Assembly (NCBI RefSeq): GCF_031585635.1 | Contig: NZ_CP134196.1 | Coordinates: 186,001-250,000, forward strand | Length of the DNA stretch: 64,000 nt | Direction of reading: 5' to 3' | From: Paraburkholderia sp. FT54 | Lineage (GTDB): Bacteria > Pseudomonadota > Gammaproteobacteria > Burkholderiales > Burkholderiaceae | Shown: one piece after another, positions 1 to 64,000 of the stretch | Position numbering within the stretch: position 1 is the first letter of the stretch | How the letters are laid out: each line of letters starts with the position of its first letter | Notes under the pieces: generated by a model | What the model saw: the letters and a program-made list of their open reading frames with translations, nothing else | Database searches by the model: none | Told to the model about the DNA's origin: nothing | Program-made: the position numbers and the translations under genes

Positions 1-117
1 GTCACCCGAGGCGAACATGACGCGCGGCGTTGGCCTCAACTCCACGGCTATTTCAACGAGTTCGATATCCGACATGCCCGGAATCGCGAGATCGGCGAGC
101 AATACGTCGAACGTCAG
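1..117 (-). pseudogene. Response-regulator receiver domain fragment
   Basis: Read on the minus strand, this stretch encodes a piece of a CheY-like receiver: a phospho-acceptor-like Asp in 'LLADLAIPGMSD', followed by 'RPTPRVMFASGD', which matches the beta4 strand and its conserved small residue. An in-frame stop lies directly upstream, at about 124-126, and no start codon lies between it and the receiver sequence. The N-terminal part with the acidic pocket is therefore missing. The 3' end runs off the window. It is most likely a relic of a sensor or regulator gene; no partner is visible. Confidence 0.55.
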
Positions 118-1050
118 TAATAGTTACTTATGGAACAAAGAAATGATGCGTTTATCCTGCTTCTTGTCGGCGTGCCCGGCGCAAACTTGAATCGGGAAAT
201 GGGCGCCCTTATCCCTGAGGGGTTACTCGCCACTCCGTCTGTGACTGCAACAGGAGACGACCGGCCCTCGCTCGATTCTTCGCGGATATGCGCTCCTTGA
301 CGGTAACCCCGCTTCCATCTCCGCGTTAAATTGGCCTTAAGTTCTCTTGACAATTTTCGGTGACAATCCGCGGCGCGACTCGACTCACGTCCGTTTCCCT
401 GCCCGGTACAGCCCTGACAGACGGCCGACTTACCTATTCTCAGGTTCTAGCGCGACTTGGAGGCGAGCCCCTTTCATGCGCCACGAGGCTGGCTTTTCGC
501 GCAAGCGGCGCATGGCGTATGTGATCAGCTCCGCTCGCTTAAGGTTTCCTTCAGAGTGAACCTGTAGATTCGGTGTGGGTTGCGGATACTGTGTCCCGCA
601 ATTGATCCTGAAGTGCCTGTGATTAACTCAATAGAACCGGTGAGATTCGATGCGAAGGGGAAGAACTACCGGGAGCGAAGCACCGGGGGAGGCTTTCGCG
701 TCGTGTCAATTGCGCTTGATGATGCGCATCACCGTACAGGCGTGCGCCATCTGCAGTCCCAGCATTAGTGACGAAGAAGTACGCGCGCAATGTCGAACGT
801 TTGCCGCTTGCCACGGCGTTCCAACTGGCCATCGGTTTCGGCAAGGTGCCGTCTGCGACCAAAATTTCTGTAGAAGAGATGCAACTCGGCCGGCCGGATC
901 GATGGCACAGGAATCGGGGCGATATGTTCCATAGCCCGTTGACGACCGGTGAACGCCGTAAAACCTGCTAACACGCCGGTTTTAACCTAGAGCGACTGCT
1001 CCGAATTGAATATCGGCGATAAAAAGTGGTTGAGAGGAGACAGTCAGCGC
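118..1050. other. Intergenic stretch, no gene recognised
   Basis: About 930 bases with only short open frames on both strands that resemble no family I know. A TTGACA hexamer occurs near 348, but no convincing -10 box or gene follows it. It lies between the receiver relic and the glycosyltransferase. Confidence 0.5.
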
Positions 1051-2166
1051 ATGAAAGCATTAAGGGTTCTCCATAGCGAGTCGTCTCGGGGTTGGGGCGG
1101 CCAGGAAGTACGTACACTCAAGGAAATGATCGCGCTACGTGCGTTGGGTCACAACGTGGAACTTGTCTGCCCTGACGATGCAACGCTCGGGAGCCGTTCG
1201 CAAGCTGAAGGCTTTACGGTGCATCACGCACGCATGCGCGGCGGCGCCGACGTGCTCTCCATGCTGACAATCCGGTCAATTCTTGACCGGCGTCGCTTTG
1301 ATGTGCTGAATACGCACAGCGGTCATGACAGCCTGATCGCCGGCATGGCCGGACGTCTCGCGGGAACGCCACTCATTGTCCGGACTCGGCATCTGGCGCT
1401 GCCCATCACGTCGCTGGCTACATATAATTGGATCCCGCACTGCGTCGTCGCGGTGAGTCATTACGTGCGCAACTATCTGATTTCCGCCGGCATGCAGGAA
1501 AGCCGTGTGGAAACAATATATGACGGCATCGTTAGACCGGACCCACTCACGCATTCAACGCTGCGCGATGAACTCGGACTTGATTCGAACGCTGTCATCG
1601 CTGGAATCGTGGCGATGCTCCGCGGGAATAAGGGGCACGCCGAGCTGATCGCAGCGGTGAGGCCGATGATGATCGACCGGCCGCATCTACATGTCGTGAT
1701 CGCTGGCGAGGGTGGAGAGTTTGACAGGCTCAAGTCGATGATCGACGGCTTCGGGTTATCCCATCGCATTCATTTGCTGGGCTTCCGCAAGGACATCAAC
1801 AACGTGTTGCGTGGCTGTGATCTGTTCGTGCTACCGACCCATCAGGAAGCGCTTGGCCAAGCGTTCATAGAAGCAATGGCGATGGGGCTGCCGGTGATCG
1901 GCACGCACGTGGACGGCGTACCCGAGTTGATCGACTCTGGCGTGAACGGCTTACTGGTGCCCGCACAGGACGTGGATGCATTACGTGGCGCGCTCACACG
2001 GTTGGTCGACGACCCAACATTGCGCGCGCGTTTCGGACTCGCCGGGCGTATGAAGGCGGATAGCAATTTCACGGTCGAGAGTATGGCGAACGAGACCATC
2101 GATTTATATCGGCGCGGTATCAATCGTCGGCGTCAGGCATCCAGTCGGTGGCGGGCGGCGACATGA
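1051..2166 (+). CDS. GT4-family glycosyltransferase
   Basis: A 371-residue retaining glycosyltransferase of the GT-B fold, GT4 family, expected to add a sugar to a growing surface or exopolysaccharide at the cytoplasmic face of the membrane. The N-terminal domain starts 'VLHSESSRGWGGQE', a Gly-rich loop typical of these enzymes. The C-terminal domain carries the EX7E motif in 'EALGQAFIE', followed by 'GLPVIGTHVDGVPELI', where the nucleotide sugar binds. I chose the ATG at 1051 because GAGAGGAGA lies about 11 bases upstream; an in-frame TTG at 1006 lacks such a site. Its stop overlaps the ATG of the following deacetylase by four bases (ATGA), so the two were co-transcribed. The sugar donor and acceptor cannot be told from the sequence. 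Confidence 0.85.
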   Translation: MKALRVLHSESSRGWGGQEVRTLKEMIALRALGHNVELVCPDDATLGSRSQAEGFTVHHARMRGGADVLSMLTIRSILDRRRFDVLNTHSGHDSLIAGMAGRLAGTPLIVRTRHLALPITSLATYNWIPHCVVAVSHYVRNYLISAGMQESRVETIYDGIVRPDPLTHSTLRDELGLDSNAVIAGIVAMLRGNKGHAELIAAVRPMMIDRPHLHVVIAGEGGEFDRLKSMIDGFGLSHRIHLLGFRKDINNVLRGCDLFVLPTHQEALGQAFIEAMAMGLPVIGTHVDGVPELIDSGVNGLLVPAQDVDALRGALTRLVDDPTLRARFGLAGRMKADSNFTVESMANETIDLYRRGINRRRQASSRWRAAT

Positions 2167-2626
2167 CCCGGTCCGCTAGAGCGGTGCCCGTGCTGATGTA
2201 CCGCCATATCAGCACGTAGCCGGGCATGATTACGGTATCACCCGATCACTTCGCCGCGCAAATGGCGCACCTTGTAAGCGCGGGCTGCACGACGATAGGC
2301 AGCACGCAACTATCCGCCTATCTGGCGGGAGAGCCGTTGCGGAAAAAGTGCGTCCTGCTGACATTCGACGACGGCTATCTCGACAACTGGGTGCATGCGC
2401 ATTCAGTTCTACAGGCGCACGAATTGACCGCTTTATGCTTTCTGGTGACGAGTTGGATCGGCGAAGGACGGGTGCGCGCATATGCGCGCTCAGGTGCCAC
2501 GTTACCGCCGTTACTCAACCACCGGCATTGCGAAATGGCGATTGAAAAGGGAGAAGGCGATCGCGCGATTCTGGTCGGAGATCGATGCGATGCGCGAAGC
2601 CGGAACCTTCGAATTTCACAGTCACC
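2163..2626 (+). pseudogene. Polysaccharide deacetylase, broken three ways
   Basis: A remnant of a NodB/PgaB-like polysaccharide deacetylase. The N-terminal 'VPVLMYRHIST' and the metal-site segment 'LLTFDDGY' are clear. Three lesions are visible. An in-frame TAG at 2217-2219 follows 'HIST'. A frameshift lies near 2540-2570: the family motif 'FWSEIDAMREAGTFEFHSH' continues in the next frame. The gene then ends abruptly near 2626, where IS91 transposase sequence begins on the other strand. The distal half of the catalytic domain is missing. The start overlaps the stop of the upstream glycosyltransferase, so this was the second gene of a polysaccharide operon. A shorter restart at 2226 is possible but could not make an active enzyme. 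Confidence 0.8.
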
Positions 2627-2753
2627 CACGTCGAAGTACGGGACGGGCAACAGGTCCGTCTTAAGGCGGTCGAGCCAGTCTGCGCGGGCGAGCGACTGGC
2701 ACTTCGGACAGTGCCGGTTACCACAGGTAATGGGGCGCACTCCATTACCTGTC
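2627..2753 (-). pseudogene. IS91-family transposase fragment (zinc-finger part)
   Basis: The minus strand reads 'CGNRHCPKCQSLARADWLDR' followed by 'LLPVPYFDV', matching the zinc-binding N-terminal region of the intact IS91-type transposase at 24874-26067. The adjoining N-terminal piece of the same protein lies at 4660-4784 in the same orientation. The two pieces were one fragment that was split by the element at 2754-4659. The base-level break is at a shared TGTG next to the Cys codons. Confidence 0.75.
2723..2752. repeat. Hairpin at the left end of the recombinase element
   Basis: ACAGGTAATGG (2723-2733) and CCATTACCTGT (2742-2752) are perfect 11-base inverted repeats around an 8-base loop, abutting the terminal inverted repeat at 2754. 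Nothing like it flanks the right end. It may be a recombination site or a target-site hairpin. Confidence 0.6.
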
Positions 2754-2780
2754 TTATGGGAAGTATTGTCTAACGGGGAG
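2754..2780 (+). repeat. Left terminal inverted repeat
   Basis: Begins TTATGGGAAGTATTGTC and ends AACGGGGAG. It matches the reverse complement of 4633-4659 at 25 of 27 positions. Confidence 0.8.
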
Positions 2781-2921
2781 TCCGAGACCAGGTTCGGTGC
2801 GATGCCGACTGAACGCTTCTAACCTGCGCCTTCAGAGACGCATTCCAACTCCCCATAAAAACGCGCTCCTCCCTTGCTATCGTGATCTAGCTTTCACGGG
2901 CAATCATCACGGGAGGATGTG

Positions 2922-3496
2922 ATGCTAGACAGATACCTGGTAGCACCCAAAACCTTGAATCGCCTGCGCACAGGTCCGGCCTGCGCCTTCATGGACAGAT
3001 TCGCTGATACGCTCGAACAGGAGGGATACTCTGCGGCCAGCGCCGTACGTTACATACGGGCTGGCGATCATCTGGGCCGCTTCATGCTGATGAATGGTGG
3101 AACTCTGGCCGAAGTGGGTCCGCAGACGTTGGAACTCTTCCGTCGACATCTTCCAAAGTGCTCCTGTCCAGAAGCAAAGGGCGGTAAGGCGAACCACCAC
3201 GTTTACTTCGGAGCGAAGCGCTTTCGAGAATACCTGATTGGGATTGGTGTCTGCGAAAGCGACAATCCTTCAAATGCCGAGACTAGTGAACCAGCCACCG
3301 TGGGCGGTTTCCGGCGATGGATGCAAAAGCATCGGGGCGCGAAGGCGTCGACCCTTCGGCTCTACTGTCGCGATGCCTCGGCAATGCTGGAAGTGCTTGG
3401 TCATGATGTGAGCGAGTGGGATCCAAAGCGCGTGCGCACGTTCCTGCTGGACAGTGCGCGCAACTGTGGCATCAGTACCGCCGAGAAGCGCGTGAC
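2922..3496 (+). pseudogene. Tyrosine recombinase, 3' truncated
   Basis: Starts 'MLDRYLVAPKTLNRLRTG' after a good ribosome site (GGGAGGA). It has the N-terminal SAM-like core-binding architecture of phage/Xer-type integrases: 'RYIRAGDHLGRFMLMNGG', 'ELFRRHLPKCSC' and 'AKRFREYLIGIGVC'. A second predicted helix bundle follows. The catalytic domain with the R-H-R-H-Y residues is absent, because the reading frame runs into the cut end of an IS3 element near 3496. It is the first gene of the element between the 27-base repeats and cannot be active. Confidence 0.7.
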
Positions 3497-4054
3497 CAGC
3501 ACGCGGGCCTGCTCAAGCGCATCCAGAACGAAGTTCGTATGCGCCGATGCTGATACACGCCAGCCGACAATGCGCCGGGCAATCACGTCAATGATGAAGG
3601 CGACATAGACGAAGCCCTGCCAGCTCGATACATAGGTAAAATCTGACACCCACAGTGCATTGGGTCGTTCGGCCTTGAACTGCCGCTGCACACGATCCAG
3701 CGGACACGGCCTCGAACTGTCGCTAACGGTCGTCCGGATGAATCTGCCTCGCCGCACACCCCGCAGGCCCAGCTTCTTCATCAACCGCTCTACCGTGCAG
3801 CGGGCCACCCGGATGCCTTCGCGGGCGAGTTGCAGCCAGACCTTGCGCACCCCGTACACCTGGAAATTCTCCTCCCACACACGCCAGATTTCCCTGCACA
3901 GCATCGCATCACGCTGGGCCCGCGCCGGCAGGTGTGCTGGATCGGCGCGCCGGGCCACATGCTGGTAATACGTCGACGGGACGATCGGCAGCACCCTGCA
4001 GATCGGCTCGACCCCGTAGACCTGCCGGTGATCATCAATGAACGTGACCATCAC
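3497..4054 (-). pseudogene. IS3-family OrfB transposase, C-terminus missing
   Basis: Encodes the integrase-like DDE transposase. The N-terminal 'YGVEPICRVLPIVPSTYY' and 'YGVRKVWLQLAREG' are typical. The first catalytic Asp is in 'WVSDFTYV' and the second in 'FIIDVIARRIVGW'. After 'LDALEQA' the sequence leaves the family, so the catalytic Glu and the last roughly 80 residues are missing. It is inactive. Confidence 0.85.
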
Positions 4055-4383
4055 TTCGGTCGGCGGTCGAGCTCCGCCTGTGCGAAATACGCCAATGCCT
4101 TGCGCAGGATCTCATTGACCTGGCGTAGTTCACGGTTCTCCCGTTCCAGTTCTTTCAGGCGTTCCTGATCGGCGCTGTTGCCATCGGCCCGCAGGCCCCG
4201 ATTGCGTTCGTCCTGACGTACCCAGTTACGCAGCGTCTCGCCGGAACAGCCCATCTTGGCGGCAATCGACGCAATTATTTTCCATTGCGATTCATGTTCG
4301 CCGCGATGCTCGTGCACCATCCGGACTGCCCGTTCACGAACTTCCGGCGAATACCTTGGTGACTTCTCCTTGATGTTTTCCAT
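4051..4383 (-). CDS. IS3-family OrfA (helix-turn-helix protein)
   Basis: A 110-residue OrfA that binds the IS ends. The N-terminal helix-turn-helix includes 'SPEVRERAVRMVHEH' and 'GCSGETLRNWVRQDE'. A C-terminal leucine-zipper-like coiled coil, 'LKELERENRELRQVNEIL', follows. Its stop overlaps the GTG/ATG start of orfB by a few bases, the usual coupling in this family. It is intact, but orfB downstream is truncated, so the element cannot move on its own. Confidence 0.85.
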   Translation of the reverse strand: MENIKEKSPRYSPEVRERAVRMVHEHRGEHESQWKIIASIAAKMGCSGETLRNWVRQDERNRGLRADGNSADQERLKELERENRELRQVNEILRKALAYFAQAELDRRPK

Positions 4384-4469
4384 GACTCGATTCTCTCAAA
4401 AGTTGGAGTCTCCGGAAAACCCGGTGCGGTTCAATTTAGCGACGACCGAATTTTTACACTCGCGCTGAC

Positions 4470-4677
4470 CCTACCGAGAAACTCGAAACACTCAACGCAA
4501 TCGTTCCACGGCAACTGCGCAGGAGCTCGTTTCGGCCGTCCGACAAGGTGATCGCCATGCTCAGAGGGCGAAGCTTTAATGGAGAGTTGATCGAGCGCGG
4601 ATTCCCCGATTCGGGCTCGCTCTACACGCCCACTCCCCGTTGGATAATACTTCCCATAACACACGAGTTGTAGGCAA
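4470..4677 (+). pseudogene. Probable C-terminal tail of a second recombinase
   Basis: The plus frame reads 'EKLETLNAIVPRQLRRSS', then 'FRPSDKVIAMLRGRSF', and stops at about 4675, beyond the right inverted repeat. I recognise this as resembling the C-terminal tail of the last recombinase in recombinase-trio elements, but only weakly. Its position just inside the right terminal repeat fits that reading. No catalytic residues are present. Confidence 0.35.
4633..4659 (-). repeat. Right terminal inverted repeat
   Basis: On the plus strand it begins CTCCCCGTTGGATAATA and ends CTTCCCATAA. It pairs with 2754-2780 with two mismatches. Confidence 0.8.
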
Positions 4678-4784
4678 TGCGCTGGTGTCCGCAGGCGTCG
4701 CACTGCTCGAAGTGGCCGCCCAAGGGATGCTGTGCAGCACTGCTCAGTGGCGCGCATGACGCGACACTGCTCACGGTTAGACAC
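4660..4784 (-). pseudogene. IS91-family transposase fragment (N-terminus)
   Basis: On the minus strand 'NREQCRVMRATEQCCTA' matches 'DREQRRVMRAIEQCRTA' of the intact IS91 transposase. A frameshift then intervenes and 'YNSC'-equivalent codons end exactly at the right inverted repeat. It is the N-terminal partner of the fragment at 2627-2753. Confidence 0.7.
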
Positions 4785-4823
4785 CGCCGGTTTTTTTCAC
4801 AAACTGCGTCAGTAGTTTTTCAG

Positions 4824-6194
4824 TTAGCTGGCACAGTTCGCATTTGTCTGGGCACCCGACATGCCCATGAGCCAGCCGCAACTGCACCAGAACATCAGCA
4901 TCGTCGATTCCCACATGAAATCATCGGTGAGGTTCTTCGTGATCATGCCGATTATGAGAGCCAGACCTGCACGATAGAGGAGTGGGTGTGTCTTGCGCGC
5001 CCCGTAAAAACGGTAAGCGAGTGACGAAAAAACAATGATTTCGAGCACTAGGCCGACAACCCCAACCTGCAGCAGCGTGTTCAGAAACAGGTTGTGCGCG
5101 TGAGTCCGCACGTTCTCATCCAGTTCGACGAGGGTGGGGGGGACCAGGCTCCCGTAGGCAATTGACGGCAGCGGTTTGCCGAAGCCGATACCTATCCAGG
5201 GGTGTTTCAGCACCTGACTGCTATAGAAGCTCCAGATTTGCGGCCGGGTGTCGGCGGTGATGGCACGGTCCGCTGCGCGTAGCGCCAGAAACCTGGACAT
5301 TAGTCCAACGTGATGGTGCGGATCGGCGTCGGCCAGGCGCGCGGCGGGGTCTTCAGTATGCAGGGATGCCAGCATCATACCGATATAGGGCTTGGCCATC
5401 GTCGCGCGCGCAGTCACCGTCTCCAATCGCGTCGCGTTGCTTGCAACCGTGGCGAGACGTAGCTTGTTACTAAAGCCCGCGGCGATCAAGATGAAAACAA
5501 AGAGCGCACTGAGTATGCACGCCGCACGCTTGCGGTCATTTGGCGTATGCGGCCATAGCAATATCACCACGACTGCGGCAAGCGCGGCCCAGAAGAAGCG
5601 GTTCAGCGTGGCACCACCGATTATGACGCAGAAAAGGATGCCAGTAAGTCCGCGGATCCGTGTATCGGCATTTGCGGCCATGACGCCGAGTGTGGGTATC
5701 GCCATCAGTGCCAGGGTGCTGGTGTGTCCAACGCGGGGATAAAAGTGCAGCAGACCGGGTTTCGGCAGGGCCGGATCGAGCAAGTGGAAATACGCGACGC
5801 TGATGCCCGCAAGAATCAGGCACGCAGCCCATAGGGCCATCTGCAGGCGCCGCACGTGGTGTGGTTGTTGTCCGGTCAGCCAGAACACGTAGAAGCCTGT
5901 GAGCGGATAGCCGACTTCGTCGAACCACGCGTGTGCGCTAATGGCGGGGTCGGCTGACCAGCTTGCTGACATCAGTGTCCAGATTGCCCAGAGGCCGAGC
6001 GGCAACAGGAGCGGGCGCGTATGCGAGTCCTTGAGCAACGATCTGCCGGCACACCACGCGCCAATCACGACCAGCATTCCGAGATCTACATATTTGATCG
6101 CCATCACGTGGTCGAACATCGCCACGAAAATCAGTATGGCGCAACCCACGGACAGTGTTTCCCCGATCCGAGATTGAAATCTCAGGTCATTCAT
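4824..6194 (-). CDS. O-antigen ligase-like membrane protein
   Basis: A polytopic inner-membrane protein of the Wzy/WaaL family, expected to polymerise or transfer polyprenol-linked polysaccharide on the periplasmic side. About ten to twelve hydrophobic segments are visible, with a large loop in the second half. The C-terminal 'HPWIGIGFGKPLP' and 'THAHNLFLNTLLQVGVVGL' are the family signature; the His in 'HAHN' is the conserved loop residue. The length (about 456 residues) is normal. The start is uncertain: I prefer the ATG at 6194, though its ribosome site is poor; an in-frame TTG at 6248 would add 18 residues. It faces the glycosyltransferase/deacetylase pair across mobile DNA, so all three probably belonged to one polysaccharide locus. 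Ligase versus polymerase cannot be decided. Confidence 0.75.
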   Translation of the reverse strand: MNDLRFQSRIGETLSVGCAILIFVAMFDHVMAIKYVDLGMLVVIGAWCAGRSLLKDSHTRPLLLPLGLWAIWTLMSASWSADPAISAHAWFDEVGYPLTGFYVFWLTGQQPHHVRRLQMALWAACLILAGISVAYFHLLDPALPKPGLLHFYPRVGHTSTLALMAIPTLGVMAANADTRIRGLTGILFCVIIGGATLNRFFWAALAAVVVILLWPHTPNDRKRAACILSALFVFILIAAGFSNKLRLATVASNATRLETVTARATMAKPYIGMMLASLHTEDPAARLADADPHHHVGLMSRFLALRAADRAITADTRPQIWSFYSSQVLKHPWIGIGFGKPLPSIAYGSLVPPTLVELDENVRTHAHNLFLNTLLQVGVVGLVLEIIVFSSLAYRFYGARKTHPLLYRAGLALIIGMITKNLTDDFMWESTMLMFWCSCGWLMGMSGAQTNANCAS

Positions 6195-6579
6195 CTCATT
6201 TTCTATCAAAGATTGGTAAGAAATTGGAGTCGGCGGATTGTACGTCAAAGGTCATCGGCCGGTCTGCGACCGGTGCACGAGATTGCGCGCTAGTCAAGGG
6301 CCAGATGCGAAAGGGAAACGAAGGGAGTTAGTGCCGACACCAGGGATGGCGCCGCGCTGGTGGCAGGGACGGAGGGCGCCTAGCGCCGGGCAAAGATTTC
6401 CGCTTCTATTCGACGCAGCGGACTTCGCGGAGAACTTTGTCAAATACGAGATTAGTGGTGGGGCGGCGGCGTCCGTGGATTTACGGCTTGTCATCATTGC
6501 CAGTACCAGTTGATGGAATGCTGCGGGGGTTGACCGATGATGCCATGGTGCCTTCGCACGGCGGTTGTAGACGTCGCGG
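6195..6579. other. Intergenic, no gene recognised
   Basis: No recognisable coding sequence. It may hold the promoter of the O-antigen ligase-like gene and the decayed 3' part of the integrase relic at 6580-6757. Confidence 0.4.
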
Positions 6580-6757
6580 ACCCTGACGATGCGGAATTCG
6601 TCCGGCCGCCGGATCCCCGCGAAATCCATGAAGTCCCTCAGGTCCATCTGGTACGCGCGTCGCGTGCGGGTTGTCGAGATTCGCGAACGACTCGGCTTCG
6701 GCCCGCATCGCGGCCAGTGGATGGAATTCGGCAGCCGGCTCGAGGGCAGCGTCAGGA
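6580..6757 (-). pseudogene. Tyrosine integrase N-terminal relic with frameshift
   Basis: On the minus strand the frames join to 'AEAESFANLDNPHATR' plus 'AYQMDLRDFMDFAGIRRPDE' plus 'FRIV'. This is the N-terminal core-binding segment of a phage-type integrase. The two parts are in different frames, so a one-base change lies near 6660. Similarity stops after 'EFRIV', near 6585, so the catalytic domain is gone. It follows directly on the small gene at 6752-7006, a pairing often seen in integrase modules. Confidence 0.6.
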
Positions 6758-7006
6758 GACGTCGGCGCCCTGGGCGCGGATCACGGCAATCAGCTCCCCT
6801 TGCGTGATCTCGTAGCGCATTTCGCGTTGGAGACCGGGCCTGCGCGCGTCGGTGTCGACCAGCAGCACGCTCCGGCCGTCGGGCGTGGCTTCGAGACGGA
6901 CCATGCGCCGGATCATTCCCGACGCCGGATCGGTTTCGGTGAGCAGGTGCAGCGCACCGTGCGCGCCGACGACTGGGGACAGCAGCGGGGACAGCGGGGA
7001 CGACAT
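6752..7006 (-). CDS. Small hypothetical protein next to integrase relic
   Basis: An 84-residue protein starting 'MSSPLSPLLSPVVGAHGALH' with a good ribosome site (AGGAGA, nine bases upstream). No known domain is recognised. The middle reads like a short beta-rich domain ('MIRRMVRLEATPDGRSVLLV') and the end is 'GELIAVIRAQGADVS'. There is no signal peptide or membrane segment. Its end touches the integrase remnant, so it was probably the first gene of an integrase module; its function is unknown. The reading frame is intact although its partner is broken. Confidence 0.45.
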   Translation of the reverse strand: MSSPLSPLLSPVVGAHGALHLLTETDPASGMIRRMVRLEATPDGRSVLLVDTDARRPGLQREMRYEITQGELIAVIRAQGADVS

Positions 7007-7198
7007 CAGACGGGTTCTCCTGAAAAGACGCGCTGGCGATTGCTGAAAAAGCTCACCATTCGAGCGTGGCACCGTACTCTTGGTAACGGTTTTTATCAAT
7101 AGTGATCTAGGACACCCAGAGCATGACGAGCCAGTCGACCGAAATCACTTCGCTGCCGTTTTCCCGGATACGTCCGGCCGCTCGTTGAGGCCACCTGC

Positions 7199-7224
7199 TT
7201 GAGAGGGAGCATGCTCTCTCTCAA
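7199..7224. repeat. Near-perfect 26-base palindrome
   Basis: Starts TTGAGAGGGAGCA and ends TGCTCTCTCTCAA; 12 of 13 base pairs match around the centre. No T-run follows on either strand, so it looks more like an operator or cruciform site than a terminator. It lies in 500 bases without a recognisable gene, between the integrase debris and the glutathione S-transferase. Confidence 0.5.
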
Positions 7225-7509
7225 TAAATTCGTTGCGCAGCGAAGACCGGCACATAGTCTTCCGGATATAAACATTGAATGGTCCTTGCAAACAGAATCA
7301 AAGGTACAACGGTCATCCATGCGGTCATGTCGGCCGGCAACGACTACGCCGAAGTGGTGGTCGGTTCAGTGGCAAGTCAACTGCCGATATAGCTTGTTCG
7401 CGCGGCCACCGACGACCCGTTCGAGCGAACAGCTGCTTTGACAGTCAAATGACGCAATGAACGCCTCAAGGCCCAACAGTATGGTGCCCTGAAGGTTCCG
7501 AACTCAGGC

Positions 7510-8133
7510 TTAGGCAGTTGCGACGCTTGGCCGCGCTCCCACGCGGGCGCGCCAGTCTTTGAGATTTGTAAGTGTGTCGGGCACTTCGATCTTGAGGAAA
7601 TCCGCGAGGCTCAGTCCGGCGAACGCGGTGATGTCGACCATAGAGAAACTTTCCCCTGCAAGGTACGGTTGCCCGCTCAAGACCTGGTTTAGATAGTGCA
7701 GGCCGGCAATCCCGCGCTTGAGGCTTCGCTCGCCCCATTCGCGGTTCTGGTAGAGCTCGATCTTTTCACCCAATCCCGGTGTGGCGTGATGAAAGTAGGT
7801 CCCTAGAGCATCCATCAATTCGACTTCCGCCCGGCGCTGCATCATGTGAATGATCGCGCGTTCCTTACCGGTACGGCCAGTGAGCGTCGGCTCGCCGTCC
7901 AGGTGGTCAAGGTACTCGGTGATCGCCGTGCATTCAGAGATCGTTGTGCCGTCATCGAGCTCGAGCACCGGTACCGCGCCTGACGGATTTTTGGCAAGGA
8001 ACTCCGCAGTTCTATGTGCGCCGCCGGGCAGATCGACCTGCACGAACTCGACGCGGTTGGTGAGACCTTTCTCGGCAATCGCGATACGAACGCGGGCGGG
8101 ATTAGGAAAACCTTTGAAATCGTAAACCTTCAC
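7510..8133 (-). CDS. Glutathione S-transferase family protein
   Basis: A 207-residue cytosolic GST, expected to conjugate glutathione to electrophiles or act as a peroxidase. The N-terminal thioredoxin-fold domain starts 'VKVYDFKGFPNPARVRIAIA'. It includes the cis-proline/glutathione-binding segment 'SGAVPVLELDDGTTISECTA'. The all-helical C-terminal domain contains the N-capping motif region 'FSMVDITAFAGLSLADFL'. I chose the GTG at 8133 because GGAG lies eight bases upstream; the longer frame to 8187 adds only non-homologous residues. It stands alone with no obvious operon partner, so the substrate is unknown. Confidence 0.85.
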   Translation of the reverse strand: MKVYDFKGFPNPARVRIAIAEKGLTNRVEFVQVDLPGGAHRTAEFLAKNPSGAVPVLELDDGTTISECTAITEYLDHLDGEPTLTGRTGKERAIIHMMQRRAEVELMDALGTYFHHATPGLGEKIELYQNREWGERSLKRGIAGLHYLNQVLSGQPYLAGESFSMVDITAFAGLSLADFLKIEVPDTLTNLKDWRARVGARPSVATA

Positions 8134-9082
8134 TTCTAATGCTCCGGAACATGAAATTGGCAGGGCGATGCAAGGATGGGCACACATTTAGCGCCCGTTT
8201 TGAGTCTACCTACTTCTTCGCATGCATGCGTGCCGCAGAAGTAGGCCTCAGAGAAGGCGGCCAACGGAACGGCTGCTCGCGCCTCGACATGAGGCGGTCG
8301 GACGCGGCGCTTCGATCAGCCTATTGCCGGTTGCGACAGACCTTCAGGCTCTGGCTGTGTCACCGAACAGGCAAATCCGGTTTATCGCCGCTCGCCGACA
8401 ACTGTCGAATCGATTTCATCGTTCAGCCCGATGTGACGAAACGCCGCCGGCGAGTTGACCCCATTCCCTTCGTCTGGCGTTTTCATCGAACCTGCTTTTC
8501 ACTGCGAGTAGAGCACCCCCTGCCGCGTCAGTTACCGAGGCGCTTGTCGAGCCTTCATGGAGACATGTTTCTTTCGGTTCTCGTCTTGCTGATCTGATCG
8601 CGATAGTTCGCCTGCGTTTCGGGCGCGGATTGACCCAGCAGCCATCGCGAGCGAAATAAAGACATTGGTTAGCGCGAGTGTCCAACAGGCATCAGGCTGC
8701 GCGAAACCTTTTCGCTGGCTCTGAGTGGCCTGGCGGAGCGGTGAGGGATGGTCGATTCTGGATTTGCGCGCCGTTGATCGCTGTTAGGCAGAGCGTGCCA
8801 GGAACGGCCGATCGAAGGCACGGTGTAAATCGTTGCCAATATAAGTTCGTGTGCACCTGGGGCTCAAATGTTCCTGGATGCGGCCCTCTCAGCCAAAAAT
8901 CTCGCTAGGGCAGCCGTGCTTTCCGAAGCGAAAGCGAACCGCTCCCCGATGAGCGGTCTGCACCGCGCCGCACTGGCAGTATGTTCATCGCCTGGTTGCC
9001 GACACCACCTGCAAAGTGCCTGATTCATTTTTGAAGTTGAGCACAACGTCTTCCGGGGAAGGTCGGGCGGGGGAGTGTCCGA
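8134..9082. other. About 950 bases without a recognisable gene
   Basis: Short open frames on both strands, none resembling a known family and none with a convincing ribosome site. The right end runs into the DUF4148 promoter region. Confidence 0.45.
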
Positions 9083-9218
9083 TTGAAACAAGCTATGTGA
9101 TCTATAGAAACTATCATGCGACGGATGCGCATAGTGCGGGTTTATACTTATTCGACTGTCGTCATAGCACTCACTTTCTCGGCATCGCCGTTCGCGGCCA
9201 ACAACCGGAGGTTTCGCC
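9083..9218 (+). promoter_or_regulatory. Conserved DUF4148 promoter/leader, copy 1
   Basis: Closely matches 33532-33670 upstream of another DUF4148 gene. Shared blocks are a palindromic box (ATAGAAACTATC near 9104), the run GGTTTATACTTAT near 9139-9152, which could hold the -10 box, and CGTTCGCGGCCAACAAC just before the ribosome site. ATAG/CTAT half-sites are typical of LysR-type regulators such as OxyR, but the three-base spacing between these two is not the OxyR consensus. Confidence 0.6.
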
Positions 9219-9545
9219 ATGCTCAGGTCACTCATTTCCGCTCTCGCTCTCGCTTCGGCGTTAGCCGCGCCGGCCGTATCGTTCGCTCAATCGAACGGGT
9301 CTGTCACTCGCGCTCAGGTGCGCGCGGAACTCTTCCAGCTCGAGAAGGCTGGCTATCACGTGGGCGACGGCGACCACACCAGCTATCCGGCTGGCATTCA
9401 GGCCGCCGAAGCCAGGGTCGCGGCGCAAAATGAAGTGACAGGTAGCTATGGTGGCGTAGCCGGTGGTCTGTCGGCATCCGGTGCCCCCACCGCGGCCCGC
9501 TCTGAAGCCACTGGCAACACAAAGTCGATTTACTTCGGTCATTAA
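9219..9545 (+). CDS. DUF4148 secreted small protein (copy 1)
   Basis: A 108-residue protein of the Burkholderiales-specific DUF4148 family, probably periplasmic; function unknown. The N-terminus is a Sec signal peptide ('MLRSLISALALASALAAPAV', cleavage after 'SFAQ'). The family core follows: 'VTRAQVRAELFQLEKAGYH', then 'YPAGIQAAEARVAAQNE'. The C-terminal tail ends 'KSIYFGH'. The ribosome site is GGAGG. It shares its upstream region with the paralogue at 33671 but not with the one at 11872. Confidence 0.9.
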   Translation: MLRSLISALALASALAAPAVSFAQSNGSVTRAQVRAELFQLEKAGYHVGDGDHTSYPAGIQAAEARVAAQNEVTGSYGGVAGGLSASGAPTAARSEATGNTKSIYFGH

Positions 9546-9640
9546 ACCGTCAGGTTGGCGGGTGCAGTTCGCCCTGACACACAAGATTTGCCGGGTATCT
9601 GAATGAGCGCAAGACCAGGCGTCAAAGCAAATGACAAACT

Positions 9641-10411
9641 ATGAAAGTTCGTAATGCGAGCGGCTGGGCGCCCCGGGGCCTTCGCGGCTGGTACTTCGCA
9701 GCGCTCGCGCTCGTCGTCGCGAGCGGGGGCCGGCTGCTGCTGGGTCCGCTGCTCGGGCCCATCATGCCCGGAACGGCCTATTTCATCGCTGCGGCGTTGA
9801 TCGCATATTTTTTTGGAATGGCGCCGGCGCTCGCCGTCATGGGGTTTGGCCTCGTGATCGCCGACTACCTGTTCGTACCGCCCTATCAGCAAATTGGCGT
9901 TCTCGACCAGTCCGACATCGACCTGATTGTCTCACTTCCGCTCGTCAGCATTTTGGTGATCTGCCTGATCGAGAGATTGCGCCGCTCGCAGTTCCGAACC
10001 GAACTCATCGGCCTCGTGGCGCAATCCCGCTATGAAATGCTTTTACGTGCTGATAACGAGCGGTTGTTGGCCGGTCGTGCGGTCGATGAGACGCATCGGC
10101 TGCTTCGACATCTTCCTCATTACCACGACAACATTATCCTGATCCAGGCACTCGATCACCGGGTGGCGCTAGACGACCCCGGCGACGTCCGTGTTGCCGG
10201 CTCGGTGAGGATTGCAGCGGCCACCGCGCCGGGGCTGCGCTATGAGCATGTTCATTCCGATGACATCAAGCTCCTGTTGCCGACGCTTACGCCCGGCAAC
10301 CATCGCGCGCGCGTGGACATGGGTGCCGGAAAGTTCAAGCCAATGGACTGCATCTGCGAACGCTTTACGACGCACGCAGGTGACTTTCTGGTGTTACGGC
10401 TAGCAGGCTGA
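9641..10411 (+). CDS. DUF4118 (KdpD-like) membrane protein
   Basis: A 256-residue protein whose first half resembles the four-helix DUF4118 region of KdpD-type sensor kinases: 'WYFAALALVVASGGRLLLGP', 'AYFIAAALIAYFFGMAPALA', 'GFGLVIADYLFVPP' and 'LIVSLPLVSILVICLIERLR'. Unlike KdpD, there is no HisKA or ATPase domain. The cytoplasmic tail of about 140 residues shows no recognised domain. It could be a sensor without a kinase, or a scaffold. The next gene starts two bases after its stop, so the two are translationally coupled. Confidence 0.75.
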   Translation: MKVRNASGWAPRGLRGWYFAALALVVASGGRLLLGPLLGPIMPGTAYFIAAALIAYFFGMAPALAVMGFGLVIADYLFVPPYQQIGVLDQSDIDLIVSLPLVSILVICLIERLRRSQFRTELIGLVAQSRYEMLLRADNERLLAGRAVDETHRLLRHLPHYHDNIILIQALDHRVALDDPGDVRVAGSVRIAAATAPGLRYEHVHSDDIKLLLPTLTPGNHRARVDMGAGKFKPMDCICERFTTHAGDFLVLRLAG

Positions 10412-10413
10412 AT

Positions 10414-11301
10414 TTGTCAGATACGACGTCGTTGTTCAACGCAGGGGGGGATCACGCCGTCCTCCTGATCCATGGCCTCTCCAGTTCGCCGCTCGAGATG
10501 CGATTCCTTGCCCGGGCGCTTGAGCGCAACGGCTTCGTGATCTGCGCGCCCACGTTTGACGGTTATAGCGCGGGGTCCCCCGAACGCAAGATGGAAGCAT
10601 GGCTGACGGCAGTCATTCAAGAATTCGACGAGCTGTCCGGCCGGTATGCCCATGTTTCCGTCTGCGGTCTTTCCATCGGGGCAACATTGGCTCTGGCGCT
10701 TGTCAGGCATCGCCCGGCGGCTCAAGCCGTTGTTCTCCTGTCTGTCACGCTCGCCTATGACGGCTGGGCAATACCGTGGTATCAATTCCTGCTGGGGCTG
10801 GTTTACTACACGCCCATGCGCGGAAGGTGGCGATATCGCGAGGGATCGCCATTCGGACTCAGGAACGAGGCGCTGCGAGCAAAAATTGCTCGGGCAATGC
10901 AGAAGGATGCGTTCAGCGAGGTTGGCCCTTCCACCATTTCCGTGCCGGCGCTCCACGAAGCTTCGCGACTCGCCAGGAGCGTGCGCGGCTTCGTTCGCGA
11001 TATCAAGAACGACTGCCTGATCATCCACGCCATCGACGATGAAACTGCGAACGCCAGCAACGCGAGATTTGTCAGCTCGCACATTGGCTCCGCGTTCCTG
11101 CGTTCGATTTATCTGGACGATTCGTACCACATGATTACATCCGACAACGAACGCGAAATCGTCGCGCGGGAGGTGGCCCTGTTTCTGCGGGAAAGTGCAA
11201 TGGCCCGAAGCGGTGGAGACGGAGAAGCGGCGCCGGTGGTCTCGAGGGCGCTTGCGAGGCGTTTGCGGCACCTCGCAAAAGGGAGGCAACGCGGTGCTTG
11301 A
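10414..11301 (+). CDS. Alpha/beta hydrolase (carboxylesterase-like)
   Basis: A 295-residue cytosolic serine hydrolase. The oxyanion region is 'VLLIHGLSSSPLEMRFLA'. The nucleophile Ser87 lies in the elbow 'CGLSIGAT', the acidic residue probably in 'IIHAIDDETAN', and the His in 'DDSYHMITSD'. This is the pattern of monoglyceride-lipase/Est30-type enzymes. It starts at TTG 10414, two bases after the DUF4118 stop, which suggests co-translation with that membrane protein. The substrate is unknown. The last 40 residues are basic and unlike the core family. Confidence 0.8.
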   Translation: MSDTTSLFNAGGDHAVLLIHGLSSSPLEMRFLARALERNGFVICAPTFDGYSAGSPERKMEAWLTAVIQEFDELSGRYAHVSVCGLSIGATLALALVRHRPAAQAVVLLSVTLAYDGWAIPWYQFLLGLVYYTPMRGRWRYREGSPFGLRNEALRAKIARAMQKDAFSEVGPSTISVPALHEASRLARSVRGFVRDIKNDCLIIHAIDDETANASNARFVSSHIGSAFLRSIYLDDSYHMITSDNEREIVAREVALFLRESAMARSGGDGEAAPVVSRALARRLRHLAKGRQRGA

Positions 11302-11480
11302 CTCGGGGCGTGATACTTCGCATGCGGGCGTCGGCGCCACGGCTCTTGCAACGACGGGAAGGGCGTAGTGAAAGCAGGCCCTGCGCTGCAGCGCCTGCCG
11401 ATTGCGTTGGGGTGCGTTTGGCTTGTAGTGTCGCGTTAAAGGAAGGTGGGGTGAGCAAACGCCTGGATGAAGAGGACTGC

Positions 11481-11590
11481 CTACATCGCGAGAGAATAGA
11501 ATTGGTCGGCAGCAGTCGCAGCGACGCCATCATCATGCATCTGCCCTTTACGTATCATGTGCGCAATCTCGATGCCGGCCAGGATGATAG
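11481..11590 (-). pseudogene. IS6-family transposase C-terminal relic
   Basis: The minus strand reads 'MAIILAGIEIAHMIRKGQMH' and ends 'AADQFYSLAM', like the C-terminal end of IS6/IS26-type transposases ('AGIE..HMIRKGQ', 'QFY.LA'). Upstream residues do not match, so only the last 30-35 codons remain. Related relics lie at 18540-18743 and 59030-59335. Confidence 0.45.
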
Positions 11591-11820
11591 CCATTTTTCC
11601 GCCAGCGGTTCGTCGGTCTATCGCGACACGCGTGACCTGTCCGCTTTCGTGTTCGGTGAACGTACGCATCTCATAGATGCAAGGAACAAGTGGCGGCTCA
11701 CTCCGGGAATTCAAATCCAAACATGACGTCGGTGTAATGCGAGCGTCAGGACACGTCCACCTTCGCTATGCAGAATCACTCTTGCTCATTCCCGTTGCGA
11801 CGAGGAAGGCGATCAGCGGT

Positions 11821-11837
11821 TTCGATCACCGATCGAA
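11821..11837. promoter_or_regulatory. Palindrome upstream of DUF4148 copy 2
   Basis: TTCGATC-ACC-GATCGAA, a perfect 7-base dyad with a 3-base centre, 34 bases before the start of the second DUF4148 gene. Its position suits an operator near the transcription start. Confidence 0.4.
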
Positions 11838-11871
11838 GCTGACCAAATCCACGTTTATGAGGTGATCCGCG

Positions 11872-12183
11872 ATGAAGTCGCATTTTTATGCTGCCCTGGT
11901 TACTGGGCTGCTCGCACTCCCGACCGTCTCCTTCGCTCAGGACGCCAGTGTGTCAGTGACGCGTGCGGACGTACAGGCGGATCTGATCCGGTTGGAACAG
12001 GCCGGCTACCGGCCAAGCAGACTGAATTATCCGGCTGATATCCAGACGGCGGAGGCCCGCCTCAACGCGCAGGAGGTCACGGCATCGAACAACACCGGCG
12101 TGGGTGGCGTGTCGGATGGCTCTTCGCAGGTGAGTGCGCCCACGACAATCGTGGGCGCCCACTCGATCTATACCCATCACTGA
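11872..12183 (+). CDS. DUF4148 secreted small protein (copy 2)
   Basis: A 103-residue DUF4148 protein with the signal peptide 'MKSHFYAALVTGLLALPTV' (cleavage after 'SFAQ'). The family core is 'VTRADVQADLIRLEQAGYRP' followed by 'YPADIQTAEARLNAQE'. The C-terminus is 'HSIYTHH', echoing the ends of copy 1. The ribosome site GAGGTGATC precedes the ATG at a normal distance. Its upstream region differs from copies 1 and 3, so it is probably regulated differently. Function unknown; probably periplasmic. Confidence 0.9.
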   Translation: MKSHFYAALVTGLLALPTVSFAQDASVSVTRADVQADLIRLEQAGYRPSRLNYPADIQTAEARLNAQEVTASNNTGVGGVSDGSSQVSAPTTIVGAHSIYTHH

Positions 12184-12206
12184 TATTGATTGTCAGCGCA
12201 CGCGGT

Positions 12207-12235
12207 GACCGTCAGGCTGCTAACGGCGGTCTTTT
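12207..12235 (+). terminator. Possible terminator after DUF4148 copy 2
   Basis: GACCG (12207-12211) pairs with CGGTC (12227-12231), with weak extra pairing inside the loop, followed by TTTT. The stem is short. Confidence 0.3.
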
Positions 12236-12384
12236 CTGTGGCCTACGTCAATCGGTTTGGTTAAGTTATGCGGGGGACGCGAGCCGGAATAAAAACTAAG
12301 CTCAATTTGACAATGTAGTTGCCGAACCTGAAAGCGCCAGAGACCGTATGTGCAGAGCCGTTGATAAACCCAATAGCGGAACAC

Positions 12385-12427
12385 ATGACAAATTTGTCAT
12401 TTCCCCGCCCCCTGGATGACAGATTTG
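12385..12427. promoter_or_regulatory. Tandem palindromic boxes upstream of catalase
   Basis: ATGACAAATTTGTCAT (12385-12400) is a perfect 16-base palindrome. A second partial copy, ATGACAGATTTG, begins at 12416, exactly 31 bases (three helical turns) downstream. They lie about 130-170 bases before the catalase start. The spacing and symmetry suggest a dimeric regulator binding the same face of the helix. Confidence 0.5.
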
Positions 12428-12557
12428 CCGCCCTAACATTCCGCGGCGGATGTGCCAGAGGATGATGTCGAGCTTGAACTAGCAGCGTTTGAAATCGATG
12501 ATCGCGATTTCGCAATCTAGCACGTCCGCACGGCCCTGCTCAAATAAGGAATTAACC

Positions 12558-14099
12558 GTGAAAAGATCTAAGACTCAACTCTCAGTAAGCATTCTTTCGA
12601 TGATCTCGGCTATCGCGATCGGTCAAGCCGCATATGCAGAAGGCATGACGCGCGATACTGGACAACCGGTCGGCGACAACCAGAATTCCCAGACCGCAGG
12701 TCCCGAAGGTCCGGTTCTTCTGCAGGACTCGAATCTCGTCGAGAAACTGCAGCGCTTCGATCGCGAGCGCATCCCGGAGCGCGTTGTTCACGCACGCGGC
12801 ACGGGCATTTTTGGCGAATTCGTTCCCAGCGCTGACATCAGCTCGTTGACCACCGCGAAGGTGTTCACGCCGGGCACGAAGACGCCGGTGTTCGTGCGGT
12901 TCTCGACGGTGATGGGCTATCGCGGATCTCCGGAGCAGGCTCGCGACCCGCGCGGCTTCGCGATCAAGTTCTACACGCAGCAAGGCAACTGGGACATGGT
13001 CGGCATCAACTGGCCAGTGTTTTTTATCCGTGACGCCATCAAGTTCCCGGACTTCGTGCATGCGAACAAGCCGTCGGCAGTGACCGGCGTGCAGGACCCG
13101 AACCTCGCGTTCGACTTCTTCGCTCACTCACCCGAAGCGACCAACATGCTGACCCATCTCTACACGGATGAGGGCATGCCCAACTCGTACCGTCACATGG
13201 ATGGCTTCGGTGTGCACGCGTTTAAGTTCGTCAACGCGAAGGGCGAAGTGCACTACGTGAAGTTCCACTGGAAAAGCCGCCAGGGCATCGAAGGCATTCG
13301 TCCGCAGGACATTCCGCATTCGATCGGCGCGGACTGGAACCTGATGACCAACGACCTGTACAACTCGGTCAAGGCACATTCGTATCCGCAGTGGGACCTG
13401 TATATCCAGGTAATGTCGCCGAAGGATCTGGCCAAGTACGATTTCGACCCGCTGGACGACACGAAGGTATGGCCGACGTCGATTGCTGAGCAAAAGGTCG
13501 GCACCATGACGCTCAACCGCGTTCCGGATAACTACTTCCAGTCCACGGAAGAATCCGCGTTTGCGCCGTCGCGCTTCGTGCCGGGCATCGAGCCTTCCGA
13601 AGACCGGATGTTGCAAGGGCGTCTCTTCGCCTACGCGGACACTCAGATGTACCGCCTTGGACCGAACTACAACGACCTGCCGATCAACCGCCCGGTTGTC
13701 CCGGTGGACAACAACAACCAGGACGGCTTCATGAATGCCGGCGACCGCAAGGGCGAAGTCAACTATGAGCCCTCCGGTATCAACGAAATCTCCGAGCAGC
13801 CGAAGTACAAGTCCGTGCGGACGACGCTCACGGGTACGACGCAGCAACAGGCGATCCACAAGACGCTCGACTTCCGACAGGCTGGCGAGTATTACCGCAG
13901 CCTGTCCGATCAGGACAAGACGGATCTGGTGACCGCCCTCTCGGCCGATCTCTCACACGTAACGAACGATGCGAACAAGTACACGATGCTGTCGTACTTC
14001 TACAAGGCTGATTCCGACTACGGAACCCGTCTTGCGCAGGCAACACACGCTGACGTCGCGCGGGTCCAGGGTCTGGTGGCACATCTAGGTGACAATTAA
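12558..14099 (+). CDS. Exported monofunctional haem catalase
   Basis: A 513-residue small-subunit catalase that converts hydrogen peroxide to water and oxygen. A Sec signal peptide ('KTQLSVSILSMISAIAIGQA', cleavage near 'AYAE') implies periplasmic action, as in KatB-type enzymes. The catalytic His78 is in 'ERVVHARGTGIFGEF'. The Asn is in 'VGINWPVFFIRD', where the usual 'GNNTP' reads 'GINWP', keeping the Asn. The proximal haem Tyr lies in 'RLFAYADTQMYRLG'. I start at GTG 12558 because AAGGA precedes it; the frame opens at 12489 without one. An ankyrin gene, a frequent neighbour of such catalases, lies far away at 38886. Confidence 0.92.
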   Translation: MKRSKTQLSVSILSMISAIAIGQAAYAEGMTRDTGQPVGDNQNSQTAGPEGPVLLQDSNLVEKLQRFDRERIPERVVHARGTGIFGEFVPSADISSLTTAKVFTPGTKTPVFVRFSTVMGYRGSPEQARDPRGFAIKFYTQQGNWDMVGINWPVFFIRDAIKFPDFVHANKPSAVTGVQDPNLAFDFFAHSPEATNMLTHLYTDEGMPNSYRHMDGFGVHAFKFVNAKGEVHYVKFHWKSRQGIEGIRPQDIPHSIGADWNLMTNDLYNSVKAHSYPQWDLYIQVMSPKDLAKYDFDPLDDTKVWPTSIAEQKVGTMTLNRVPDNYFQSTEESAFAPSRFVPGIEPSEDRMLQGRLFAYADTQMYRLGPNYNDLPINRPVVPVDNNNQDGFMNAGDRKGEVNYEPSGINEISEQPKYKSVRTTLTGTTQQQAIHKTLDFRQAGEYYRSLSDQDKTDLVTALSADLSHVTNDANKYTMLSYFYKADSDYGTRLAQATHADVARVQGLVAHLGDN

Positions 14100-14515
14100 A
14101 GACGGGTCGTAGTTTTCGGTGTCGGTGCCGTGCACGTATGGTGCTGGCTCGAGCCACACCTATGCTCGGAGGTTGTGACGTGATGAACGCTCCTTTGCAG
14201 TGGATGTCACGACCTGATCCGCGGCCCGCGACGTGGTCGTGACAGACGATCCGCTGGCCGCGGAGGGTAATTCGCAGCCCCCTCAATTGGAGAAGTAGAC
14301 CCACAGAAAACGGACCACCCGAGGGATTGACTTTCAATGCCTCATAGAAGTGTGCTGCACCCACCGGTTGAATCCGCCGTTAGCAGGCGGGCATTCGAGT
14401 CGCGAGAACGAATGTAGTTCATCTGCAATTCAATCGAAGGACTGTCGACAACGGGCCCAACCAGGTTTTAGCTTCCCTTTTCTAACGCAGCAGATCATCA
14501 ATGATGATCATCGGG
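14100..14515. other. Intergenic, nothing recognised
   Basis: About 415 bases after the catalase; neither strand shows a recognisable gene or a good terminator. Confidence 0.4.
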
Positions 14516-15190
14516 TTACCTGCGGACCGATCCCGGATCAGCGGTCCCGAGGCCAGCCGGTACCCCAGCCTGAAGCGAGGACGCCTCGAGAAAAGCCGCC
14601 ACAGAGCGCATCTCCTGTTCCGACATGTGTCGCAGATCGCCTTCATCACCTCGCCGCGGGGACTCTGCCTAGCGTGCCGGAAGACCAGCAATTGCTTAAC
14701 GATATAGTCGGCATGCTGGCCTGCGAGCCGGGGAACTCCGCCCATGCCTTCGCCACGTGAGCCATGACAGGCGCTGCATGCTGGCACGCCCTTATCCGGT
14801 ATGCCGGAGATAAAAATTGTCCTGCCGTCGTCGATCGCCAGTCGATCGCCGTGCACACCTGCGGGTGGCGATCGGCTGGAATAGTACGTGGCAAGCTGCT
14901 CGATCTGCTCATCGCTTAGATGCGTAAAGCCCCACATGAATTTTCTGACATTCGGGTCGGACCGGAGGTGCGCCCTGAAGTCCATCAGTTGATTGACCAG
15001 AAATTCCTTTGGCTGACCTGCGAGGGTGGGAACCATGGGGGACACGGAAATGCCGTTCACGCTATGGCAGTTCGAGCAAATCTGTAGCGCGATCGTCGTG
15101 CCCGCGACAGCGGGATTGTCGATCTGTCTGGAGTGCACCCGAAAGCTGTGGAAGGACATGCATGTCCGCAAGCGACAGCAATTCATTGAA
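14516..15190 (-). pseudogene. Diheme c4-type cytochrome, 5' cut and frameshifted
   Basis: The minus strand encodes two c-type haem domains with CXXCH motifs 'CSNCH' and 'CSACH'. The axial-Met contexts ('NVRKFMWGFTHLSDEQIEQL' in domain 1) are as in cytochrome c4. Near 14645 the frame shifts: the expected end 'HMSEQEMRSVAAFLEASS' continues in the next frame to a TAA at 14516-14518. No signal peptide precedes the first haem domain; instead the frame is open into a glycosyltransferase fragment. The original role was probably periplasmic electron transfer. If the shift is a sequencing error, the 5' truncation still makes it a pseudogene. Confidence 0.75.
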
Positions 15191-15254
15191 CCGCTCTTTA
15201 GGTTAGCAGCCCGAGAAATCTGACATTGAGTAAGTCGTGGGCCTTTTCGAGCAG

Positions 15255-15530
15255 GCCACATGAGAAGCTTTGCCGCGTCCGCGATGATTTCCAGCCCTTG
15301 CTTGAGTCCGAGATTGCCTGAATAGAGGACGACCAGCACCCCGTGGCCGATGGAGAGCTGTGCTCGATAGGAGTTGTCCGCGCTTGCCCCAACTCGAAAA
15401 GAGTGCAGACTTCCGCGAGGTGTGGCTGGCGTCTGCCAGTATCTGAGGTTCGACGCAGGGAAGCTTGGAAGAGACTGCCCTTGGGCAGTTCAGCGCCCTC
15501 GTCCCAGCGATGGGGTGAACCGACGATATG
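15255..15530 (-). pseudogene. GT4 glycosyltransferase fragment (WcaI-like)
   Basis: The minus strand reads 'LVVLYSGNLGLKQGLEII' and 'ADAAKLL', the donor-site start of the C-terminal domain in colanic-acid-type GT4 enzymes. The upstream residues 'FANVISSV' and 'SLHSFRVGASADNSYRAQL' fit in shifted frames. It ends abruptly against the cytochrome relic and, on the other side, against the IS5 fragment. It is a second sign of a lost exopolysaccharide cluster. Confidence 0.6.
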
Positions 15531-15659
15531 ACGTTGGCGAAGGTCTTGCGCAAGCTGGCAGGACCGGTATCGCCTGGTGATACTTCAGCGATGCCTGAGC
15601 CGTCTGCGGCGAAAGTCGCTTGGGCGGTTCTTTGGGGAGGAGACGGCAGTGATGCCGTC

Positions 15660-16105
15660 TCTTTACCCGCTCATCTGTTGCCGCAACCGCTGCATGGACA
15701 GGAGCGGTGCGTCTATGGTGACAGCGCGTATGCCGGCCAGAAGGCGCTGATTCGCAGCAAGGCGCCGGACGCCCAGGATTTCACGAATCAGCGCACGCGC
15801 CGTGCCGGCGGCGAGGTCGATGAGGTGCAGCGCGGCAAGAACCACAACAAGTCAAAGATCCGCGCGCGCGTGGAGCATGTCTTCGCGGTGGTCAAGCGAC
15901 TGTGGGGTTTTACGAAGGTGCGCTATCGCGGCCTGGGAAAGAAGGCCTGCCGGGCGTTCACCGCGCTGGCGCTCGCTAACGTCTACCTGTCGCGCCGACG
16001 ATTGATGCCATCGGTCCGCCCGTAAAGGGCGAGAATCGGGCAAATGACCCGCCAGCAGGGCCCGAAAGGGCCGGAAAGTCAGGGGCGGAAGTGCGACTTG
16101 ACGAC
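15660..16105 (+). pseudogene. IS5-family transposase, 3' half
   Basis: The C-terminal part of an IS5-group DDE transposase ends at 16025. 'VYGDSAYAGQKALI' carries the second catalytic Asp. 'NKSKIRARVEHVFAVVKRLW' carries the catalytic Glu, and 'ALALANVYLSRRRLM' is the usual end. The first half with the first Asp is missing. The remaining bases to about 16105 are probably the right end of the element, but I could not identify a matching left repeat. Confidence 0.75.
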
Positions 16106-16242
16106 TAATCAACCCACACATGGCGAGGACGCCTCAAAAACAGTGGCTTGTTCAGCATAGCCTTAGTTCGAAGGGGGAGACCAGCCGTTCGCCGCCAGAC
16201 CGTCAATAGCGGCACTCGACCCAGGTAGAACGTCCAAGTGCG

Positions 16243-16273
16243 AAAACCCGCTGCAGGCAATGCCTGCGGCGGG
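16243..16273 (-). terminator. Intrinsic terminator of the phosphoesterase gene
   Basis: Read on the minus strand, CCCGCCGCAGGC-ATT-GCCTGCAGCGGG (12-bp stem with one wobble, 3-base loop) is followed by TTTT, 25 bases after the stop of the gene at 16298-18043. Confidence 0.7.
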
Positions 16274-16297
16274 GCTAGCTGTCGTGCTTCCGTCGTT

Positions 16298-18043
16298 TCA
16301 GTCGCGGCGCTTGCCGTCGTCGCTGTCACCCTTGACGACCGCTCCGGTGACCTGATCGAGGATGAGAGGACGCAGATTCGGCTCGCGCTCGAAGTCGAAC
16401 ATGTTATCGAGCGAATTTGCATGCCGGTCGACGGATCCCGTACCTGCGGGAGGAGCAACTGGGCCATCGATGAAGCCGAGCTTCCAATTGTCCTCGATGA
16501 AACGAAGCACTGAGGCCTGCTGAGTCAGCGTGTGATCGACGAAGTTCGATTTCGCCCAGGGCGAAATCACCAGCAGAGGCTGGCGCGGGCCGAGACCGCA
16601 GCGCGCGGCGTCGGCACCGGGCTGCGGCGTGCCGCAATTACCGGGGCCGAACAGGAAGTCGATGTTGGTCGCCGACGGGGTCAAGAGCGGAGGCATGACG
16701 TGGTCGTACCAGCCATCGGAATCATCCCAAACGATGACGATCGCAGTGTCGTGCCAATAGCGAGACTGCTGGACCGCGTTGATTGTCTTTACAAGGAACG
16801 CTTGTTCGGCGAGCGGATCGGAGTTTTGCGGATGGCCGTATTGATAGACCGGCGCCTTCACGTAACTGACCGAGGGCAATGAGTTGTGGGACAGCGCCGT
16901 GTCGAAATCCGAGATGTCGTACTGGTGGTTGGCCTGGTCGGTCTTGCCAATCATTTCCGCCGAGCTCGGCCGCAGATGGTGTGGGTTGCGCGTGCTCGCA
17001 TATTTCATGAAAGGAGTAACGCCGGTGCTGTAGTCGTTCTCGAGGACATGCACGTCCGGACCCGGGTTAACGCTCGGGTTCTGCACGTTATAAGTGACGC
17101 CGTTGATCTGCACTTGATGGGCGACATGCTGGGAACCGCAAACCGCAGGCGCAGACATATTGCCGTTCGCATCGAACTTCGCGGGCGCGGTGGGCAGGAA
17201 GCCGCCCTGGAAATAGCCCCAGGTCACGTTCTTCTCGTTCAGGAGATCGCCGACATTCTTGCCGGTCATTTCAAAAGTCCGGCCCTTTCCGCAATCGTCG
17301 AGATAGCCGGGAAGGTTGGCGTCGGTCAAGGTTATCGAATGATCCGTCGGATTGACGTAGAAGCCGCTGGTGTCGGGGTTCTCAGGGTTGGCGGGATCGT
17401 GAATGATGATCCCATGCGTGTTGCCCGAAACGATATTGGCATGGCCGGGCACAGTGGGGCCGTAGGTGGTGGAAAAGGAATTGTCGCTCATGGCGTAGTG
17501 CTGAGCGTAGTTCCACAGCGCCTGGACGGTGTTGCCGTCGTAATAATTCATGATGGTTGAGCCGTCCACGGCGCAGCCCGGGCCCTTGCCGGTGGCCGTC
17601 TGCGGGAAGCGATCCACAGCCCCGCCATCGTACGCCTGCTGCTCGGGTTCGTAGTTATGCGCCATATCGCAGGTGTAGGCGTCGGCGGGGCGAAGCCGCG
17701 TTGGGTTGGCGGGGCGTCCGGACAAGCTCCAATTCGGATTGCTCCGCAGCAAGTCCGGCGTCAGGACGTTGGCGGCCGGCGTGCCGGGGCGCGCCACGAA
17801 TTTCGGCGCAGGCACACCAACCCAGCTTTGCTCGCCGGGAATATTCGCCGCGTGCGGATAAGTCCCGAAGAGATTGTCGAAAGTTCTGTTCTCGGGAATG
17901 ATGACCACGATGTGCTTGATCGGTGTTCGCGTATCGCCGCGATGGTTGTCCAGATCACCATCAGCGGCGTGAACGACGGCGGATAAAAGCGCCAGCGACG
18001 CAGCCGATGAGAAAAGAGTTCTACGGATATTTAGACGAAACAC
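16298..18043 (-). CDS. Secreted phosphoesterase (acid phosphatase/PLC-like)
   Basis: A 581-residue protein of the phosphoesterase family that includes bacterial acid phosphatase AcpA and non-specific phospholipase C. A signal peptide ('FSSAASLALLSAVVHA') sends it out of the cytoplasm. The family start 'IKHIVVIIPENRTFDNLFGT' carries the metal-binding Glu-Asn. 'YGPTVPGHANIVSG' is the region of the catalytic residue and 'IVIVWDDSDGWYDHV' a metal site. 'GPRQPLLVISPWAKSNFVDH' follows. The start is GTG 18043 with AAAGG upstream. A terminator follows the stop, and a diverged repeat (18104-18203) sits in its upstream region. The substrate (phosphomonoester or phospholipid) cannot be told. Confidence 0.85.
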   Translation of the reverse strand: MFRLNIRRTLFSSAASLALLSAVVHAADGDLDNHRGDTRTPIKHIVVIIPENRTFDNLFGTYPHAANIPGEQSWVGVPAPKFVARPGTPAANVLTPDLLRSNPNWSLSGRPANPTRLRPADAYTCDMAHNYEPEQQAYDGGAVDRFPQTATGKGPGCAVDGSTIMNYYDGNTVQALWNYAQHYAMSDNSFSTTYGPTVPGHANIVSGNTHGIIIHDPANPENPDTSGFYVNPTDHSITLTDANLPGYLDDCGKGRTFEMTGKNVGDLLNEKNVTWGYFQGGFLPTAPAKFDANGNMSAPAVCGSQHVAHQVQINGVTYNVQNPSVNPGPDVHVLENDYSTGVTPFMKYASTRNPHHLRPSSAEMIGKTDQANHQYDISDFDTALSHNSLPSVSYVKAPVYQYGHPQNSDPLAEQAFLVKTINAVQQSRYWHDTAIVIVWDDSDGWYDHVMPPLLTPSATNIDFLFGPGNCGTPQPGADAARCGLGPRQPLLVISPWAKSNFVDHTLTQQASVLRFIEDNWKLGFIDGPVAPPAGTGSVDRHANSLDNMFDFEREPNLRPLILDQVTGAVVKGDSDDGKRRD

Positions 18044-18103
18044 GGAATACCTTTCGAGGAGTGTCGGGAATTAACAAGATGCCATAACGGCGAGCGGTGT
18101 CGC

Positions 18104-18203
18104 GATGAGAGAAGAGTAGGGGTAGCCGAAGGGGTGAATCTACTCTACGGTTGGATATGTCGATTCCACATTGGCGTAACCGTTTTATGCCGGCGTAAAA
18201 GCG
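18104..18203. repeat. ~98-bp non-coding repeat, copy A
   Basis: Aligns without large gaps to 41537-41633 and 60240-60338. Shared blocks are GAGAAGAGTA, GAATCTACTCTAC, TGGATA and GGCGTAAC. It lies upstream of the phosphoesterase gene, which is transcribed leftwards. Confidence 0.6.
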
Positions 18204-18539
18204 CGGCAAGGAGGCCTCACGCGGGAGACCAGCGCACAGCCGACTTGAGCAAGTGAAGTTGACCTGAAGATTGCAACCTGCGGAAATGGCAATCGGATTC
18301 TAGAACCGCCATATGACACGACCGTGATGACCTACCTGAATTCTTCGGGCCATTTCAATCTTGGAGAACGGCCTCGGTTGCTTCAGTTGAACGGTACTCT
18401 CGCACTTTTGATGGTCGAGCGAGTGAAGACGTGAAACATAGGTATTCCGAAGTTATTAGACGAGGCGATCCAGCATTGAGTTGCCAGTCACGGCTTCCCA
18501 CGCTTCATAAAGCCTGCGTGCGCGCCCGCCGCTTGTCTT
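18204..18539. other. Intergenic, nothing recognised
   Basis: About 335 bases between repeat copy A and an IS6 relic; no gene or clear signal seen. Confidence 0.4.
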
Positions 18540-18743
18540 GCGCGTTCGCGTTGTAGCGGCAGTGCATGAACAGGTTTGCCACCTAGTCGTTGGATCGACG
18601 TAAAGCGTTGCAAATGACGCGCTGATTTGAAACGGCGCATGATCTTCTCGCTTACCCGCGTTGGCTGGTGCGAGTTCTGCGTCCAATTGTTCAGTCCTTT
18701 GCGCTGCCGGTAACGGCGGCTGCTTAATGTCTGTGAATCGCAC
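18540..18743 (-). pseudogene. IS6-family transposase C-terminal relic, frameshifted
   Basis: The minus strand reads 'LNNWTQNSHQPTRVSEKIMR' then 'RFKSARHLQRFTSI', the C-terminal signature of IS6/IS240-type transposases ('NNRAENSHQPTR.RE..M..FKS'). The following 'RRARRLYEAWEAVTG' is in another frame, so at least one frameshift is present. The DDE core is missing. Confidence 0.65.
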
Positions 18744-18761
18744 ACTTAATGCTATTCTCTA

Positions 18762-19210
18762 ATGATGCAAGGAACCCTTACCACAGAAGAAATTTTCGAA
18801 TTGTCGGGCTTATCGCAACACAACCCAACTCGCGCGCCCCGGCCGGCGCCCGCGGCCGAGGTGGAGAAGCGGGCAATCATCGCGGCTTGCGAGAGCTTCA
18901 TTCGCGACGTCCTGAAGCCGCGCTTTCTGCCAGAGGTCAGACCGACCGACTGGAATTACATGGTCGACATCCATGGCGCCTGGTCGGCGGGGCGATACCG
19001 TTTCATGCAGCGCTACAGGTCGGGTGTGTGGAGCACAATCGCGGCGATGAGTTCGATGAGACCTTCGCCCGTATCGACCGCATGGGACGGGACCATTTCG
19101 ATACTGGATGCGGCACACCGGCAAAAGGTGCTGGCTCCATGCCGGTGTGACGCTTGGGCGAGGCGCTTCGGATCATCGAAACGGACCGTGTCCTGCATCC
19201 GGTCTAGCCG
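18762..19210 (+). pseudogene. Hypothetical protein broken by frameshifts
   Basis: The frame from 18762 reads 'EVEKRAIIAACESFIRDVLK' and 'DWNYMVDIHGAWSAGRYRFM'. The continuation 'DEFDETFARIDRMGRDHFDT' is in a second frame, and 'LHAGVTLG' with 'IIETDRVLHP' appears in others. Together they form one plausible protein of about 145 residues with at least two frameshifts. I recognise the pattern from uncharacterised proteobacterial proteins but cannot give a function. Confidence 0.45.
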
Positions 19211-19267
19211 TCTAGCGGCGGCGACCGTAGTGATGAGCGAGTAGGGGTGCGGTGGACCTAACCACAG

Positions 19268-19828
19268 TCAATGGCGTGACGGCCCTGCGTGAGGCAACAT
19301 CCGCTGCAACACATGGTCTCTTAGAACAAAGCGATGGAACAACGCTGCGACGACATGCAGACTAATCAGTGCGAGGAGCACCCATGCGAGGATGCCGTGC
19401 ACGTCACCCATCTCGTCGCCAAAAGCTGAACCCTGCTCGCCCAGTGCCGGATAGGGCACGACGCCCAGTAAGCGGACCGTCCAGCCACGTGAGGACGCGT
19501 TGATCCAGCCGAGCAGCGGCACTAGCACCAGGGTGGCGTAGAGCAGAAGATGCGTAATGCGCGAGACGGCGCTGAGTAGCGGCGACAACTCGTCCGGCGT
19601 TGGCCAGTGAGTCAATCGCCAGATCACCCTGACTACCATCACGGCGACTAGTGTCGAACCAACGCCGAGATGCAAGGCGATCAGGCTAACGGGCTGTGTG
19701 TCCTTGTGGACATCAGGCATCGTCCAGCCGATCACAAACTGCATAGTGATCAACAGGACGGTTAGCCAGTGGAGCGTGCGCGCGACTGCGTCATATGCCG
19801 GACGCTTCATTTCGTAGATCTTAGCCAT
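19268..19828 (-). CDS. Cytochrome b561 family protein
   Basis: A 186-residue inner-membrane diheme b-type cytochrome. Four transmembrane helices are visible: 'LHWLTVLLITMQFVIGWTM', 'VSLIALHLGVGSTLVAVMVV', 'ITHLLLYATLVLVPLLGWI' and 'GILAWVLLALISLHVVAALF'. They carry the expected His ligands (LHW, LHLG, THLL, LHVV). Proteins of this family pass electrons between quinol and periplasmic acceptors or superoxide. It is alone and not linked to a CybB partner; a role with the nearby cytochrome c relic or catalase is only guesswork. Confidence 0.88.
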   Translation of the reverse strand: MAKIYEMKRPAYDAVARTLHWLTVLLITMQFVIGWTMPDVHKDTQPVSLIALHLGVGSTLVAVMVVRVIWRLTHWPTPDELSPLLSAVSRITHLLLYATLVLVPLLGWINASSRGWTVRLLGVVPYPALGEQGSAFGDEMGDVHGILAWVLLALISLHVVAALFHRFVLRDHVLQRMLPHAGPSRH

Positions 19829-19958
19829 TCCCGCTCCTCAAGCTGTCACGGTTTGATTGGATTGATGAAGGGCGCAGCCTGCGACTCTTAAAGCGATAGG
19901 CTCGAAAAGAGCACCGCACAAAACCAAGAAATACTAGCGACCTCACCTTAAGGGAACC

Positions 19959-20960
19959 TGAACCGCACCGGGTTCTGAACTGACCCCCAAGAGTTGGACA
20001 CGACCTTGGAGGTTCCGTGAGGAAATTCGATGTAAGGTTTAAGGGGAAAGTGGTTCGCGAGTACCTCGCTGGCAAAGGGGGCTATAAGCTCCTTGCCAGG
20101 AAATTCGGTGTTGCGGAAAGCATGGTGAGGCGATGGGTCGCAGCATATCGTCACCATGGTAACGCCGGGCTTATCCGGCAGCGTTGTGCTTACACCCTTG
20201 AGTTCAAGCTTGAGGTGTTGCACCGGGGCGTGGTGCAGAACCTTTCCCGTCGAGAGCTGGCTGCCATTTACAATATCAGCAATCCGCATAGCATCACGAC
20301 GTGGCAGCAACAGAAAGCGCGGGGAGAGCTTCGTTCGCTAAAGGGTATGCGCCCGTCGGGGCAGGATGTTTCGATGCCAGCCAAGAAAAAGACCTCGAGT
20401 CAGTCCTCGAAAGCCAAGCTGTCTGGGGAATCAGACCAGCTGCTTCGCGAGAATCAGCGGTTGCGCGCGGAGGTCGCGTACCTAAAAAAATTCAATGCCT
20501 TGGTTCTAGCAAAGAAGTTGGCGCGACAGAAAGAGCCAAAATAGTGCTTGAACTGAGGCAGGAATTCCTTTTGGCTGACCTTCTCCACGCTTCGGGCTTG
20601 CCACGCAGTACATACTACTATCAGGTCAAGACGTTGGCCGCTCCAGACCGGTATGGCGGACTCAAGGCGAAGATTCAGGCTGTCTATGCAGCACATCGCG
20701 GCTTGTATGGCTACCGTCGCGTCACCTTAGCTATCCGCAGTGATGGCGAGTTGGTCAATCACAAGAAGGTGCAGCGCCTTATGAACGAATTAGGAATCAG
20801 GTCGAGGGTGCGCCGGAAGAAATTCCGGTCGTACCAAGGCGAGGTTGGCGAGGCCGCTCCAAACCTGCTCAATCGCGAATTCACCGCATCGAGACCAAAC
20901 GAGAAGTGGGTTACCGATGTGACCGAGTTCCGCGTCGCGGGGAAAAGCGGAATTGTTGTC
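19959..20960 (+). mobile_element. IS3-family (IS150-type) element, 3' truncated
   Basis: The left end reads TGAACTGACCCCCAAGAG from 19977, an IS150-like terminus. Immediately before it, TGAACCGCACCGGGTT (19959-19974) is the terminus of a different IS3 element, identical to that at 4418-4433. OrfA is complete; orfB breaks off near 20946, so the right end is missing. Confidence 0.7.
20017..20544 (+). CDS. IS150-type OrfA
   Basis: A 175-residue OrfA with two helix-turn-helix segments ('YLAGKGGYKLLARKFGVAES' and 'REL..IYNISNPHSITTWQQ'). A C-terminal coiled coil follows, 'SDQLLRENQRLRAEVAYLKK'. It starts at GTG 20017 with GGAGG upstream. It is intact, but its orfB partner is truncated. Confidence 0.85.
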   Translation: MRKFDVRFKGKVVREYLAGKGGYKLLARKFGVAESMVRRWVAAYRHHGNAGLIRQRCAYTLEFKLEVLHRGVVQNLSRRELAAIYNISNPHSITTWQQQKARGELRSLKGMRPSGQDVSMPAKKKTSSQSSKAKLSGESDQLLRENQRLRAEVAYLKKFNALVLAKKLARQKEPK

Positions 20961-20990
20961 GCAGTCGAGACCGTGCAGTGGAAACGGTAA
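20541..20990 (+). pseudogene. IS150-type OrfB transposase, truncated
   Basis: Follows orfA in the next frame, as expected for programmed frameshifting. It reads 'KIVLELRQEFLLADLLHASG', 'HRGLYGYRRVTLAIRSDGEL', 'HKKVQRLMNELGIRSRVRR', then 'NEKWVTDVTEFRVAGK' with the first catalytic Asp. After 'AGK' the family sequence is lost and the frame stops at 20990. The second Asp and Glu are missing. Confidence 0.8.
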
Positions 20991-21221
20991 TGTGTGACGT
21001 CTCCTGCAAGTTCGACGCGCTTGGGTCGCGTCAGCGCAGATGTGCCACTAGCGACGGACCATTTGCGCAGCGGCGGTGCGCAAGCGGACGATTGACGATG
21101 GCCTCGAATCTGACTACGAGTGAGCTGCGGCTTCTACATAGACGAACGACGCGGGGGAGTTTTGAAGACTCAGCGTGAGGGCATATTCGAAGAGTGAAGT
21201 CATCGCAGGCCCCGCGTCATG

Positions 21222-21254
21222 AAAAAACGCGGCGCGATTTTCATCGCGCCGCGT
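21222..21254 (-). terminator. Strong intrinsic terminator
   Basis: On the minus strand a perfect 12-bp stem (ACGCGGCGCGAT / ATCGCGCCGCGT) with a 4-base loop is followed by six T residues (21222-21227). It is about 40 bases after the stop of the phosphoesterase gene at 21295-23352. Confidence 0.85.
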
Positions 21255-21294
21255 CTGGACTGCTCCGAAACCACGGATTCCCGGCTTCAGAACC

Positions 21295-23352
21295 TCAGAA
21301 CGGCCACCATCCTTTACCGCCGTTCTGGCCTTGCGCGTTGCTGGTGATGCTGCCGTTGCCATTGCCGCCTTGATCGCCGTGATTGCCGTTACCGCTCACG
21401 CCTTGGTCGAAGTGGAACGCGCCGAATAGATCGCCGATCGCGGGTGCGTTGACCGGCACATACGGGTTCGAGCCGGTCTGTTTCGGATTCGGCAGATTGT
21501 CGCGGCTGCGGCCCGTGATCGGGGCGAGCTGCCAGTTGCGCTCGATGAACTTCACGATGGACGCGTGATCGTCGTACTCGTGCGCGACGCGTCCGCCTTG
21601 AGAGTAAGGCGAGACCACGATCAGCGGAATACGCGGACCGTCGCCGAAGAAGTCGACCGGCTGGATATAACCCGAATCGTAGTAGCCACCGCCTTCATCG
21701 TTGGTGATGAGGATCGCGGTCGATGCCCACAGTTTCGGATTGCTCTGAACCGAATCGATGATCTTGCGCACGAATCCTTCGTATAGGTCATATTTCGACG
21801 AGGCGGGGTGACCATCGAGGCGTCCGCCCGGCTTCACGAAGGAGACCGCGGGCAGCGTGCCGTTTGCGATGTCGGCGTAGAGATCCGTCGAGTCCTGCAG
21901 GTGCGCCTTCACGGTCGCCGGGTTCGTCATGATCGACGTCTCGTAGAGGAACGGATTGCAGATGTTGCAATAGACGCTCTGAGACGGGTTGGTGACGAAT
22001 GTGTTCCAGTCTTCGCCGTAGTACTTCCACGAGATCTTCCTGGCGAGCAGCGAGTCTGCAATTGTGCGAACCGGCGAAGGCGGGATCGTAAACGGGCTCG
22101 TATTGACCGTGCCGTTGCCGTTATAGCCCGGGTTGTAATTGTTTAGCAGGTAGTACGCACCTGCCGCACAGTTCGCGCTCGGATGGTAGGGCAGCGACCC
22201 CAGGTAGTTGCGAATCGGACCGACACCCGGTTGTGACGTGTCCGAGCAATTACTGTAAGAGCCGCCCGAGTAGCCGTCCTGCGCATACCAGTTGTTCGTG
22301 CCCGGCATCGGACGCGGGTCTTCGATCTGGTTCTTCGGGGGCGTGGACATATTGCCGTTGCCGTCCGTGTAGTAAAGCGCGTCGGCCGTGCCGACCATGA
22401 TGCTGTTCGCGCCCGTGCCGCCCATCACCGGCTGGTGATAGTTGTCGCTAATCGTGTATTTTTGCGCAAGCTGCGTGAAGTAGGGCATATCGCCGGTGCT
22501 CGCGTTATAGAAACCGAGTGCCGTCGAGCCTTCGCCCGTTGTCTGATCGGTAAAGCCAGCCGGCCGGGGGCTGCCGTTGGATCCCGCTCCGATCGACGTC
22601 TCGACCCACGGGAAGAGATCCATCTTGCATCCGCTCGGATTGCTGGCAGTGGCATTGGCGAGACTGCAATCCGACTGCTGCCAGTTCTGATAAAAGCGAT
22701 GCACTGGGCTCGCGGTGTACTGATCGTAATTCGGCCCGACACGCGAGATCTGATAGGGACCGCTCGGCAGGTTGTACGTATTCGAGCCAAAGCGCGTGTC
22801 GACAGCGCCTTTCGGAAGACCCGTCGCACCCGTTGTCAGATGAACGAGATCTTGCGGCTCGAGCGCGTTGCCCTCGGCGGCCTGTGCTTCAGCAAGCGTC
22901 GTAAAGGGCGCGCTCGTATCGCTGGTGGCGCTCGGCGCGGAACCGGTATTCGGCGCGGGCAGCACGGAGTAGGCCGTTTTCGAAGTGGGACTCATCAGGA
23001 AGGTGGTCGGATCCGTCGCTTGCGCCATGTTTTGCTGCGCAAGCGAGAAGTTCGGGCCCGGGCTGCCGTCGGCATTGATGATGCCCTTCGAGAGCAGATT
23101 CTCGATCGTTTGTCCGTGACCCGGCTGGTAGCCGCCGAAGACCTGGTCGAAAGTGCGGTTCTCGCCGACGATTACGATCACGTGCTTGATCGGCGTGACG
23201 GTGTCTAGAGATGGATCTGCGTTCGTTGGCGGATGCGACTGCGTTTGCGCGAGGGCTGGGAATATCGAGCAGGCTACCGTCAGTGCGGCTGCGGTGCCGA
23301 TAAAACCGGCGCGCCGCACGAATTTTTGTGGGGCTTCTTGTTTTCGCTTCAT
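21295..23352 (-). CDS. Secreted phosphoesterase, large paralogue
   Basis: A 685-residue protein of the same phosphoesterase family as 16298-18043. The signal peptide is 'GFIGTAAALTVACSIFPALA'. The metal-site start is 'IKHVIVIVGENRTFDQVFGG'. 'MGGTGANSIMVGTADALYY' and 'AILITNDEGGGYYDSGYIQP' follow, with the Asp-Glu metal residues in the latter, then 'IPLIVVSPYSQGGRVAHEYD'. The C-terminal 40 residues are Gly/Asn-rich and low complexity. The start ATG has GGAG upstream; a strong terminator follows the stop. The two paralogues differ in length and in the central insert, so they probably act on different phosphate esters. A role in phosphate scavenging is likely but inferred. Confidence 0.85.
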   Translation of the reverse strand: MKRKQEAPQKFVRRAGFIGTAAALTVACSIFPALAQTQSHPPTNADPSLDTVTPIKHVIVIVGENRTFDQVFGGYQPGHGQTIENLLSKGIINADGSPGPNFSLAQQNMAQATDPTTFLMSPTSKTAYSVLPAPNTGSAPSATSDTSAPFTTLAEAQAAEGNALEPQDLVHLTTGATGLPKGAVDTRFGSNTYNLPSGPYQISRVGPNYDQYTASPVHRFYQNWQQSDCSLANATASNPSGCKMDLFPWVETSIGAGSNGSPRPAGFTDQTTGEGSTALGFYNASTGDMPYFTQLAQKYTISDNYHQPVMGGTGANSIMVGTADALYYTDGNGNMSTPPKNQIEDPRPMPGTNNWYAQDGYSGGSYSNCSDTSQPGVGPIRNYLGSLPYHPSANCAAGAYYLLNNYNPGYNGNGTVNTSPFTIPPSPVRTIADSLLARKISWKYYGEDWNTFVTNPSQSVYCNICNPFLYETSIMTNPATVKAHLQDSTDLYADIANGTLPAVSFVKPGGRLDGHPASSKYDLYEGFVRKIIDSVQSNPKLWASTAILITNDEGGGYYDSGYIQPVDFFGDGPRIPLIVVSPYSQGGRVAHEYDDHASIVKFIERNWQLAPITGRSRDNLPNPKQTGSNPYVPVNAPAIGDLFGAFHFDQGVSGNGNHGDQGGNGNGSITSNAQGQNGGKGWWPF

Positions 23353-23754
23353 TCACTACTCCGTTGCCATACAGCTCTTGTGGGGATTGCAAGATCGAAG
23401 GGTAGGTATGCAGGTGTGCGTCGGTTGGCCTCGGGGACCTTGTTATAGGAGATTCGTTGAGGTGCGAAACATAAAGGGCACGCATGACGGAAGCGAGAAC
23501 ATCAGGTTTCAATGTCCCGACGCGCAGATAACAAACGTGGGCCACGCTTCTTGCTGATTGTTTACGTTGCTTCGCGCATGCAACTGGCGAGACGCATCTT
23601 CGGTTTTGTGTACCGATCGTCGCAGCCGCGCCGTACGGGGCTCGCGCCGCGAATACGATCAAAGACTCGCCCGACCGCAAGAGCAAAGGTGAATACCGGG
23701 CCGATGCTTCAGTCGGCTTTTCACTGCACGTGTAAAAAAAAGTAAAATTCGTAA
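23353..23754. other. Upstream region of the phosphoesterase
   Basis: About 400 bases. It must contain the promoter of the leftward phosphoesterase gene; I could not pick a convincing box. A run of eight A residues near 23733 marks an AT-rich patch beside the IS91 element. Confidence 0.4.
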
Positions 23755-23988
23755 GTCCCAGCCTGCAGCCGCACTGGCGCTGAGGGCTTTAACTGCCGTC
23801 ATAGCATCTTCGGTGTAAGGAAGGCGTGGAGGCGCAGCCGAGATAACATCGATTGAACTAACCCGCTGACGCGGGAGAAGGCGGTCAGTCAGCGACTTCG
23901 GCTCCGGGATCTTCCGTAGGGCGCAACCGTTCGAGTGGGACGATGGCAGTGCAGTTTGCTGTCGTGACCATTCCGAGCGGAGTCCACC

Positions 23989-24867
23989 ATGACACCCCTA
24001 CGTCGACGCATGATCGAGGATATGCGCGTACGCAGCCTCGCGGCCAATACGCAACGCGCGTATCTCCAGCAGGTAAGCAACTTTGCCAGACACTTCGGCC
24101 GTTCCCCTGAACTGCTGGGCCCGGAGGAGGTGCGCGCCTGGCAGGTGCACCTGATCGAAGTCCAGCGGCGCTCATCCAGCACCCTGGTGGTGGCGACTGC
24201 GGCGCTGCGCTTCCTGTATCACATCACGCTCAAACGCGAGTGGGCGGTCGAAGAACTCCCGATAGCGCGGAGGCCGCGCAAACTCCCGGTGATCCTCAGT
24301 CAGGACGAGATCACCCGGTTCCTTGAAGCGATCCGTAGCGTCAAGCATCGGACCGTACTGATCGCCGCCTACGCCGCCGGCCTTCGCATTTCGGAAGCCA
24401 CCCGGCTGAAGGTCGGCGATATCGACAGCCACCGCATGATGCTGCGCGTCGAGCAGGGCAAGGGCCGCACCGACCGCTACGTGATGCTCTCGCCACGGCT
24501 GCTGGACATCCTGCGCAGCTACTGGTGTATTGGCCGGCCCCAGTACTGGCTGTTTCCTGGCCGCTTCCCGGATCAACCTGTGGGTGCCGACGTGGTGCGA
24601 CAGGCGTGCCATGACGCACGTCGCCGTGCCGGTATCACCAAACCAATCACGCCGCACTCCTTGCGCCATGCGTTTGCGACGCACCTGCTCGAATCCGGCA
24701 CGGATGTGCGTCTGATCCAGTTGCTGATGGGCCATCGCAGCCTGGCCACGACGGCGCGTTACCTGAAGGTCGCGACCAGCACGATCTGCGCGACGACCAG
24801 CCCGTTCGACCGGTTGCCGTCAACGTCTCCGCAGGCTTCACCTGAACCACCGGTTGAGCACGTTTGA
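23989..24867 (+). CDS. IS91-associated tyrosine recombinase
   Basis: A 292-residue integrase. The N-terminal core-binding domain is 'RMIEDMRVRSLAANTQRAYL'. The catalytic domain has the Arg in 'AYAAGLRISEATRLK', the HXXR in 'HSLRHAFATHLLE', and the Tyr in 'GHRSLATTARYLKV'. All key residues are present, so it should be active. It is co-transcribed with the transposase that follows. Confidence 0.9.
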   Translation: MTPLRRRMIEDMRVRSLAANTQRAYLQQVSNFARHFGRSPELLGPEEVRAWQVHLIEVQRRSSSTLVVATAALRFLYHITLKREWAVEELPIARRPRKLPVILSQDEITRFLEAIRSVKHRTVLIAAYAAGLRISEATRLKVGDIDSHRMMLRVEQGKGRTDRYVMLSPRLLDILRSYWCIGRPQYWLFPGRFPDQPVGADVVRQACHDARRRAGITKPITPHSLRHAFATHLLESGTDVRLIQLLMGHRSLATTARYLKVATSTICATTSPFDRLPSTSPQASPEPPVEHV

Positions 24868-24873
24868 ACCGCC

Positions 24874-26067
24874 ATGAAGGCTCCGCTGGAGCTGGCGGAC
24901 GTCCTGTGCCGCCACGGCCCGACATACCGGCATCTGCACGCCGACTCGCTCGACCGCGAGCAGCGTCGCGTCATGCGTGCCATCGAGCAGTGCCGGACGG
25001 CGGCTCTGGGCGGTCACGTCGAGCAGTGCGACGCCTGCGGACATCAGCGCATCGCCTACAACTCGTGTGGCAACCGGCACTGCCCGAAGTGCCAGTCGCT
25101 CGCCCGGGCACAATGGCTCGAGCGCCGCCAGGCGGACCTGCTACCTGTGCCTTACTTCCACGTCGTCTTCACGGTCCCGCAGGAGATCGCGGCCATCGCA
25201 TTCCAGAACAAGCGAATCGTGTACGACATCCTGTTCCAGGCAACCGCCGAAACGCTGCAGACGATCGCTGCAGACCCACGGCACCTCGGCGGCACGATCG
25301 GCTTCATCGCACTGCTGCACACCTGGGGGCAGAATCTGGGCCACCATCCGCATCTGCACTGCATCATCCCGGGCGGCGGCCTTGCTGCCGACGGCACGCG
25401 CTGGGTGGCTTGCCGGCCGGGCTTCTTCCTGCCGGTGCGGGTTCTCTCGCGCCTGTTCCGTCGGCTGTTCCTCGAGCGCTTGCAACAGGCCTTCGATATC
25501 GGGGCACTCCGCTTCTTCTCGTCACTGGCTCACCTGTCTGAGCCGGGCGAATTTGCCCGCTATCTTTCTGGCTCGCGTCAAACCGGGTGGGTCGTCTATG
25601 CCAAGGAACCATTCGGCGGTCCTCAGCAGGTGCTCGACTATCTCGGCCGCTACACACACCGCGTCGCGATCTCGAACAGCCGACTCATCAGTCAGACCGA
25701 TCAGCACGTCACGTTTCGCTGGAGGGACTATCGTCATCCCGGCAGACCACGCGTGATGCGCCTGGACGCCTGCGAGTTCCTGCGCCGTTTCCTGCTGCAC
25801 GTATTGCCGCATGGATTACAACGGATTCGCCACTACGGACTGCTTAGCAACCGGCTGCGCGAGTCCAGCCTCGCCACATGTCGCCGACTGCTTGGTGCGC
25901 CGTCCAACGAAACCCATGGAACATCCAGGCCTGACTACCGCGACCATTATGCGCACCTGACTGGCGGGTCACTGCGCGACTGTCCCGTCTGCAAACACGG
26001 TCACATGATCTGCGTCGAATACCTCCTGCCTGGCGCACCGGCGCGGGCACCACCATGCCGGCAATGA
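24874..26067 (+). CDS. IS91-family HUH transposase
   Basis: A 397-residue rolling-circle transposase. The N-terminal zinc-binding region has 'CDACGHQRIAYNSC' and 'CGNRHCPKCQSLAR'. The HUH-type metal site is 'HPHLHCIIPGGG', near residues 158-170. The single catalytic Tyr is probably that in 'RIRHYGLLSNR'. A C-terminal 'CPVCKHG' adds a further metal knuckle. It is complete and probably functional. Fragments of a close relative lie at 2627-2753 and 4660-4784. Confidence 0.92.
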   Translation: MKAPLELADVLCRHGPTYRHLHADSLDREQRRVMRAIEQCRTAALGGHVEQCDACGHQRIAYNSCGNRHCPKCQSLARAQWLERRQADLLPVPYFHVVFTVPQEIAAIAFQNKRIVYDILFQATAETLQTIAADPRHLGGTIGFIALLHTWGQNLGHHPHLHCIIPGGGLAADGTRWVACRPGFFLPVRVLSRLFRRLFLERLQQAFDIGALRFFSSLAHLSEPGEFARYLSGSRQTGWVVYAKEPFGGPQQVLDYLGRYTHRVAISNSRLISQTDQHVTFRWRDYRHPGRPRVMRLDACEFLRRFLLHVLPHGLQRIRHYGLLSNRLRESSLATCRRLLGAPSNETHGTSRPDYRDHYAHLTGGSLRDCPVCKHGHMICVEYLLPGAPARAPPCRQ

Positions 26068-26330
26068 GGCCCGAACGCATGTCCCGCCTCGGCACCGAAC
26101 CCGGCACCTCCTGCGCGCCCGCGTGGCACGTATGTCCAGTGCGCTCTGAGCGGGCCTCGCTCACGCAACCGAAGCCATTTGCTATTCGTCATGCCCGCAC
26201 GCGGCCGCCAGATCGTGGACCCAGATCCTTTCCTGCCCTCGCTTTCCTGCCCGCATCCGCCGGTCACCACCACTGCGCCACCGATTCAATTCCCATAGCC
26301 ACCGGCAGCGGAGCGGCTTAGCTCAAAGCA

Positions 26331-26404
26331 TTTTAAGCAGGGCGGAGCCGGCTCGTTCGCCACGCCCTTGCTTGCTCATTGCGCCGGCTCCGCCCTGCTT
26401 AAAA
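26331..26404. repeat. Hairpin with 22-bp perfect stem
   Basis: Left arm 26331-26352, starting TTTTAAGCAGGGCGG; right arm 26383-26404, its exact reverse complement; 30-base loop. It lies 260 bases after the transposase stop. It could be the transcription terminator or the replication-termination end of the IS91 element. Confidence 0.75.
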
Positions 26405-27120
26405 TCCTCTGGATTATCACCGGATAACCCACGATCCCGTCCAACCCGCGCGCGGAGCGGGCGGCGACTAATCCTGTCCTGCGCCGGCCGGTCCGTCGAT
26501 CCGGCCGGACCACGCGGTCCCGTTGCTGGTGCTGGAACGGGCCACTGCGTCCTTCAGCCGGTTCCGATAGCCATCCACTCTCATCAGGCAACGAACCCGA
26601 AAGAGCCCAACCCCTCCCGCCCCGGCAGCGGCCCCGCGCCGGCCGTCACCTGCGACCGCCGTGTCCGGTGAAGACGCGCAACAGGTCGTGACCGAAGGCG
26701 ACCACGCCACCGGTCCGCTGGCGGCCTCCCTTGCGCGGGGACGACACTGGGCCGTCGAGGAATGGGGAAGCTCCGATCACCTTGTGCTCCCCGACGCCCG
26801 CGACTACGCGGCCCGTAATTAACGGACGATCAACGTCAGAACGGCGAACTGTATGCATCGCTGTCTCCGGGAGGGGCAGGTGGATTCCGGTATGTTCGAC
26901 AACTTGCTGTGGATCGTCGCCAGCCTCGTTTGCCAAGTGTGGGATACCGCATCGACCAGCCCAGACTGCGGATGCACATTGCGCGCATTGATGTGCATCT
27001 TCTGTGGCGCGCGGACGGCCTGGCAATGGTCCAATATGGACAGCGCAACTTCGCGAGTGAGCCGGATCAGGCGACGGGAGGAAAGTGCACGTACCCAGAC
27101 AACATGTGTCGATCGCATCC
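26405..27120. other. Debris region with one unplaced open frame
   Basis: GC-rich DNA. On the plus strand, the frame ending at 26822 reads 'SGEDAQQVVTEGDHATGPLA', then 'EEWGSSDHLVLPDARDYAAR'. It has normal-looking composition but no clear start and no family I recognise. The rest shows only shadows. Confidence 0.35.
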
Positions 27121-27351
27121 ATGCGCAAGATATTCCTTGAACTAGCCGGTAAGGTGCGGCAGGTCCAGCCAGAACTCGGCGACGAATATACGATCACGGT
27201 GACCCGACCGGACGGTCTCGCGTGTACTGATGACGAGGCCCGGCTGATCCTCGTAGAGTGCCTTCGCCAAGGGCCCCGCAGGCGACGCAAGGTCAAAGAA
27301 TCCGAGCAGCAGCAGTTAGAGGCCCGAGGCCAGATGCGTCTGGTGGACTGA
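27121..27351 (+). CDS. Small hypothetical protein
   Basis: A 76-residue frame from ATG 27121: 'MRKIFLELAGKVRQVQPELG', then 'YTITVTRPDGLACTDDEARL', ending in a Lys/Arg/Gln-rich tail. No signal peptide, membrane segment or known domain. The ribosome site is poor. It lies in mobile-element debris and may itself be a fragment. Confidence 0.3.
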   Translation: MRKIFLELAGKVRQVQPELGDEYTITVTRPDGLACTDDEARLILVECLRQGPRRRRKVKESEQQQLEARGQMRLVD

Positions 27352-27475
27352 AGTCGGTTGACTCCACACGGCGCAGTCGCAACCTGCTTTCGCAGGGATC
27401 GATTTACTTGTAGGCCAGTGGGTGCCTGTGGCGCGACAGCTCAATTCCGTAAGCCGACGGACGGCCAACGCGCAC

Positions 27476-27573
27476 AAAGCAGAGATTTTTTTGATTACCG
27501 CTCGCGGGCTGGCCCCGACTCGCCTGTTCACCCGTCAGCAGCCGCGATCGCCAACCAAAAAAATCTCTGCTTT
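27476..27573. repeat. 98-bp MITE-like unit with 18-bp inverted repeats
   Basis: AAAGCAGAGATTTTTTTG (27476-27493) and its exact reverse complement (27556-27573) flank 62 bases of unrelated GC-rich DNA. The perfect, AT-rich ends contrast with the surrounding sequence. No open frame spans it. It could be a miniature inverted-repeat element or a bidirectional terminator. Confidence 0.55.
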
Positions 27574-27582
27574 ATGTGAAGC

Positions 27583-27718
27583 TTTCCATAAGACCGATGA
27601 AGGTGGATTCGTTTTTGACAAGCCGATGGCCGGTTACGGAGCAAAACTGATGCGTGAACATTTGACCGACGGCGCAAGTGACCGAATTAGTAAGCACTTT
27701 CCGGATCTCGTGGCATAG
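27583..27718 (+). pseudogene. C-terminal fragment of an unknown protein
   Basis: The plus frame reads 'FHKTDEGGFVFDKPMAGYGA', then 'KLMREHLTDGASDRISKHFP', and stops at 27718. It has no start of its own and begins at the edge of the inverted-repeat unit. Family not recognised. Confidence 0.3.
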
Positions 27719-27962
27719 AGATGTGGACTGGAACACCATGTTGATGGACGGCAAGTGGGTTCCGACCTTCCCCAAGGCCCGCTACCTGATCGGCAAGCGC
27801 GAATTCGAGCATTGGAGCATCGAGGGCGACGACGAGCAGATCAAGGAAAGCACTCAACGACATCCCGTCGAGATCGAAACCGCTGATCGGACCAGTCCGG
27901 CCGCTTTCGACGTGAAGACCGTGCGGCTTCACGAGAGGATTACGATGTTGCCAGCAGATGCG
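27719..27962 (+). pseudogene. MBL-fold metallohydrolase fragment
   Basis: The plus frame reads 'DVDWNTMLMDGKWVPTFPKA' and 'RYLIGKREFEHWSIEGDDEQ'. This matches the segment after the HXHXDH metal motif in AHL-lactonase/MBL-fold hydrolases ('HVGWNT..VDG.WVPTFPNARY'). The metal motif itself and the N-terminal domain are missing. The end to 27962 is not clearly of the same family. Confidence 0.5.
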
Positions 27963-28134
27963 TGAACTCGAATCTCTCCTATCACGACGCGCGCCGCCGT
28001 CGATGCGATCGTCTCCACTTGCGACGATGGAAAATACCATTCGGCTGCCGAAGAAGCGCTGAACGCTACAACACATCGAGCCCTTGCATCGTATCGCCGC
28101 ACGGATCAGTGCATCGCCGAGATCCGTCGACGCT

Positions 28135-29010
28135 CTACATCTCATTCCGAGGATCGAGCGCATCCCGCAGGCCATCTCCGACGAAGTTGAAGCTCGTCAC
28201 CGCCAGCGTGATCGCAAGACCGGGCACGATCGCGAGCCACGGTGCGCTCGTCAAATAGGTCTGCGCGTTGTCCAGCATGTTTCCCCAACTCGGCGTGGGC
28301 GGCTGGATGCCGAAGCCGAGGAAAGAGATGTAGCTCTCCGCCAGAATCGCGTAAGCGACGTTCAGCGCGGCCGCGTTGGGCAACAGCTCACGGAACATGA
28401 TGCGCGAGTGAGATGATCCCATCGACAGCGCCGCCAGCGCGAAGTCGCGCGTCTTCAGCGACCGTATCTGCGCCTCGACGACGCGAGCGACTTCCATCCA
28501 CGACGTGATCGCGATGAGAAAGACGATCGACGGTACTGACGGCGAGATGATTGCGGAGATCGCGAGAAGCAGAAAGATCGAAGGAAAGCACAGCACGCCG
28601 TCGACCAGCCGCATCAGCATATTGCCGATCACGCCACCGAAGTATCCTGCGGTCATGCCGACGCACACGCCGATCACCATGCTGATCAACATGGCGACAA
28701 AACCGATCGACATCGAAATGCGGCCGGCCATCAGGAGCCGCGCGAACACGTCGCGGCCGAGCGGATCGGTGCCGAGAATATGCGCGCCGGAGAACGGCGG
28801 CATCAGTCGATGGCGGATGTCGATATACGTGTCGGTGAACGCGAGCAGCGATGGACCGGCGACGCAGGCGAGCACCATCAGCACGATGCAAAGCGCGCCG
28901 AGAATCGCCAGCTTGTGCCGACAGAAGCGGCGCAGCGCCGGGCTCATCCCGACACTCTTGGCGGAGTTGGTGATCGACGGTTTGGTGGCCACGGTGGGTG
29001 TCTCACTCAT
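28135..29010 (-). CDS. ABC transporter permease, DppC/OppC type
   Basis: A 291-residue inner-membrane permease for peptides or related solutes. The cytoplasmic N-terminus is followed by six hydrophobic segments; the first is 'HKLAILGALCIVLMVLACVA'. 'HILGTDPLGRDVFARLL' is the DppC-type signature. The EAA-loop contacting the ATPase is near 'ALAALSMGSSHSRIMFRELL'. Its start overlaps the stop of the DppB-type gene by four bases. No ATPase gene follows: after its stop the sequence becomes debris. Confidence 0.9.
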   Translation of the reverse strand: MSETPTVATKPSITNSAKSVGMSPALRRFCRHKLAILGALCIVLMVLACVAGPSLLAFTDTYIDIRHRLMPPFSGAHILGTDPLGRDVFARLLMAGRISMSIGFVAMLISMVIGVCVGMTAGYFGGVIGNMLMRLVDGVLCFPSIFLLLAISAIISPSVPSIVFLIAITSWMEVARVVEAQIRSLKTRDFALAALSMGSSHSRIMFRELLPNAAALNVAYAILAESYISFLGFGIQPPTPSWGNMLDNAQTYLTSAPWLAIVPGLAITLAVTSFNFVGDGLRDALDPRNEM

Positions 29011-29963
29011 CGACGATCGCCCGCAATTCGGGGATCCGCGAAGCCATAGAGCAGATCGGCGAGCAGATTGCCAAGCAGCACGAGAACGGCGCTGAACATC
29101 AGGATGCCCATCACGGTCGGATAGTCGCGATAGCTGATCGAATCGAAAAACAGTCGGCCGATGCCCGGCCAGGTGAACACCGTTTCCGTCACCAGCGCAC
29201 CCGACAGCAGGGTAGGCACATGCAGACCCGTAATCGTGATCATCGGCAACAGCGCGTTACGCAACGCGTGACGCATCACGATCTGATATTCCGGTACGCC
29301 TTTGGCGCGCGCGGTGCGGATGTAATCCTGGTTGATGACTTCGAGCATCGACGATCGCATGTAGCGGCTCCACACAGCCGTCGTCACCAACGCCAAAACG
29401 ACGCACGGTCCGATCAAATGATGCACGTAGTCGAAAAACGAGCCGTCTCCTTCGGTCATGCGGTTGCCGGCCGGCAGCCAGTTCAGATGCACGGCGAACA
29501 CATAGATGACCACGATCCCGAACCAGAACGTCGGAATGGACAGCGCGATCATCGCGCCGACGGTCGCGAGCGAATCGAACAGCGAATAGCGCCGCACCGC
29601 GCCGAGAATGCCGATGCACCCGCCGATGAACATCGCGAGCAGCGTCGAGCAGAACATCAGTTCGAGCGTCGCGCCGATGTGGGACGCGATGATCGACGTA
29701 ACGGCGTGCTGATCGCGATACGACAGACCCCAGTCGCCCTTCAGCATACGCACCAGCCACTCCAGATACTGGATGGGTAACGGACGATCGAGGCCGAGCT
29801 GCGTCGACAGGCGATCGAGATCGGCCTGACTCATATCGCCGGAGGCCGCGAACTGCGAGAGCGGGCCGCCCGGCGCAAGATGCAGGATGACGAATCCGAT
29901 CACCGAGACGATCAGCAGCAGAATCGCCGAATGAATGGCGCGGCGGGAAAGAAAAGGCAGCAT
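29007..29963 (-). CDS. ABC transporter permease, DppB/OppB type
   Basis: A 318-residue permease, partner of the DppC-type protein. The N-terminal helix is 'SAILLLIVSVIGFVILHLAP' followed by the periplasmic DppB loop. The EAA-loop is in 'YIRTARAKGVPEYQIVMRHA'. It is intact and lies 27 bases after the substrate-binding protein gene, so all three form one leftward transcription unit. Confidence 0.9.
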   Translation of the reverse strand: MLPFLSRRAIHSAILLLIVSVIGFVILHLAPGGPLSQFAASGDMSQADLDRLSTQLGLDRPLPIQYLEWLVRMLKGDWGLSYRDQHAVTSIIASHIGATLELMFCSTLLAMFIGGCIGILGAVRRYSLFDSLATVGAMIALSIPTFWFGIVVIYVFAVHLNWLPAGNRMTEGDGSFFDYVHHLIGPCVVLALVTTAVWSRYMRSSMLEVINQDYIRTARAKGVPEYQIVMRHALRNALLPMITITGLHVPTLLSGALVTETVFTWPGIGRLFFDSISYRDYPTVMGILMFSAVLVLLGNLLADLLYGFADPRIAGDRR

Positions 29964-29990
29964 GAGTCCGGTCCCCCGACTGATCGATCG

Positions 29991-31120
29991 CTATACTGTC
30001 TTCTTCCAAGACCATTCGTTCATGTTCCAGCAGTTCTGGCGCTGGTTCACGTTGGGTCGATAGCCGAGCAGGTTGTCTTTCATGCCTTCGATGAACGAGT
30101 ACTGGAAGAGCGGCAGGATCGGCAATTCCTCGCGCACGATAACTTGCAGCTGACGATAGATGTCCTTGCGCCTGGCCTGATCGAAGGTCGCTTCGCCGTC
30201 GGCCATCAGCTTGTCAGCGGCCGGGTTCGACCACTGCATGTAGTTGCCGCCGCTGCCGCCCTTCAACGGGATCGCGCTCGAGCTGAAGCGGTTGGCCGGA
30301 TCCGCATCCGCGCCGGTTCTGAACGACGTGCCGACCAGCAGCGACTGAAACTGAGACCGCGAATAGAACTCGCCCCAGATGATGGCGGCCGGCATGTTCT
30401 TGATCTTCATCGACACGCCGATCTCCTGCCAGTCCTGCATGATCAGTTGCTGACATTGCTCGCGCAGCACGTCGCCGGTGGTGGTTGACATCTCGAAGGT
30501 GAGCGGCACGCCGTTCTTGCTGCGCATACCGTTAGAACCCTTCACCCACCCGGCCGCATCGAGCATCTTGTTGGCCGCAGCGGTGTTTTTGCTCTGCTTC
30601 GGCAGCCCGTTGAAATAGGCCCACGACTCCATCGGAATGAATGATTCCGTCGGCTTCATGACGCCGTAGTAGATCGCGTCGATGATCGCCTGCTTGTCGA
30701 GAGCCGCGTACAGCGCCTGACGCACGGTCTTATCCGCGAACGCCTTGTTGTCGAGGTTCGGCATCACGACTTCCAGATTGCCGTTGGTCCACAGCGCCAC
30801 CTTGCGGCCCGGCAGCCGCGAGGCTTCCTGATAGTAGTTGGCCGGAATGCCCGGCACGGGCACGAAGTCCACCTGGCCGGTACGGAACTGCGTGTAGAGC
30901 GCGGTCAGATCCGGGATGTACTTCAGCACGACCTTCTCGAGGAACGGGCCTTTGCCGTGATAGCGCTCGTTGGCCACCAGGGTGATGTTGTCGCCGGGCG
31001 TACGCGTGCCCCACTTGAATGGACCTGTGCCGACCGGCGCGCTGTTGAACGGCGCGGTGTTTGGATCCGAAGCTCCTTTGCGTGCCAATTGAGCGTGAGC
31101 ACGGAAGTTGATGTTGGTCC
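29991..31120 (-). pseudogene. Peptide ABC substrate-binding protein, 5' truncated
   Basis: The C-terminal two thirds of a DppA/OppA-type periplasmic binding protein (SBP_bac_5). It reads 'APVGTGPFKWGTRTPGDNIT', 'GQVDFVPVPGIPANYY', 'VRQALYAALDKQAIIDAIYY', and ends 'WNMNEWSWKK'. About 150-200 N-terminal residues, including the signal peptide, are missing. Similarity ends near 31115 and the upstream bases resemble nothing. The transporter thus lacks an exportable binding protein and, downstream, the ATPases. Confidence 0.85.
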
Positions 31121-31205
31121 CGCGTGCGCTCTGGATCGCGACGCGCAAGACCGGGATGTCCGCGCGGACCGCAACTGCGCAGGAGGGCGTCGCGCTGCGT
31201 GGCAA

Positions 31206-32825
31206 TCACAATGAAACTTCTGGATGGACCGGCAGCGTGAACTGAAAAACGGCGCCGCGCGGCACGTTCGCGCCTGCCCACAATCGTCCGCCATGTGCTT
31301 CGACAATTGAACGGCAGATCGACAGCCCCATCCCCAAACCGGTGGACTTCGTGGTGTGGAAGGGAGCGAAAAGGAGCTCGGCGCGGTCCAGAGCAAAGCC
31401 TGGACCCGAATCGCGCACTGCCACGAGCACGTAGTCACAGTCGGCATTGCGGGTGCTGACTAGCAGTTCTCGCACGCCATCGCTCACTCCGCTCATTGCC
31501 TCGATCGAGTTGATGACCAGATTGAGGAGGACTTGTTGCAGTTCGACGCGGTCTCCCTCGACGAATTGCAGGCTGTCGGCGAGTTGCGTCTGCACCGAGG
31601 CGCCGTTCTTCATTGCTTCGCCACGGATGAGCTCAAGGGCCTCGCGAATCGCCGCGTTAATGTCCACCCTTTCCTTCCGTGGAGGCGCCTTCTTGATCAG
31701 TTCGCGGATCCGGCCGATTACGTCCCCCGCTCGATTACCGTCGGTGACGATACGGAGGAGTCCCTCCCGAACCTCCTCCATATCAGGAGGCTGGGCATTC
31801 AGCCACCGCAGCGCAGCCTCAGCGTTGCTGACCGTCGCGGCGATCGGCTGGTTGACCTCATGGGCGATCGAGGCCACGAGCTGGCCCATGGTGGCGACGC
31901 GGTTTGCGTGCGCGAGCTCCGCCTGCAACTCGCGGTAGCGCCGCTCGCTCTCACGGTGCATCTGCGCGTAGAGCCTCGTTATCTCATACAACAGGACAAA
32001 CAGGACGAGACTGCCTGACAGGAGGCTGCAGACCTTGCCAGCATAAAAGCCCACACTGAAGCGGGCCGGAACGGGATACGAGATCAGGAAGAACTCTGTG
32101 ACGTATGCGAACATCACCACCATCAGCCACAGATCAAGCACCGAACGCCGTCGGATCCAGAGCGCAACGAGCGCAAGGACGCTCAACAGCGCCATGGATC
32201 CGGCGGCATAAAGCCAGAGGGTAGAAAAACGGATCGTATCGAGCATCATGCGCGGCAGCAGCGCATTTCCCGCGGTGACAAGAAAAGTCACTGCACAGAC
32301 CACGGCCGCCGTCAGCGCGACACTCGAAAGGATGGCCGCACCTACAGAACCCCGCCACGACCGCTTCGCCGGCTCAGCATCCTTCAACAGGGCATAAGCG
32401 GTGACGAACATGGCAAACCCGGCGTGCCACAGAATATAGAGCCAGTTTGTGCTCTGCAACCCGGCTCCAAGCAGGCCGCCCGGCGTGACGACGCCTGGAA
32501 AGGTCAGCATCCACGGCAATAGCATGAGCGCTGTGAAGAGATACCCACTCGCGATCACGAGGATGGCACGCGAACGGAGGATGGAGAACTGGGCGAATAG
32601 CAGAACAGCGGTGATCGAATCGTTCACGATCATCGCCGTGGCATAAGCTGGGATGACGTCGATCCGTCCCGGCTGGAGAGTCGAAAGCGGCCCAGTCGTG
32701 ATGAAACAGGAGACCAGAAAGGCCAGAACGACGGCGAGGGCAAGCCGTTTCTGCGCCCGGCCGGGCGACAAGTTCAAGAGGATGAAATGCTGCTCCTCGG
32801 GGACAACGGCGGCTATCTTTACCAT
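31206..32825 (-). CDS. MASE4-type sensor histidine kinase
   Basis: A 539-residue membrane sensor kinase. The N-terminal MASE4 region holds about seven to eight transmembrane segments, such as 'RLALAVVLAFLVSCFITTGP' and 'NWLYILWHAGFAMFVTAYAL'. A short coiled linker leads to a HisKA domain with the phospho-His in 'ASIAHEVNQPIAA', then a HATPase_c domain with 'LVINSIEAM', 'VRDSGPGF' and 'GLGMGLSICRSIVEAHGG'. I prefer the ATG at 32825 ('MVKIAAVVPEEQH'); the frame is open to 33002. The transmitter is of the FixL-like type also found at the end of the giant kinase at 48062. No response regulator is adjacent. Confidence 0.85.
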   Translation of the reverse strand: MVKIAAVVPEEQHFILLNLSPGRAQKRLALAVVLAFLVSCFITTGPLSTLQPGRIDVIPAYATAMIVNDSITAVLLFAQFSILRSRAILVIASGYLFTALMLLPWMLTFPGVVTPGGLLGAGLQSTNWLYILWHAGFAMFVTAYALLKDAEPAKRSWRGSVGAAILSSVALTAAVVCAVTFLVTAGNALLPRMMLDTIRFSTLWLYAAGSMALLSVLALVALWIRRRSVLDLWLMVVMFAYVTEFFLISYPVPARFSVGFYAGKVCSLLSGSLVLFVLLYEITRLYAQMHRESERRYRELQAELAHANRVATMGQLVASIAHEVNQPIAATVSNAEAALRWLNAQPPDMEEVREGLLRIVTDGNRAGDVIGRIRELIKKAPPRKERVDINAAIREALELIRGEAMKNGASVQTQLADSLQFVEGDRVELQQVLLNLVINSIEAMSGVSDGVRELLVSTRNADCDYVLVAVRDSGPGFALDRAELLFAPFHTTKSTGLGMGLSICRSIVEAHGGRLWAGANVPRGAVFQFTLPVHPEVSL

Positions 32826-33531
32826 CGGGGCGACTTTTCGCAGCACCTTGAGCACGCGACACCAAGCTGGTACGTTTCGCCACGCTTGTCCCAAGGCGCC
32901 TCGCCGCCAGTTCTGCCCATTGGGCTCGCCCGACGTCGAGAAAAACAAGCACGCGACCTGTGAAAAGGTGGGTTGAAGGGATTCGCGCGTCGACGCATGC
33001 AACCGCGTCAGTGACCGACTTCAGAACACTGTTCTCAGTCCACTGTTCCGACTCTCCCCGGTCCAACCAGTCACCCAGCGAGGCCTCAATGTATCTCGTT
33101 TGCGGGCACTTGTCTTCATCTACGAAGCGACAGGCCTTAATTGCCCGGATGCCGCTTGTGACGGACCGCATCTAGAGCAACGGCCGTCCGAATTGCAGGC
33201 GCCTAGCGTCTGCAACGGGGCCGATCAGTGCCATTCGAACCTTACGTGCGCGAACGCCTGACGTGCGAAAATTTTTCAAAACGAACGCTCGTGAGCAGGC
33301 TGATTCAATGAGCGGCCGGACGTATCTGGAAAAAGCGCGGCGTCGTGGTTTTTGCCGACCGGAGCGTCGCGCATTTTTGAGGTTGCTCCCCTGTTGATAA
33401 TACAGAGGATCAATAGCCTGTTTCGCCCTCGGCTCGCTTTAGGCTCACAAGAGGCGAAGGTTTAACCAGGTCAATCGAGGAGTACCGCCTTCGCTGCGGG
33501 TACTGCGGAGCCGCGGGCATGCATCGAAAGG
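32826..33531. other. Intergenic between divergent genes
   Basis: No gene recognised. A 10-bp stem (33193-33202 with 33206-33215, one wobble, 3-base loop) is present without a T-run. The promoter of the leftward sensor kinase must be here. Confidence 0.4.
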
Positions 33532-33670
33532 CAGAATCGACCTATTTGATCGATAGAAACTATCGAAAAGACTTCTCATATAGTAAGGGTTTATACTTAT
33601 CTCCCTTGTTGTCGCAACACATTGTTCGGCACTCAACTGCCGTTCGCGGCCAACAACTGGAGATTTCACC
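33532..33670 (+). promoter_or_regulatory. Conserved DUF4148 promoter/leader, copy 3
   Basis: Matches 9083-9218. It contains CGATAGAAACTATCG (a palindrome with a 3-base centre), then ATAGTAAGGGTTTATACTTAT in two blocks, then GTTCGCGGCCAACAAC and a GGAG ribosome site. The conservation over about 138 bases, while unrelated DNA lies further upstream, argues for shared regulation or a recent duplication of gene plus promoter. Confidence 0.6.
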
Positions 33671-34012
33671 ATGCTTAAGTCACTCGTTCCCGCCATCGCT
33701 CTCGCTTCGGCGCTGCTGCTGGCAAGCGGCGTGGCGTCAGCAGCCGGCAAGCTGACACCGGCTGAATGCAACGACTATCCTTTCAAGCCATTAAGCAAAC
33801 CGGTCACGCATGCTCAACTGATGCAAGAGCTTAGCGAACTGGAATCGGTCGGCTACGAGCCGTCGGCTCGCGATGAAAGGTACTATCCGTCGAACATCCA
33901 GTTGGCGGAAGCGCGCCTCAGGTTGAAATACCGGGCCGATTGTCTCGGAGAGAACGTTAAGGTGCCCACGACACGGATTGAATCGAGCAGTGACCTGTTA
34001 GCACCGATGTAA
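33671..34012 (+). CDS. DUF4148 secreted small protein (copy 3)
   Basis: A 113-residue DUF4148 protein. The signal peptide is 'LVPAIALASALLLASGVASA'. The family core is 'VTHAQLMQELSELESVGYEP', then 'YYPSNIQLAEARLRLKYRAD'. It differs from copies 1 and 2 by an insert with a Cys ('LTPAECNDYPF') and a second Cys in 'RADCLGE', which could form a disulphide in the periplasm. Function unknown. Confidence 0.88.
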   Translation: MLKSLVPAIALASALLLASGVASAAGKLTPAECNDYPFKPLSKPVTHAQLMQELSELESVGYEPSARDERYYPSNIQLAEARLRLKYRADCLGENVKVPTTRIESSSDLLAPM

Positions 34013-34631
34013 GCCTGATATTCATTGAAAGGCGTTCCCGCAGCACCAAGGAGAGGGCGGCCGAGGTGTGGGCAATCGTCTCATGCAATTGGCCGAGGGG
34101 GAGCGCCGGCACGTGAACGAGCGCTTCGATCGCTTGGGGCAGGTTGCGACTCGCGCGCCAGTTTCGCGGCTCGCACACGTTCGTTAGTATGACCGGCCTG
34201 CACAGACGCATGCTGTCCAGCGACACGGATCGCAACAACTTCACGACGCAACGGACGGAACGTTGTTGTGGTTGCGCAAGTATGAAAGAGGGCGTGAGCA
34301 ACGGAAGCGCCGGTGGAGGACGTTGCGAATCGCGTCATTCGGTGGGCGAAGCTTGAACGGCCGGGCGGGGTCGCGTTGAACCGACGGGCAACCGGCAAAG
34401 TCGGCCAGCTCGGGCCGTTCGTCACCCGCAGCTCCAAACGGCTGGGGCGCCGCTTTCGCTATCAAGAAAAGACATTCATTGCGAAGGCGGACGACACTTG
34501 GTTCACGCAGTCGATGACCGCGTCGATCATGGGACAAATGAGCACCTTGATCAGGAGCAGCACATTGCCGATGTCAAAAGCCTTCGTACTCAAAGGATAA
34601 GATCCGGCGAACTGGGCGGGGATGGGACCGA
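34013..34631. other. About 620 bases without a recognisable gene
   Basis: Several open frames on both strands but none recognisable and none with a good start. It may contain decayed coding sequence downstream of the nitrile hydratase operon. Confidence 0.4.
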
Positions 34632-34991
34632 TCATGGCGGCCTTTCCCGGGGAGGCGGTGGGGTCAGGGCCGACGCCAGGCTTGCGATTTCGACCGGCGA
34701 CAGCACGCCAGCCTCAAGCATGGTCTGCTCAAGCGCAACCAGGAAGCGCTGGTAGTAATTCCACTGGGGCTGGCCGGGGCACTGTCCGGCTTCCCACTGC
34801 GCGATCGAGCGGATGAGGTTCTGGCGGAAATCCTCCCACTCGAAATAGCCGGCCTTGGAAAGCGACAACGCCAGGCCGAAGACCTTGCGTTCCCATGGAT
34901 GACCGAAGCGCAGCTTGCCTTGTGAGCGTGGCGGCGAATCGGGCTGGCCGAGCATGCTGGATGCCGCGTATTCCTCAAAGCGCGTGAACAT
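34632..34991 (-). CDS. Nitrile hydratase accessory protein
   Basis: A 119-residue protein of the nitrile hydratase activator family, related to the N-terminal part of the beta subunit. In cobalt enzymes such proteins bring metal to the alpha subunit and help oxidise its Cys ligands by subunit swapping. Visible features are 'RFGHPWERKVFGLALSLSKA' and 'FEWEDFRQNLIRSIAQWEAG', the helical motif shared with NHase beta. It starts two bases after the alpha-subunit stop, so the two are translationally coupled. Length is normal. Confidence 0.85.
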   Translation of the reverse strand: MFTRFEEYAASSMLGQPDSPPRSQGKLRFGHPWERKVFGLALSLSKAGYFEWEDFRQNLIRSIAQWEAGQCPGQPQWNYYQRFLVALEQTMLEAGVLSPVEIASLASALTPPPPRERPP

Positions 34992-34993
34992 GG

Positions 34994-35632
34994 CTACACC
35001 GTAGCAGACGCGCCGGCCGGGGGAGCGACGAGCGCCACGCCCATCATGGATTCGGGGGTGACGAGTTCCGCCAGTTCGGCTTCGCTCATGCCACCGGTGC
35101 CGGCCGGCCGCTCCGGCACGACGAACCAGCGGATCTGCGCGCTGCTGTCCCATACCTTGACCTGAACGTCATCCCTGATTGGCACGCCGAACTCCTTGAG
35201 CACCGCGCGCGGCTCGCGCACGCCGCGGGCCCGAAACACCGGGTCCTTGTACCAGTACGGCGGCAGGCCGAGCACCGGCCACGGATAGCACGAGCACAGC
35301 GTGCAGATGATCAGGTTGTGCACGCCGTTGCCGTTGGCGACCGCGGCCATGTGCTCGCCTTCCGCTCCGGTCATGCCGGCCGGGAAATTCATTTCTGCGA
35401 TCGCCTTTGGCGTGTCTTCGATCAACCGCTGCTTGAATGCGGGGTCCACCCACGCACGGGCGACCAGGCGCGCGCCGTTGAAGGGCCCGGCGACCGTCTC
35501 GAAGTGCTTCAGGACCGTGTCGACCGAATCGCTGCCGATGACGCCCTTCTCGATCAGCAACGCCTCGAGCGCGCGGACCTTGGCGGCACTCTCGGATTCG
35601 CGGTCGTCGTCGTATTCAAAGAGTTCGCTCAT
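34994..35632 (-). CDS. nthA: Nitrile hydratase alpha subunit (cobalt type)
   Basis: A 212-residue catalytic subunit that hydrates nitriles to amides in the cytoplasm. The metal site is the claw motif at Cys110, Cys113 and Cys115 in 'CTLCSCYPWPVLGLPPYWYK'. Thr in the second position ('CTLC' rather than 'CSLC') is the usual mark of non-corrin cobalt enzymes. The helical N-terminus ('VRALEALLIEKGVI') and 'RLVARAWVDPAFKQRL' are typical. The gene order beta-alpha-accessory is that of cobalt-type operons in several bacteria. The adjacent cobalt genes fit. Confidence 0.92.
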   Translation of the reverse strand: MSELFEYDDDRESESAAKVRALEALLIEKGVIGSDSVDTVLKHFETVAGPFNGARLVARAWVDPAFKQRLIEDTPKAIAEMNFPAGMTGAEGEHMAAVANGNGVHNLIICTLCSCYPWPVLGLPPYWYKDPVFRARGVREPRAVLKEFGVPIRDDVQVKVWDSSAQIRWFVVPERPAGTGGMSEAELAELVTPESMMGVALVAPPAGASATV

Positions 35633-35659
35633 GCTTCGCTCCGTATCAATGAAGGCCAG

Positions 35660-36403
35660 TCAGTTCGAGGCTTCGAGATAGGCTTCGAACAGGTCGGCAT
35701 AGATCGTCGTGTTAGGTTCGCTCTTTTGCTTGCCCCAGATATCCTCGGCGGCAAACGCCACGCGATAGACGGGCATCGGCGCGCCGATGCCGTCCGGGCC
35801 CGTGGAAACGAAATAGGAGTACGCGCCCGGGTATACGAGATCGACTGTGCCATGCTTGTTGCGCAAGTACCCCGGCAGGCGCGTGTGATCGACCGCGTCG
35901 GGATCGGCGACCGTCACACGGGCCCCCTGCGCGAAGCGTGGCGTCCCGCCGAGCGGGCGCAGTGGCGAATCGCCGTGCATCAGGTAATCGACGATTTGTG
36001 CCGAAATGGCCGGTTTGGCACTGGCAGGCAATGGCGCATCGGGGTTGGCGCGGTAGTAGTTGGTCTTGCTGACCAGTTCGTCCGCCGACACGTAGCCCTG
36101 ATCGACAAAGAACTGCGCGATGCCCATCAGCCATTTCTCGTAGTAGCGGTACTTGAAGTACTCGAACGGATTCATGTCTTCCGCGCCGGCGCGCAGCGAC
36201 GCCCAGGTCCACTTTTCCTTGAACGCGGTCGGCAGCGTCTTAACCGGATAGTTCTGGAGCGCGTCCGACAGGTGGGTGCTTTCCGCCATCATCACGGTGT
36301 GAATGCCGAAGATGCGCTTTTCCCATTCCTCCGCAAAGACACGGGTGTCCAGGTTGACTGGCCCGAGATTCTCGAGGCCACCGAGGGTGTGTGCTAGTTT
36401 CAT
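35660..36403 (-). CDS. nthB: Nitrile hydratase beta subunit
   Basis: A 247-residue structural subunit that forms the active-site channel with alpha. It begins 'MKLAHTLGGLENLGPVN', and continues 'MNPFEYFKYRYYEKWLMGIA' and 'TRLPGYLRNKHGTVDLVYPG', the SH3-like C-terminal domain that contacts the metal site. 'YRVAFAAEDIWG' is the conserved end. The ribosome site AAGGAA lies upstream of ATG 36403. The alpha gene follows after 27 bases. The longer open frame to 36700 overlaps the upstream GTPase and is not used. Confidence 0.92.
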   Translation of the reverse strand: MKLAHTLGGLENLGPVNLDTRVFAEEWEKRIFGIHTVMMAESTHLSDALQNYPVKTLPTAFKEKWTWASLRAGAEDMNPFEYFKYRYYEKWLMGIAQFFVDQGYVSADELVSKTNYYRANPDAPLPASAKPAISAQIVDYLMHGDSPLRPLGGTPRFAQGARVTVADPDAVDHTRLPGYLRNKHGTVDLVYPGAYSYFVSTGPDGIGAPMPVYRVAFAAEDIWGKQKSEPNTTIYADLFEAYLEASN

Positions 36404-36527
36404 CGCGAGTTTCCTTGCGAACAGGGGCGTATCGGCGAGGGCGGGCTCGTCGATGCTGACGGGAGGGCTTCGATCACTATCACTGTGGGTTCCTTTCGAG
36501 AAAGAGACAGCAGTCGAACAGGACAAC

Positions 36528-37523
36528 TCAGGCCGCGAGGCATTCAGCGAACGATTTGCGCAGACGATGCGGGTCGATACCACGGCCGATAAAGACCAGG
36601 CAGTTGCGGCGCGCCTCGTCGCGCCGCCAGGCACGGCCGGGACGAGCCTCCAGCAACATGTGCACGCTGTGGAACAGGAACTGGCGCGGCTCGTCGACAA
36701 AGTTCAGCACCCCCTTCATGCGCATCAGCCGCGTGCCCTCCTCCTGGACGAGCAGGTTGACCCAGCGGTTGAAGCGCGTCGGGTCGAGCCGCCTGTCCTC
36801 GACAATCGAGTACGACTGGATCGAACTGTCGTGCTCGTGGTCGTGCTCGGCGTCTTCGTCGAGCAGGTCCGGTTCGATGGCCAGCACGGCAGGCAGGGAG
36901 AAGCGCTTCACGCCGAGCAAGTCGTCAGCCGGCACGGATGAGCGCGTCGACGCAAAGAGCGTGGCGGTTGGGTTCAGCGATTTCACCTCGGCCTCGATCG
37001 CGGCGCGCTCGCCGTCATCGACGAGATCGAGCTTGTTGACGATCACGACGTCGGCGAAGGCCACCTGCTCGCGAGCGATCTCGTCCTGGATCTGCTGGGG
37101 AAAATGCCGGGCGTCGACGAGGGTGACGACGGACTCGAGCTCCACGAGCTCACGCACGTCGGGATCGGCGAGGAAGGTCTGGAGGACGGGTGCCGGATCG
37201 GCAAGGCCCGAGGTCTCGACGATCAGCCTGTCGACCGGCGTGCCGCTGACGCGGCTGCGCGCCAGCAGTTCCTTGATGCCGGCGACGAGGTCGACGCGCA
37301 CCGTGCAGCAAATGCAGCCGTTGTTGATCTCGACCAGCGCCTGCTCGTCGGCCACGATCAACTGGCCGTCGATGCCGACCTCTCCGAATTCGTTGACGAC
37401 GATGCCAATGCGCTCGATCGCGCGCTGTTCGATCAGGTGATTGACCAGCGTGGTCTTGCCGGCACCCAGGAACCCCGAGATGACGGTGACCGGAACTTTG
37501 GCATAGCGGGTGGTGTGAATCAT
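36528..37523 (-). CDS. CobW-family (G3E) metallochaperone GTPase
   Basis: A 331-residue GTPase of the COG0523/CobW family, which deliver metals to target enzymes. Walker A is 'GFLGAGKT' (residues 17-24). The metal-binding CXCC is at Cys70-Cys73 in 'NNGCICCTV'. The nucleotide-specificity motif is 'VNKLDLV'. A His-rich metal-binding stretch ('[12 protein letters not shown]') precedes the C-terminal CobW_C domain. Located between the cobalt transporter genes and nitrile hydratase, it very probably feeds cobalt to the hydratase. The ribosome site is GAGGGG. It is 124 bases upstream of the beta subunit gene. Confidence 0.9.
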
Positions 37524-37596
37524 CTACACCCCTCATGTTTCAGATGACGACAAAGTGAAAGGAGGAAGTACGCCGGTGAACGCATGTCGGCACCCT

Positions 37597-38167
37597 TCAA
37601 GCGCGGGCGTCACCCAGTTCGCTGCGCTCGACCCACACACCGAACAACAGGCCGATCGTCGTCCACATGATCACCTGCATGCCAATGGCCGCGACGCGAA
37701 ACTTCCAGGCCACGACTGCAGGAAATATCGCAGACACTTCGCTGATTGCCGGCAGGCGAGCTGCACCGCCGTGATGATTGCGATGAACACGAGTCCAGCG
37801 AGGATCGATGCATTCCATTGCCCCACCTTGACTGCTAGCTGACGGCGCACGTCGAGCGAAAAGATATCGTCGCGACCGAAATCGCGATCATCAGGAAAAA
37901 CAGGGAGGTGCGATAGCCGATTGTTTCCGGATTGCCGACCGATGGAGGATTTGCCGGATATTTGACGTTCGGCACGATGACGAGCGCGACGAATGCCGCC
38001 AACGCGAGCCACGCGGACAGTGGTCGCGCCGAGATCCGCCCGAAGCGGCCGTACGCGTATGCGAAGGTCACCGCAAACAATCCACCGAACGCGGCGCCGT
38101 AGGTCACGACGCCCGTCAGAAGTCCTATGCCCGCCAGCATCCCGCGCAAGAGCAGCTTTCCAATCAT
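37597..38167 (-). pseudogene. cbtA: CbtA cobalt transporter subunit, two frameshifts
   Basis: The minus strand encodes a CbtA membrane protein in three frames: 'MIGKLLLRGMLAGIGLLTGV' and on to 'FFLMIAISVATI' in frame one, 'LDVRRQLAVKVGQWNASILA' to 'IITAVQLA' in the next, and 'LPAISEVSAIFPAVVAWKFR' to 'VWVERSELGDARA' in the third. Joined, they give about 190 residues with the expected hydrophobic segments. Frameshifts lie near 37860 and 37750. CbtA works with CbtB to import cobalt under cobalamin-riboswitch control. Either the gene is dead or the sequence has two errors here. It starts 13 bases after cbtB. Confidence 0.75.
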
Positions 38168-38180
38168 CCGGGCCTCCGCG

Positions 38181-38390
38181 TCAGTGACAGGGGAAGCCCA
38201 GCAGATGCCGGCCGTCATGCACGAACTCATGTACGTACATACCGGGTACGATCGAGGTCGCGCCCTCTTCCGCACCGACGAAATAGATTGCAAGCAGCAG
38301 AATCAGGCCAGCGAACACGACCCAGGGCAACAGTTCACGGACGGGGATGGGGGTTGGCGTGACGACCGGTTTCAGGATTGCTTCACTCAT
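38181..38390 (-). CDS. cbtB: CbtB cobalt transporter subunit
   Basis: A 69-residue protein with one transmembrane helix ('LLPWVVFAGLILLLAIYFVG'). The C-terminal His-rich motif is 'YVHEFVHDGRHLLGFPCH', the diagnostic metal-binding end of CbtB. It is the first gene after the riboswitch-like leader and precedes cbtA. Length is normal for the family. Confidence 0.88.
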   Translation of the reverse strand: MSEAILKPVVTPTPIPVRELLPWVVFAGLILLLAIYFVGAEEGATSIVPGMYVHEFVHDGRHLLGFPCH

Positions 38391-38411
38391 GTTGAAACCT
38401 CCCGGGGGTAT

Positions 38412-38530
38412 CGCGTCCCGTAGACAGCAGAGGAAGTACGAAGGCAGGCCAAGTTCCCGGAAGTGGGGATTCCCGGTTACAGTGGCGCCACTACGCCGCG
38501 ATTACACTGGCTTTCGCGCTTCGTATCGGG
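38412..38530 (-). promoter_or_regulatory. Cobalamin riboswitch-like leader of cbtBA
   Basis: Read on the minus strand, the leader contains GCGCCACTGTAACCGGGA, then CCCACTTCCGGGAA, then GGCCTGCCTTCG. These are the conserved blocks of the 3' half of proteobacterial B12 riboswitches (CGCCACTGT..CCGGGA, GGGAAG, and the B12-box end CTGCCTTCG). It lies directly before cbtB, the usual target. The 5' half (P1-P5 region) is less clear, and the B12 box 'AGCCAGGAGACC' portion is shortened, so the element may be degenerate. Confidence 0.65.
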
Positions 38531-38885
38531 AGATTGTACGCGTGAATTCAGCGACGTTGTAAGCCACTTGGAATGGTAGGCAAGCGTCGTGCACTGCGGC
38601 ATGAGCGCGTTCGCACACTGTTACGCAACGCGATCGTGTTCCCAATATTCGTCAACGATTGGCCGGTGATTATCGTGATTGGGCGGTGACTATCATTTAT
38701 CTGCTGCGACACATGTCCGTGCCTGACCCGTGCGGATCCTGCGGCAGGAAACGCCACAAGGCGAGGCGGCCCGTCAGAAGCGGTGAAACCGGAGCGCCGA
38801 ATGCTCTGGTCAGCTTTTTCTTAGCACCATTCCTTTACGGGAATCGAATGAACTGCCGGGATGATGCGATAGACCGAACATCAGA
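38531..38885. other. Intergenic, nothing recognised
   Basis: About 350 bases upstream of the cobalt operon. It should contain the operon promoter. A direct repeat-like pair, GATTGGCCGGTGATTATC and GATTGGGCGGTGACTATC, lies at 38658-38695. Confidence 0.4.
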
Positions 38886-39434
38886 TCAGCGCACACTGGG
38901 CGGCGCTGACTTCAATTCCTGCAAAAGCGCCAGCGCTTTCGAGGCGCCCATCCGATGGGCCGCATCGGCTGCACTGACGCCCGATGCATCGGTAGCGTCA
39001 AGATTGGCGCCGCGGCTGACCAGATACTCGACGATCCCGGTGCGGTCGAACATCGCCGCGATCATCAGCGCCGTGCGCCCGTCGGGCGATGCACCTTCGA
39101 TATCGGCGCCGTACGCGAGCAACAGCTTGATCATCGGCAGATCGCCCTTGAAGGCGGCGCCTGCCAGCGGCGTCTGTCCGTTGCTGTTGCGAAGATCTGG
39201 ATCGGAGCGATGCTGAAGCAACACGCGCACCGTTTCCAGATGTCCGTGATACGCGGCCAGCATCAAGAGACTGTCGCCGCGATGATTACGCAGGTTCGGC
39301 GACAAACCTTTGCCAAGTAGTGCGCCAAGAGTTTCCGCGTCGCCTGCGCGGGCGAGATCGAATACCGCGTTCGCGAATTCGAACGTATCGTCGTCGAGCT
39401 CGCTCGCGGGCGGGGAATTGCGGACGGCTCGCAT
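38886..39434 (-). CDS. Ankyrin-repeat protein
   Basis: A 182-residue protein made of about four ankyrin repeats: 'NHRGDSLLMLAAYHGHLETV', 'NSNGQTPLAGAAFKGDLPMI', 'SPDGRTALMIAAMFDRTGIV', and a degenerate last one, 'DASGVSAADAAHRMGASKAL'. No signal peptide is present. Proteins of this size are often encoded beside catalases (AnkB with KatB) and are thought to support catalase activity; here the only catalase is 25 kb away. The start at 39434 fits the repeat boundary. Confidence 0.85.
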   Translation of the reverse strand: MRAVRNSPPASELDDDTFEFANAVFDLARAGDAETLGALLGKGLSPNLRNHRGDSLLMLAAYHGHLETVRVLLQHRSDPDLRNSNGQTPLAGAAFKGDLPMIKLLLAYGADIEGASPDGRTALMIAAMFDRTGIVEYLVSRGANLDATDASGVSAADAAHRMGASKALALLQELKSAPPSVR

Positions 39435-39664
39435 TTTAGTATTCCTCTACACACGATGGATGGAAAGTCACTATTCAAGGCAAACCCTGCGGGAAGACTG
39501 GTCGTCCAACATAAATGACACAACTAAGAATCGATGCATACAATGTGGGCTCAGATATTTCGATAAGTGGTCGAGCATACTCATGCATACCTCCACAACA
39601 TTCGTCGTCGTCTCATTCGCTTTGAGCATCACCTCGACATTCGTGCAGCATTCCTCAAACTGCG

Positions 39665-40861
39665 TTACTGACTCGTCTGCTGGAACATCTTCAGACGTAC
39701 GGAGAAGTTCTTTTCGTAGGAATCTGTCGATTGATACCCCAAGGGGGAAGGCGTTTTCGATGATCCGCTACTCTGTCGATGACACGCCTGAGCGTGACAG
39801 CCAGGTGCATACAGTTCCCGATCAAGGCACGTTTCGCTTTGATAGTGAAGGCGATACTGCCTAGGCGAGATGCCCAGACATCTTTGGAAGACGCATCTCA
39901 TGCGATCTGGATTCCCAAAGCCACACGCATAAGCGATCGCTTTCAAAGGAATTTCGCTCCCCTGCAGCATGACGCGCGCAGCGTTCATGCGGGCATCCAT
40001 GACATATTCGGCAGGCGAAATTTTCGTGTCGTGGACGAACGTGCGAGCGAATGTACGAATGCTCATGTTCGCAATGCGTGCGAGAGCTTTGACCGACAGG
40101 TCATCGGCTAGATTCGACAGGACGTATTGCTGGACTTGTGCAACCCGCGAACAGCCTTTCACAGATGGCGTGAAGTGGGGACTCGACTGGGATTTCCCAC
40201 CCGCGCGCTGCATGGACGCGTAGAGCCGCTCGGCAACTTTCGACGCGACTTCACTGCCTTTGTCCAGGTTCAGCAGGTGAAGGGGGAGATCGACTGCTGC
40301 TGTTGCGCCGGCCGACGTATAGACGTTGCCGTCCTCAACAAAAGGCCGGTCGACTTCGACACGGGCGGTAGGGCACAACGCCGCAAGCTCGTCTGCATAG
40401 TTAGCGTGAATGGTGATCATTCGGTGATCCAGCAGGCCGGCGCGCGCCAGAATGAAGACGCCACTGCAGATCGCGCCGAAGCATCGCGCCTGCCGACTTG
40501 CACGCTTAAGCCACGCATAGCTCTCGTCGGTGAACTCCCGACGAACCAGTCCGGGGCCGCCCGCCACAAGCAGCAGGTCGTATGCATCATGCGCGTTACT
40601 GAAATGTCTGTCGGCGAAAATGGCCAATCCGTTTGAACATCGAAGCGGCCCATGCTCCAGCCCCACTACTTCCACTCGATAGTGCGAGTCCGCCGACGGG
40701 AAGCGGTTGGCTTCCGCGAAGACGTCGAGGGGCCCACAAATGTCCCGCGATTGGACACCGGGAAAAGCGACTATAGCGACGCTTCTCATGCGGCTGCTCA
40801 TATCCCTGAACGGCCGCGGGTGCGACAGCGTGGATGGTCTGGTAGCGATGGGGGTGTTCAT
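39665..40861 (-). CDS. GlxA-family AraC-type transcription regulator
   Basis: A 398-residue regulator. Residues about 25-195 form a DJ-1/PfpI-like sensing domain with 'DLLLVAGGPGLVRREF' and the nucleophile-elbow segment 'CFGAICSGVFILARAG'. Residues about 225-330 are the AraC DNA-binding domain with 'LSVKALARIANMSIRTFART' and 'SEIPLKAIAYACGFGNPDRM'. About 60 C-terminal residues beyond 'ISPRQYRLHYQS' are unusual and may come from a lost stop codon. AAAGGA lies upstream of ATG 40861. Family members sense amino compounds or quaternary amines; the target here is unknown. Confidence 0.88.
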   Translation of the reverse strand: MNTPIATRPSTLSHPRPFRDMSSRMRSVAIVAFPGVQSRDICGPLDVFAEANRFPSADSHYRVEVVGLEHGPLRCSNGLAIFADRHFSNAHDAYDLLLVAGGPGLVRREFTDESYAWLKRASRQARCFGAICSGVFILARAGLLDHRMITIHANYADELAALCPTARVEVDRPFVEDGNVYTSAGATAAVDLPLHLLNLDKGSEVASKVAERLYASMQRAGGKSQSSPHFTPSVKGCSRVAQVQQYVLSNLADDLSVKALARIANMSIRTFARTFVHDTKISPAEYVMDARMNAARVMLQGSEIPLKAIAYACGFGNPDRMRCVFQRCLGISPRQYRLHYQSETCLDRELYAPGCHAQACHRQSSGSSKTPSPLGYQSTDSYEKNFSVRLKMFQQTSQ

Positions 40862-41536
40862 GGAAAATCCTTTCGTGGCGCGTGAGCGCGAATGCCGATA
40901 TAGATTTCATCTGATGAATTGCTTCATTGAAGGGCTCGTTACGCGGGCCAGCGGCTATCGGGTGGGCAGTGTGCGGGGACGGCGCGGGCACGCCAGGACA
41001 GGCTTGGCGGACTTCCCATCGAGCCTGGCGGGGATGCAAACTGATGGGTGGGTTGCGGGCATCGACGCCCACGGGTCTCTGACACCAGGCGCTGAAGTGA
41101 GTCGGGCCGTACGATGAGATGATGGGTAGTCGGCTGTGGGCAGCACGGGATCAAGAGCCATATTATAAGTACTGCTATCAGATGTTACCTCAGAAATCGC
41201 ATTGCTTTCGACGTTCAACATCGTGTCCCTCTCTTTAGCGAAGAGTGAAGCAGCAATCGAACTATGGATCGAGGTCAAATAACCACTGACTTGCAGCTAT
41301 TGAATGCAAATCGCGGAAAGGTGCGACGGTACGGCGATAGATGTGCTGCCAAGTCACGGCGCGAACGTGTATTCCGGATAAGCGTTACTGATATATGTCA
41401 AGTTGTCAGGTCAACTGGCACGACGATTCCTTGAAACAGTTAATCAAGCGAACGGGGCCGACGGGTAGCCCGGATGGCGAGGTTGACTGGGCCACGGAGC
41501 GTGGTATGCCCTGTCATAACGCCGAGCGTCACCTTG
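40862..41536. other. Intergenic, no gene recognised
   Basis: About 675 bases upstream of the regulator. Only short frames without recognisable products. Confidence 0.45.
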
Positions 41537-41633
41537 ATGAAAGAACAGTAGGTCTTGCCGAAGGGCAAATCTATTCTACGGGGGGATAAGCTGACGCCGC
41601 GTTAGCGTAACTCGCCTATACGATGGTATAAGC
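41537..41633. repeat. ~98-bp non-coding repeat, copy C
   Basis: Aligns to copies A (18104) and B (60240). It carries AATCTATTCTACGG, GGATAAGCTGACGCCGCG and TTAGCGTAACTCG. It ends just before the esterase pseudogene. Confidence 0.6.
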
Positions 41634-41643
41634 GCATCAAGCA

Positions 41644-42515
41644 GGCTTCATCTGGACCCGCGTGGTTCAGGTCTACGTGCCCCGGGACGCTCGCGGACAA
41701 AGAGCCCTGCCATTCATCGTGTCGGGAGACGGCATTCCGGCATCGGCAGGTGTTGTTCCGCTGTTCCGCATTGAGCCGTTGCTGTTCCCGGCCCTGGACA
41801 ATCTGATCCGTGAGCGGCGAGTCCCGCCGATGGTGGCCATCACCGTCGAGAACGGCGGCCAGGACGCACAAGGGAGCCAGCGCGGGTTCGAGTACGATTC
41901 CATAAACGGGCAGTACGCGGAATTCATCGAGACCGAGGTATTGCCCCAGGTCGAGAAAATAGCGGGCATCCGCCTCACCCACGATCCTGCGGGCCGGATC
42001 GCCATGGGGTTCAGCGCGAGCGCCGAAGCGGCCTTCACCATGGCCTGGTTCCACCCCGAACTCTTCGGCAAGGTCCTCTCCTATTCCCCGACCTTCACCA
42101 ACCAGCAGTGGCCACACAACCCCAACCTTCCGGGCGGGGCCTGGCAATATCACAGCCAGTACGCGGGCCCGCCTCCGACGCAGCTTCTGCAAACGGAAAG
42201 CTTCAACGTTCCCACGCCGGTCGCAGCGAACCAGTCGCCGGCTTGCCCCTCGTTCCCAACAGTCCCAGGAAGCCTATCCGGGTGTGGTACGAGGTGGGTG
42301 ATTACGACGGCTGGTATCCCAACCCGATGGCGGACGGGATGCACGATTATGTGCTCGCTTGCGAGAACATGGCCAAGGCGCTCGCTGCGAAAGGGTACGA
42401 GTACCAGTTCATCTTCGCCCACAATGCCGGGCATGTAGACCTTGCCACCATCAAACAGACGCTGCCGAATGCCATAGCGTATCTGATGGGTGGATATCAG
42501 CCGAATGGAGATTAG
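41644..42515 (+). pseudogene. Esterase (enterochelin esterase-like), broken
   Basis: The plus frame from about 41650 reads 'VVQVYVPRDARGQRALPFIV', 'RVPPMVAITVENGGQDAQ', and the nucleophile elbow 'IAMGFSASAEAAFTMAWFHP'. After about 42190 the frame shifts and 'KPIRVWYEVGDYDGWYPNPM' then 'YEYQFIFAHNAGHVDLATIK' (catalytic His region) follow in another frame, ending at 42515. The N-terminus with a signal peptide is missing as well. The original was probably a secreted or periplasmic esterase of the Esterase D superfamily. Confidence 0.75.
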
Positions 42516-42942
42516 GATCGCAACACGGCGGCTTTAACCGGTGCGCCTGGATTTCCAGGACCGGCAACGGCTCAGGAAAGTTTGATACTTCGATGCCGCG
42601 CGGCAAATTGGACTGGCGGCTGCCCACAGCCGCGCGGTCGAGGTACAACATTACACTATCTAGCAGGCGAAAAGCAGAGATACCAGACGCGTCGACAAGA
42701 GGTATGGCTGGCATGCTGCGCCGGGCGAACACGTATTGGATGCGCTATTGCCACCCCAGTCATGCGCTCATGCGCGGTGCGGGCCCAAGAGTCTGCGCGA
42801 CAATCTGCGCCATATTTCAATCATGACCACTTCGGCGTACCTCGGGCGACGACATCAACCGCGCCAAACAGGTCACCGAGGACCGCCTGTAACCAACTCG
42901 TGAGGGCCGTTCTCGACAGCTGATTGAGTGGAATGGTAATTT
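42516..42942. other. Intergenic debris
   Basis: About 430 bases without a recognisable gene between the esterase and an IS66 fragment. Confidence 0.4.
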
Positions 42943-43164
42943 GGTACCCACCAACTTATGGTGGGCACCAAACTGGACGAGACATGGAGTGGGCGCGCGA
43001 GCGGCGGTGCGTACATGCGACCGAATTTCCCAACTGAGTTCAAGCGGCACCTGGTCCAGCAATCCTTTGAGCCGGGGGCGTCGGTAGCGCTGATCGCCCG
43101 CGAGAACGACATTAACGCCAACCTTCTGTTCAAGTGGCGCCGGCATTATCTTGACGGTGCCTAG
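42943..43164 (+). pseudogene. IS66-family TnpA fragment
   Basis: The frame reads 'YMRPNFPTEFKRHLVQQSFE', then 'ASVALIARENDINANLLFKW', then 'RRHYLDGA', the N-terminal helix-turn-helix of IS66 TnpA. It stops after about 50 homologous residues; the rest of TnpA, TnpB and the DDE protein are absent. A near-perfect 10-bp inverted repeat (42943-42952 with 42960-42969) overlaps its start. Confidence 0.65.
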
Positions 43165-43228
43165 CTAGGGTCCGCCGGCGTTGCCGGAACACACGAAGCC
43201 GGCAACCGATAGCAGGAGTCCAGGATTG

Positions 43229-44326
43229 TCATCGGCAACTTGAATGTCGTCGAAACTTGACGGTGTGAAACTCACTGCGTGGAACTGTCTTTTCTTGATT
43301 CGTCTTCTTCGTGTCCGGCTTATCTACAACTTGGTTTTTCTTCGCTCCTTTCCCTGATTTCCCTTGTGGTTGCCGTATTCTGTCCAGAAACCTTCCCAAG
43401 GTCAGCCGTGGCGCAGAACCAGCGCGCCACCACCGCGTTATTGCTGCATCAATGTGAATTTCAAACCGTCCGTTTTGGACGAATTTGACGCCGCCGCTAA
43501 CAAGGATTGTTGTTGCCGGTGGATATCGTTCCCGACACGCCTGCTCCTGGCGAATCTCCCACGCCAACTCAACCGCAGCCGGCGTCATCGACGCGACGAC
43601 CAGTGCACCAACTGCCTCATTGATCGGTGCTCCGGCAATCGACTGACAGGTAGGTTCTCCATGAGCGCCTTGCGCTCGGTCGCAGACATACCAGGCTTCC
43701 TGTCGTCCGCGTCGCGTGGCGTACCGGAGCCGGAGATGCCGACCACAACGCCTGCAGACAGCGCGGCCCTGCAGTAGAGCAGCTCCCTCGCGTGGTGGCG
43801 ACGATCGCGCAACTTCGTACCCACGACCATTTGTTTCCAGAACCTTGAGGTTCTGCTGAAACTGCTCCCAGGTAATATATCCGGGATGGGCGTCCGGGAT
43901 CCAGGCAAGCCAGTCATTGCGATCACGTCTTCGAGGCACCTTCCACCCGTCTGCAATTCTCCGATAGTGCCGTCGGCCGTAGGCGTAGGCACCTGCGTAG
44001 CGCGGATTGTTCAGCATCCGAAGTGCCGTCGACGCGGTGAGGTGCTGGAACGTTACGAACTTCTCGTTGCGCGTGCAGGACGGGAACAGAAGGCCTTCAT
44101 TCTTGAAGACCTTGACCGTCTGACTGGCGGAGCCGACCCGCCAGAATATCTCGAAGAAGTACGCGATGGTCTCCCTGACCTGCGAATCCGGGTCAAGCAC
44201 TACGTTGCCGAGTTCGTCGTAGACAAAGCCGGTTGGTAGCAGGCAGCGATGCTCGCCGCGCTTGACCTTGTTCAGGATTCCGCCGCATAGTCGTGCTTTG
44301 AGAACATGCAGTTCGGCTTCGCTCAT
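43229..44326 (-). pseudogene. Large serine recombinase lacking its catalytic domain
   Basis: A 365-residue frame that begins in the hinge of a large serine recombinase: 'MSEAELHVLKARLCGGILNK'. The Recombinase domain follows ('TASTALRMLNNPRYAGAYAY'), then the zinc-ribbon 'CRRCGRHLRLRYATRRGRQE' with 'WYVCDRAQ'. The N-terminal resolvase domain with the nucleophilic Ser is missing. After 'VELAWEIRQEQACRERY' the family sequence ends and an unrelated Lys-rich tail follows, so the 3' end is also rearranged. It is inactive as a recombinase but might still bind DNA. Confidence 0.75.
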
Positions 44327-44911
44327 TGTTCGTTTGAGCAGGGGGCTGCGCTAGGAGCTGTCCGGTCGGGAGGACAGCGTGGTGTATCGCAGGCTCAGAT
44401 ATTCCGAGCGGTGTAAGAGCACGTCTCCTGATTAATAATGCTAAACGTGCAATTGTCCGTGCCCGTCGACGATCACGATCGAGGAATCTCCCGCTGATTG
44501 AAATGCGCGACGGGGTTGCAAACCTCGGGCAGGAGGTCCAATTATCTCAATAACCTGTTCGAGCAGGACCATTGGACGATCACGCGACGAACGCGGCCAA
44601 TCCTGAGTTCAAGACCTTTTGCTGTGCCCGGATCCTCTGACCGACATTGAGATTATGCACACGATCATCAAAGAATTAAACGCGAACCGATTCCAGTGCG
44701 CCGGATGCAATAACACGGGCTTGACAAGATAGACAGAACCGCATTGGTGAAGTTGTTATTAAATCTCCGTTGCCGAGGCAAGGATGAAATGCTGGGCACT
44801 TGATTCGCTACGGAAGACTCTCTCGCCGACGTAGGCGGCTTCGAAGCGACAAACTTATCTTTCAAAAGCCTGTTACGACGAAAAAATCGGTGGACAAATT
44901 TTCGTCATCCC
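44327..44911. other. Intergenic, no gene recognised
   Basis: About 585 bases of lower-GC DNA with no convincing open frame. Confidence 0.4.
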
Positions 44912-45487
44912 TCATCGTCCGGCTTCTCCAATAGGCAAGAGAGATTTACCATGAGCGTCGTTAATTACTATAGCGGCAGACAAATAGAACGCTGAAACCG
45001 CAGTGAGTAATCCAATGTAACCCGAAGCGACCCGTAGACCTGTTGACGCTGTCCATTCACTACCGGACAAAAGGAAAAGCGCCATCCAAAGCAGTAAAAA
45101 GACAATCTGCAAAGCACGTGGAGAACGTAGCGTCGCGACCCACATGTAAAGAGTAAACATTCCCCACAAAAAAAAGTACCATCCGATAAATGCATGGGAG
45201 ACGTTGCCTCGAAGGAATTGGACAAAAATCGAATACGATAGCCAGAAACAACCGTAACTCAGGGACGCGGTACCGCCGAAAGTATTCCCACCTATGAATT
45301 CCAGGACCCCGGCAATGACTTGAGCCCCGCCCCCGTACGCAAGTGCACTGACAACGACAAGTGCTGTTGCGTCACCTGGAAACCAGCCTGCGTTGATCAT
45401 GCTCGATAGCCAAGTTGTTAGAGCAAAACCGGCTAAGCCTACCGCTGCAGGATTGCCTAGCTTTGCAACGTTGGATTTGTTGCTCAT
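44912..45487 (-). CDS. Acetate uptake transporter (GPR1/FUN34/YaaH)
   Basis: A 191-residue inner-membrane protein of the SatP/YaaH acetate-succinate channel family. The signature near the N-terminus is 'NPAAVGLAGFALTTWLSSMI' (family 'NPAPLGL'). Six hydrophobic segments follow, including 'VVVSALAYGGGAQVIAGVLE' and 'SLSYGCFWLSYSIFVQ'. Length and topology are normal. Codon use looks less GC-rich than in the neighbouring genes, which suggests a different origin. No operon partner is visible. Confidence 0.9.
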   Translation of the reverse strand: MSNKSNVAKLGNPAAVGLAGFALTTWLSSMINAGWFPGDATALVVVSALAYGGGAQVIAGVLEFIGGNTFGGTASLSYGCFWLSYSIFVQFLRGNVSHAFIGWYFFLWGMFTLYMWVATLRSPRALQIVFLLLWMALFLLSGSEWTASTGLRVASGYIGLLTAVSAFYLSAAIVINDAHGKSLLPIGEAGR

Positions 45488-45904
45488 TTATTTACCTGTA
45501 ATCGAACATGAGTAAATCACGGCGGACTAAGCTGGCGGGCCAAATATTCGCACTACGTGGGTGACGCTTCGCTTTGAGACGGTCGTCCTTAAGAGTGGCG
45601 TCTTAGCGAAATCGTCCACTATGAGGATGAAGGGGATCCGTCGCGACGGGCCGATAAATCATGGTTTTTCTGATTACTCACACATCACGCGTTTGAACGA
45701 AGGATCGTTGTATCTGACGTCGCTATCAAGGGTAGTTATGCAAAATGTAGAAATCCGCACCTCATCACGGAGTTATGGTATCCCGATCCTTATCGAGGGA
45801 TAAAGTGTGGCTGGTGTGTGACTTGTTCTCAACACGTTCGATCAATCAGTTTGCGCCAAATTCCCTCGAAATACTGCCATCATATCGTCGCACTCGCGGC
45901 AACC
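45488..45904. other. Intergenic, nothing recognised
   Basis: About 415 bases upstream of the acetate transporter; presumably its promoter lies here, but no boxes are convincing. Confidence 0.35.
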
Positions 45905-46125
45905 AATATGGATACTTGCTGTTCGGACCCGAGTGCCTGAGCCGCGCATTGCACGTCACAGGCACGTTGCAGTGTCCACATCAGCCAGAAAGCCTTCGGC
46001 AGTGAGGCCGCCGCCACAAGCAGGCCATGGTTACGCAGTATCAGGGCATTTTTGTTGCCCAGGCTGGCGACCAGCCGTGGCTGTTCGCCGGGATGAACGG
46101 TGCTGCCCTCGAAGGGATGATAGGC
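45905..46125 (-). pseudogene. Class II aldolase/adducin fragment
   Basis: The minus strand reads 'PFEGSTVHPGEQPRLVASLG', then 'NKNALILRNHGLLVAAASLP' and 'KAFWLMWTLQRACDVQCAAQ'. This is the C-terminal core of class II aldolase/adducin proteins, with the conserved 'LRNHGLL' metal-ligand His. Both ends are missing; an IS3 relic adjoins its 5' side. Confidence 0.7.
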
Positions 46126-46506
46126 AAACCGTGTTGACGCATCAGACGACCAACCCGCTTATCGTTGATGCGGCCGGCTTCATCCCGCAGTGCCCGAGGC
46201 ATGCGCCGTACCAGCCGCTCTTCGACACGTCCAGCGACTCGCACATCAATCCGACCAGGTAAGCGTTTCGATGTCGCTCGATCCAGGCGTACCTCACAGC
46301 GACTCCTTCGCGAAGTACGCCGCTGCTTTTTTCAGCATTTCTTTCTCCATTCGCAGCCGTGCATTTTCCTGCTTCAGGCGTGCGTTCTCAGCTTCCAGAT
46401 CCGTTACCGGTGGCCTTTGCCCACGCTTGACTGGCGCCTCCCCCTTACCCGTGTACTTCCGTTTCGGTACTGATTTCATCGCTTTCTCCACAAGGCTGAT
46501 TATCAA
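46125..46506 (-). pseudogene. IS3-family relic (orfA with deletion, orfB piece)
   Basis: OrfA lies at 46294-46506: 'MKSVPKRKYTGKGEAPVKRG', then the coiled coil 'VTDLEAENARLKQENARLRM' and 'KEMLKKAAAYFAKESL'. The helix-turn-helix between them is deleted. Then orfB pieces follow, 'YAWIERHRNAYLVGLMCESL' and 'DVSKSGWYG', and in a second frame 'INDKRVGRLMRQHGL', with the intervening segment missing. Non-functional. Confidence 0.75.
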
Positions 46507-46769
46507 CCTTATGGCGTCCGTTTTTCGGGGACCAGATCAATGACGGAATGAACCCCAAGCTTGCAGAAGGGGAGAGTCCTTATAGGTTGCTTCTGGCTGG
46601 AGCGGTTGCCGGGTGGGGCTTACACCCACGGGGAAAAGCGCCGCCGTAGCACGGCGCACGCTAGGAAGCGTCTTTCGCGGATCCGCTAGAATGCTCCACG
46701 GTTGAAACTGGCAGAACCAACCCATGCATGCCCTTGTCATCACGCCAATTCTTTGAAGATCACTCGATA

Positions 46770-47312
46770 ATGGACGGAAAAGTCATTGCGGTTCACGTCA
46801 ATGCCTCCCACACGTTTTCCAAACAATCCGTTTGGCAGATCATGTTGCTGAAAGGGTTGGGTGTTGAAGGCGATGCCCACTGTGGCGCCACGGTTAAACA
46901 CCGCTCGCGTGTTGCACGAGATCCCTCGCAACCCAATCTGCGCCAGGTGCATCTCATGCACGGTGAATTATTCGACGAGCTATTGGAAAAGGCGTTTAGA
47001 GTCCTACCTGGTGACCTTGGCGAAAACATCACGACCCGCGGGCTTGATCTTCTCTCGTTGCCCGTGGGTACAGAATTACATATCGGCGAGCATTCGGTCG
47101 TCACGCTCACTGGCCTGAGAAACCCGTGCGCGCAAATAGAGCAGTTCCAGCCGGGCGTCCTCTCAGCCGTTCTTGGTCGTTCGCCGGAAGGAAAGCTCTT
47201 GCGAAAGACCGGCGTGATGGGTGTTGAGACCACGGCGGGACCGGTAAGCTCGGGCGACGAAATCACCATCAAGGTACCGCCGCCGCCATACCGAGACCTT
47301 GAAATGGTATAG
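46770..47312 (+). CDS. MOSC-domain protein
   Basis: A 180-residue protein consisting of one MOSC domain, the beta-barrel used by molybdenum-cofactor sulphurases and the YiiM/YuaD group. Visible features are 'QVHLMHGELFDELLEKA', 'PGDLGENITTRGLDLLSLPV', 'GTELHIGEHSVVTLTGLRNP' and the conserved Cys in 'RNPCAQIEQFQPG'. No PLP or ferredoxin domain is attached. Small MOSC proteins may detoxify N-hydroxylated compounds or carry sulphur for Moco; which applies here is unknown. I start at ATG 46770. Confidence 0.85.
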   Translation: MDGKVIAVHVNASHTFSKQSVWQIMLLKGLGVEGDAHCGATVKHRSRVARDPSQPNLRQVHLMHGELFDELLEKAFRVLPGDLGENITTRGLDLLSLPVGTELHIGEHSVVTLTGLRNPCAQIEQFQPGVLSAVLGRSPEGKLLRKTGVMGVETTAGPVSSGDEITIKVPPPPYRDLEMV

Positions 47313-47379
47313 CTGTTGGAGATCGTTAATTTTCCTAGCGGTGTCCATGGAAGCGCTAATGATGTCCGTTGATTAACTC

Positions 47380-47760
47380 GGAAAATCCCCCGGCTCTGCC
47401 GGGGAGCCAGTAAAAGTTTGACGTATGCGGGAGCCGTCCATCGGTGAAACTCCCCCTCCTGAGCCGCCAAGCACACTAGAGGGAGAATCATAATGGACGA
47501 CTTTGATAGCCTAAGCCGCAGCAGATGAGAATGTAAATATCACGCGGTATTCATTCCGAAGTGCCGTAGAAAGGTGTTGTACGCGCAGCTGAGGGGACAT
47601 CTGGGTGGGGTCTTTCGACGACTGGCTCAGCAAAAGGAGAGCGGGAAGAAGAAGGGCACCTGATGGCGGATCATGTTCATATGCTGTTGTCGATATCGCC
47701 AAAGTATGCGGTGTCACAGGTGGTCGGCTACATGAAGGTAGCGGCGCGATAGGCCAGAAG
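47380..47760 (+). pseudogene. IS200-family relic
   Basis: A hairpin CCCCGGC-TCT-GCCGGGG (47388-47404) is typical of an IS200/IS605 left end. After about 90 bases a TnpA-like frame begins at 47493 ('MDDFDSLSRSR'), is interrupted by TGA where Trp is expected, and continues 'ECKYHAVFIPKCRRKVLY' and 'GHLGGVFRRLAQQ'. A frameshift leads to the HUH segment 'LMADHVHMLLSI' and 'PKYAVSQVVGYMK'. The rest, including the catalytic Tyr, is lost. Confidence 0.75.
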
Positions 47761-48061
47761 CGACAATCACCCCAGCGCGCGTTCGCGCCAACGGATGAGC
47801 GCTTCCAGGCGACGCGACAGGCACTTGACGACGACCCGTTAGAGCCAGTCAGCCGAATTGCGCAAAGGACAGCTGTTACACCGATATGAGACGGCCGCCA
47901 ATCAAACCGTGCTCATTCTGTTGAGCGGTGAAAGTCGCCCGGTGCAGATTGATTCCAACCTGCACTGGGCGAGCGGGTATGCAGTGCGCAGGTGGGGGCC
48001 AATGGCATGAAACAGATCGCCAAAGGTTGTCCCGTCCTGCTTCGCGCGAAGTCTCTCCGAG

Positions 48062-51000
48062 TCATGACGCGCTCTCGCCAATCGAAGGCAGACTGAACTG
48101 GAATGTGGCGCCCTGTCCGGCATGGCTGGATGCCCACAACCGTCCTCCGTGAGCTTCGATGATCGAACGGCAGATCGACAGCCCCATGCCCATCCCGTCG
48201 GCCTTGGTGGTAAAGAAAGCGCTGAACAGCCGGTCCGCGTTGGCCGGATCGATGCCCGGGCCGGAGTCCTGAACCGCGACGACCACGTGTCCCTCCGTAT
48301 CCCGGCGCGATTCGATCAGTAGCTCACGTGCGTCGTCGCCAATCTCAGCCATCGCCTGCATCCCGTTCATCATCAGATTGATTAGCACCTGCTGAAGCTG
48401 CACCCGATCGCCGAGCAGCGCAGGCAATCCGGAGCCGAGCCTGAGAGACAACGATACCCGACGGTTCGAGACTTCGCGCTGCACCAGCAGCACCACGTCA
48501 TTGATCACATCGTTGAGTTCGAGGCGCGTCTTCTGCGGCGCGGCGCTCCGCGTGAGCGAACGGATATGCTGGACGATCGCGCTCGCGCGCCCGCCTTCGG
48601 CGATCATGTGCGTCACGCAGGCCCGCACCTCCTCGGGCTGCGGCGTCCGGTGGCCGAGCCAGCGCAGGCACGCCTCGCCGCTCGTCACGATCGCACTGAG
48701 CGGCTGCCCGACTTCGTGGGCGATGGACGCACTCAGCTCCCCGAGCGTCGTCACGCGCGTTGCATGCGCGAGTTCCGCCTGGAGCGCCAGCAACTGCTCC
48801 TGCGCGCGCTTCGCCTCGACCCGCCGCGTGGCAAGCTCGGCCTCGGCCTTCTTGCGTTCGCTCAGATCGAGCACGAAGGCCACGCCGTTTTCCTGCGAAC
48901 CTTCCAGTAAGGCCGCGCCGATCAGCACCGGAATGCGCCGGCCATCCTTGCGAATGTATTCCTTCTCATAGGGCTGGCAGGTCCCCCCTTGCCGGAGTAC
49001 GTCAAGTGCGTGGGCATCGGCGGCGCGATATTCCGGGGGTGTCATGCCGGCCCACCCGACCTGGCCTGACAGCAGTTCCGGTCGCGAGTAGCCAACGATG
49101 CGCAGAAACTCGTCGTTCGCGTCCGTCGCCATTCCGGTCACGTTCCAGAAAAACAGTCCGATGATGTTCGACTCGACGAGCCGCCGGATGCGCGCTTCGC
49201 GCTCGCGCAACTCTTCCTCGGCCAGCTTGCGTTCCCTGTTTTCGCGCTGCACATCGGCATAGAGCAGCGCGTTCTCCAGCGCGATCGCGGCCTGCGAGGC
49301 GAGCAGCTTCAGCACTGCAATGCGCGATGGGGCAAACACGCGGGGCGCCAGGCTGTTTTCGAGGTATAGCACGCCGATAAGCTTGGCCTGCGCGAGCAAC
49401 GGCAAGCAGAGAATGGACCGCGCCTGCCGCTGCTGGATGTAACAATCAGCGGCGAACGGAGATTCGGCCGCGGCATCATCGAGGATAACGCTTTCCCCAG
49501 AGCGCAGGACATAGTGGAGCACCGACGCCGGCAGCACGGTCTCGGCCACGGACTCGTCGCACAAATGCACGGCCACCGTATCGCCGCTGGTTGTGGCTTC
49601 CGCAGCGATCCGCTGCGTAGCCCCTCGCGCAAGAATCAAAAGAACTCGCTCGGCGCCCGCCTGCGCCATCGCCGTGCGCATAAGGGTGTCGAGTAGTTTC
49701 TCCAGGACGATCTCGCCCGAGACGGCTTGAGACACCTTGATCACGGTCGCCAGGTCGAGGTGTTCGACCGGCGCGCCGATCGTGCTCGTCGGCCCTGCAA
49801 CAGGCGGCTCATGCGTAAGCTGCGGATATGACTGATCAAGCTGCCTCACCTTGCCATTGGCGCCCCAGCGGAGATAGCTGTAACGCGCATTTCCGAGGTA
49901 GACACGCGCAATTTCATCGAAGCCACGTGCCGCATAGAAGCGCGCGGCCACTTCGTAAGCGAGCCCCTCGTTATGGACAAAGCCGTTTGTGCGAGCTGAC
50001 CGGATGGCCTGTTCGTAGAGCTGCTCAGCATCAACCACGCGGCCTTCGATGCGGGCGATCTCGGCGCCGACCAGCGCGGCGCGGTTCTCGAAGTTCTCCG
50101 GACAATTCTCCGCCCAGACCTGCAGTTGTCGGTGATGCGCAGCCAGCGCTTCCATGCACTGCTGCCGCTCCCCGGCCGGTGCGCAGTCGCAGTAGGCCGC
50201 CTGGGCCAGCGCGCCGTAAAAGTGATATTCGGTTTCCTCAAAGTACAAGGCTGAGGTCCAAAGCAGCCGTTGCGCTTTTGAAGCGGCGTCCCGGGCCGCC
50301 GCATAGTCGCCGGCCAAATAGAGCGCCTGCAATTTCCGGATCCAATACCAACACGCAGCAAGCGTCAAGGCCGGGTTGCTGGATAAGTGGTGTTCGATGT
50401 GAAGCTCATTGAACTGCCCGTCGTCAAAGTAACCGAATTTCAACGTCAAGCCGCGCAGCATCCGAATCATCGCAAATTGCACAGCGATGACGTCAATGAC
50501 AAGGCCGAACCGCGCCTTCCTGGCGTATGCGAGGCCGTGTTCGGCTTCGCCTTGCACCTCGGGTAGCGGCTCGCCGGCGAAAAGCAGGTTCGAGTTGAGA
50601 TGCGTACACGTGTAGGCGCCATACGTGAGGTCTCCGTTCCGGTTCGCCGCTTCGAACGCGCGGCCCAACAGATCACGGCAAGCCCGCACGTGTTTCATCC
50701 AGCGCATGACAAAAACCGCGAAGCAAAGATAGGTGCTCGCCTCAAAGCGCTTTAGCCCGCGTCGTTCGACGAGTTCATAGCCGAGCTGGCCGAATCGAAA
50801 TCCGGCCGGGTAGTCGCCGAAACGCGGTCCAGCGACTCTGCCGAGCTGGACATAGGCGACACAGGAGGCATCACAGTTGCCGAGTTCGATGCTGAGACTG
50901 GCCGCCTTGCAGATCGTCAGGGAAGCCAGGTTCGCATCGGTAAAGCGGGCCGGCGGCAAAAGCTTACTCAGAACATCGACCGTGGCGAGGGACGCCGCGT

Positions 51001-53659
51001 CCGCCATCCGCGGCAAATCGATGAGATCCTCGATAGTCCGGCCCCCCAGCAGTGACCAGATGCGTTCATATTCATGTCGCACCTCCTCCTCTTTCGGATG
51101 AGGGGACCACGCGATACCGACATGCCGGAGGTATTCAAGACATACAGCAACCGCGCGGCCGCTCTGATCAAGTGTCGTGCAGACGTCGCTATGCAAGCAG
51201 GTGACGAGGGCGCGTTCGACCGTTGTTGCGGGACGCTTTGAGAGAGCCGTCAACCGCTCCTCTGCGATCGATAACTGGCCGGTCAAAAATTCGCATTCGG
51301 CCTGGTTCAGCTTTAGCGCAAAGACCAGCTCACGCCGGCGCTCCAAGCCATCTCCCGCCAACAGCGCCGCACCGGCATTGAAATAGGTGAGTGCCGAGGT
51401 AAAGGCCGTGGAAGACTTGGCGCGCTGGCCGGCGAGCAGATTGAACTCGGCGAGTTGCTCCCGCTCGTCGCAAGACGTTATCAAGGCCGCGCCGCGGTTG
51501 AGCTGACCCACGATCTCGAAGATCGCCTCTTCCCGTTTTTCCGGGGGTGTCTGTGCGGAAAGCAGACGTCCGATTCGCAGATGGGCCTCGGCGCGTGATG
51601 CTTCCGGGATCAGTGAATAGGCGGCTTCCTGCACCCGGTCGTGAACAAACTTATAGGAACCCTCCAGCCGCACAACCAACTCCTGACGAAGCGCCTCCCA
51701 CAGCGCCCCGTGGACCCGCGTCTCCGAGACCCCGAGTACGATCGAAAGCATGGCGATGGCTGCAACATTCCCCAAGCAGGCGAACTGTTGCAACGCCTGC
51801 TGCGTATCGGCTGGCAGGCGGGTCACCTTGGAAACTATCAGGTCGACGACATTGTCGGTATAGCTCCTGGCGTGAATGCTATGGAGGTCCCAGCGCCAAC
51901 ACGCCGCGTCATAGTCGAAAGTGAGTAATGCGTCGTCGGCAAGCGCCTGTAGAAACTGAATCACGAAGAACGGATTGCCGGCGGTCTTCTCCCGCACGAG
52001 CTGCGCCAGCGGCGCGGCACACGCCGGCTCGCCGTGAAGAGCATCTGCAATCAACTGCGCTATGTGCTCACGAGCGAGCGGTGCAAGCGTCATCTCCTCG
52101 ATTTTGGCGCCGGCTTTTTTGATCGTTTCGAGTTTGCGCATCAGCGGATGCGTGGCATCGACTTCATTGTCGCGATAGGCGCCGATCAGCATCAGATGTC
52201 GGAGATCCGAGCTGGTCAACAGATCCTCCAGCAAGTCGAGCGTTGTCGCGTCGAGCCACTGCAAATCGTCGAGGAACAGCATTAGCGGATGGTCCGGTCG
52301 TGCGAAGACGCCGATAAAACGCCGGAACACGACCTGAAAACGGCGTTGTGCCTGCTGCGGCTCAAGCTCCGGGACCGGCGGCGGCTCGCCGATGACGAGC
52401 TTCAATTCGGGGATGAGGTCGGTCATGAGCCGCGCATTCGGGTCCAGCGCTTCCAGCAACGCGCCGCGCCAGCTCGCCAGCTCCGTGTCGCGCTTGCCGA
52501 GCAGCGGCCGCACCAGGCTTTGAAAAGCCTGCACCAGCGTCGAATAGGGAATATCACGCTTGTACTGGTCGAACTTGCCGGAGGCGAAGAGCCCCCGACG
52601 AGGCACCAGCGCTTTGTGCATTTCATTGACGACCGAGGATTTGCCGATGCCGGAATAGCCGGCAACCAGCACGAGTTCGGGCGCACCGCGCTCGACGATT
52701 CGATCGAACGCGGCGACTAACGTATCGACCTCGCACTGTCGCCCGTACAGCCTCTCGGGAATCAGCAGGCGGTCGGGCGTGTCCTGTTCGCCCAGCGGGA
52801 AATCGTCGATGGGGTGATCGCCCCCCAGGCTGGCAAGGCAGCGTCGCAGGTCCCGTTCGACACCGCCCGCAGTCTGGTAGCGCTCTTCGGCCGTCTTGGC
52901 GAGCAGCTTCATGACGATGCGGGAAACCGGAGCCTGGATAGTGCGCAACCGCTCGCTGGGCGGCACCGGCTTTCGGGCGATATGGCAGTGCACCCATTCC
53001 ATGGGGTCAGCGGCCGTAAACGGCAGCATGCCGGTGAGCATCTGATACAGCGTGACACCGAGCGAATACAGGTCGCTTCGCGAATCAATGGAGCGATTCA
53101 TCCGGCCGGTCTGCTCGGGCGCCATGTAGGCGAGCGTGCCGGCGAGGGACTCCGGCGGTTCGGGCGCCTGTCTCTCTCGCGGCAGCCGCGAGGCGATGCC
53201 AAAGCCGGTCAGCCGCACCTGTCCATCCGTGCAGTTCACGAGGATATGGGCAGGCTTGAGGTCTTTATGGACGAGGCCGCGCTGGTGAAGTTTGCCCAGC
53301 GCTGCGGCGATGCCGACGGCGAGGCGCATAACGTTGCCCACCGCCATGGGCGCGCCGAGCAGCCGCTCGAGCGGCTCACCTCCCGGATCCTCAAGCACCA
53401 GCAGGGTTGCACGGTCTTCGCGCACCAGTTCCAGCGGCCGCACCGCCCACGCGCCATCGAGTTCGTCCTTCAATCCGAACTCGTGGGCGAGCCGATCGAG
53501 GCTAGCAGGTGAGGGATGTTCGACGGCGGACCGCGCGATGAGCACGGTGTCGTAGCCGCCATCGGCCGGCCGTCGTGCTCGACTCAACACCCGCTCGCCG
53601 TCCGCCCACAGGGTCTTGAGGCTGTTGCCCATCCCGTCGCGACCATATGTAGCATTCAT
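48062..53659 (-). CDS. Giant kinase/ATPase/GAF/PAS/histidine kinase
   Basis: A 1865-residue cytoplasmic signalling protein. Residues about 30-280 are a Ser/Thr-kinase-like domain with 'HKDLKPAHILVN' (131-142) and 'TGFGIASRL', where the Mg-binding DFG Asp is Gly, so activity is doubtful. Residues about 305-570 are an AAA-type ATPase with Walker A 'AGYSGIGKSS' and Walker B 'LMLFLDDLQWLD'. A long helical TPR-like region follows, then GAF ('ILCLPLLAQAKLIGVLYLEN') and PAS ('NIIGLFFWNVTGMATDANDE'). The end is a HisKA ('ASIAHEVGQPLSA') and HATPase_c ('GMGMGLSICRSIIEAHGG'). A ribosome site GGAGGG precedes ATG 53659. It resembles the trifunctional kinases known from Burkholderia and rhizobia. No response regulator is adjacent. 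Confidence 0.9.
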   Translation of the reverse strand: MNATYGRDGMGNSLKTLWADGERVLSRARRPADGGYDTVLIARSAVEHPSPASLDRLAHEFGLKDELDGAWAVRPLELVREDRATLLVLEDPGGEPLERLLGAPMAVGNVMRLAVGIAAALGKLHQRGLVHKDLKPAHILVNCTDGQVRLTGFGIASRLPRERQAPEPPESLAGTLAYMAPEQTGRMNRSIDSRSDLYSLGVTLYQMLTGMLPFTAADPMEWVHCHIARKPVPPSERLRTIQAPVSRIVMKLLAKTAEERYQTAGGVERDLRRCLASLGGDHPIDDFPLGEQDTPDRLLIPERLYGRQCEVDTLVAAFDRIVERGAPELVLVAGYSGIGKSSVVNEMHKALVPRRGLFASGKFDQYKRDIPYSTLVQAFQSLVRPLLGKRDTELASWRGALLEALDPNARLMTDLIPELKLVIGEPPPVPELEPQQAQRRFQVVFRRFIGVFARPDHPLMLFLDDLQWLDATTLDLLEDLLTSSDLRHLMLIGAYRDNEVDATHPLMRKLETIKKAGAKIEEMTLAPLAREHIAQLIADALHGEPACAAPLAQLVREKTAGNPFFVIQFLQALADDALLTFDYDAACWRWDLHSIHARSYTDNVVDLIVSKVTRLPADTQQALQQFACLGNVAAIAMLSIVLGVSETRVHGALWEALRQELVVRLEGSYKFVHDRVQEAAYSLIPEASRAEAHLRIGRLLSAQTPPEKREEAIFEIVGQLNRGAALITSCDEREQLAEFNLLAGQRAKSSTAFTSALTYFNAGAALLAGDGLERRRELVFALKLNQAECEFLTGQLSIAEERLTALSKRPATTVERALVTCLHSDVCTTLDQSGRAVAVCLEYLRHVGIAWSPHPKEEEVRHEYERIWSLLGGRTIEDLIDLPRMADAASLATVDVLSKLLPPARFTDANLASLTICKAASLSIELGNCDASCVAYVQLGRVAGPRFGDYPAGFRFGQLGYELVERRGLKRFEASTYLCFAVFVMRWMKHVRACRDLLGRAFEAANRNGDLTYGAYTCTHLNSNLLFAGEPLPEVQGEAEHGLAYARKARFGLVIDVIAVQFAMIRMLRGLTLKFGYFDDGQFNELHIEHHLSSNPALTLAACWYWIRKLQALYLAGDYAAARDAASKAQRLLWTSALYFEETEYHFYGALAQAAYCDCAPAGERQQCMEALAAHHRQLQVWAENCPENFENRAALVGAEIARIEGRVVDAEQLYEQAIRSARTNGFVHNEGLAYEVAARFYAARGFDEIARVYLGNARYSYLRWGANGKVRQLDQSYPQLTHEPPVAGPTSTIGAPVEHLDLATVIKVSQAVSGEIVLEKLLDTLMRTAMAQAGAERVLLILARGATQRIAAEATTSGDTVAVHLCDESVAETVLPASVLHYVLRSGESVILDDAAAESPFAADCYIQQRQARSILCLPLLAQAKLIGVLYLENSLAPRVFAPSRIAVLKLLASQAAIALENALLYADVQRENRERKLAEEELREREARIRRLVESNIIGLFFWNVTGMATDANDEFLRIVGYSRPELLSGQVGWAGMTPPEYRAADAHALDVLRQGGTCQPYEKEYIRKDGRRIPVLIGAALLEGSQENGVAFVLDLSERKKAEAELATRRVEAKRAQEQLLALQAELAHATRVTTLGELSASIAHEVGQPLSAIVTSGEACLRWLGHRTPQPEEVRACVTHMIAEGGRASAIVQHIRSLTRSAAPQKTRLELNDVINDVVLLVQREVSNRRVSLSLRLGSGLPALLGDRVQLQQVLINLMMNGMQAMAEIGDDARELLIESRRDTEGHVVVAVQDSGPGIDPANADRLFSAFFTTKADGMGMGLSICRSIIEAHGGRLWASSHAGQGATFQFSLPSIGESAS

Positions 53660-54245
53660 CTGTCGCCCTCCGCCGTCTCCTCAGAATACACCGACGACTT
53701 TTGAATACGACCGGATGTCCTGCTTGACGCTATCCAGGTGGGTGTGGGCATCCCGCAATATCGGCATGACCTTTCAATTTACCGCTTCCGCGTATCGGTA
53801 GCTTTGCCACGGGCGGCTTGTCTCGCGAGAGCGGTCGACCGCAAATCGATTTCGACGGACGGTTCATGGCCGGCTGCTGTCTCATGCGAATGCATACACC
53901 GCTCGATCTTGCACGGCGATGATCGCACCGTTGATGAAGAAGACGCTCTAGTCTCGCGATTACGCGCACTGTATGTAGTGGTCGTCGTCAATCTGTACGC
54001 ATCAGTCCAATGACCTGGCCGGGCTTACTGTGCCGGCTTGTGGCGTAGTGCGGCATAGTGCGACCTCTCAGGTTTTGGCACGGCCCCGGAAATGATTGCT
54101 GCTGGGCATCAGGCAGAGTGCGGCTATGAACGGGCGCAGCATTGGCTGCGCCCGCAGGATTACAGACTCGTCGAGACGATACGTAGACCGGCCCCATGCC
54201 GGTCACGTGGCATGGGGCGGGCATCCGGTCTAACTTCCGCGTACG
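53660..54245. other. Intergenic with two hairpins
   Basis: No gene recognised. Two stem-loops are visible: 54131-54154 (10-bp stem, loop ATTG) and 54191-54218 (GCCCCATGCC / GGCATGGGGC, 8-base loop). Neither has a T-run. The second is 28 bases after the stop of the leftward dehydrogenase operon and may protect or end its transcript. The promoter of the giant kinase must lie near 53700. Confidence 0.45.
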
Positions 54246-55559
54246 TTAGCGCTTCGGCGCAGCGCCGAGGCTTGCAACCGGTATTGCGGCGCGCACCTTG
54301 GCGACCTGTGTCGCGGTGACGGGCGAGGCGTGATTCCCCCAGCTAGAACGCAACAGAGTTAATACGTTCGCTACCTCGGCATCCGACAACCGCCAACCAT
54401 ACGGCGGCATCGTGAACTGGGCGGGTGCCGCCTTCGTCGCCGGCGTGCTGCTACCGGCGAGCACGATGTGGATCAGCGACGTCGGATCGCCGCCAGTCAC
54501 CACAGGATTAAGCGCGAGCGCCGGAAATACCGACGCATACCCCTTTCCGTCCGACCGGTGGCATGCGGCACAGCTATTGAGGTACGTATCGGCACCCGGT
54601 CTCGTCACATCGCCCGAATGCAACGCGGTGCTGATTGCTGCGTCATACGCTGGGCGGACTTCGCCCTTCGTTCCCGGCAACGACTTGAGGTATTTTGCGA
54701 TCGCGGTCCGGTCGGCATCCGTCATGTACTGGGTGCTGTGCTGGACAACGTCGGTCATGCCACCAAACGCAGCGGTGCGGTCGGTCGCGCCCGATTTCAG
54801 GAACGTCTCAAGATCGGCCTCGCTCCAGGCGCCGAGACCAGTCGCCGGGTCACCGCGGAGGTCGGTGGCGATCCAGTTATCGATCTGGCCGCCTCCAGAC
54901 AAAAACGTAGAGCCCTGTTGCGCAGTGAGGGCGAGTTCCTGCATGCCTACACCGCGCGGTGTGTGGCATGCGCTGCAGTGCGCAAGGCCCTCCACCAGAT
55001 AGGCGCCGCGCGCAATCACGGGGTCGGTGCCCGGCGGCGGGCTGCTCGCCTCGACCTTCGGTGCAAAAGCCCAGCGCCATAAGGTTAGGGGCCAGCGCAT
55101 CGACATCGGCCATGCGATTCCTTCGGCGTGGTCCGACTGGGAAACTGGCGCGACGCCGTGCATGAAGTACGCGTATAGCGCGCGCATATCCTCGTCATGT
55201 ACGTGCGCATAGGAGGGATACGGCATCGCGGGATACAGCGTGTAGCCTTGCTTCGAAATACCGTGGCGCACGGCACGCTCAAAGTCTTCGTACGTATACC
55301 TGCCGATACCGGTTGCGGTGTCGGGCGTGATGTTGGTCGAATAGATCGTGCCGATGGGCGACTGGATTGGCAATCCGCCAGCAAACGGCTTGCTGCTGTT
55401 TGCCGTGTGGCACGCGACACAATCACCGACCCGAGCAAGATACTCGCCGCGCCGCACCAGTTGCTGTGTCGCATCGTCTGCCAGCGCGACGGTACTCATC
55501 ACCTGCGCGAAAGCGCCGAGCGCCAGTGCTGCGCCCCATTTCAGTACAGATCTCTTCAT
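54246..55559 (-). CDS. Triheme cytochrome c subunit of GMC dehydrogenase
   Basis: A 437-residue periplasmic, membrane-attached cytochrome c that takes electrons from the flavoprotein to the respiratory chain. A signal peptide ('GAALALGAFAQVMSTVALA') is followed by three CXXCH haem sites: 'CVACH' (47-51), 'CSACH' (195-199) and 'CAACH' (330-334). Axial-Met segments such as 'YPAMPYPSYAHVHDEDMRAL' are visible. This is the architecture of gluconate, 2-keto-gluconate, sorbitol and alcohol dehydrogenase cytochrome subunits. It starts at ATG 55559, eleven bases after the flavoprotein stop. The longer frame to 56096 overlaps that gene and is not used. Confidence 0.92.
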   Translation of the reverse strand: MKRSVLKWGAALALGAFAQVMSTVALADDATQQLVRRGEYLARVGDCVACHTANSSKPFAGGLPIQSPIGTIYSTNITPDTATGIGRYTYEDFERAVRHGISKQGYTLYPAMPYPSYAHVHDEDMRALYAYFMHGVAPVSQSDHAEGIAWPMSMRWPLTLWRWAFAPKVEASSPPPGTDPVIARGAYLVEGLAHCSACHTPRGVGMQELALTAQQGSTFLSGGGQIDNWIATDLRGDPATGLGAWSEADLETFLKSGATDRTAAFGGMTDVVQHSTQYMTDADRTAIAKYLKSLPGTKGEVRPAYDAAISTALHSGDVTRPGADTYLNSCAACHRSDGKGYASVFPALALNPVVTGGDPTSLIHIVLAGSSTPATKAAPAQFTMPPYGWRLSDAEVANVLTLLRSSWGNHASPVTATQVAKVRAAIPVASLGAAPKR

Positions 55560-55570
55560 GATTTCCAAGC

Positions 55571-57349
55571 CTATGCTGACACCAGCGGTCCAGGGTTGCT
55601 CAGATATTTTTCGCGGATAGCCTTCGCGGACCAATAAGCGAGCGCGCCTACCAGCCCCGTCGGGTTGTAGCCGATGTTCTGCGGAAACGCCGAGGAACCC
55701 GTGACAAACACGTTGTGCACGTCCCAGCTCTGCAAATACCGGTTGACCGCGCTTGTCTTGGGGTCGGTGCCCATGATGACGCCGCCGGTCGTATGCGTGG
55801 TCTGGTATTGACGCACGTCGTAGTGGTCGCCCGGCTGGCGTATCAGCAGCGAATGCGTCTTCGGGTTCATCGCCTTGACGACTTCGAGTGCGCGGTCGGT
55901 CACGAAACGCGACATCTTGTATTCGTTGTCGTGCCAGTCGAACGTCATCCGCAGCAGCGGTTGTCCCCACGAATCGCGATAGGTCGGGTCGAGGTCGAGA
56001 TAGCGATCGCGGTACGACATCACGGAACCGTGCGTCACCACGTTCGTCGTGTGCAGGTAGCTGTCCTTGGCTGCCCGCTTCCACTGCGCGCCCCACGCCG
56101 GCGTACCCGGCGGTACCGAGAGTTGCTGGATCGGCCGCCCGCCGGTCTGTCCACCGATGATGTACGCACCGCCGACGAAGCCATGCGGCCCGTGGTCGAA
56201 GTGATCGGAGTTGAAATCGTCAACGATCTGCGAGCCACCAGAGCCTGCGGCGATGAACGGGTTGATCGGCACGTTCTTGTCGAAGAAGACCGACATCGAA
56301 CTCATCATCTGATACGCAAAGTTCTTGCCGATCGTGCCTTCTTGCGACACCGGGTCGTACGGCTTGCCGATACCGGACAGTAGCATCAGCCGCACGTTGT
56401 GGAACTGGAACGCCGCGACAATCACCATGTTGGCCGGCTGCTCGACTTCCTGGCCTTGCGCATCTATATAGGTGACGCCCGTCGCGCGCTTACCGGTCGA
56501 ATCGAGATTGACCTTGAGGACTTCGCTGCGGGTGCGCAATTCGAAATTCTTGCGCTTCATCAGTACTGGCAGAATGGTCGTCTGCGGCATCGCCTTCGAG
56601 TAAAGGAAACAGCCGAAACGTTCGCAGAATCCACACAGGTTGCAGGGGCCCAGACGTACGCCATAGGGGTTTGTATAAGGGCGCGACGAGTTAGCCGAGG
56701 GCTGTGGAAACGGATGGTAGCCGACTTCTTTTGCTGCCTTTGCGAACAGGGTCGCCGGGTAGGTATCGGCGACAGCCGGGTTCGGATACTCGCTTGTGCG
56801 GCGACCCTCGAACGGATTGCCCCCGGGCACGATCGTGCCGTTCAGGTTGCCGGCTTTGCCCGATGTACCGCACACGCGTTCGAACTGATCGAAGAACGGT
56901 TCCAGTTCGTCGTACGTGACGCCGTAATCCTGGATCGTCATGTCCTTCGGCAGGAAATTGCGGCCGTAGCGCGACTCCATGTGGGTACGCAACATCAGGT
57001 CTTCTGGCGACGGCCGGTAGTGCTGGCCGTTCCAGTGCACGCCCGCGCCACCGACGCCGTCGCCAAGCAGGAACGACGCGTATTGCCGGTAGGGCAGCGC
57101 GGTATCGCCGATGTTGTGGCGCACCGTCACGGTGTTGTCGGCGAGGCGCTGGAACAGCTCGCCGCGAATCCCGTAAGCGAGTTCGTCGACGATCTTCGGA
57201 TAGGTGAAGTCGGGTGACGTGTCACGGTAAGCACCGCGCTCGAGCGCGACGACATCAAGCCCCGCGTCGGTGAGCTCCATGCCCATGATCGCCCCGGTCC
57301 AGCCGAAGCCGATGATGACGGCATCGACTGGCTTCTTCTTGATAGCCAT
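55571..57349 (-). CDS. GMC-type FAD dehydrogenase, large subunit
   Basis: A 592-residue flavoprotein, probably oxidising a sugar, sugar acid or polyol in the periplasm. The FAD-binding Rossmann motif is 'GFGWTG' (14-19), followed by 'VVALERG'. 'GDGVGGAGVHWNGQHYRPSP' is the GMC signature. A Cys cluster 'CNLCGFCERFGC' near residue 240 probably holds the 3Fe-4S cluster known from FAD-dependent glucose and gluconate dehydrogenases. The catalytic His is in 'QTTHTTGGVIMGTD', and 'NIGYNPTGLVGALAYW' is the C-terminal motif. There is no own signal; it is exported with the Tat-signal subunit. The ribosome site is AAGGAA. Confidence 0.92.
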   Translation of the reverse strand: MAIKKKPVDAVIIGFGWTGAIMGMELTDAGLDVVALERGAYRDTSPDFTYPKIVDELAYGIRGELFQRLADNTVTVRHNIGDTALPYRQYASFLLGDGVGGAGVHWNGQHYRPSPEDLMLRTHMESRYGRNFLPKDMTIQDYGVTYDELEPFFDQFERVCGTSGKAGNLNGTIVPGGNPFEGRRTSEYPNPAVADTYPATLFAKAAKEVGYHPFPQPSANSSRPYTNPYGVRLGPCNLCGFCERFGCFLYSKAMPQTTILPVLMKRKNFELRTRSEVLKVNLDSTGKRATGVTYIDAQGQEVEQPANMVIVAAFQFHNVRLMLLSGIGKPYDPVSQEGTIGKNFAYQMMSSMSVFFDKNVPINPFIAAGSGGSQIVDDFNSDHFDHGPHGFVGGAYIIGGQTGGRPIQQLSVPPGTPAWGAQWKRAAKDSYLHTTNVVTHGSVMSYRDRYLDLDPTYRDSWGQPLLRMTFDWHDNEYKMSRFVTDRALEVVKAMNPKTHSLLIRQPGDHYDVRQYQTTHTTGGVIMGTDPKTSAVNRYLQSWDVHNVFVTGSSAFPQNIGYNPTGLVGALAYWSAKAIREKYLSNPGPLVSA

Positions 57350-57421
57350 GTAATTCCTTCAAATGCTGTGTAGTCTGCTTGCGCGTTCTTCTGGGCAATA
57401 GCGGCAACTCCCGCATGGGAC

Positions 57422-58147
57422 TTACGCCTTTTCGCCCGAGATTGAAACGGGGCCGAGCGGATAGGTCTTGCCCGGCTGGTCGACCCAGTCCATGAAGTCG
57501 GCACGTGCACCGGGAAAGCCGATCATCTTCCAGCTACCCATGTGCTTGTTGCCGCCGTAAATGGGATCGGCAAAATAGCCTTCCTTGGTATTTGCGAGCA
57601 GCGTCGTGAAGAAGATGGCCGCGGGGACCGCCTCCAGTTCTGCTTTGCCGGATTCGAGCTGATGAAGTACCGCATCGCGGGTCGGGCCGTCGAGGGCGGC
57701 GAATGTGTTGCCGTGCGTCTTGCGGCAAAAGTCGTCGATCGACGTAATCGCGGCACGGTAAAGTTCTCGCGGTGTCAAACGCAACTGGTAACCGAGCGTC
57801 GGTTCACCGTCCGTTTTGAAAGGGCCTCGCATGTACCAGAATGCGCCTCGTCCATAGGGCGCTTCCATCTGACGGTCGATGAATTCGGGCACACCCAGTT
57901 CCACCCCACCGGGGCCGTCATCATTCGACGGGATCAGACGGTCGACCGCCGCATTGATGAAGGCCCATTCGGCTGGATGGAAGTAGCGTGGCTGATAGAG
58001 TACTTCCGGCGCTGGTGCATCGGCTGCGCGCCCCTGATTCGACAACGCGATCGTCGCGGCGCCGCCCGTGAGCGAGACGGCGGGCACGATTGCCAGCGTC
58101 TTGCGCAAGAAAGCTCGCCGATGGGTCGGCGGTTTTTCAGTGGACAT
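57422..58147 (-). CDS. Gluconate 2-dehydrogenase subunit 3 family, Tat signal
   Basis: A 241-residue small subunit that accompanies GMC dehydrogenases. The twin-arginine signal is 'HRRAFLRKTLAIVPAVSLTG'. The mature domain begins 'FHPAEWAFINAAVDRLIPSN' and includes 'GVELGVPEFIDRQMEAPYGR' and 'GYFADPIYGGNKHMGSWKMI', all family motifs. It carries the folded flavoprotein across the membrane by the Tat route. Its start lies inside the 3' end of the upstream unknown gene (11-base overlap), and the flavoprotein follows after 72 bases. Confidence 0.92.
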   Translation of the reverse strand: MSTEKPPTHRRAFLRKTLAIVPAVSLTGGAATIALSNQGRAADAPAPEVLYQPRYFHPAEWAFINAAVDRLIPSNDDGPGGVELGVPEFIDRQMEAPYGRGAFWYMRGPFKTDGEPTLGYQLRLTPRELYRAAITSIDDFCRKTHGNTFAALDGPTRDAVLHQLESGKAELEAVPAAIFFTTLLANTKEGYFADPIYGGNKHMGSWKMIGFPGARADFMDWVDQPGKTYPLGPVSISGEKA

Positions 58148-58712
58148 TGGAGTTCCTGTTGGCTTGAATGGTTAGCGACGGAATCGCGAGCAATGCTTGG
58201 CGGCTTTTCGGAGATACTAGGAGCGGGACGGACAGAGGCGCTGTATGCGTAGGCTTTGGCAGCCTGGCCGCGCGTCGGAAATAGCGCATTAATGGCGGCT
58301 GTACATCGCGTTCCAGTCGGCCGAATTGGCGAGCGATCGATGCCAGCCGCTCGCACCATTCCCAAGGGCCAAATACGTCGTGGACGTTCTGCAGACAACT
58401 GAGCAATTCGACGGCCAGCGGATCGGACACATTGATGCGCGAGCGCAGCAACGCGCGCTTGAGCGCGGCGACACCGATATCAATGTAAGCCGACACGTTC
58501 TCCGGTGGTTTCGCGATGTAGCGGACGGGCACGCCTTCCATCGCCGTCATGTAGTCGCGCGGCTTAATGAAACTGCCGACCGGACAGCCACCGCAGTAAC
58601 CCCGATATGCGCCGCCACCACGGGGTAGCAAGGAGGCTTGCGCCTGGCCGAACAGACGCTGCACGGCGTGGTTAAAGATCTCCTGATGTGTCAGGAAGCC
58701 GAGGCTTTTCAT
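58137..58712 (-). CDS. Unknown first gene of the dehydrogenase operon
   Basis: A 191-residue protein with no domain I recognise. The N-terminus is 'MKSLGFLTHQEIFNHAVQRL'. A Gly/Cys segment 'YRGYCGGCPVGSFIKPRDY' has two Cys in a CXXC pattern, and the mid-part is helical ('ALKRALLRSRINVSDPLAVE'). There is no signal peptide. I start at ATG 58712, since AAGGAG is six bases upstream; an ATG at 58718 would be too close to it. Translation overlaps the Tat-signal subunit, so it is the first gene of the operon. It could be a chaperone or regulator of the dehydrogenase, but this is only context. Confidence 0.6.
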   Translation of the reverse strand: MKSLGFLTHQEIFNHAVQRLFGQAQASLLPRGGGAYRGYCGGCPVGSFIKPRDYMTAMEGVPVRYIAKPPENVSAYIDIGVAALKRALLRSRINVSDPLAVELLSCLQNVHDVFGPWEWCERLASIARQFGRLERDVQPPLMRYFRRAARLPKPTHTAPLSVPLLVSPKSRQALLAIPSLTIQANRNSNVH

Positions 58713-59029
58713 GCTCATCTCCTTGCACCCTGCGCAGCGGCCAATCGTTGATCATCGAGCAACCTGCGCTTTCAGTATCGAACGTCGGCGCCGGCGCGAC
58801 AGGGCTGCCGCGAACACATACGACGCGTTGTTTTGACGAACCTCGATTTGGCTCAAAGCGACCTGCGCGGGTCAGACGCGGAGGCGTATCACGTTACCGC
58901 ATCGGGTATGGGCTTACATTACAACCGCGACCGGAATTGGGCTATTACACGGAAGTCAGGAAGGCCCCTACGGCGGGATATACCAGCACCGCCTTTAGCG
59001 TTGCCTGGATATACCGGCGTATAGCCCGT

Positions 59030-59335
59030 CAGAGATTCGATAGCCGTTGCGTAGCTTCGCAGTTGGTCGGTCACGATCTTGCGGGGTGCCTCAGCATACG
59101 AGGCAAGCACGCGCTTGAAAATCGTTTGGCTGCAGCCTTGTCGCGGCGCTTCTGTAGCTTGTGTAGCACGATATCGAGCTCGGCATCGTGCTCGGCATCG
59201 TGCTGATCGACGGCACGCCACAACAGGTAGCGGTAAGCTTCGCCTTGTGGATTGCATCGCATCGATTCTGAAAAGCTCAGCCCCACTTCGCGAAAAAGCG
59301 GACTTGACTCCGCTACCGGCCACCGAGGATGAAGC
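59030..59335 (-). pseudogene. IS6-family transposase relic (central part)
   Basis: The minus strand reads 'YRYLLWRAVDQHDAEHDAEL', 'DIVLHKLQKRRDKAAAKRF', and in the next frame 'FKRVLASYAEAPRKIVTDQL', then 'RSYATA'. This is the middle of an IS6-type DDE domain: 'LWRAVD' with the first/second Asp region and 'VTDKLRSY'. At least one frameshift is present and both ends are missing. Confidence 0.7.
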
Positions 59336-59569
59336 ACGCGCGTACGTCTCGACATTATGTTGGAGGCCAATAGTCCGCATGCATCCACTCCTTCATCTAT
59401 TCACAGTCGTCTGGTTGTTTGGGAATTGGGAGGCCTTTTGGCTCGTTGTCGAACGAGCCCTAGGGCAGCGCTGCGCACCTGACAGCGACCTGACAGATCT
59501 TCGCTGTGAGGATAGGAACGCAGCTTACCGGCAGAAATTGGGAGACGTGATGGCGGAAGAATCGCGGCT

Positions 59570-59926
59570 TCAATGCGCGTTCAAAAGGCGTCGTACCATT
59601 CCTAGCAGCGTGTCCATGGGCACGGGCTTTATCAAAAAACTGTCCCATTCTCCTGCATCCGAGTGGTCCAATTTTTCAGAGCTGGTGAGAATGACCGGAA
59701 TTCGCGAGAATTCTGGCCCTGACTTGATGTGACGGAAAAACTCAACGCCGCCCGCTATTGGCATAGACCGGTCTGTGATGATGAGGTCGGGCTTTCTTCC
59801 GTTGGCGGAGAAAAGCGCCTGATGACCATTGATGGCTGTCAGAACTAGATAGCCTTCCAATTGAAGGACACGTTTCCACGCGGTCACGATGATGGGTTCA
59901 TCCTCCACGATAAGAATGGTTTTCAT
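59570..59926 (-). CDS. Single-domain response regulator
   Basis: A 118-residue CheY-like receiver without an output domain. The acidic pocket is in 'MKTILIVEDEPIIV', the phospho-acceptor Asp51/52 in 'PDLIITDRSMPIAGG', the conserved Thr/Ser in 'PVILTSSEK', and the Lys in 'SFLIKPVPMDT'. AGGATG lies six bases upstream of ATG 59926. It is not next to a kinase; the two hybrid-type kinases in the window lack receivers, so it could serve one of them, but that is inference. Confidence 0.88.
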   Translation of the reverse strand: MKTILIVEDEPIIVTAWKRVLQLEGYLVLTAINGHQALFSANGRKPDLIITDRSMPIAGGVEFFRHIKSGPEFSRIPVILTSSEKLDHSDAGEWDSFLIKPVPMDTLLGMVRRLLNAH

Positions 59927-60239
59927 TTTTGCATCCTGTGAGAATCTAGGAGCGCCGGCATCGTATTCAACATGCCTCGGCCTGACTGCCGCTCGCGAGT
60001 TGCTAATGCATCGGTCAGGCAAATACGATGGGTCATCAATCTCGGTAAGGAATGAGGTCTCGTAATCTCTCACCTTCGATTGCTGGATGCATGTTGCGGA
60101 AACGTCGACAGCACGGCCACAGATATCGAGTCCATGAGGCCGTTAAATTGGGAAGCGACCGGCGAGGCAACCCAAAAGACGACGATGTCAACGGCCCGCG
60201 CAGCGAGCTTGTGCTGACGCGACCGCGAGCCCTGTTTAG
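59927..60239. other. Intergenic, nothing recognised
   Basis: About 310 bases between the receiver gene and repeat copy B; its promoter should be here. Confidence 0.35.
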
Positions 60240-60338
60240 GTAAGAGAAGAGTAAGGTTCTATGAAAGGCGAATCTACTCTACAGATGGATACGCTGACAC
60301 CACGTTAGCGTATCTCGTCTATACGTTGGTATCGTCGC
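60240..60338. repeat. ~98-bp non-coding repeat, copy B
   Basis: Best-formed copy. It has AAGAGAAGAGTAAGG, GAATCTACTCTAC, then the dyad GATACGCT-N11-AGCGTATC (two perfect 8-base arms), then CTATACG. Copies A and C align along the whole length. Confidence 0.65.
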
Positions 60339-60624
60339 AGTGCACACTATTCGTTCAGCTCGAGGAAGCGTGATAACACGTGTTCGGAGATATTTTCGAG
60401 TGAAGCAACGACAACTGGCGACGGCTTGGCAACGCCAGTGGTCGGGAGCAGTTAATAAACCTGCATCACGTGTTGACAGGCCGAGCGCATGTCCTGCCGA
60501 AGGTCGTGATGGAGGGCTGCGGTGACAGAACCCTCGCGCAATAGCTGCGCCTTCTCCCTGTGCGACAGGTCGCGAAACGCCTCACTTGCGCTAGACTGGT
60601 TCGAGCAACCGGAGGGAGACTTGG

Positions 60625-60897
60625 ATGATACGCAAGACGCTCAATGCCTCGCAGCTTCAGCAGGAGGTCAACCGGCGAATCCATCGACTGCAGGAAATTG
60701 TCGAGGATGGCGTGAAGATTCGTGTGCCGCGGCCGCAGTTGCAAGAGGTTGACAAGACAGGCTGCAACTGGAACATGACTCACTTCGGCAATGCGGTCGG
60801 CTTCGAGCGCGACATTGAGGGCGTGCTCAAGGCGGTGCGTGCGGAATACAATCTCAATACCGAAGTGAAAGACACCTGCAACCCGTTTGCGGACTAA
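60625..60897 (+). CDS. Small hypothetical protein
   Basis: A 90-residue protein starting 'MIRKTLNASQLQQEVNRRIH', then 'RLQEIVEDGVKIRVPRPQLQ', ending 'VRAEYNLNTEVKD'. The first half is helical with coiled-coil character. The ribosome site GGAGGGAGA fits. I know similar uncharacterised small proteins in Burkholderia but cannot name a function. It lies 290 bases after repeat copy B, in the same direction as that sequence is written. Confidence 0.7.
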   Translation: MIRKTLNASQLQQEVNRRIHRLQEIVEDGVKIRVPRPQLQEVDKTGCNWNMTHFGNAVGFERDIEGVLKAVRAEYNLNTEVKDTCNPFAD

Positions 60898-61001
60898 CCT
60901 TCTCGGCGTCGCCTTCTTCCGGCCCTAAGGGACGCTCGATGTGAATGAGGCCACGACGCCTGTCGAGCTGTCGTGACGTCATTAGGCCAAGCCCGAAGTG
61001 A

Positions 61002-62306
61002 TTAGGTGCTTACCCGCTCACGCGGTTGGAAAAGCGCAAGACACGCGCCGGCAAAAAGCGCTGCCGCGATGACGTATATGCCGGCGTTGGTACTGTTTGT
61101 CGCGTCCTTCATCCAGCCCACGATGGTGGGGCTGACAAAACCCGCGAGGTTGCCCACTGAGTTTATCAGTCCGATGCCGGCTGCTGCTGCACCGCCGCCC
61201 AGCATGGCGCTCGGCCACGCCCAGAAGACCGGCATCGTTGCGAGTACCCCTGCTGTACCCAGGGAGAGCGCCACCATAGCGAGTCCAACGTTGGAGCCAA
61301 AGATGGTGGCGGCCAGCAGCCCGGCGCTTGCCATAAGTCCGGCTGCCGCGAAGTGCCAGCGGCGCTCGCGCAGACGGTCGGCGCTTCGCGCGATCAGCAG
61401 CATCGCGACTATGGCACAGCCATAGGGAATGGCCGTCAGCATGCCGATGTCCAGCGCATCCTTGACGCCTGCGGCCTTGATGAGCGTTGGCAGATAGAAG
61501 CCCACGCCATAGAGACCCATCATGCAGCAGAAGTAAATCGCTGCCATGAACCACACGCGACCGTTGCCGAGGACACTTCCTACCGTGGCGTGCAGCTTTC
61601 CAACACCGTCCTGCGCAATCTTCTCCTCAAGAAGCTTCTTCTCGGGTTCCGTGAGCCACTTTGCGGCGCGAATTCCGTTCGGCAGATAGATGAGCGTGAT
61701 GACGCCAAGAACGATGGAGGGGATGGCTTCCAGCAGGAAGAGCCACTGCCAGTTTGCGAGGCCATGCACGCCATTGAATGCCTGCATAATCCACCCCGAC
61801 AGCGGGCCGCCGATGACCCCTGCAACGGGGATGCCGATCATGAACAGCGCATTGACACGACTGCGGCGCTCGGCCGGATACCAGTAGGTCAGGTAGAGAA
61901 CGATACCGGGGAAGAAGCCGGCTTCGGCAATGCCAAGCAAAAAGCGCAATACATAAAACGAGGTTGGCGTTGACACGTAAAGCGTGGCGGACGAAATAAC
62001 CGCCCATGTAATCATGATTCGACTAATCCAGACCCGGGCGCCGAAGCGATGCATCAGCACATTGCTGGGAACTTCGAAGAAGAAATACCCGATAAAGAAA
62101 ATGCCGGCGCCGAGACCATAGACCGTGTCGCTGAACTTCAAGTCGCTGAGCATCTGCAGTTTTGCAAAACCGACGTTGACGCGGTCAAGGTAAGCGGCGA
62201 CGTAGCAGAGAAACAGAAAGGGCAGAAGGCGCCAGGTGACTTTGGAGTAAGCGAGGGATTCCAACTTGTCCCGGTCGATACTGGGATTCAGAATTGTAGC
62301 GTTCAT
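61002..62306 (-). CDS. MFS transporter, anion:cation symporter type
   Basis: A 434-residue inner-membrane transporter of the major facilitator superfamily, ACS group (phthalate, tartrate, hexuronate and related acids). Twelve hydrophobic segments are visible. The loop 2-3 motif is modified to 'HRFGARVWISRIMITWAVIS' and 'FLLGIAEAGFFPGIVLYLTY' is the ACS signature; 'WYPAERRSRVNALFMIGIPV' follows. A charged central loop ('EPEKKLLEEKIAQDG') separates the halves. The start ATG 62306 has only a weak ribosome site. No catabolic enzyme adjoins, so the substrate is unknown. Confidence 0.9.
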   Translation of the reverse strand: MNATILNPSIDRDKLESLAYSKVTWRLLPFLFLCYVAAYLDRVNVGFAKLQMLSDLKFSDTVYGLGAGIFFIGYFFFEVPSNVLMHRFGARVWISRIMITWAVISSATLYVSTPTSFYVLRFLLGIAEAGFFPGIVLYLTYWYPAERRSRVNALFMIGIPVAGVIGGPLSGWIMQAFNGVHGLANWQWLFLLEAIPSIVLGVITLIYLPNGIRAAKWLTEPEKKLLEEKIAQDGVGKLHATVGSVLGNGRVWFMAAIYFCCMMGLYGVGFYLPTLIKAAGVKDALDIGMLTAIPYGCAIVAMLLIARSADRLRERRWHFAAAGLMASAGLLAATIFGSNVGLAMVALSLGTAGVLATMPVFWAWPSAMLGGGAAAAGIGLINSVGNLAGFVSPTIVGWMKDATNSTNAGIYVIAAALFAGACLALFQPRERVST

Positions 62307-62682
62307 TGTCTCGTAATGCTTTGGAAGTTATCTGTATGCACCCTCAGGTCGTGCGAGGACCGCAATTGCCAGACGCGAATCCGGCAGCATACTGAAGAAT
62401 TCGATTTCACGCTGTCTGTCTCGTGAAAGGTCAATGTCGAATCGCCAACGCAAGCGAGCAGCGAACCCATCCAGACGCGGACGCTTTGCCGAACGACACG
62501 ACAGCTTGGGTGAGTGCCCGGGCGTCTTCGTCTTCTTCGATATTGCCGACGAAGGACTTGTCAATCTTTAGCGTGCTGATGGGAAACCGCTAATGTACGC
62601 AAGATTGGCGTAACCGGTCCAGAAATCGTCTGGTACGACCTCTGCCCATACCTCAACCCGCCGCCAGTCCAGAGATTGCGCG
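62307..62682. other. Upstream region of the MFS gene
   Basis: No gene recognised. GTACGC-N7-GGCGTAACC at about 62597-62617 resembles the dyad in the ~98-bp repeats and could be a regulator site. Confidence 0.35.
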
Positions 62683-62901
62683 TTACAGCGACTCAACGGC
62701 TTCGAGTCGCGCTTGCGCTATCTGCGCAATCTGGCCGGGGTGATGGCAATGGTATGCGCCGAACAGCTGTGAGCATAGCTGGGCCAGTGAAACCAGGTCT
62801 ACGGCCTGATCTCCATGCTCTACTTCGCGCGCGTTGAGTACGTCATCGAGAACTGGAGCGAGACGGCGCAATCGTACAAACGTGCTGGCGTCTAGTTTCA
62901 T
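62683..62901 (-). CDS. Small hypothetical protein
   Basis: A 72-residue protein, 'MKLDASTFVRLRRLAPVLDD', then 'LNAREVEHGDQAVDLVSLAQ', ending 'QIAQARLEAVESL'. Entirely helical in appearance, with no membrane segment or signal. A strong ribosome site (AGGAGATTC) supports it. No family recognised. Confidence 0.55.
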   Translation of the reverse strand: MKLDASTFVRLRRLAPVLDDVLNAREVEHGDQAVDLVSLAQLCSQLFGAYHCHHPGQIAQIAQARLEAVESL

Positions 62902-63289
62902 GCTGAATCTCCTGTGGCCAGACTGTGCAGTTCACCGAGTCGGCCAGCACCAAGGCGATGCTCACCCTCCGTATGCCTGGCCTGTTAAATCTCGTCTGCA
63001 TGCAACGAGTTCGTGATGCCTCTACCCGGACGGAGTGGCAATGCAAGGGCCGGCATAGGTCGGCATCCCAGTCCACAAGGCAATGCCCTTATATTGACCT
63101 TTTGAACTGACCGTATGCTGACCGGCAGATTACGAGTCTGTCATCGGCGCCTCCACGGTCACTCCTCGATGCGACGCGCGGCTACCGACAAACGGTTTGC
63201 CCATCGCAGGGCAAACCGTTCTCTACCGGAGCCTGCGTTGTTCGGCGCGATGCTTGGCGGATGGACTGCCTGCAGCGCGATGACAACAG
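62902..63289. other. Intergenic, nothing recognised
   Basis: About 390 bases between the small gene and the aldo/keto reductase. The palindromic GGTTTGCCCATCGCAGGGCAAACC around 63192-63215 forms a GGTTTGCCC / GGGCAAACC stem, 75 bases after the reductase stop, without a T-run. Confidence 0.45.
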
Positions 63290-64000
63290 TTACGCGTCCC
63301 ATTCCGGCGCGAACGGCGGAGTGACGAAACGGTGGTTCTTCGGCAACAACGCAATAGCACGCCGGTCATCATCGTCGAGTTTCACCGCCAGCGCATCGAG
63401 ATTGGATTTCTGACTTTCGCGGCGTTGAGCCTTAGGAATAACGGCCACTCCGTCCTGTTCCAGAAGCCACGCAAGAGCAACCTGGGCAGCGGTCGCGCCA
63501 TGCTTGATGCCGATTCCCTCAAGTACCGGGTCGCTTGCTGCCCTGCCTTGTGCCAACGGGGCATAGGCGACAAGTGGGATGCCTTTTTCGCGCAAATAGC
63601 TCAGCATTTTCGACTGGTCCAGAAACGCGTGGTATTCAATCTGGTGGCAGGCGATGGGTGCGCCGATTTCCTCGATGGCTTTTCGCAGCATCGTCATGTT
63701 GAAATTGCACACACCGATTGAGCGAACGGTGCCGTTCTGCAGAAAGCCTTGCATTGTTTCCATGACGGCGCCGAGGTCCATGTCACGCGACGGCCAATGC
63801 ACCATGTACAGGTCAACGTAGTCGACACCGAGCTTTGCGAGGCTGGCGTCAAGGGCGCGACGCAGCGCATCCGGCGCGAGGTTCTCGTGCCATACCTTGG
63901 TGGTCAGATGCAGTTGCTTCCGCGCGAGACCCGAGGCCGCAATTGCGGCGCCTACGGCTTCTTCGTTCTGGTACATCTCGGCGGTGTCGATGTGCCGGTA
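63290..64000 (-). CDS. Aldo/keto reductase, 5' end beyond window
   Basis: The C-terminal 236 residues of an NADPH-dependent aldo/keto reductase of the DkgA/DkgB type. The catalytic tetrad is visible: Asp and Tyr in 'YRHIDTAEMYQNEEAVGAAI', Lys in 'LTTKVWHENL', His in 'YMVHWPSRD'. The cofactor site is in 'VIPKAQRRESQKSNLDAL', where the usual 'IPKS/T' reads 'IPKA', and the end is 'RFVTPPFAPEWDA'. About 40 N-terminal residues lie outside. Substrates of such enzymes include 2,5-diketogluconate and other aldehydes; a link to the sugar-acid dehydrogenase at 54-58 kb is possible but unproven. Confidence 0.88.
   Translation of the reverse strand, partial: YRHIDTAEMYQNEEAVGAAIAASGLARKQLHLTTKVWHENLAPDALRRALDASLAKLGVDYVDLYMVHWPSRDMDLGAVMETMQGFLQNGTVRSIGVCNFNMTMLRKAIEEIGAPIACHQIEYHAFLDQSKMLSYLREKGIPLVAYAPLAQGRAASDPVLEGIGIKHGATAAQVALAWLLEQDGVAVIPKAQRRESQKSNLDALAVKLDDDDRRAIALLPKNHRFVTPPFAPEWDA

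Follow-up and report, generated by a model that had tools for sequence, protein, structure and literature searches.

A Co-type nitrile hydratase operon of Paraburkholderia that probably lies behind an eroded cobalamin riboswitch-cbtBA module

Introduction

In bacteria cobalt goes into B12 and also into a small number of enzymes without a corrin, and the division of the metal between the two within the cell is an open question on which operons of the kind described here touch. We take the Co-type nitrile hydratase (NHase) operon of Rhodococcus rhodochrous to have the gene order nhlBAE, with nhlF. The NhlF protein of this operon is a NiCoT importer according to the part of PMC7689651 that deals with it. 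Among NHases, the surveys covered in section 7 of PMC2770081 place COG0523 activators only with the Fe-type enzymes, as in the case of the activator Nha3. Two further points of reference are CobW of B12 synthesis (TIGR02475), which is also a COG0523 protein, and the AdoCbl riboswitch (RF01482) that stands before cbtBA. None of the titles listed by our literature searches links a Co-type NHase to a COG0523 GTPase, or an NHase to a riboswitch; in the parts of PMC7142416, PMC3596284, PMC10604320 and PMC8400943 that were covered, NHase is joined to neither.

We have analysed a stretch of 64,000 nucleotides from Paraburkholderia sp. FT54 (contig NZ_CP134196.1, positions 186,001 to 250,000), hereafter the window. 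Its NHase operon shares with that of R. rhodochrous the beta-alpha-accessory gene order and the CTLCSC claw, but differs from it in having a COG0523 GTPase gene; a CXCC-bearing GTPase of this family beside the NHase operon is what section 7 of PMC2770081 describes for Nha3. The reading that we consider probable is that a Co-type NHase operon lies here behind an eroded riboswitch-cbtBA module and no longer answers directly to B12.

Results and Discussion

Organization of the operon

Family models confirm, on the minus strand, the gene order given in a preliminary description of this DNA: cbtB (38181-38390; intact, 69 aa, PF09489), a COG0523 (CobW-like) GTPase (36528-37523; 331 aa, PF02492 and PF07683), nthB for the NHase beta subunit (35660-36403; 247 aa, TIGR03888 score 215.7, cut-off 152.2), nthA for the alpha subunit (34994-35632; 212 aa, TIGR01323 score 287.1, cut-off 249.85) and nthE for the accessory protein (34632-34991; 119 aa, TIGR03889 score 62.8, cut-off 46), which, going by its name, we take to be of the NhlE/P14K type. 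Next to cbtB lies a cbtA remnant (37597-38167), in which pieces of the CbtA profile fall in separate frames. The locus is not the self-contained island that it had been called. Alpha, beta and accessory protein all score above the curated cut-offs, the translated nthA carries the Co-type claw CTLCSCY, and the solved structure that it matches best by sequence is that of an enzyme containing cobalt; the predicted product of the operon is a cobalt-dependent nitrile-degrading enzyme. Constraint is apparent in the comparison with the related locus L024 (dN/dS of 0.07 for alpha, 0.14 for beta and 0.22 for the GTPase), with which the window NHase groups weakly in the tree (support 0.55). No amidase family was recognized in the subset of window ORFs that was scanned. 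The gene of a GlxA-type regulator adjoining the operon (39665-40861) was considered as the NHase-linked GlxA and rejected: its identity to the best GlxA match of each locus having one is 31-43%, except for L045 (55%), and it sits in front of the operon, not behind it.

Ancestry and erosion of the leader

The leader in front of cbtB (38432-38533, minus strand) was scored with R1, a genus-level covariance model built from 21 distinct congener leaders, that of the window being excluded. It reaches 35.9 bits (E = 2.9e-9), as compared with 15.0 for the next best site in the window and 115.4 for the intact paralogue leader of the same genome, which is itself part of R1. Judged from this homology, the leader is a descendant of the AdoCbl riboswitch of the genus. 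The Infernal search with the Rfam cobalamin model that had been proposed as a check gave no match, either at the gathering threshold in the whole window or up to E = 10 in 37500-39000; the gathering score of RF01482 is 50 bits, which the window leader does not reach. Rfam by itself would have misjudged this leader, and the copy of Pararobbsia alpina, which is far better kept, is also unlisted at gathering.

The leader resembles the AdoCbl riboswitches before cbtBA in its position before cbtB, in the kind of closing stem, in the retained GCCACTGTAA core and in a -10-like hexamer, but differs from them in lacking, besides an Rfam match, 10 of the 52 aptamer positions that are invariant in the 21 congener leaders; the closest relative, L114, lacks none of the 52. 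The changed stretches include GGAAG, GGTG, CGGTC and AAGCCAGACC, where no more than single changes are seen in the P. alpina leader or in three matches of R1 found in other genomes. The cobalamin-riboswitch-like leader of the preliminary description is thus upheld as to ancestry, and not as to an intact form. The closing stem has 7 bp with no mismatch, and the fold compares well with shuffled sequences (z = -2.15, with 6 of 200 shuffles folding equally well), and does so better than those of L114 (z = -0.08) and of the intact paralogue (z = -0.93); since stem and stable fold are kept, constraint on the shape of the RNA may remain in part. In a single MAFFT alignment 7 of 28 pairs are unformed in L114 and 8, plus 3 gapped, in the window, so that the pair count fails to separate the two and the case for decay rests on the invariant columns. 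Abutting the aptamer is the hexamer TACAAT (38533-38538, minus strand), a putative -10 element whose position is conserved, with TACAAT or TAGAAT at the equivalent spot in 24 of 24 congener leaders examined. It is not among the consensus promoter matches; the sole match of that scan on the minus strand is at 38696-38669 (1 found, 0.9 expected by chance).

A second copy of the operon, on replicon C3, is 99.5% identical to that of the window (18 mismatches and a single gap in 4,093 aligned columns), with one difference between 34566 and 38329. This copy stops at 38470, inside the leader, and the 5' half of the aptamer is replaced by other sequence. Joint control of importer, chaperone and NHase by a functional B12 riboswitch would be in keeping with the true homology detected by R1, with the retained closing stem and core, and with the compact gene order on one strand; we consider it unlikely in view of the lost invariant positions, the silence of Rfam up to E = 10, the broken cbtA and the C3 copy without the aptamer 5' half. 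An aptamer of altered specificity, for example for another corrinoid or a metal, would agree with the stable fold, the paired closing stem and the constraint on cbtB described below; with half of the leader gone in the C3 copy, and with no other diverged leader copy above E 0.01 found by R1 in 88 sources, the chances of this reading are very slim indeed.

State and origin of the cbtBA module

Positions 62-158 of the CbtA profile are matched in the frame 37835-38293 and positions 194-238 in the frame 37597-37818, while the middle piece sits in a third frame; compared by eye with the translation of the intact paralogue, the remnant has two frame changes and lacks about 48 residues in frame. The gene is not intact, contrary to the preliminary description, and the window has one intact half of a CbtAB importer, CbtB, beside a broken CbtA. 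A truncated CbtA frame was not matched in other assemblies, though the length limits of the search could hide one. Two frame changes are of a kind typical of assembly errors, and the sequence comes from a single assembly; however, both copies in the genome have a broken cbtA, the lesions being common to two replicons on which the ends of the copies differ, a gap of some 48 residues is not of the base-calling type, and the lost aptamer positions were observed separately from the cbtA lesions. Sequencing or assembly errors are thus a very unlikely source of the lesions.

The cbtB gene is both intact and constrained (dN/dS = 0.05 against its closest relative, L114), an indication that the module was functional until recently. 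In the tree the sister of the window cbtBA is that of L114, which is riboswitch-linked (support 0.97), and not the NHase-linked cbtBA; the module was therefore probably added to the NHase operon. Circular permutation of a cluster like that of P. alpina (L037) was also considered, and is disfavoured because the window cbtBA groups with L114, not with L037. The region holds six terminator-like sites, where chance would give 3.9 ± 2.0. Two of the six are on the operon strand, within the cbtA remnant, a possible point against the transcript pictured below.

With its aptamer eroded and its cbtA broken, the module likely survives only as promoter, leader and cbtB. In the operon as we picture it, transcription would start just past the -10-like hexamer, and the transcript would cover cbtB, what is left of cbtA, the GTPase gene and the NHase genes; cobalt would enter by other importers, either two genes of NiCoT type on C1 or the intact cbtBA at C2:2.61 Mb. 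The GTPase would carry Co(II), and the accessory protein would seat it in the alpha subunit by exchange of subunits, as has been described for NHases of the Co-type. Taken together, the 10 lost positions, the broken cbtA and the halved aptamer of the C3 copy make a B12 response in cis unlikely, and with it the proposed dependence of nitrile metabolism on how much B12 the cell has; direct B12 control of the operon is probably gone. B12 could still limit the NHase in trans, if AdoCbl shut the riboswitch-cbtBA at C2:2.61 Mb, cobalt import dropped and the enzyme stayed unmetallated. Nowhere else in the genome is CbtA matched completely than at that locus (C2:2612549-2613229), which also carries an AdoCbl riboswitch (RF01482, 52.0 bits, cut-off 50), and the cbtA of the window operon itself is broken; on the other hand, the two NiCoT-family (PF03824) genes on C1 (352.8 and 327.1 bits) may, by their family, import cobalt, and we regard limitation in trans as rather doubtful, if well short of negligible.

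Importers and riboswitches in related loci

An importer was recognized downstream of the NHase in 54 of 80 related loci. Having a cobalt importer adjoining the enzyme, the relatives of the window resemble R. rhodochrous, but most of them differ from it in the presence of DUF1097 and a GlxA-type regulator, and their importers are of several families. When ORFs from the slot behind nthE were compared with Pfam, 10 of 19 had no family, these ORFs being mechanical calls whose frame may be wrong. Upstream on the same strand, CbtB, CbtA or HoxN was found at none of the 80 loci, 64 of which have more than 2 kb there; at L062 a CbtB match lies on the opposite strand. One of 22 NHase-linked cbtBA pairs keeps a riboswitch, that of P. 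alpina, where it is well kept, lies downstream of the NHase genes and precedes cbtBA only. Among the congener cbtA matches listed, 102 of 109 have RF01482 within 1.4 kb (Fisher p = 2e-17 against 1 of 22, with kinship ignored); these 109 include one NHase-linked copy (G125:C156), which has no riboswitch match, and the two groups were searched differently, with RF01482 under stricter filters for the 109 and for the 22 with R1, which as a genus-level model would be blunt for L101 (Mycolicibacterium). A riboswitch is present somewhere in 19 of the 21 genomes with NHase-linked cbtBA (P. alpina included, L101 excluded). These loci offer a natural comparison, in which one kind of importer occurs with or without a B12 riboswitch, depending on the adjoining enzyme.

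The GTPase and the two types of nitrile hydratase

The window GTPase has the P-loop GFLGAGKT, a CICC motif and a CobW_C domain (PF07683, 88.6 bits), which place it in COG0523, and it is predicted to be a metal chaperone. Its family (PF02492, PF07683) agrees with the CobW-family GTPase reported earlier; the His-rich loop ascribed to it is modest, with at most 3 His per 20 residues. A COG0523 GTPase accompanies the NHase, nearly always Co-type, in 76 of the 80 related loci. When 60 NHase loci were sampled across the phylum, six weak matches (20-33 bits) being left out, it was present beside 3 of the 58 Co-type enzymes and beside both of the Fe-type ones (2 of 2); five of the 60 stretches end at contig ends (L200, L211, L220, L235, L244), and absence of the GTPase from these is accordingly weaker. 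The two surveys overlap, as two of the three GTPase-positive Co-type loci of the phylum sample lie on contigs equal in length to those of members of the 80-locus set (L249 and L041, L247 and L060). The linkage of Co-type NHase with a COG0523 GTPase contradicts the rule, as published in section 7 of PMC2770081, that ties COG0523 activators to the Fe-type.

In a midpoint-rooted tree of 19 of the 76 GTPases from the 80-locus set, two from the phylum sample, that of the window, two Fe-type-linked and four from its own genome, the sampled Co-type-linked GTPases form a single clade (support 0.88). The window GTPase is in a separate clade from the Fe-type activators, and the claw adjoining it is Co-type, which sets it apart from the Nha3 type. 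The Fe-type-linked GTPases that were found (L255 and L257; 417 and 412 aa) are 31-32% identical to it, lie downstream of alpha-beta and accompany a CSLCSCT claw.

A wider reading, which we entertain tentatively and are slightly inclined to doubt, is that one clade of Co-type NHases has a cobalt route of its own. The metal would be delivered by a COG0523 GTPase whose recruitment was independent of that of Nha3 and of CobW; transporters of four or more unrelated families would be interchangeable in the importer slot that feeds it, and B12 control would have been repeatedly stripped from this slot, the window being a case of this loss half-way. With B12 control stripped from the importer slot, B12 sufficiency would not starve the enzyme of cobalt.

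With CobW of B12 synthesis the window GTPase has in common the COG0523 family and the predicted handling of Co(II). It does not, however, reach the cut-offs that NCBIfam sets for CobW, YjiA and ZigA, with 193.5 bits for the CobW equivalog TIGR02475 (cut-off 332.1), and in the tree it is separate from another GTPase of the same genome, own_L263, which has a cobalamin riboswitch beside it and is probably the actual CobW.

Organization of the operon and a broken cbtA

The window lies at C2:186001-250000 in a genome of 8.6 Mb and 5 contigs. The preliminary description had placed here, on one strand, a B12-sensing leader, cbtB, cbtA, a GTPase gene and the genes for a nitrile hydratase (NHase). This order is present on the minus strand: the leader (38432-38533) is followed by an intact cbtB (38181-38390), cbtA (37597-38167), a COG0523 GTPase (36528-37523), NHase beta (35660-36403), NHase alpha with the Co-type claw CTLCSCY (34994-35632), and finally the accessory protein (34632-34991). 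However, cbtA is a remnant rather than the intact gene supposed: the Pfam CbtA profile matches it as two pieces in differing frames, with a middle piece in the third frame, and the gene lacks some 48 residues that the intact CbtA paralogue has. When compared with L114, the riboswitch-linked cbtBA closest to the window, cbtB has a dN/dS of 0.05 and the piece of cbtA that can be read has one of 0.20; the values for that piece in two intact pairs are 0.11 and 0.11. The top sequence match of NHase alpha among solved structures is a cobalt-containing enzyme. The GTPase has a P-loop and a CICC motif; its NCBIfam scores (196.7 bits for PRK11537, which we take to be YjiA, 193.5 for CobW, 186.4 for ZigA) are all far under the cut-offs, and YjiA is its sole solved relative by sequence (E 1e-5).

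The leader as a riboswitch relic

Rfam gave no cobalamin riboswitch at the leader, at the gathering threshold or up to E 10, and the likeness to such a switch was instead recovered as homology to the AdoCbl riboswitches of congeners. The FT54 genome contains four matches to the cobalamin riboswitch RF00174 above cut-off and a fifth, weaker one; this fifth place scores 52.0 with the AdoCbl riboswitch RF01482, and precedes an intact cbtBA at C2:2.61 Mb. RF01482 matches at E ≤0.001 occur in 125 of 144 genomes of the genus (above cut-off in 45). Among 30 such loci inspected, cbtB adjoined in 18 and the other 12 were dropped; with six further leaders from cbtA-matched loci, the resulting 24 leaders (21 distinct sequences) yielded an alignment, A1, and from it a covariance model, R1. 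No cbtB or cbtA match was seen within the fetched stretch at the 12 dropped congener riboswitches (L138, L139, L141-L144, L148-L150, L156, L159, L165).

In the window, R1 scores 35.9 bits at 38432-38533 (E 2.9e-9) and 15.0 at the runner-up in the 64 kb; the leader is thus a true relative of the congener riboswitches. Of the 52 columns invariant in the 21 leaders, the window has lost 10 and L114 none; in the same stretches, which presumably contact the ligand, no more than single changes are seen in the leader of Pararobbsia alpina and in three R1 matches that come from other genomes. These losses count against the leader as a working switch. A mismatch-free closing stem of 7 pairs, and a fold equalled by only 6 of 200 shuffles, speak in favour of a remaining RNA shape.

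Importers and B12 control in related loci

We compared the operon with the best 80 of 164 confirmed relatives of the window NthA. The accessory gene is present in all 80, a COG0523 gene in 76 (with CXCC in 75), DUF1097 in 57 and a downstream GlxA-type regulator in 60; the claw is CTLCSC (Co-type) in 76 and CSLCSCF in one, with three unread. A tblastn search with few queries found an importer match behind the accessory gene in 54 of these 80 loci, the slot being occupied by CbtBA (22), HoxN-like (20), weak HoxN-like (5) or CbtB alone (7), with none seen in 26. Pfam assigned 19 slot ORFs to NicO (2), CbiM (2), HupE/UreJ (3), CbtA (2) or no family (10); importers of four or more unrelated families thus occupy the slot. 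In front of the NHase genes a same-strand importer match was found in none of the 80 loci, of which 64 include more than 2 kb upstream; a CbtB match does precede the NHase genes of L062, but on the opposite strand. One Paraburkholderia locus, L049, carries a Guanidine-I riboswitch (14044-14179, minus strand, 73 bits).

A tree of 49 loci, built from CbtB and the part of CbtA that can still be read, places the window with L114 (support 0.97). The window's NHase genes instead group weakly (support 0.55) with those of L024, whose operon has a HoxN importer. The simplest reading of these sequences is that the island would be a chimera, in which a riboswitch-cbtBA module stands in front of an NHase operon devoid of the usual downstream importer. 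No match spanning cbtA and the GTPase gene occurs outside the FT54 genome among the matches listed for 144 genomes.

R1 was also run on the best 80 loci, five plasmid loci, the window and two stretches of its own genome. The only matches better than E 0.01 were the paralogue, the window and P. alpina (L037, 9100-9202), whose AdoCbl-type riboswitch (80.8 bits, well-kept core) lies between the nthE/accessory gene and cbtB. As only L037 among the NHase-linked cbtBA pairs matches R1, the riboswitch is kept in 1 of 22. R1 is able to detect riboswitches in the genomes of these pairs, because 19 of the 21 searched hold a match somewhere; one match seemingly on the L030 contig belongs to a different contig. 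At gathering threshold, Rfam found no cobalamin riboswitch in 26 loci (21 of the 22 cbtBA-linked and five with CbtB alone), missing also that of P. alpina. Among the congener cbtA matches listed, 102 of 109 have RF01482 within 1.4 kb; in the other seven the riboswitch may truly be lost, or may have been overlooked by the stricter filter used. In this wider pattern, the cbtBA found next to the NHase genes mostly lack the B12 switch that congener cbtBA carry elsewhere.

With 10 of 52 invariant columns lost and cbtA broken, the proposal that nitrile metabolism answers to the B12 level is probably wrong: the preliminary description was right about the sequence, in part, and probably not about the function. 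The eroded module would likely supply just a promoter and leader, leaving the NHase operon outside direct B12 control. Cobalt would arrive via other importers, the intact cbtBA among them; as that cbtBA has an AdoCbl riboswitch of its own, B12 may still affect NHase indirectly. We predict that Co(II) is handled by the GTPase and inserted by the accessory protein.

Linkage of COG0523 GTPases to nitrile hydratases

In the taxonomic family, 19 of 299 genomes encode a protein closely related to the GTPase (E 1e-100). So that sampling was not guided by the window itself, we searched 398 genomes of the phylum, its own left out, and kept every NHase-alpha match that reached 246 bits (60 in total; six weak ones were dropped), with about 12 kb around each locus (5 stretches are cut by contig ends). 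Both loci with an Fe-type claw, and 3 of the 58 with a Co-type claw, have a same-strand COG0523 gene no more than 5 kb away; the three Co-type loci are arranged like the window's relatives (DUF1097, importer, GlxA-type regulator). Of 28 COG0523 proteins placed in a tree, the 22 encoded in Co-type operons, which range from cyanobacteria to Burkholderiales, fall into a single clade (support 0.88). The two Fe-type activators cluster with an FT54 protein (support 1.0) that has ZigA as the best match of its C-terminal part. A second Co-type NHase of FT54, in alpha-beta order, lies about 20 kb beyond the window (L168:4402-5732; C2:270401-271731); it has the claw CTLCSCY, a His-rich N-terminus and an adjoining ArsR-like regulator gene, whereas the six COG0523 genes of the genome all lie outside its surroundings.

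In the literature, Nha3 is named together with an Fe(III) NHase (PMC7895991), Co-binding NHase is reported in 31 bacteria and CbtAB as a predicted importer (PMC2667541), predicted cobalt NiCoT genes lie close to Co-NHase genes (PMC7689651), and cbtA is co-located with cbtB (PMC3596284). The available portions of these four sources, and of PMC7193024, PMC13243292, PMC7142416, PMC10604320 and PMC8400943, contain no mention of a coupling of NHase to a riboswitch; a search by title found nothing on NHase with a riboswitch or on Co-type NHase with a COG0523 GTPase.

A second copy and mobile surroundings

Positions 34378-38470 recur at C3:237234-241325 with 99.5% identity (18 mismatches, 1 gap), including the broken cbtA. 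Only 1 of the 19 differences falls within 34566-38329, the others being crowded at both ends. At one flank homology resumes at 88-92% identity past a stretch absent from C3; a search for an adjoining match at the other flank found none. Such a pattern of identity suggests gene conversion or duplication in the recent past. The C3 leader ends at the equivalent of 38470, and so is without the aptamer 5' half and the -10-like hexamer.

Mobile elements are present in the region, as indicated by Rfam matches to an ALIL pseudoknot (3977-4093, minus strand, 113 bits), which we take to be an element of IS3-type transposases, and to a group II intron (15595-15671, plus strand, 48 bits). An integrase gene adjoins an IS91-type transposase gene at 23989-26067. 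Farther along, 48062-53659 (minus strand) encodes an 1865-aa protein with Ser/Thr kinase, AAA, GAF, PAS and histidine kinase domains.
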